Source: an uncultured Lachnospiraceae bacterium (GTDB lineage: Bacteria; Bacillota; Clostridia; Lachnospirales; Lachnospiraceae). Taken from it: a DNA stretch of 20,231 nt. The stretch spans positions 1-20,231 of the forward strand of contig CACZQU010000503.1 of the NCBI GenBank assembly GCA_902783305.1, in the 5' to 3' direction. The notes beneath the pieces were generated by a model. The model was not told the origin of the DNA. It ran no database searches and worked only from the letters and a program-made list of their open reading frames with translations. Of this stretch, positions 1 to 20,231 are shown piece by piece (positions within the stretch are counted from its first letter, which is position 1; each line of letters begins with the position of its first letter). Made by a program: the position numbers and the translations under genes.

Positions 1-322
1 CATCACACATCTGCCGGATTTCGGGGCTTTCCGGTGCCCGGCTCTTAAGAAGGGCCAGGATCATTCTGCGCTCCCGCAGGATTCTTTCACTGTTGGTTTC
101 CACTTCGATTTCGCTGTTTACCGGATATATGCAGGAAACCACGACGCTTTTTCTGCCGCGGTCAGTGATCTCTGCTATGCAGAGCCTGCAGGCGCCCATA
201 CCCTCTTCCTGAGAATCATGGTGACAAAGGGAAGGAATCATGATTCCGTTGCGGCGTGCTATGGTCAGCAGATATTCCCCTTTTTCACAGGTGCATTCTT
301 TACCGTCGATTCTGATGATCAT
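1..322 (-). CDS. NuoG/HymC-type 2Fe-2S protein, N-terminal part (cut by window edge)
   Basis: Partial gene: 107 codons are visible and the frame is still open at base 1. The protein begins MIIRIDGKECTCEKGEYL and carries the 2Fe-2S pattern of NuoG, HymC/HndD and bifurcating formate dehydrogenases: one Cys in PSLCHHD, two in ACRLCIAE, and a fourth in VSCIYPV. The start is secure because its ATG overlaps the TGA of the upstream NuoF-like gene (ATGA), so the two are translationally coupled. It is the sixth visible gene of the AOR operon. It would move electrons to or from the NuoF-like subunit. The missing part decides its identity: a short 2Fe-2S subunit, an FeFe-hydrogenase or a formate dehydrogenase subunit are all possible. 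The position in an AOR operon favours an electron-transfer subunit without its own substrate site, but this is inference. Confidence 0.85.
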   Translation of the reverse strand, partial: MIIRIDGKECTCEKGEYLLTIARRNGIMIPSLCHHDSQEEGMGACRLCIAEITDRGRKSVVVSCIYPVNSEIEVETNSERILRERRMILALLKSRAPESPEIRQMCD

Positions 323-2115
323 GGTTTCTGCCTCCCTTCTGTGCGTACCGCATCGAAGCGGCAAGTCTCAAGGCAGCTTCCACAGGAAATGCATTTTGTG
401 TGGTCGATGCGATGGGGCTGTTTTACCGTTCCGCTGATGGCTCCGGCAGGACAGGACCGTGCGCAGGACGTGCATCCTCTGCAGACCGCAGGATCGATCC
501 GGAATGAGGTCAGCGCTTTACATACTCCGGCAGGACATCGGTGCTCCAGAATATGTGCTTCATATTCATCCCTGAAATACCGGAGGGTGGTCAGCACCGG
601 ATTCGGGGCGGATTTCCCCAGCGCGCAAAGCGAGCAGTCAATCATGGTTTCACTGAGCGATTCCAGAAGACCGAGGTCTTCCATTTTGCCGCGTCCTTCG
701 CAGATATCCGTAAGAATCGCCAGCATCTGCTTGAGGCCTTCGCGGCATGGCGTGCACTTACCGCAGGATTCTCCGCAAAGGAAATTGACATAATATCTGG
801 CGACATCAACCATACAGCTTCTGTCGTCCATGACAATCATGCCGCCCGAACCCATCATGGCACCGTATTCCTTGAGGGTATCAAAATCTACCGGCAGGTC
901 CAGAAGGCTTTCCGGAATGCAGCCTCCCGACGGACCTCCTGTCTGAACCGCTTTGAACGGACGATCCTTCTTGATGCCGCCGCCGATCTCGAAGATCAGG
1001 CTGCGAAGAGTGGTTCCCATAGGAACCTCCACGAGACCGGTACGTTTTACTTTCCCTACCATCGCAAAGACCTTGGTGCCTTTGCTCCTGAGTGTTCCGA
1101 CGGACGCGTAAGCTGCTCCCCCGTGACAGATAATGTATGGCACATTGGCAAGGGTTTCCACATTGTTCAGAACGGTCGGCTTATCCCACAGACCTCTGTG
1201 TACGGAACGGATATATTTTGCCCGCGGTTCACCCACCCGGCCTTCAATGGACTGCATCAGAGCGGTTGACTCGCCGCAGACAAAGGCACCGCCGCCTCTG
1301 ACGACCTCAAGGCGAAGCTTTCTGCCGGTACCACAGATATCGCTGCCGATGAAGCCGGCTTCTTCAGCGTCCTTAAGAGCTCTTTTTACATTTCTGACGG
1401 CCAGGTTATATTCATCTCTGATATACAGATACCCCTGCTCGGCTCCGATCGCCAGGGCGCATATGGCCAGACCTTCGATCACGCTGTGCGGATCGCCTTC
1501 GAGAATGGATCTGTCCATAAAGGCGCCGGGATCCCCTTCGTCCCCGTTGCAGGCGGCATATTTCGGATGATGATCATCATCCAGTGCAGTACGCCACTTA
1601 CGGCCGGTGGGAAAGCCGGCTCCGCCTCGGCCGCGAAGACCCGAAGCATCAATTTCGTCAATGATTTCCTCCGGCGTCATGGACAGGGCTTTCCGGAGAC
1701 CTTCATAACCGCCTGCCGCAATATAATCCTGGATGTCTGCGGGAGCGATCTTTCCGATGTTCCGCAGCGCGATTTTCATCTGAGGAGCATAGAACGGGTT
1801 TTCCTGCTGGCTCTTTACCGCTTTCCCTGCATCATTTTTATACAGAAGCCTTTCGAGAAGCACTCCTTTCTGAACCGTATTTTCGAGGATTTCTTTGACG
1901 TCGGATACTTTGACATGATAATAGGAAACCTCGTCCGGAAGGATTGTGACCAATGGTCCGTTCTCGCAGAACCCGTTGCAGCCGGTCCGTTTGATCTCAC
2001 ACTCGACGCGGACATCCATCCCGCTTCCGGCCAGAAGACGTTCGAATTCATCTGCCACCCTGGCGCTGCCGTTTGCCAGGCAGCCCGTACCGCAGCAAAT
2101 ACGGACAGTTTTCAT
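319..2115 (-). CDS. NuoF/HymB-like NADH:flavin subunit of the AOR complex
   Basis: 598 residues, the usual length for HymB/HndC-type subunits. Domains in order: an N-terminal thioredoxin-like 2Fe-2S domain (CCGTGC near residues 7-12, CNGFC near 45); the FMN and NAD binding NuoF core (GRGGAGFPTG near 163, GDEGDPGAF near 190); an SLBB region; the NuoF C-terminal cluster motif CGESCGKCTPC; and a C-terminal double ferredoxin (CRGCTSCARSC, CISCGSCLETC). Subunits like this are the flavin site of electron-bifurcating hydrogenases and formate dehydrogenases and of the Bfu family. Here the protein would link the AOR to NAD(H) and ferredoxin in the cytoplasm. A GGAGGGG ribosome binding site lies before the ATG, 3 bases after the NuoE-like stop. 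Bifurcation itself is inferred, since sequence alone does not separate it from simple NAD reduction. Confidence 0.93.
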   Translation of the reverse strand: MKTVRICCGTGCLANGSARVADEFERLLAGSGMDVRVECEIKRTGCNGFCENGPLVTILPDEVSYYHVKVSDVKEILENTVQKGVLLERLLYKNDAGKAVKSQQENPFYAPQMKIALRNIGKIAPADIQDYIAAGGYEGLRKALSMTPEEIIDEIDASGLRGRGGAGFPTGRKWRTALDDDHHPKYAACNGDEGDPGAFMDRSILEGDPHSVIEGLAICALAIGAEQGYLYIRDEYNLAVRNVKRALKDAEEAGFIGSDICGTGRKLRLEVVRGGGAFVCGESTALMQSIEGRVGEPRAKYIRSVHRGLWDKPTVLNNVETLANVPYIICHGGAAYASVGTLRSKGTKVFAMVGKVKRTGLVEVPMGTTLRSLIFEIGGGIKKDRPFKAVQTGGPSGGCIPESLLDLPVDFDTLKEYGAMMGSGGMIVMDDRSCMVDVARYYVNFLCGESCGKCTPCREGLKQMLAILTDICEGRGKMEDLGLLESLSETMIDCSLCALGKSAPNPVLTTLRYFRDEYEAHILEHRCPAGVCKALTSFRIDPAVCRGCTSCARSCPAGAISGTVKQPHRIDHTKCISCGSCLETCRFDAVRTEGRQKP

Positions 2116-2118
2116 CGG

Positions 2119-2586
2119 TTACCCCTCCTTCCGATAAGAATCCAGTACTCCGGGAAGCTTTTCCATCGTCATTTTTCCATAATAGGTATCATCGACAACC
2201 ATGACAGGCGCCAGAGCGCAGGAGCCAAGGCAGTTTACCAGCTCGAGACTGAACAGCCCGTCGGGTGTTGTCTCGCCGTCGGCAATGCCGAGTGCTCTCT
2301 TTACTCCCTCGACAAGAGTCATAGAGCCCCGGATGTGACATGCAGTTCCATCACACAGCTTGATAACATGCCGGCCTTTCGGCTTGAGTGACAATGCTTT
2401 ATAGAACGTCGCCATGGAATAGAGGGACGACAGCGGCAGATCCAGGTAGTCCGCCAGTGCCTCCAGCCCTTCCCTGGGGATATACTGGAATTCATGCTGC
2501 AGATCCTGCATGATCGCCAGGCTGTAGTGCTGGTCAGCCGGATATGCCTGCAGGATTTCATTGATTTTCTCTTCTTGAACAGACAA
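2119..2586 (-). CDS. NuoE/HymA-like 2Fe-2S subunit of the AOR complex
   Basis: 155 residues, normal for NuoE/HymA/HndA thioredoxin-like 2Fe-2S proteins. The helical N-terminus includes YIPREGLEALADYLDLP and the ATFYK motif typical of the family. The cluster ligands are the Cys pair in CDGTAC (near residue 79) and the pair in CLGSC (near 118). It partners the NuoF-like subunit encoded 3 bases downstream. The start codon is TTG at 2586, preceded by AAAGGCGGG with about 9 bases spacing; no ATG fits the conserved N-terminus. It lies 21 bases after the moaD-like stop and belongs to the same transcript. Its role is electron transfer next to the FMN site. Confidence 0.92.
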   Translation of the reverse strand: MSVQEEKINEILQAYPADQHYSLAIMQDLQHEFQYIPREGLEALADYLDLPLSSLYSMATFYKALSLKPKGRHVIKLCDGTACHIRGSMTLVEGVKRALGIADGETTPDGLFSLELVNCLGSCALAPVMVVDDTYYGKMTMEKLPGVLDSYRKEG

Positions 2587-2607
2587 TTTTCGATACCCGC
2601 CTTTCTG

Positions 2608-2892
2608 TTAACCACCCGCGACAACAGGGAATACATATACCGTGTCCGTTTCTTTGAGTGCTGTATGGATACCGTCCAGGAACTCGATGCGGCGCCCGTT
2701 CACCAGGACAAAGGATCTGTCCGAAAGCTCATTTCCGTCAGGTGTAAGCAGTTCATCACGGAAGGCGGGGCCGAAACGGCCGGCGATCTGATGACAGAGC
2801 TCATAAACCGTGCCGGCTTTTTCCGGCCACTGCATTTCCTTGCAGCCTGCGAAGCCCTCATCTCTGAAAAAAGCAAAGAATTTCACAATCAT
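2608..2892 (-). CDS. moaD: MoaD-like sulfur carrier (ubiquitin fold), in the AOR operon
   Basis: 94 residues starting MIVKFFAFFRDE and ending in PVVAGG. The C-terminal Gly-Gly is the hallmark of MoaD/ThiS sulfur carriers, where it is adenylated and then turned into a thiocarboxylate that supplies the dithiolene sulfur of molybdopterin. I chose the ATG at 2892 because a GAGG ribosome binding site sits 8-9 bases upstream and the family N-terminus fits; an earlier ATG at 2919 lies inside the edge of a hairpin. The gene lies between the AOR gene and the NuoE-like gene, an arrangement common for AOR-linked MoaD proteins. Its likely activating enzyme is the MoeB/ThiF-like protein at 6324-7025. No MoaE partner is encoded in the window. 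Confidence 0.88.
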   Translation of the reverse strand: MIVKFFAFFRDEGFAGCKEMQWPEKAGTVYELCHQIAGRFGPAFRDELLTPDGNELSDRSFVLVNGRRIEFLDGIHTALKETDTVYVFPVVAGG

Positions 2893-2913
2893 TATTTCAG
2901 ACCTCATCGCATA

Positions 2914-2951
2914 GATCAAATCCGGAAGCGAAACCGCTTCCGGATTTGATC
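2914..2951 (-). promoter_or_regulatory. Perfect 17-bp hairpin between the AOR and moaD-like genes
   Basis: Positions 2914-2930 and 2935-2951 are perfect reverse complements with a 4-base loop (2931-2934). The stem starts 19 bases after the AOR stop codon and ends about 21 bases before the moaD start. No T-run follows in the direction of transcription, so it is not a standard intrinsic terminator. A stabiliser of the 3' end of the worS-aor mRNA part, or a processing site giving unequal subunit levels, is more likely. Structure is seen; function is inferred. Confidence 0.75.
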
Positions 2952-2969
2952 ATATACCGGTAAACAGAC

Positions 2970-4769
2970 TTACAGACCAAGCTGCGCATCCTTCTCACTG
3001 GTGGGGATGCCCTCGGCATCCCATCCCCTGACGGAATAATATTCCTTGAGCATTACCTGCAGCTGGCTGACTTTCCCTTCCGCCGGTCCGGTTTTCAGTT
3101 TTTCTCTCAGCAGACGGGGCGGCAGAGTATCCTTTTCCACACCGGCAACGATATTGAATTTCTTCTCCAGGTTCCAGATCCGTTCTCCCTTGAGCAGGAT
3201 CTCTTCGTCAGGCTCATCCCACCCGCAGGCTTCACGAAGCATGGCGGCAATTTCAGGAAGACCCTGGCCGAAGGTGGTGAACAGACAGATACCGGAGGAA
3301 TCACACAGTGCTGTCAGATCCTGGAAGACCTTAAGGGTGGCAGCCTTGTTTTCTGTTACCAACGGATCCATTGCCATGGGAATGCCAAGCACCTCAGGGG
3401 AGATCATATATCCTCTGACGTGGCATCCGCCTCTGTTGGACGTGGCATAATTGAGACCGATTCCCTGGATGGCACGGGCATCATAGGCAGGCATCTCCTG
3501 CTTCTTTACGGACATCGACAGCTCCGGATGACCATATTTTTCTGCCATGCGGTAAGAACCTGTTCCCAGGATTTTGCCGAAGCCTTCTCCTTTACAGGTC
3601 ATTTCGGTGGCGTCAACCATTGCCTGCGCGTCGCCGAACCTCAGCGGGAAGCCGATTTCTTCTTCTTTGATGCATCCCATTTCAAAGAGCTCCATGGCAC
3701 AGGCAATGGTAGCCCCCATAGTGATCGGATCAAGACCATACTGGTTGCAGAGGAAATTTGCCTTGCATACCGCGCCAAGGTCGCTGACGCCGCAGTCTGC
3801 CCCGAATGACCAGCCGGCCTCGTATTCCGGACCTTCCCCTCTGGATTTGAATGCGCCGGATGCGATATCCACGAGCCTGCCGCATCCGATCGAGCAGCCG
3901 AAGCATCCTTTATTGCGAATGAGATGCTTTGCGGCAAGAGTTTCGCCGGAAATATCGTCCGCCAGGGGGAAGAGCGCTCCGTCACGGCCGTTGTTGACCG
4001 GAAGCCCGCCGACACTGTTGACGATGTTGACAAGGATCATGGTGCCGAGCTGCCCCAGACCGGCTCCTGTAACAGGATGGGCGGCCAGCTTTGCCCTGGC
4101 ATCGGCACAGACCTGGAAGAATTCGTCAGGATGAGCCACCCGGACCGATTTTGTTCCTTTTACGGCGATGGCTTTCAGCTTTTTGGAGCCCATGACGGCA
4201 CCGGTACCGCCTCTGCCCGCCGCACGATGCTTGTCATTCATGACGCCGGCAAAAAGAACACCTTCTTCTGCGGCTTTGGACACGGCGGCTATGCGGAAAT
4301 TCTCACCGCATTCCGCGTAGAGGGCATCTGTCGCCTCGAATACGTCCATCCCCCAGATCGCGGATGCGTCACGCAGCTCCACGACATCATCGTTGATATA
4401 AAGATATACCGGCTTTTCCGAAATGCCTTCAAAGATGATACCGTCGTATCCGGCATATTTGAGCTCCGGTCCGAAATGGCCGCCTGAATTGGAGGCTTCG
4501 ATGGTGCCGGTGAGCGGGGATTTGCAGATGACATTATACCGTCCTGAGGATGTCGCAAAGGTACCCGTCAGGGGGCCTGTCATGAAGATGAGATTATTAT
4601 CATGTCCGAGCGGATCACATTTCGGATCACATTCATCGCAGAAATATTTCGTTCCGAGTCCTCTGGCTCCGACAAAGTCATGAGCGCTTTTATCGTTCAG
4701 AGGTTCTTTGGAGATCTTGCCGGTGTCCAGATTGACCCGGAGAATTGTTCCGATAAATCCGTTATTCAT
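2970..4769 (-). CDS. aor: Tungsten aldehyde:ferredoxin oxidoreductase, large subunit (AOR family)
   Basis: 599 residues, full length for the AOR family. It oxidises aldehydes to carboxylic acids at a tungsto-bispterin site and passes electrons to one 4Fe-4S cluster. The N-terminal domain contains GARGLGTKY and GPLTGT, typical of AOR. Cluster ligands are Cys289, Cys292 and Cys296 (GCFGCSIGC) plus Cys495 in CDSSGIC, close to the spacing known in Pyrococcus furiosus AOR. The two pterin-binding motifs are the GLDPITMG stretch near 345 and DSSGIC near 490. EGPEYE at 312-317 and GGCH near 450 fit active-site regions. The ATG overlaps the stop of the ferredoxin subunit by one base (TAATG), with GGAGAGGAGG just upstream. 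The neighbouring tungstate and pterin genes support tungsten rather than molybdenum. The aldehyde used cannot be told from sequence. Confidence 0.95.
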   Translation of the reverse strand: MNNGFIGTILRVNLDTGKISKEPLNDKSAHDFVGARGLGTKYFCDECDPKCDPLGHDNNLIFMTGPLTGTFATSSGRYNVICKSPLTGTIEASNSGGHFGPELKYAGYDGIIFEGISEKPVYLYINDDVVELRDASAIWGMDVFEATDALYAECGENFRIAAVSKAAEEGVLFAGVMNDKHRAAGRGGTGAVMGSKKLKAIAVKGTKSVRVAHPDEFFQVCADARAKLAAHPVTGAGLGQLGTMILVNIVNSVGGLPVNNGRDGALFPLADDISGETLAAKHLIRNKGCFGCSIGCGRLVDIASGAFKSRGEGPEYEAGWSFGADCGVSDLGAVCKANFLCNQYGLDPITMGATIACAMELFEMGCIKEEEIGFPLRFGDAQAMVDATEMTCKGEGFGKILGTGSYRMAEKYGHPELSMSVKKQEMPAYDARAIQGIGLNYATSNRGGCHVRGYMISPEVLGIPMAMDPLVTENKAATLKVFQDLTALCDSSGICLFTTFGQGLPEIAAMLREACGWDEPDEEILLKGERIWNLEKKFNIVAGVEKDTLPPRLLREKLKTGPAEGKVSQLQVMLKEYYSVRGWDAEGIPTSEKDAQLGL

Positions 4770-5263
4770 TACTGCGCCTCCTCTCCGATAAGATCTCTGT
4801 ATCGAGCGCTTACGGCAGCTCTTTTGTCAGGGATGGCATCTGTTTCCGTATATTCAAGGGCATGTCCCGGACAGTACTTCACACATTTCGGATCTCCTCC
4901 GCAAAGGTCGCACTTGAAGACCTTTCCTGCCAGCGGGTGATAGGAAATGTTGCCGAGGGGACATGCATTCGCGCACATCTTGCAGCCGATGCACTTTTTG
5001 TAGTTAATGACGACGGCATTGTTTTCATCCCGGGTAATGGCGTGGACAGGACAGACCTTCAGACATGAAGGATTTTCACACTGCAGGCACATCATCGGGA
5101 TGGCTACAGCGGCCTTTTCATACTCGAAAACGTGAACATTGGCAAGCTTCGGATTAAATTCGCCAAAGTGCCCGAATGAACACGCCAGTTCACAGGTACG
5201 ACATCCGATACATTTTTCCGGCTTAATTACGATCTGTTTCATATGCTTTCGGGCGTTCATCAT
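4769..5263 (-). CDS. Polyferredoxin subunit of the AOR complex (four 4Fe-4S motifs)
   Basis: 164 residues (160 or fewer if a later ATG is used) with four cysteine sets: CIGCRTCELAC near residues 18-28, CLQCENPSCLKVC near 59, CIGCKMCANAC near 92, and CDLCGGDPKCVKYC near 118. This matches the HycB/AorA/WorS type of four-cluster ferredoxin that sits beside two-subunit AORs. It would wire the AOR cluster to the NuoEF-like module. It is the first gene of the operon. The strong anti-SD match AAGGAGGTGA (5277-5286, minus strand) lies 16 bases from the first ATG at 5263, which is long; a weaker AAGGG at about 8 bases may be the one used. An in-frame TAA just before 5263 limits the start to 5263, 5260 or an ATG seven codons in. 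Confidence 0.93.
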   Translation of the reverse strand: MMNARKHMKQIVIKPEKCIGCRTCELACSFGHFGEFNPKLANVHVFEYEKAAVAIPMMCLQCENPSCLKVCPVHAITRDENNAVVINYKKCIGCKMCANACPLGNISYHPLAGKVFKCDLCGGDPKCVKYCPGHALEYTETDAIPDKRAAVSARYRDLIGEEAQ

Positions 5264-5294
5264 GGATTAATGCCCTTCACCTCCTTCTGGAATA

Positions 5295-5333
5295 CTATGA
5301 CTCCGGAATTGCAGGAGCGTGAAGCGCGGAACA
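5295..5333 (-). repeat. 39-bp dispersed element, copy 1 (AOR operon leader)
   Basis: Read on the minus strand, this stretch matches 17400-17438 (plus strand) at 33 of 39 positions, with no gaps. All six differences are transitions. Both copies lie just upstream of a gene in the same orientation: about 30 bases before the polyferredoxin start here, and about 26 before the radical SAM gene in copy 2. The shared core includes CCGCGCTTC, CGCTCC and GGAGTCAT. Function unknown. Confidence 0.75.
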
Positions 5334-5387
5334 GATATGGTTTCCATATTATCTGTTCGCGCGGATATAGTGGCAGCTCCGCTCCGG
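5303..5387 (-). promoter_or_regulatory. Highly structured 5' leader of the AOR operon (candidate cis-regulatory RNA)
   Basis: In the minus-strand transcript three nested stems can be drawn: an outer CCGGA/TCCGG pair (5383-5387 with 5303-5307), GGAGC/GCTCC (5376-5380 with 5314-5318), and a long inner hairpin of three segments, GCGCG/CGCGC, AACAG/CTGTT and ATATGG/CCATAT, closed by a 3-base loop (5324-5362, with a 1-base and a 3-base bulge). It lies between the predicted transcription start (about 5391) and the ribosome binding site. No T-run follows. The inner palindrome 5335-5349 could also be read as a DNA operator. Stems are seen; a regulatory role is inferred. Confidence 0.5.
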
Positions 5388-5397
5388 GTATTCTTTC

Positions 5398-5426
5398 ATT
5401 TTACCATTTATGGCTGCCCGACAGAA
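5398..5426 (-). promoter_or_regulatory. Putative promoter of the AOR operon
   Basis: On the minus strand a good -10 (TAAAAT, 5403-5398) is preceded at 17 bases by a poor -35 (TTCTGT, 5426-5421). A weak -35 is common at promoters that need a LysR-type activator. The predicted start near 5391 leaves a leader of about 128 bases. The LysR-type box at 5445-5463 would be centred near -63, the usual position for activation. This is inference from spacing. Confidence 0.4.
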
Positions 5427-5444
5427 TAAAAACGTTCCGGTTCG

Positions 5445-5463
5445 ATATTGTGTTTTGGAATAT
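5445..5463. promoter_or_regulatory. LysR-type T-N11-A operator box
   Basis: ATATT and AATAT form 5-base inverted arms around 9 bases, containing the T-N11-A pattern of LysR-family sites. The box overlaps the -35 of the lysR promoter (5448-5453), fitting autorepression, and lies near -63 of the predicted AOR-operon start, fitting activation. A second AT-rich palindrome, ATATGG-TTT-CCATAT at 5335-5349, also fits T-N11-A but lies downstream of the predicted start. Confidence 0.45.
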
Positions 5464-5476
5464 GGAATTGTATAAT
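5448..5476 (+). promoter_or_regulatory. Predicted sigma-70-type promoter of lysR
   Basis: TTGTGT at 5448-5453 and a perfect TATAAT at 5471-5476 are 17 bases apart. The start of transcription is expected at about 5482-5484, only 2-4 bases before the ATG at 5486, which would make the mRNA almost leaderless. The -10 lies in the imperfect palindrome GTATAATATAC (5470-5480). Confidence 0.6.
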
Positions 5477-5485
5477 ATACCCATT

Positions 5486-6379
5486 ATGAACATTCAGAAT
5501 CTAAGAATTTTTGCCATTGTTGCCAAGCTTGAGAATGTGACGAAGACCGCCGAGCTCATGCACCTGTCCCAGTCTGCCGTTTCCAAGCACATTCTGGCTC
5601 TGGAAGAGGAATTTGATGTCCGGCTCTTTGACCGGCTTGGGAAAAAACTCGTTTTGAATGATGCCGGGAGGAGATTTCTTTTAAGCTGTGAAAGGATTCT
5701 CGGGGAAACGGACGCTCTGGCCAAGGACCTGAAGGCGGTTTCTTCCGGGAAAGACAATATGGTCAGGATCTGCGCAATGAACATCGATTCGCGGCTGTTT
5801 TCCTGTATGTCCATATTTAAGAATGCTTATTCTGAAGTGGAATTTAGGATTGACACATTGGACGAGAAGGCGCCGCTTCCTGACATCAATGAATTTGACC
5901 TTGTGATCTGTCCGGATGAGATCCGTTTCCGGAAATATAAAGGCTATGATTTCTATCCTGAAAAATACTGCTTCGTGGTGGGAAAAGACAGTCCTCTTGC
6001 GGAAAGAGTTTCGGTTCCGGTCCGGATGATGGACGGTCTGTCTTTTGTATTCCTCCGGTCCGGAACAGGCTATGAATATCCGTTCCATGTCTGTCTGGCT
6101 CAGAATGTCCGGATGGAACACATTCATTGCGTGGATTCCAGGGAGCATCATCTTCAGCTGATTGCGAGCGGTATTGCCGCAGGATTTGTGCCAGAGGGCA
6201 GTGCGTGGATGTATAAAAACGACAAACGGGTCAGGCTTCTGTACCTGACCGATGACAGATTCTCAAGACCGATGAAAGTATGCTTCAAAAGAGAAAAACA
6301 TCTTTCCGAAATGGCAGGAGCGTTTATGGAGCATTTTCTGGAGTATTATCAGCTCCGAAAGGAACAGATTCAAAGCTGA
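5486..6379 (+). CDS. LysR-family transcriptional regulator, divergent from the AOR operon
   Basis: 297 residues, the usual LysR length. The N-terminal winged helix-turn-helix is clear: MNIQNLRIFAIVAKLENVTK, then AELMHLSQSAVSKHI with the recognition helix, and the family signature LEEEFDVRLFDRLGKK. The rest is a substrate-binding-like sensing domain. I chose the ATG at 5486 because the family N-terminus begins there; the frame stays open far upstream, and an in-frame ATG at 5462 would put the start inside the promoter. There is no Shine-Dalgarno sequence before 5486. Its position, divergent from the AOR operon across a shared control region, suggests it controls that operon, perhaps in response to an aldehyde, its acid or tungstate. 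The ligand cannot be told. Its 3' end overlaps the convergent MoeB-like gene by 56 bases. Confidence 0.92.
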   Translation: MNIQNLRIFAIVAKLENVTKTAELMHLSQSAVSKHILALEEEFDVRLFDRLGKKLVLNDAGRRFLLSCERILGETDALAKDLKAVSSGKDNMVRICAMNIDSRLFSCMSIFKNAYSEVEFRIDTLDEKAPLPDINEFDLVICPDEIRFRKYKGYDFYPEKYCFVVGKDSPLAERVSVPVRMMDGLSFVFLRSGTGYEYPFHVCLAQNVRMEHIHCVDSREHHLQLIASGIAAGFVPEGSAWMYKNDKRVRLLYLTDDRFSRPMKVCFKREKHLSEMAGAFMEHFLEYYQLRKEQIQS

Positions 6380-7025
6380 GATCCTTGAGAGAGCCGGTGA
6401 AGAGCTCTGTGTCTTTGGCCAGGGTGTGTCCGCACAGATACCGGACGGCCATGGAAACCTGAAACGCCGCGCATACGGCCGGAGTAAACGGAAGCGAGGT
6501 CTTTGAGGAAGGGGAAGATCCTTCCGGATACAATTGATGCATCATTCCTGAACCCGGTTTCACGAGCATTACCTGAAGATCCCACCCGCAGATCGCGCCG
6601 TGTATCATCGTCAGCCCTGCTTTTGCCGCGGCGTCCTCGAGAAGATGTCTGGTACTGACATTGTCCAGGGCATCCATCACCAGATCCACGTCCGCCAGCA
6701 GCCTTGCCGCGTTTTCCTCTGTAAGGTATTCGGGTACGGCGAGGACATGGACATCCGGATTGATCTGTCTGATCCGCTCTGCCGCAGCCAGCGCTTTGTT
6801 TGTTCCCAGATTGGTTACCTTGCTCAGGAGCTGCCGGTTCAGGTTGGATTCGCAGAACGTATCTCCGTCTGCCACAGTGACTGATCCTACCCCCATACGG
6901 GCAAGGTATTCTATGATGAAACCACCAAGACCTCCGCAGCCCGCGACAAGGACTCTGCTGTGCTTGAGCTTTTCCATATCCTCTGTGCTGACTGCAGGAA
7001 CATTGCGTGAATAGCGTTCTTCCAT
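6324..7025 (-). CDS. MoeB/ThiF/HesA-like adenylyltransferase (MoaD-activating)
   Basis: 233 residues, slightly shorter than E. coli MoeB. The ATP-binding loop is VAGCGGLGGFIIEYLARMGVG (residues about 27-47), followed by the acidic site DGDTFCESNLNRQLL with the conserved SNLNRQ, and the DALDN motif near 117. This is the E1-like fold that adenylates the C-terminal glycine of MoaD/ThiS. The two CxxC zinc-binding pairs of classical MoeB are absent; few cysteines remain in the C-terminal half. A strong AAAGGAGGG site precedes the ATG at 7025. It follows the flavoprotein gene by 25 bases in one operon. By context it activates the MoaD-like protein at 2608-2892; a role with ThiS or another carrier cannot be excluded. 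Its end overlaps lysR by 56 bases. Confidence 0.88.
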   Translation of the reverse strand: MEERYSRNVPAVSTEDMEKLKHSRVLVAGCGGLGGFIIEYLARMGVGSVTVADGDTFCESNLNRQLLSKVTNLGTNKALAAAERIRQINPDVHVLAVPEYLTEENAARLLADVDLVMDALDNVSTRHLLEDAAAKAGLTMIHGAICGWDLQVMLVKPGSGMMHQLYPEGSSPSSKTSLPFTPAVCAAFQVSMAVRYLCGHTLAKDTELFTGSLKDLSFESVPFGADNTPENAP

Positions 7026-7050
7026 GTTACCCTCCTTTCATCCTGACCGT

Positions 7051-7974
7051 TCAGGATCCTTTTGCCGCTGCAGCTTTACCCAGGGTATGTCCCAGCCGGA
7101 GTCCTTCCAGGGTAACGCTGTCTACGATCTCGTGGACATGAGCGGCATTGCCGCAAGGGTGGAGCCAGCCGGGAAAGCCCGCTTCCGTCTTGAGAGAATC
7201 TGCTGCTGAAGTCTCAGGTATAAGCCCAAGCGCTGTAACCAGCGTATCGCAGCGGATGATTTCCCTGGTGCCGGTATCCAGATGCTGCAGGGTGACAGCT
7301 TCAAGGCGTGGATATCCGTGCACCTTTGTCACGGTTGCCCTGAGAATCACCGGAATATGATAAGCAGCGATACACTCATCCCGGTTTCGCTTCATCCCTC
7401 CGATGTGATCGTTCTTTTCCACCATGGCGATGACGGTTCTTCCGGTGATCACCAGCCTTCTCGCCACGATCTGGCCGATATCACCGGTCCCGAGGATGAC
7501 GATGTGGTTTCCGATATCATAGTGCCCGAGATTCAGCATTTCCTGAGCTTCTCCCGCAGTATAAATGCCTGTCGGCCTTGAGCCTGATATCTCCAGGGAA
7601 TACAGGTTTTTTTCCCTGCAGCCTGTCGCAAGTACGCATTGTTCAAACAGACAGTGAAACAGTCCTTCCGGGCTGATGATTTCTGCGATCCGGTCCGGCC
7701 GGATTTTTGTGACACGGGCGCGGGAAAGCCAGGATGCGCCCGAGGCAAAGAACCTTTCCGCTTCTTTCCGGCTGTATTCCGGACCCGTCAGATCCTCTTT
7801 GTAGAATCCCCGCCCGAATCCGTTATGAATGCATTGCGGGAGGATACCCCCCAGGTAAGGCCGTTCATCGACCAGAAGCACATTGCTTCCTTCGGCTGCT
7901 GCGCCAGCCGCGGCTGCCATCCCCGCGGCTCCTCCTCCGATAACCAGTATCTGTGTGTAGAGATTGTGTATCAA
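7051..7974 (-). CDS. NAD(P)/FAD-dependent oxidoreductase (pyridine nucleotide-disulfide type)
   Basis: 307 residues from a TTG start at 7974, which has AAGGA 8 bases upstream and gives an N-terminus right before the FAD motif (ILVIGGGAAGMAAAAGA). A frame open to 8145 would leave only 32 bases to the divergent neighbour and adds a non-conserved stretch, so I reject that start. Further features are PYLGGILPQCIHNGFG near residue 48, typical of the flavoprotein that accompanies GlpA-like proteins in Clostridia, a second nucleotide-binding motif VILGTGDIGQIVARR near 155, and a C-terminal CGNAAHVHEIVDSV. Before that, the usual stretch between the ALGLIPE motif and the CGN motif appears shortened. 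It pairs with the divergent GlpA-like protein; the third usual partner, a DUF1667 protein, is not seen. Substrate unknown. Confidence 0.88.
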   Translation of the reverse strand: MIHNLYTQILVIGGGAAGMAAAAGAAAEGSNVLLVDERPYLGGILPQCIHNGFGRGFYKEDLTGPEYSRKEAERFFASGASWLSRARVTKIRPDRIAEIISPEGLFHCLFEQCVLATGCREKNLYSLEISGSRPTGIYTAGEAQEMLNLGHYDIGNHIVILGTGDIGQIVARRLVITGRTVIAMVEKNDHIGGMKRNRDECIAAYHIPVILRATVTKVHGYPRLEAVTLQHLDTGTREIIRCDTLVTALGLIPETSAADSLKTEAGFPGWLHPCGNAAHVHEIVDSVTLEGLRLGHTLGKAAAAKGS

Positions 7975-8063
7975 TGTTTTTTTCCTTGTATATGGTCTGA
8001 ACGATACGATAGAATATGGCTGACCCTTATATTTGTCTGCCCTGACGAAGCGGTGTTCCGGCG

Positions 8064-8090
8064 GAAGCGCTGCATTGCACAAAGCGCTTC
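8064..8090. promoter_or_regulatory. Inverted repeat in the divergent flavoprotein intergenic region
   Basis: GAAGCGCT (8064-8071) and AGCGCTTC (8083-8090) form perfect 8-base arms around 11 bases. The site lies in the 203-base gap (7975-8177) between the two divergently read flavoprotein genes, the only gap where their promoters can lie. It could be a shared operator. No convincing pair of -35/-10 boxes was found in the gap. The plus-strand gene has a clear GGAGGG ribosome binding site. Confidence 0.4.
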
Positions 8091-8177
8091 GCGGATGCAG
8101 AAACTGCCGGTTTTGGCGTAATGATACCATAGATAGGTAAAGCACACAACAAACTCTTTCATCCGGAGGGCTTTGCC

Positions 8178-9590
8178 ATGAAAAGAATCGATGTGCTCGT
8201 TATTGGAGCAGGCCTTCTGGGATGCTTTACGGCCAGAAATCTTACAAGATATGAAATGGATGTCCTTGTTCTGGAAAAGGAATGCGATGTATCCAGAGGG
8301 ATTTCCAAAGCCAATACCGGTATCATATACACCGGCTATGACAATAAACCCGGTACATTGAAAAGCAAGCTTTGTATTCAGGCGAATGAGGCATTTGATG
8401 CTCTGACAAGGCAGCTTGGGGTTCCGTTTACACGGCCAGGGTCCTTGCTGATCGGCTTCGGACCGAATGCCGATCAGGTGATACGCCGGAAATATCTTGA
8501 CGGAATGCGGGCTGGTGTCAGGGGAATAGAGCTGTTGACCGGGGATAGGGCAAAAGAGCTTGAACCGGGTATTACTGACGGCATCACATCCGCCATGTAC
8601 TCCCGAAGCACCGGCACTATCAATCCCTGGGAGCTGTGTATAGCTGCATATGAGAATGCCAGGGACAACGGGGCTCAGTTCCGGTTTGACCGTGAGGTAC
8701 GGGCCATCAGAAAAGAAGACGGCCGGTTCCTCGTGGAGACAGATGCGGATCAGTATTCGGCAGCTGCTGTCGTGAATGCTGCAGGACTTTACGCGGACCA
8801 GGTGAGAGAGCTGATCAGGAAGCCTCTTGTGCGTCTTTATCCGACGGCAGCGGACTACATGGTTCTGGATATCAGTGAAAAGGGAAAGATCAATCATATT
8901 ATCTTTCATGAAGGAGAAAACGGGAAAGGACTGACTCTCGTTCCGACGGTGGACGGAAATCTTCTCGCCGGACCGGTGAACCGTGCGCCGGAGGATGGCA
9001 GATTGTCTGCTTCAGGCTTTACGGTCAGCTCTGCCGGTCTTGCGGAGCTTAAGTCACTGATCAGAAGGATTGCCCCGTCCGTCGACCCGGAAAGACAGAT
9101 ACGGGCATTTGGATCCTTACGGCCTAATTTGTACAAAGTCCATGAAGAGTCGGGAAAAATCGTCAGAGAGGAAACCCGGTTCAAGGATTTTTCTCTTCTC
9201 GAGGAAGACGGATTCTTCAGCCTCATCGGGATCAAGACGCCCGGGCTGACTTTTTCCAACGAGCTTGGCAGACTCGCGGCAGACAAGGCGGCAGCGTTTG
9301 CAGGCAGAACAGCGTTGAGAAAAAGCTATAATCCCTGCCGCAATCCGATTGAAAGGACAAGAGAGATGCCAGAGTCGGAGCTGGCTGCAAAAATACAGAA
9401 GGATCCGGGTCGGGGGGAGATCATCTGCGGGTGCATGAATGTCAGCCGATCTGAAATTCTTCAGGCGGTTGCCCGGGGAGCGAGTGACTTCGAAGGAGTC
9501 AGGCGGAGGACCGGAGCCGGTATGGGAAGGTGCCAGGGAAGCCGCTGCAGGAAAAGAATATGGGATTATTGCCATGAAAGATCGTTTTGA
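8178..9590 (+). CDS. GlpA-like FAD-dependent oxidoreductase with C-terminal BFD-type 2Fe-2S domain
   Basis: 470 residues. The N-terminal Rossmann motif (VLVIGAGLLGCFTARNL, residues 6-22) and the SKANTGIIYTGYD segment place it in the DAO superfamily beside anaerobic glycerol-3-phosphate dehydrogenase GlpA and L-2-hydroxyglutarate oxidase. The C-terminus has a BFD-like domain with Cys417, Cys419, Cys452 and Cys457 (CGC and CQGSRC), which should hold a 2Fe-2S cluster. Such proteins oxidise a hydroxy or amino compound and pass electrons to a partner flavoprotein, here probably the divergent 307-residue protein. The start has CGGAGGG just upstream. The last 17 bases overlap moaA, so it heads the tungstopterin operon and is coupled to it. 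The substrate cannot be read from sequence; a compound giving the aldehyde used by the AOR is one guess. Confidence 0.9.
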   Translation: MKRIDVLVIGAGLLGCFTARNLTRYEMDVLVLEKECDVSRGISKANTGIIYTGYDNKPGTLKSKLCIQANEAFDALTRQLGVPFTRPGSLLIGFGPNADQVIRRKYLDGMRAGVRGIELLTGDRAKELEPGITDGITSAMYSRSTGTINPWELCIAAYENARDNGAQFRFDREVRAIRKEDGRFLVETDADQYSAAAVVNAAGLYADQVRELIRKPLVRLYPTAADYMVLDISEKGKINHIIFHEGENGKGLTLVPTVDGNLLAGPVNRAPEDGRLSASGFTVSSAGLAELKSLIRRIAPSVDPERQIRAFGSLRPNLYKVHEESGKIVREETRFKDFSLLEEDGFFSLIGIKTPGLTFSNELGRLAADKAAAFAGRTALRKSYNPCRNPIERTREMPESELAAKIQKDPGRGEIICGCMNVSRSEILQAVARGASDFEGVRRRTGAGMGRCQGSRCRKRIWDYCHERSF

Positions 9591-10539
9591 GCGGGAAATT
9601 GATTACTTAAGAATTTCGATTACCGACCGATGTAATCTGCGGTGCAGGTATTGTATGCCGGAAGGCTGTGACAAGGTTTCCATGAGCCAGATCCTTACGT
9701 ATGAAGAGATCAGGAGAATATGCCGGATTGCGGCCCGTCTGGGGATCAGAAAGATCAGGATTACCGGAGGTGAACCTTTTGTCAGACTCGGCTGCACGGA
9801 CCTGATCAGAACCATAAAACGGACAGAGGGCATCGCGTCAGTCACGGTTACCACTAACGGGCAGAATCTGGTTCAGTACATCGATGAACTGAAAGCTGCG
9901 GGTATTGACGGCATCAACATCAGCCTCGATACCCTTGATCCTGACCGGTATGCTTATATCACCGGCGGAGGATCTCTGGACAAAACTTTACAATCCATTG
10001 ACCTGGCCGTAGAGGCAGGGATTCGTACCAAGGTCAACTGCCTGATTCAGAAGGACTTCAATGAGGATGAAATCTTCCGCCTCGCCGGCTTTGCCTTCCG
10101 GAAGGGTATCGATCTGCGCTTCATTGAGCTGATGCCGATCGGAATCGCGGATCCTTCCCAGGGAATCTCCAATGAATGGATCCTCGGGATGCTGAGGAAA
10201 AACTGGCCTGATCTGGAAAAGGATAACCGGAAACACGGCAGCGGACCGGCAGTCTATTATCTGAGACCGGGAATCCCTGGCGGAATCGGGCTGATCAGCG
10301 CGATTCACAACAGCTTCTGCGCCGGCTGCAACAGAATCAGGCTGACATCGCAGGGACAGATCAAGCCCTGTCTTTGCTATGATGGCGGGATTGATCTGAA
10401 GCCTTATCTGAAGCGGCCGGATCAGGAACTTGAAACCGCACTGAAAGAAGCAATTCTCCAAAAACCGGAGGGGCATTGCTTCACGACGAGACGGTACGGG
10501 TCAGAGGAACACAGACTGATGTCCCAGATCGGAGGATAA
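9574..10539 (+). CDS. moaA: GTP 3',8-cyclase MoaA
   Basis: 321 residues. The radical SAM motif is Cys20, Cys24, Cys27 in DRCNLRCRYCMPEG; the second cluster is Cys249, Cys252 and Cys266 in FCAGCNRIRLTSQGQIKPC, the C-x2-C-x13-C spacing of MoaA. TGGEP and a GG C-terminus (ending MSQIGG) are both present, and the terminal GG is needed for activity in this family. MoaA turns GTP into 3',8-cyclo-GTP, the first step of molybdopterin synthesis. I chose the ATG at 9574 because the family N-terminus (MKDRFEREIDYLRISITDRC) begins there; it overlaps the upstream flavoprotein gene by 17 bases and its ribosome binding site is weak, so translational coupling is likely. The two final Gly codons also serve as the GGAGGA ribosome binding site of the next gene. 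Confidence 0.96.
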   Translation: MKDRFEREIDYLRISITDRCNLRCRYCMPEGCDKVSMSQILTYEEIRRICRIAARLGIRKIRITGGEPFVRLGCTDLIRTIKRTEGIASVTVTTNGQNLVQYIDELKAAGIDGINISLDTLDPDRYAYITGGGSLDKTLQSIDLAVEAGIRTKVNCLIQKDFNEDEIFRLAGFAFRKGIDLRFIELMPIGIADPSQGISNEWILGMLRKNWPDLEKDNRKHGSGPAVYYLRPGIPGGIGLISAIHNSFCAGCNRIRLTSQGQIKPCLCYDGGIDLKPYLKRPDQELETALKEAILQKPEGHCFTTRRYGSEEHRLMSQIGG

Positions 10540-10542
10540 CAG

Positions 10543-11511
10543 ATGAAAAAAAAGGGAAAAGTGATCGCGGTCTGTACCAGTGAAAAAAAAGGGACCGCAA
10601 AAACCGAGGTGCCGTCCATCAGGCTGATTCCCGGTATGGGAATCGAGGGTGACGCCCATGCCGGCCGCTGGCACCGCCAGGTCAGCCTGCTTGCCCTTGA
10701 AAAGATTGAGGCTTTCCGTAAAATGGGAGCAAACGTGAGTTATGGTGCATTCGGAGAGAATATCATTATCGAAGGGTTCGATCTTCGCTCGCTGCCGGTC
10801 GGTACCAGATTCCGGATTGGAGATGTACTTCTGGAAATGACCCAGATCGGCAAGGAATGCCATTCCCATTGCGCGATTTACGCCCAGGTCGGAGACTGTA
10901 TCATGCCGAGGGAGGGCGTCTTCACCGTTGTACTTGAAGGAGGCGGGATAAAAGCCGGAGACGCGGTAGAGATGATCGAAGCAGATCCGGAGAGGCCTTT
11001 TACGGCGGCGTGGATTACCTTGTCAGATAAAGGCGCGGCCGGGGAGCGGGAGGACAGAAGCGGTCCGCTGATCGGGCAGCTTCTTACCGAAGCAGGATAT
11101 GAGGTTGTAGAAGGTCTGCTGCTTCCCGATGGAGTGGAAAAGCTGAAGCAGCAGCTTGTCCGGCTTGCCGATCAAAGACAGGTTAACGTGATATTTACCA
11201 CAGGGGGAACCGGGCTTTCGCCAAGAGATCTTACTCCTGAGGCGACCATAGAGGTCTGTGACCGGATGGCTCCGGGGATTGCAGAGGCAGTAAGGGCATA
11301 TTCGATGACAAAAACGCCTTCGGCCATGCTGTCCAGAGCAGCGGCAGGGATGCGCGGACAGACCCTGATCATCAACCTGCCCGGAAGCCCCAAAGCCGTC
11401 AGGGAATGCCTGGAATTTCTGCTTCCTCCGCTTGAGCACGGACTTGGGATTATGCTTGGTCGGGATGGGGAATGCGCGGGAAATCAGGACGGTACGAAAT
11501 CCGGAGAATAA
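10543..11511 (+). CDS. MOSC domain - MogA/MoaB fusion protein
   Basis: 322 residues with two domains. Residues 1 to about 145 are a MOSC domain (GMGIEGDAHAGRWHRQVSLL; GAFGENI; conserved cysteines in GKECHSHC; VGDCIMPREGVF). MOSC domains handle sulfur or sulfurated metal in molybdenum enzymes. Residues about 150-310 are a MogA/MoaB domain (ITLSDKGAAGEREDRSGP; TTGGTGLSPRDLTPEAT; LPGSPKAVRECL), which adenylates molybdopterin before metal insertion. The fusion is known in Bacillota. Here it sits between moaA (3 bases upstream) and moaC (2 bases downstream), and supplies the only MogA activity in the window. The role of the MOSC half is unknown: a sulfur-transfer or cofactor-carrier function is inference. 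Confidence 0.93.
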   Translation: MKKKGKVIAVCTSEKKGTAKTEVPSIRLIPGMGIEGDAHAGRWHRQVSLLALEKIEAFRKMGANVSYGAFGENIIIEGFDLRSLPVGTRFRIGDVLLEMTQIGKECHSHCAIYAQVGDCIMPREGVFTVVLEGGGIKAGDAVEMIEADPERPFTAAWITLSDKGAAGEREDRSGPLIGQLLTEAGYEVVEGLLLPDGVEKLKQQLVRLADQRQVNVIFTTGGTGLSPRDLTPEATIEVCDRMAPGIAEAVRAYSMTKTPSAMLSRAAAGMRGQTLIINLPGSPKAVRECLEFLLPPLEHGLGIMLGRDGECAGNQDGTKSGE

Positions 11512-11513
11512 TA

Positions 11514-12011
11514 ATGAGCGAATTTACACATTTTGATGAAAAAGGCAATGCCTCCATGGTAGATGTCTCCGAAAAGAAGGTTACCAGAAGAGAGGCTGAG
11601 GCACAGGGAACGATCAGGCTCAGCCGGGAAGCCATGGACGCGGTGATGGGCCGCAGGATAAAAAAGGGAGATGTGTTTACCGTGGCTCAGGTTGCGGGAA
11701 TCATGGGGACTAAGCGTACCGCTGACCTGATCCCCATGTGCCATCCGCTCAGCCTGACTCACGCCATCGTCACTTTTGAAACCGATGAAGAGGCCTGTGA
11801 AATCACCGTCTTGTGCAGGGCGGTGACCGACGGCAGGACAGGTGTCGAGATGGAGGCTCTGACCGGTGTGACCACAGCTCTGCTCACGATCTATGACATG
11901 TGTAAAGCCATAGATAAGCGGATGCTGATCCGTGACATCCATCTTGTGAAAAAATCCGGAGGCAGGAGCGGAGATTTCCGGTATATTCTTCCCGGTTCCG
12001 ACCGGGATTAA
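11514..12011 (+). CDS. moaC: Cyclic pyranopterin monophosphate synthase MoaC
   Basis: 165 residues, normal for MoaC. It converts 3',8-cyclo-GTP made by MoaA into cyclic pyranopterin monophosphate. Family motifs: SMVDVSEKKVTRREA at the N-terminus, AGIMGTKRTADLIPMCHPL near residue 60-80 with the active-site His, VEMEALTGV near 112, and YDMCKAIDK near 128 with the active-site Asp and Lys. The ATG at 11514 follows the upstream stop by 2 bases and has GGAG 9 bases away. A 6-bp stem, CCCGGT/ACCGGG (11991-12006), lies at the very end of the gene just before its stop; no T-run follows, so it is at most an mRNA processing or partial stop signal before tupA. Confidence 0.96.
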   Translation: MSEFTHFDEKGNASMVDVSEKKVTRREAEAQGTIRLSREAMDAVMGRRIKKGDVFTVAQVAGIMGTKRTADLIPMCHPLSLTHAIVTFETDEEACEITVLCRAVTDGRTGVEMEALTGVTTALLTIYDMCKAIDKRMLIRDIHLVKKSGGRSGDFRYILPGSDRD

Positions 12012-12061
12012 AGGATATAGGATTCTACAGGCAAGGAAAAACGAACAAAGGAGGAAATGAA

Positions 12062-12898
12062 ATGAAAAAGCTTTGGGTGATGCTGCTTGGTACAGTCATG
12101 ATTCTGACCTCTGCCGTATTTGCCGGCGCTGAGGAAGGCGGCGGGATCTTGATGATGGCAACGACAACAAGCACGGAGGACACAGGACTGCTCGATTATC
12201 TTCAGCCCCTGTTTAAGGAGGATACCGGTATAGACCTTCAGTGGACAGCCGTAGGAACGGGCGAAGCTTTGCGGCTGGGTGAAGACGGACAGGTGGATAT
12301 CGTTCTTGTCCATGCCAGGGCCAGCGAAGAAGAATTTGTCAAAAACGGCTTCGGTGTCGAGCGGTTCCCGGTAATGTACAACGATTTCGTGATCGTGGGA
12401 CCTGCCGAACCGATCGCCAAGACAGATGATGTCGCCGCGGTATTCGAGACGATCCAGAAGGACCAGCTACCTTTCGTGTCGCGCGGAGATGACTCCGGCA
12501 CGGACAAGAAGGAAAAGAAGATCTGGGCAGAGCTGGAGCTTGATCCGTCAGAAAACCCGAATTATATTGAATCCGGACAGGGAATGGGCGCTACGCTTAC
12601 CATTGCCAATGAGAAGGATGCGTACTGCATGACGGACCGTGGAACCTGGCTCAAGCAGTCCATCGATTCCGAAAACGATTATGTGCTTGACATTGTCTGC
12701 GAAGGCGGAAAGCAGCTGCTCAACCAGTACGGCGTCATTGCGGTCAGCCCCGAAAAGTATCCGGACCTCAACAACGATGCGGCCAACGCATTTATTGAGT
12801 GGATCACTTCTGAAAAAGTACAGGAGCTCATTGGGGAATTCGGTGTTGAAGAATATGGCCAGGCCTTGTTTACCCCTGATGCCGGAACCGACAACTGA
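12062..12898 (+). CDS. tupA: Tungstate ABC transporter, substrate-binding protein TupA
   Basis: 278 residues. The N-terminus MKKLWVMLLGTVMILTSAVFA is a signal peptide. The TTTSTEDTGLLDYLQPLF stretch right after it is the hallmark of TupA-type tungstate binders, the TTTS residues being oxyanion ligands. Further family motifs are GTGEALRLGEDGQVDIVLVHA, SRGDDSGTDKKE, and the MTDRGTW segment. It captures tungstate outside the membrane and delivers it to TupB. A strong AAGGAGG lies 7 bases before the ATG. Oddly, no lipobox cysteine is seen at the cleavage site, although monoderm binding proteins are usually lipoproteins. The AOR and pterin genes around it support tungstate rather than molybdate as the cargo; selectivity itself is not provable here. 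Confidence 0.94.
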   Translation: MKKLWVMLLGTVMILTSAVFAGAEEGGGILMMATTTSTEDTGLLDYLQPLFKEDTGIDLQWTAVGTGEALRLGEDGQVDIVLVHARASEEEFVKNGFGVERFPVMYNDFVIVGPAEPIAKTDDVAAVFETIQKDQLPFVSRGDDSGTDKKEKKIWAELELDPSENPNYIESGQGMGATLTIANEKDAYCMTDRGTWLKQSIDSENDYVLDIVCEGGKQLLNQYGVIAVSPEKYPDLNNDAANAFIEWITSEKVQELIGEFGVEEYGQALFTPDAGTDN

Positions 12899-12900
12899 TT

Positions 12901-13584
12901 ATGCTGGAATGGGTAAAAGAGGTTTTTTCCAATCCTGCCGTATTAAGCGCGATCCAGGTCACTTTTATTCTGGCATTCGCCTCCACTTCGGTTTCAGCAG
13001 TGGCCGGGATATCGGCAGGACTCTGGCTTCAGCATCATGAATTCCGGGGAAAACGGGCCGTCATCAGGATTAACCGGACCCTTATGGGGGTTCCTCCTGT
13101 CGTCATCGGACTGCTCGTCTATCTTCTTACCATGCGTGGAGGGCCTCTTGGCCCTCTGTCGCTTCTTTTTACGGTCAAAGGTATGATATTTGCCCAGGTA
13201 CTGATCATAACGCCTGTCATCAGCGGGATGGTCTTTTCCTATGCTGACAGCGCCGTGCCTGCGATCCGGGCATTCGCCAGGACAATGGGCGCGGATAAGC
13301 GGCAGACAAACCGGCTCATCTTAAGCGAGCTGAGAAATGAGCTGTATTTCTGCATCATCGCCGGATTCGGCAGATCAATCAGCGAGGTCGGCTCGGTAAT
13401 GCTCGTCGGAGGAAATATCAAGGGGCATACAAGGACGATGACGACGACGATCTCGCTTCTCAAAAGCCAGGGTATTTATTCCGAAGGAATCGGTCTTGGA
13501 CTGATTCTGCTGGTTATCGCGTTTCTCCTGCAGACGCTTGGCGACCATCTGAGAAAGGAACAGATCCGGGATGAGAATTACTGA
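12901..13584 (+). CDS. tupB: Tungstate ABC transporter, permease TupB
   Basis: 227 residues with about five to six membrane segments (for example AIQVTFILAFASTSVSAVAG near 17, VIGLLVYLLT near 68, FAQVLIITPVISGMVF near 97, LGLILLVIAFLLQ near 200). The EAA-type coupling loop is IRAFARTMGADKRQTNRLILSEL near 125-147, followed by GFGRSISEVGSVMLVGGNI, typical of TupB/WtpB. It forms the membrane channel of the tungstate importer. The ATG lies 2 bases after the tupA stop with no clear ribosome binding site, so translation is probably coupled to tupA. Its end overlaps tupC by 14 bases. Confidence 0.95.
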   Translation: MLEWVKEVFSNPAVLSAIQVTFILAFASTSVSAVAGISAGLWLQHHEFRGKRAVIRINRTLMGVPPVVIGLLVYLLTMRGGPLGPLSLLFTVKGMIFAQVLIITPVISGMVFSYADSAVPAIRAFARTMGADKRQTNRLILSELRNELYFCIIAGFGRSISEVGSVMLVGGNIKGHTRTMTTTISLLKSQGIYSEGIGLGLILLVIAFLLQTLGDHLRKEQIRDENY

Positions 13585-14173
13585 GCTAAGAAAAAAAATC
13601 GGCAGCATGGATCTGTATATCCGGGATCTGGTTATCGAAAAGGGCAGGATTCATGGACTGACAGGGCCTAACGGATGCGGTAAAACCACTTTGCTGAAAA
13701 TCATCATGGGGATTACCGAGCCGGATTCCGGGACAATAGATCTTGAAGGTCTCAGGCCGACGGACATTACCATGACCAGTCAGAGGCCATACCTGATGCA
13801 TGCCAGCGTTTATGACAATATTGTCTATCCACTGAAGCTGAGAGGTGCCCGGATCAACCGGGAGGAGATCGAAGAGCTTATGGAACGGGCCGGGCTTTTG
13901 CCTCTGAAGCAGCAGTATGCAGGCAGTCTTTCCAGTGGGGAGAGGCAGAAGCTGTCGTTTCTGCGCGCTGTCGTGTTCCATCCTTCCATGGTCCTGATTG
14001 ATGAGACCTTCTCCAATCTGGATCCTGAAAGTGAAGCACTCTTTAAGGAGATCATCATCGACCGCCGCAAAACAGACCGGTCCACCTGGCTGATCGTCAG
14101 CCATCAATGGGACCGGATGAATTCCATATTCGAAGAAACGCATTTTATGGAGAAGGGAAGAATCGTGAAATGA
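13571..14173 (+). CDS. tupC: Tungstate ABC transporter, ATPase TupC
   Basis: 200 residues, a compact ABC ATPase as is usual for TupC. Walker A is GPNGCGKTT (about residues 33-41), the Q-loop is TSQRPYLM near 74, the signature is LSSGERQ near 119, Walker B is MVLIDETFSNLDPE near 139, and the switch His is in IVSHQWD near 176. It powers tungstate uptake by TupB. The start overlaps tupB by 14 bases, and the stop overlaps the moeA start (ATGA), so the genes are tightly coupled. No C-terminal regulatory (TOBE) domain is present, unlike ModC. Confidence 0.95.
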   Translation: MRITELRKKIGSMDLYIRDLVIEKGRIHGLTGPNGCGKTTLLKIIMGITEPDSGTIDLEGLRPTDITMTSQRPYLMHASVYDNIVYPLKLRGARINREEIEELMERAGLLPLKQQYAGSLSSGERQKLSFLRAVVFHPSMVLIDETFSNLDPESEALFKEIIIDRRKTDRSTWLIVSHQWDRMNSIFEETHFMEKGRIVK

Positions 14174-15402
14174 ATCTTCTTAGCGTTGATACCATAAGTG
14201 AAGCGACAGGCAAGCTGAAAAAATACGCAGAGCTGATTTCTCCGGGAACGGAAAATGCCGGCCTCATTCAGGCCGTCGGAAGGATTCTGGCATCGGATCT
14301 GAGCTCTTTGGAGAATATTCCGCCATACCGAAGATCCATTGTTGATGGTTATGCGGTATGCAGCCAGGATCTGGGGGCAGCTTCAGACATGCTGCCTACG
14401 TTTGTGCGCATCACCGGAGAAGTGACGCTCGGAAAGGACTCCTCCGGGCTTTCCTCCGGACCGGGACAGGGAGTGTATGTGCCTACGGGAGGGGAGATTC
14501 CGGAAGGTGCGGATAGTGTTGTCATGGTGGAATATTGCGAAGCATTCGGAGACGGCATGCTTGCCGTATCCAGGCCGGCTTCGCCCGGAGAGAATATCGT
14601 ACAGCCCGGAGAGGATATTCATAAAGGAGAACTTCTTTTCCGGAAGGGACGAAAACTGTGTGCGCAGGATATCGGGACGATGGCCGCAGCAGGAATTACA
14701 TCCGTGCCTGTCTATGCTCCCTGGAAGCTCACGATTATTTCAACCGGAGATGAGCTTGTCCCGCCGGAAGCGGTTCCGGGTCCCGGGCAGATCCGGGACG
14801 TGAATTCGTATACCATTGCCGCGAGAAGTCTGGAGGAAGGACTGTGCGTTAACCGGATGATTGCGGTGAAGGACGACAGGGAGAGCATTCTCAAGGTGAT
14901 CGGGCAGGCTAAAGAGGACAGTGACATCATTGTGATTTCCGGCGGAAGCTCCAAAGGAAAAAAGGATATGTCCTCGGAGCTGATCGAAGCCTCTGCCGAC
15001 TGCGGCGTTATCACCCATGGAATTGCGGCTAAACCCGGAAAACCGACGATCACAGGCTTTGACCAAAGCAGCCGGACGATGTTCATCGGACTTCCGGGGC
15101 ATCCGGCCGCTGCCCTTATGGTTTTCGAACAGATTCTGATCCGGATCTGGCATGATATGACAGCGCAGCCTGAGGAGCGCGTCATTCGCGCCAAAGCGGC
15201 TGCCAATGTTCAGTCAGCGCCGGGCAGACGCACCTTCCAGCTGGTCAGGCTGACAGAAAATGATGGCATTGAGGCGGTACCTGTATTTGCGAAGTCCGGA
15301 ATGATCTCTCCGATGAGCCGGTCTGACGGATATTTTGTGATGAGTGAGAATCAGGAGGGTGTCAGGGCAGGAGATCCTGTAGACATCCACCTGTGGACAT
15401 GA
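14170..15402 (+). CDS. moeA: Molybdopterin molybdotransferase MoeA (metal insertion), first copy
   Basis: 410 residues, a standard MoeA. MoeA inserts the metal oxyanion into adenylated molybdopterin made by MogA. Motifs: PPYRRSIVDGYAV near residue 51, PTGGEIPEGADSVVMVEYCE near 110, STGDELV near 193, the MPT-binding ISGGSSKGKKDMSSE near 256, and GLPGHPAAALMVFEQ near 305. The ATG at 14170 overlaps the tupC stop (ATGA). Its position directly behind the tungstate importer suggests it inserts tungsten, possibly with a division of labour with the second MoeA encoded next; this is inference. Confidence 0.94.
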   Translation: MNLLSVDTISEATGKLKKYAELISPGTENAGLIQAVGRILASDLSSLENIPPYRRSIVDGYAVCSQDLGAASDMLPTFVRITGEVTLGKDSSGLSSGPGQGVYVPTGGEIPEGADSVVMVEYCEAFGDGMLAVSRPASPGENIVQPGEDIHKGELLFRKGRKLCAQDIGTMAAAGITSVPVYAPWKLTIISTGDELVPPEAVPGPGQIRDVNSYTIAARSLEEGLCVNRMIAVKDDRESILKVIGQAKEDSDIIVISGGSSKGKKDMSSELIEASADCGVITHGIAAKPGKPTITGFDQSSRTMFIGLPGHPAAALMVFEQILIRIWHDMTAQPEERVIRAKAAANVQSAPGRRTFQLVRLTENDGIEAVPVFAKSGMISPMSRSDGYFVMSENQEGVRAGDPVDIHLWT

Positions 15403-15413
15403 AGGAGCTGGCT

Positions 15414-17315
15414 ATGCAAAGAAACCTTTATCTGACGACAACGCCTGTAGAGGAGGCCGGAAAAATCTATTTTGAGGCACTGCGTGAGGATATCAGACCT
15501 CGTCCGGAAATCATCCGGGTAACTGATGCTCTCGGCAGGATCACCGCTGAGGCTGTGTATGCGAAATACTCGTCTCCTCTGTACAATTCTGCCGCAATGG
15601 ACGGCATAGCGGTAGTCTCTTCCCGGACGGACTGGGCTTCCGAAGCGTCACCTGTGCTGCTCAGGCCGGGCAGGGATTATATTACTGTCGACACAGGGGA
15701 TCCTGTCCGGAAGCCTTATGATGCCGTCATTATGGCCGAAGACCTTCAGGAAACCCCTGACGGAATGCTCATCCGGGCGTCTGCTCCTGCCTGGCAGCAT
15801 GTACGGCCAATTGGCGAGGACATGATTTCCGGAGAAATGATCCTGACGAGAAACCATCAGATCCGCCCGATCGATATCGGAGTGCTGCTGTCCGGCGGGG
15901 TTACCGAAATATCGGTATTCCGGCATCCGCGTGTAGGGATCATCCCTACCGGGACCGAGATCATTGAGCCGGATAAAGAACCTGGTGAAGGGGAAATCAT
16001 AGAATCAAACTCCAGAATGTTTGAAGCGATGATCCGTGAGAACGGGGGCATCCCAAAGAGATATGATATCGTCAGGGACGACCGCGACGCGATCAAAGAA
16101 AGCGTGAAGAAGGCACTGGAGGAAAATGATATCGTCATTGTCAATGCCGGATCGAGCGCCGGTACGGAGGACTATACCGTACATATTCTGCGGGAGATCG
16201 GGGAAGTATTCATACACGGAGTAGCGATGAAGCCGGGTAAGCCTGTCATTCTTGCCAGAGCCGGCCGCAAGCCGGTGGTCGGAATCCCGGGTTATCCGGT
16301 ATCTGCTTATCTGGCCATGATCAATTTCGTCTGTCCCCTGCTTGGCGCTTATTCCGGCCGGAAACCGTCCACAGACCGGATTATTCAGGCGGTACTTACC
16401 AGAAGACTGGTTTCCTCGCTGAAGCACAGGGAATATGTGCGTGTCAGGGTCGGACGGGTAGGCGGACGCTATGTCTGCGCGCCGCTTGCCAGAGGAGCCG
16501 GTGCCGCCATGAGCATGGTCAGGGCTGACGGATTCTGCATTATCCCGCAGGAGAAGGAAGGATACGAAGCCGGAGAAACCGTGTCCGTCAGCCTGTTCCG
16601 GACCGAAGAGGAAATGGATAAAACCCTGGTGTGTATCGGGAGCCATGATCTGCTGCTCGACATCATTTCCGATCTCATGGCAGGAGAGCCGGAGGGCATC
16701 CGGTTGTCAAGTACGCATATCGGCAGTCTGGGAGGACTGATGGCGCTTTGCAGAAATGAAGCTCATATCACACCTTCACATCTTCTGGACGAAAAAACCG
16801 GCATTTACAATGAATCCTATATTCGCTCGATGTTTCCCGGGGAAAAAATGGTTCTGGTCAAAGCGGTGAAAAGAATACAGGGTCTTATTGTCGCTGCGGA
16901 TAATCCTCTGGGGATTACCGGGATAGAGGATCTGACAAGAGTACGTTTTGTCAACAGGCAGAGAGGCGCCGGTACACGCGTACTTCTGGATTACAAGCTC
17001 AGCCAGGCCGGCATTCCCAAAGAGAAGGTGGACGGATATGATGCCGAAGCCACTACACATATGGCCGTTGCCGCCCAGGTTGCCAGCGGTGAGGCTGACT
17101 GCGGCATGGGCGTTTATTCCGCTGCTCATGCGATGGGACTCGGTTTTATTCCGGTGGGAGAAGAGGAATATGATTTTGTTCTGCGCCGGAGCAGCCTGGA
17201 TATGCCCGAAGTCCAATGCTTCCTGCGGCTGCTGGAAAGCGGGGACTTCCGAAGAAAGCTGGAAGAGCTTGGAGGGTATTCTCTGAACAGTCCCGTGGAG
17301 ATCCGGAATATCTGA
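15414..17315 (+). CDS. moeA: MoeA fused to a C-terminal periplasmic-binding-protein-like domain, second MoeA
   Basis: 633 residues. The first ~400 are MoeA (LYNSAAMDGIAV near 55, PTGTEIIEPDKE near 180, VNAGSSAGTEDY near 243, GIPGYPVSAYLAM near 294). Residues ~410-633 are a PBP-like domain (CIGSHDLLLDIISDLM, SSTHIGSLGGLMAL, VNRQRGAGTRVLLDY, GEADCGMGVYSAAHA, GLGFIPVGEEEYDF), a cytoplasmic relative of LysR/ModE-type binding domains found on MoeA in Bacillota. I chose the ATG at 15414 because AAGGAG lies 6 bases before it and the protein then begins MQRNLYLTTTPVEEA as in relatives; an ATG at 15399 overlapping the previous stop is the alternative. The PBP-like half may bind the oxyanion or pterin and so choose the metal; this is inference. 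It ends the operon. Confidence 0.94.
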   Translation: MQRNLYLTTTPVEEAGKIYFEALREDIRPRPEIIRVTDALGRITAEAVYAKYSSPLYNSAAMDGIAVVSSRTDWASEASPVLLRPGRDYITVDTGDPVRKPYDAVIMAEDLQETPDGMLIRASAPAWQHVRPIGEDMISGEMILTRNHQIRPIDIGVLLSGGVTEISVFRHPRVGIIPTGTEIIEPDKEPGEGEIIESNSRMFEAMIRENGGIPKRYDIVRDDRDAIKESVKKALEENDIVIVNAGSSAGTEDYTVHILREIGEVFIHGVAMKPGKPVILARAGRKPVVGIPGYPVSAYLAMINFVCPLLGAYSGRKPSTDRIIQAVLTRRLVSSLKHREYVRVRVGRVGGRYVCAPLARGAGAAMSMVRADGFCIIPQEKEGYEAGETVSVSLFRTEEEMDKTLVCIGSHDLLLDIISDLMAGEPEGIRLSSTHIGSLGGLMALCRNEAHITPSHLLDEKTGIYNESYIRSMFPGEKMVLVKAVKRIQGLIVAADNPLGITGIEDLTRVRFVNRQRGAGTRVLLDYKLSQAGIPKEKVDGYDAEATTHMAVAAQVASGEADCGMGVYSAAHAMGLGFIPVGEEEYDFVLRRSSLDMPEVQCFLRLLESGDFRRKLEELGGYSLNSPVEIRNI

Positions 17316-17384
17316 AACGGGTCCGGAAAGGGAGGAAATCCTGACGCGTGGAAAACTGCAGCGAATGGATGATTGCAGTGCAAA

Positions 17385-17436
17385 ATGACTCCAACGGATT
17401 GTTCCGCGCTTCGCGCTCCCACAATCCTGGAGTCAT
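17385..17436. repeat. 52-bp palindromic element; its right part is copy 2 of the 39-bp repeat
   Basis: The ends ATGACTCCA and TGGAGTCAT are perfect 9-base inverted repeats; after a 2-base bulge GGATTGT pairs with ACAATCC (7 bases), and the 18-base loop holds a GCGC/GCGC mini-stem. Positions 17400-17438 match the AOR leader element at 5333-5295 (minus strand) at 33 of 39 positions. It fills most of the 148-base gap between moeA-PBP and the radical SAM gene, ending 27 bases before the latter. A smaller stem, ACTGCA/TGCAGT (17355-17379), precedes it. No T-run follows. Confidence 0.75.
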
Positions 17437-17463
17437 GGATTCTGATATTGTGGATGAGAGATC

Positions 17464-18360
17464 ATGAGATTCCTTTCCGACGTGCTGAAGCAGCAATATG
17501 GCGAAAAAGTATATAAGCTGTCCCTTTCATCCGGCTGCACCTGCCCGAACAGAGACGGGAGAATCGGCTTCGGAGGATGCTCTTTCTGTTCGGAGGGAGG
17601 TTCGGGTGAATTTACATCCGGGCCTGGGGAGATCGGCAGACAGATCGAAGAAGCAAAGAGACGGATCAGTCAGAAGGTGAAGGCCAGCCGGTTTATTGCT
17701 TATTTCCAGTCGTATACCAATACTTATGGAAATGCGGCCAGGCTGACGGAATTGTACGAATCGGTTATCCGCCGTGAGGATATCGTAATTCTTTCCATTG
17801 GAACGAGACCAGACTGCCTGGGAGAGGATATCCTGGATATGCTGCGGCACCTGAACCAGATCAAGCCGGTATGGGTTGAATTAGGTCTGCAGACGATGCA
17901 TGATGAGACCGCGGAAAAGCTGAACAGAGGATATCGTCTGCCTGTCTTTGAGGAAGCTGTCAGGAAACTGAAAAGTGCAGGTATAGAGGTGATTGTCCAT
18001 GTGATCTTCGGCTTGCCGGGTGAGACGAAGGAGGATATGCTGGAAACGGTTCGTTATCTGGCAGCACTTGATCCGCGCCCGGGTGGGATCAAGCTGCAGA
18101 TTCTGAATATCCTCAAAGGGACACGGTTGGGACAGCAGTATGAAAAAGCTCCTTTTGAGCTGCTTTCCCTGGAGGAGTACACGGAGCTCGTTGCCAGGAG
18201 CATCCGTATTCTTCCGGATGAGATGGTCATTCACCGGATGAGCGGGGACGGACCCGGTTTTCTTCTGATTGCCCCGGACTGGGTCCGGAACAAGAAGAAG
18301 GTTCTTAACGCGATCAACCGAAAACTGAGGGACGGAAGAGGGAATGAGACGATGGGGTAA
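17464..18360 (+). CDS. TIGR01212-family radical SAM protein (YhcC-like)
   Basis: 298 residues, normal for this family. The cluster motif has the widened spacing seen in TIGR01212: TCPNRDGRIGFGGCSFC near residues 21-37. Further family marks are RFIAYFQSYTNTY near 79, IGTRPDCL near 117, and WVELGLQTMHDET near 138, the GLPGETKEDM segment near 180, and MVIHRMSGDGP near 257. The family is widespread in bacteria, but its reaction is not settled. The ATG at 17464 gives the family N-terminus (MRFLSDVLKQQYGEKVYKL), with only a weak ribosome binding site. It follows the palindromic element and is probably not part of the tungsten operon. Confidence 0.92.
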   Translation: MRFLSDVLKQQYGEKVYKLSLSSGCTCPNRDGRIGFGGCSFCSEGGSGEFTSGPGEIGRQIEEAKRRISQKVKASRFIAYFQSYTNTYGNAARLTELYESVIRREDIVILSIGTRPDCLGEDILDMLRHLNQIKPVWVELGLQTMHDETAEKLNRGYRLPVFEEAVRKLKSAGIEVIVHVIFGLPGETKEDMLETVRYLAALDPRPGGIKLQILNILKGTRLGQQYEKAPFELLSLEEYTELVARSIRILPDEMVIHRMSGDGPGFLLIAPDWVRNKKKVLNAINRKLRDGRGNETMG

Positions 18361-18437
18361 AAGAGGCCAGGTAAGTGAGAGCATCATTACCGCGTTGAAC
18401 TGACAAAAAGAGGGAAAAACATGAGGAGATCTGACAA

Positions 18438-19973
18438 ATGAAGAGCTTTACTTCACTTGGCGAAGCCAGGAGGAGCCTGATTATTCAGGTAGGGGTTCTG
18501 TTTTCGCTGATCCTGCTGATATGCCTGGGAGGGCGGTTTCTGGCGAAAAACCGGTTCAATACCACGCTTATCCTGGACTTTGAGAAGAGAGAATGGAATC
18601 CCGATGACCTGAAAATGAAATGGAATGAGGAGGAGATCCGGCTGACGGATATAAAGGTAGGCTTTGAAGAGGAACACTATGCACCCGAAGCTGTCCGTTC
18701 AACGGTTCTGTCCTTGAATATGGAGCCTCAGAAGCCTGGAAAATACGAGCTGAGCATTTTTGACCCGGAGGGAAATCACCTTATTTCGGATACCATTCAT
18801 GTGAGCAGAATGGGTACGTCCGTGTCAGAAGCTACCGGAAGCTTTACCGGTGATGAAGCGGTGTTTCTGGCTGCGATTCTGTTTTACCTTGGCCTGGCGG
18901 TGATCATGCTGGTTTTTTTTCTTCGCCTGAGAGGTCCGCTCATGAATTCTTATGAGGCAATTCTGGCTGTCGGTGTACTGGCCTTCTCGGTTTTTACGAT
19001 TATTCTGGAGGTTCCGTTTTATATCCGGCATCTGCAGAACCCGGCATATTATACGATCTGGGCGCTCCTTAATGACCTGGGGGCAGGCGGGAAGTACTTT
19101 ATGTTTTTTACCTCTCCGCTGGTAGCGCTGTTTTCTGTCCTGCTGATGATCAGCAATATTGAGCTTCTCCGTCATGAACCGCCCAGATTTCGGAATATCC
19201 TTGGACTTTTGCTGGGAGCTTTTCTGCTTGGCGGAGAGATTTTGTATATTTTCCGTCTTTCGTTCATCTACAACGGTACACGAGAGGGATTCCGGCTGCT
19301 GACTACGGCGGAAAACATCTTTGGAATTGTTTTTTCGTATATAGAGTGTATCCTTCTGGCTTCGATTATCTGCGGAGTCCGGGCGGCCAGGCATGTGCCG
19401 GAACCGGACAGGGATTATATTCTGATCCTGGGCTGCGGCTTCCGGAAGGACGGGACGTTGTTCCCTCTGCTGCGCGGCAGGGTGGATAAGGCGATGGAAT
19501 TCTGGTACCGTCAGAAGGAACTGACCGGGAAGGAGGCGGTGATCATTCCCTCCGGCGGGCAGGGAAAGGATGAAACGATGGCGGAGTCGGAGGCGATGCA
19601 GCGTTATATGCTGAGCACAGGTTTTCCGGAGCATGCAGTGATACAGGAAAACCGGTCTGCCAACACCTACCAGAACATGGAGTTCTCCAGAAAAATCATC
19701 GAAGAAAGGGCAGGCTGTTCTTCACCCCCAAAGGTTGCTTATGTGACCACCAATTATCATGTATTCCGAAGCGGTGTATGGGCCGGCCTTGCAGGACTTC
19801 CGGCTGAAGGGCTGGGCAGCAGGACAAAATGGTGGTTCTGGCCGAATGCTTTTGTAAGGGAATGTGTCGGCCTTCTGCACAACCGGATTATCCCGGAGCT
19901 GGTCTTTCTGCTGATTCTTGTCTTATTTTTTGGATGGTTTTCCTATTTTACGACAGGCTTGTTTGGCGCCTGA
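18438..19973 (+). CDS. YdcF/SanA-like (DUF218) membrane protein
   Basis: 511 residues. A transmembrane segment near 14-36 is followed by an outside domain (about 40-135) without recognised motifs. Then come about five membrane segments (near 143-167, 173-195, 213-240, 250-275 and 288-314). The DUF218 domain follows (ILILGCGFRKDGTLFPLLRGRVDKA near 328, IPSGGQGKDE near 372, SEAMQRYM near 386, ENRSANTYQNM near 407, YVTTNYHVFRSG near 436) and a last membrane segment near 482-504. This layout is typical of clostridial YdcF-family proteins. E. coli relatives (SanA, ElyC) act in envelope maintenance, but no reaction is established for this form. The start has GAGGAG 9-10 bases upstream. It ends next to a convergent gene across a long inverted repeat. 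Confidence 0.88.
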   Translation: MKSFTSLGEARRSLIIQVGVLFSLILLICLGGRFLAKNRFNTTLILDFEKREWNPDDLKMKWNEEEIRLTDIKVGFEEEHYAPEAVRSTVLSLNMEPQKPGKYELSIFDPEGNHLISDTIHVSRMGTSVSEATGSFTGDEAVFLAAILFYLGLAVIMLVFFLRLRGPLMNSYEAILAVGVLAFSVFTIILEVPFYIRHLQNPAYYTIWALLNDLGAGGKYFMFFTSPLVALFSVLLMISNIELLRHEPPRFRNILGLLLGAFLLGGEILYIFRLSFIYNGTREGFRLLTTAENIFGIVFSYIECILLASIICGVRAARHVPEPDRDYILILGCGFRKDGTLFPLLRGRVDKAMEFWYRQKELTGKEAVIIPSGGQGKDETMAESEAMQRYMLSTGFPEHAVIQENRSANTYQNMEFSRKIIEERAGCSSPPKVAYVTTNYHVFRSGVWAGLAGLPAEGLGSRTKWWFWPNAFVRECVGLLHNRIIPELVFLLILVLFFGWFSYFTTGLFGA

Positions 19974-19993
19974 ACCGGTGGCCAACGGAGGAA

Positions 19994-20043
19994 TCAGGGG
20001 ATGGTTTTCTGATTGGTATGTCCATCAGAAAACCATCCCCTGA
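19994..20043. terminator. Perfect 20-bp inverted repeat between convergent genes, possible bidirectional terminator
   Basis: Positions 19994-20013 and 20024-20043 are perfect reverse complements around a 10-base loop. The repeat lies between the convergent ydcF-like and dus-like genes, and its right arm includes the last codons and stop of the latter. No T-run follows on either strand, so it departs from the usual intrinsic terminator. It may act as a 3' mRNA stabiliser or shared end. Confidence 0.55.
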
Positions 20044-20231
20044 CTGCCTGCGGCTTTCAGAATGGCATCGGCACAAAGCTGATACTGATCCGGCCAGACG
20101 GCTTTGCGCAGTTTTTTGAAATCCTTTTCCCGCCCCGGAAATTCTTCTTTCCAGAAGCTCCACAGATCCTTCATTTTCGACACGGCCTGCCGGCCATCGG
20201 ACAGAACAGCCAGATAGGAACGGAAAACAGC
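20025..20231 (-). CDS. tRNA-dihydrouridine synthase family protein, C-terminal end (cut by window edge)
   Basis: Partial gene: the last 68 codons and the TGA. The visible part contains AVSKMKDLWSFWKEEFPG and FKKLRKAVWPDQYQLCADAIL, which resemble the helical C-terminus of clostridial Dus-type proteins (lysine-rich RNA-binding helix, the KMKELW-like motif). Such enzymes reduce uridines in tRNA with FMN. The catalytic barrel lies outside the window, so the call rests on this tail alone. The stop codon falls inside the 20-bp inverted repeat shared with the convergent ydcF-like gene. Confidence 0.6.
   Translation of the reverse strand, partial: AVFRSYLAVLSDGRQAVSKMKDLWSFWKEEFPGREKDFKKLRKAVWPDQYQLCADAILKAAGSQGMVF

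Follow-up and report, generated by a model that had tools for sequence, protein, structure and literature searches.

The minus strand of positions 1-5263 of the window (the window being the whole 20,231-nucleotide stretch of DNA analysed) carries six genes in the order S-L-X-C-B-A, an operon that very probably encodes a Class IV, type 1 (S-L-X-C-B-A) tungsten-containing oxidoreductase, Wor-Bfu, in which an aldehyde would be oxidized and the electrons split between NAD+ and ferredoxin. The gene content, gene order, cluster ligands and phylogeny reported below are direct observations. The window is an entire contig (C503) of a MAG of 2.99 Mb in 614 contigs (82% complete, 5.97% contamination), and L of the window is the sole AFOR_N match in that MAG. 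A preliminary description had proposed a minus-strand operon of an AOR, a four-cluster ferredoxin and NuoE-, NuoF- and NuoG/HymC-type subunits, together with a MoaD gene; the six open reading frames (ORFs) lie in the order given there and their Pfam families are unambiguous, with domain E-values that rule out chance ORFs as the source of the operon. The genes of the operon and its surroundings are:

4769..5263, minus strand: WorS, polyferredoxin subunit; four [4Fe-4S] motifs, 16 Cys; top PDB match 9mqx_E (5.3e-44)
2970..4769, minus strand: WorL, AOR catalytic subunit; AFOR_N and AFOR_C; top PDB match 9mqx_D (1.4e-224)
2608..2892, minus strand: WorX, MoaD/ThiS-like sulfur carrier; ThiS; C-terminal Gly-Gly
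2119..2586, minus strand: WorC / BfuC, NuoE-like [2Fe-2S] subunit; 2Fe-2S_thioredx; Cys78, 83, 119 and 123
319..2115, minus strand: WorB / BfuB, NuoF-like FMN subunit; N-terminal [2Fe-2S], B1, B2, C-terminal 2x[4Fe-4S]
1..322, minus strand: WorA / BfuA, N-terminal 107 codons only; [2Fe-2S] domain; ends at the contig edge
5486..6379, plus strand: LysR-type regulator, divergent; ORF listed from 5243, ATG at 5486 likelier
6324..7025, minus strand: ThiF/MoeB-like adenylyltransferase (Pfam)
7051..8064, minus strand: FAD1, FAD/NAD(P) oxidoreductase (Pyr_redox_2); start uncertain, ORF listed to 8145
8178..9590, plus strand: FAD2, FAD-dependent dehydrogenase, GlpA/GlpO-like; DAO and BFD-like 2Fe-2S
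9574..12011, plus strand: MoaA, MOSC-MogA fusion and MoaC, pterin cofactor genes; MoaA start inferred
12062..14173, plus strand: TupABC-like ABC transporter; assigned by Pfam families, which do not name the metal
14107..17315, plus strand: two MoeA-type genes, of which the second carries a fused PBP_like domain; the name of the first rests on its sequence and on its clustering with the second

When gene spacing was computed from the ORF coordinates with the likelier start codons for X and A (the WorX ORF is listed from a TTG at 2919, the likelier start being the ATG at 2892), the S and L genes share 1 nt and the B and A genes 4 nt, and the gap between C and B is 3 nt. The junctions had been described as ATGA or near-zero gaps, which holds for S-L, C-B and B-A but not for X, lying 77 nt past L and 21 nt ahead of C. 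A scan of positions 5000-5700 gave 2 promoter-like sites vs. 1.1 expected, and no terminator. The genes for WorL, S, A, B and C that together mark a Class IV WOR according to PMC13328260 are all present, WorA by its N-terminal domain, and the four [4Fe-4S] clusters given there for WorS are matched by Fer4 domains (Pfam) with 16 Cys spaced as four 4Fe-4S motifs. The type 1 order in that source, S-L-C-B-A with WorX optional, is the order of the window, and the layout with WorX between SL and CBA is itself published for the Class IV, type 1 (SLCBA) tungsten oxidoreductase (PMC13328260, section 11).

Scanning contigs with L yielded 235 relatives, of which the best 80 were kept, so that all locus counts concern near kin only. 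Among these best 80 of 235, the operon is complete and ordered S-L-X-C-B-A in 69 loci, the 11 others missing only genes past the edge of the stretch; worX separates L from C in 78 of the 80, the remaining two ending at L. The internal MoaD gene had been taken to make the locus a variant. This novelty was rejected because the SL-WorX-CBA layout is published, thiF is a known neighbour of worX (PMC13328260), and 78 of the 80 related loci share the arrangement. Publications thus already cover the layout of the operon, its internal worX and the proposal of bifurcation, and the locus is a further example, not a new kind of system.

In the catalytic part, WorL consists of AFOR_N (1.9e-79) and AFOR_C (6.5e-140) domains. 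When WorL is aligned to 1aor, Cys289, Cys292, Cys296 and Cys495 fall at the places of the [4Fe-4S] ligands, and Glu317 and His450 align with E313 and H448 of P. furiosus AOR, i.e. the Glu, the His and the cluster Cys of 1aor are all conserved. WorX, a ThiS match (3.6e-9), is a cofactor maturation protein, not a subunit; its C-terminal Gly-Gly is found in 76 of 78 loci (best 80 of 235 relatives), the other two being ORF-picking fragments of few residues.

The NuoE-like subunit, WorC, matches 2Fe-2S_thioredx (6e-48) and has four Cys for the [2Fe-2S] cluster that marks BfuC (PMC9304861). Its first PDB match is 7t2r_C (5e-43) and its second 9mqx_C (1.4e-42); the eight top matches are all C- or gamma-type chains from enzymes of the bifurcating type, with complex I NuoE behind them. 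WorB combines Complex1_51K (3.3e-43) and NADH_4Fe-4S (9.3e-33) with an N-terminal thioredoxin-like 2Fe-2S domain and C-terminal Fer4 domains in Pfam, in agreement with the extra N-terminal 2Fe-2S and C-terminal 2x4Fe-4S reported for the NuoF-like subunit in the preliminary description, and it scores under the curated NCBIfam NuoF cut-offs. Bfu enzymes have as their defining feature a BfuBC core containing six Fe-S clusters, and the motifs of clusters B1-B5 and the B2 His that characterize BfuB are all present in WorB (PMC9304861). The B2-cluster ligands in the NiFe enzyme 7t2r_B are C438, C476, H525, C531 and C536 (PMC9304861); by alignment to 7t2r_B, their equivalents in WorB are C434, C472, H521, C527 and C532, and the corresponding residues of E. 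coli NuoF are N, E, G, L and Q, that is, none of the five ligands. According to the same source, the B2 His is lacking in just 8 of 1558 BfuB, and the non-bifurcating homologues are without the B2 His and without the B2-B5 clusters (PMC9304861). Among the 63 ORFs of 560-700 aa labelled B in related loci (best 80 of 235 relatives; a distant, badly aligned second B-like ORF of L078 is included), the His is present in all 63, and so are the Cys residues at 438 and 536 (7t2r_B numbering); 62 have the Cys at 531, and at position 476 there are 59 with Cys, 2 with Arg, 1 with Thr and 1 with Leu. Both 9mqx_B and 8a6t_B have Thr at position 476, as do about two thirds of BfuB (PMC9304861).

WorA is cut by the contig end, as the preliminary description recognized in calling the sixth subunit incomplete at the window start. 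Solely its N-terminal Fer2 domain (Fer2_4, 5.9e-15) lies in the window, and it cannot be completed from contig C503 because the window spans that contig from end to end; when the genome was searched for the remainder with a relative's full A, the one hit outside the window was a HydA-like gene on contig C87. Among the relatives (best 80 of 235), A has a median length of 248 aa; 70 of 71 A proteins are complete, and each of the 70 has eight Cys in two 4Fe-4S motifs plus a C-terminal CxxC...CxxC that is also present in 9mqx_A. These are the cluster motifs of the BfuA of Bfu Type 2, in which BfuA has A1, A2 and A4, lacks A3 and A5, and is joined by extra catalytic subunits (PMC9304861). Since A is cut after the [2Fe-2S] domain, the 4Fe-4S motifs of WorA in this strain are extrapolated from these relatives.

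Among PDB sequences, 9mqx provides the top match for B (6.1e-230) and A (2.4e-19), as it does for L and S, and the second for C. Its chain set comprises the NuoG-like, NuoF-like and NuoE-like subunits once each and the AOR and the Fe-S subunit three times each. The published cryo-EM structure of A. mobile WOR1 shows nanowires, formed by three WorSL units, that end in a single WorABC plug (PMC13328260); from this description and the chain set, we infer that 9mqx is the Acetomicrobium mobile WOR1. The tree of B contained 26 rows: the window, five PDB chains, the HydB-like paralogue of the genome, E. coli NuoF and 18 locus proteins (from 18 loci, picked among the 63 B ORFs, with the bad L078 row removed; L005, L015 and L043 are absent because ORF picking gave no usable B ORF). 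Window B groups with the proteins of L002 and L003 (support 100/99), and window B, all 18 locus proteins and 9mqx_B form a clade (100/99) with 8a6t_B as its sister (98/98). The genome's own HydB paralogue on C87, which adjoins NuoE- and HydA-like genes, falls outside the 9mqx_B clade and pairs with 7q4v_B (94/94); the NfnB chain 9n5u_B joins 7t2r_B with weak support (90/72). The branch of E. coli NuoF is very long, and its exact place is therefore unsure. Tree placement of the NuoF-like protein had been suggested as a check on the assignment: the protein groups with 9mqx_B, apart from E. coli NuoF, and a grouping with simple NAD-reducing subunits was not seen. Together, the PDB matches, the five B2 ligands and the tree argue for the electron-bifurcating tungsten AOR with Bfu-type subunits proposed in the preliminary description.

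Tungsten, the aldehyde substrate, assembly of the complex, the electron path and bifurcation are assigned here by analogy with published relatives, and the chemistry with that of A. mobile. In such a scheme, WorL would convert the aldehyde to the acid at a tungstopterin, and the electrons would pass from the WorL [4Fe-4S] cluster through the four WorS clusters and WorA to the FMN of WorB. The FMN would then split them, a hydride going to NAD+ and two single electrons travelling via C1, B2, B3 and B4 to ferredoxin. WorX and ThiF may deliver sulfur for the pterin, and TupABC, MoaA, MoaC, MogA and MoeA may supply and insert the metal cofactor.

The published biochemistry bears on the bifurcation step. 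Partially purified WOR of E. limosum reduced the ferredoxins Fd1 and Fd2 without strict NAD+ dependence, and bifurcation was not demonstrable, which its authors explain by low activity (PMC13390469); a 2025 review states that for WOR1 the delivery of electrons to both Fd and NAD+ is all that has been shown so far, and that no endergonic step has been demonstrated (PMC12096430). Both are consistent with a complex that assembles but reduces NAD+ and ferredoxin (or flavodoxin) independently, the aldehyde potential being low enough for both. However, in the A. mobile Wor-Bfu reduction of NAD+ required Fd and that of Fd required NAD+ (PMC9304861), and every B2 ligand is present in window B, such that we consider independent reduction rather unlikely. 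A simple NAD-reducing AOR, with C-B-A as a non-bifurcating NADH dehydrogenase module like those of formate dehydrogenase or complex I, appears extremely improbable: the NuoE and NuoF folds are common to such enzymes, but window B has the B2-B5 motifs and the B2 His that are absent from non-bifurcating homologues (PMC9304861), and its position in the tree with 9mqx_B, apart from E. coli NuoF, led us to reject such a module.

There is also a small probability that the physiological substrate is not an aldehyde, the enzyme acting, in the manner of the Bam benzoyl-CoA reductase, on another compound, possibly the product of FAD1/FAD2. The Bam enzymes likewise belong to Class IV (PMC13328260), and FAD1/FAD2 are retained nearby in the closest loci. 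Against this, L matches the aldehyde oxidoreductases 9mqx_D, 1aor, 8c0z and 9g7j with E-values of 2e-179 or lower, but the benzoyl-CoA reductase chain 4z3w_A with only 6.5e-53, and a BamD/BamE-like protein was found among none (0/16) of the window proteins scanned with Pfam.

The proposed bifurcating aldehyde oxidoreductase can be compared with several known systems. A. mobile WOR1 (WorABCSL) provides the best or second-best PDB sequence for all five subunits and shares their motifs, including the C-terminal CxxC...CxxC of WorA, but has the type 2 order (CBASL) instead of S-L-X-C-B-A (PMC13328260), and 9mqx_B has Thr at the one B2 ligand position where window B has Cys. If this Cys matters, comparing type 1 with type 2 enzymes would be a natural way to probe the unusual B2 cluster. 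Eubacterium limosum WOR1 has the type 1 (SLCBA) layout (PMC13328260), and the E. limosum WOR is the nearest tested type 1 enzyme. S-L-X-C-B-A is the arrangement in its near relative E. callanderi (L050), where L is 71% and B 68% identical to those of the window, whereas no window-type LysR, ThiF, FAD1 or FAD2 was found in its 19.8 kb stretch. The Aromatoleum aromaticum AOR (AorABC, Class III) likewise has an AOR large subunit, a four-cluster small subunit and, within the operon, MoaD-like maturation genes, but a single FAD subunit serves NAD+ where the window has a Bfu module (PMC6365974). The HydABC [FeFe]-hydrogenase (Bfu Type 1) shares the BfuBC core, and the MAG carries its own HydCBA-like set on C87; in HydABC the third substrate is H2, handled by the H cluster in BfuA (PMC9304861), in contrast to WorSL in the window.

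Around the operon, a LysR homologue lies upstream in 23 of 46 long-flank loci. Within 10 kb in these 46 loci, ThiF occurs in 30, MoeA in 25, LysR in 23, TupA in 18, MoaA in 16, MogA in 12 and MoaC in 10. The genes within 9574..12011 that we take to be MoaA and MoaC were named by their sequence. The TupABC-like transporter may take up tungstate, and ThiF likely activates WorX. In Cetobacterium somerae, worX and thiF lie beside the WOR (PMC13328260), and Aromatoleum has the MoaD-like aorD and aorE (PMC6365974). The idea that the cofactor genes serve the WOR exclusively is unsupported because the genome holds two matches to PF02738 (Mo hydroxylase); a search for a PF00384 enzyme in this 82% complete genome found none.

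FAD1 and FAD2 are both present in 17 of the 42 loci having at least 8 kb on each side (best 80 of 235 relatives), namely in 17 of 22 loci with L identity >77% and in 0 of 20 with <74%; in L015, L024 and L036 the two follow MoeA on the same strand. At 1e-90, no FAD2 orthologues were found among the other genomes of the 100-genome family sample. FAD2 is probably not the housekeeping glycerol-3-phosphate dehydrogenase of the MAG because a separate GlpA-like gene lies on C342, the contig with the MAG's only DUF1667 match, and a third relative on C343. FAD1 was also considered as the FAD subunit found in Class III enzymes (WorN/AorC) and rejected, its PDB matches at 1e-10 or below being only two sarcosine oxidase alpha subunits and one thioredoxin reductase. 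It is conceivable, albeit doubtful, that FAD1/FAD2 form a dedicated dehydrogenase making the aldehyde for the WOR, within one catabolic pathway of unrecognised substrate rather than in general aldehyde detoxification. The passages of the WOR literature consulted do not mention the pair. A conserved FAD-enzyme neighbour could point to the natural substrate. As a separate observation, an alcohol dehydrogenase, confirmed by Pfam, is among the ORF clusters of the related loci; this clustering also retained antisense ORFs, and the other unlabelled clusters were therefore not used as evidence.

The bacterium carrying the window probably lives in an animal gut. Judged by their titles and tree labels, the related loci (best 80 of 235) belong to Lachnospiraceae, Oscillospiraceae, Anaerovoracaceae, Eubacteriaceae, Clostridiaceae and Coriobacteriia, among others. 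A genome of the same genus (G134) has L at 94% identity; its coordinates match those of locus L002, titled Blautia sp. RGIG5147. Among 60 sampled genus genomes, L of at least 94% identity is present in 2, the window's own included, and three more have an L-like protein at 38-50%; in the 100-genome family sample, such an L occurs in this genome alone, the next best being 50% in one other. By these counts, the operon is a rare accessory in this genus and family sample, and lateral transfer is likely. GC content of the window is 0.527 vs. 0.442-0.548 across 18 contigs, the readable ones among 22 sampled (four were masked with N and gave no value), and the tetranucleotide correlation of the window with the contig pool is 0.97 vs. 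0.78-0.94 for each readable contig against the rest, except for L119 at 0.48. Given this agreement with the bin, a mis-binned contig was rejected, although the agreement does not prove the operon native. The operon adds to the type 1 group of putatively bifurcating enzymes, and places a bifurcating-type tungsten AOR in a genus (Blautia, as judged by the close relative) where the enzyme is rare.

In WorB, the NuoF-like subunit of the WOR operon (319-2115), codon 472, a ligand position of the B2 cluster, encodes Cys in 59 of the 63 related WorB-labelled ORFs, whereas 9mqx_B, the NuoF-like chain of PDB 9mqx (taken to be Acetomicrobium mobile WOR1), has Thr at the matching position. The same MAG carries a second Bfu-type set (L088, on contig G000:C87), composed of a NuoE-like protein, a NuoF-like protein whose top match is HydB (7q4v_B), and a truncated HydA-like protein.

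The window also holds the following features, of which the FAD oxidoreductase pair has the WOR operon on one side and the pterin genes on the other:

7051-9590, two FAD oxidoreductases (Pyr_redox_2; DAO with BFD 2Fe-2S)
10543-11511, fusion of MOSC and MogA-type (MoCF_biosynth) domains
15393-17315, MoeA-PBP_like fusion, adjoining a separate MoeA-type gene

Both FAD oxidoreductases are retained in 17 of the 42 related loci with at least 8 kb on both sides (drawn from the best 80 of 235 relatives), and these are the closest relatives only. Some related loci have extra genes next to the operon, namely a further AOR-like gene (33% identity) together with an alcohol dehydrogenase of the iron type, as in locus L005 (14960-16933 and 18593-19798); a dehydrogenase of this type is likewise present in the E. 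callanderi locus (L050).

Because the genome contains two matches to Mo hydroxylase (PF02738), on contigs G000:C193 and C55, the pterin genes may be shared with enzymes besides WOR.
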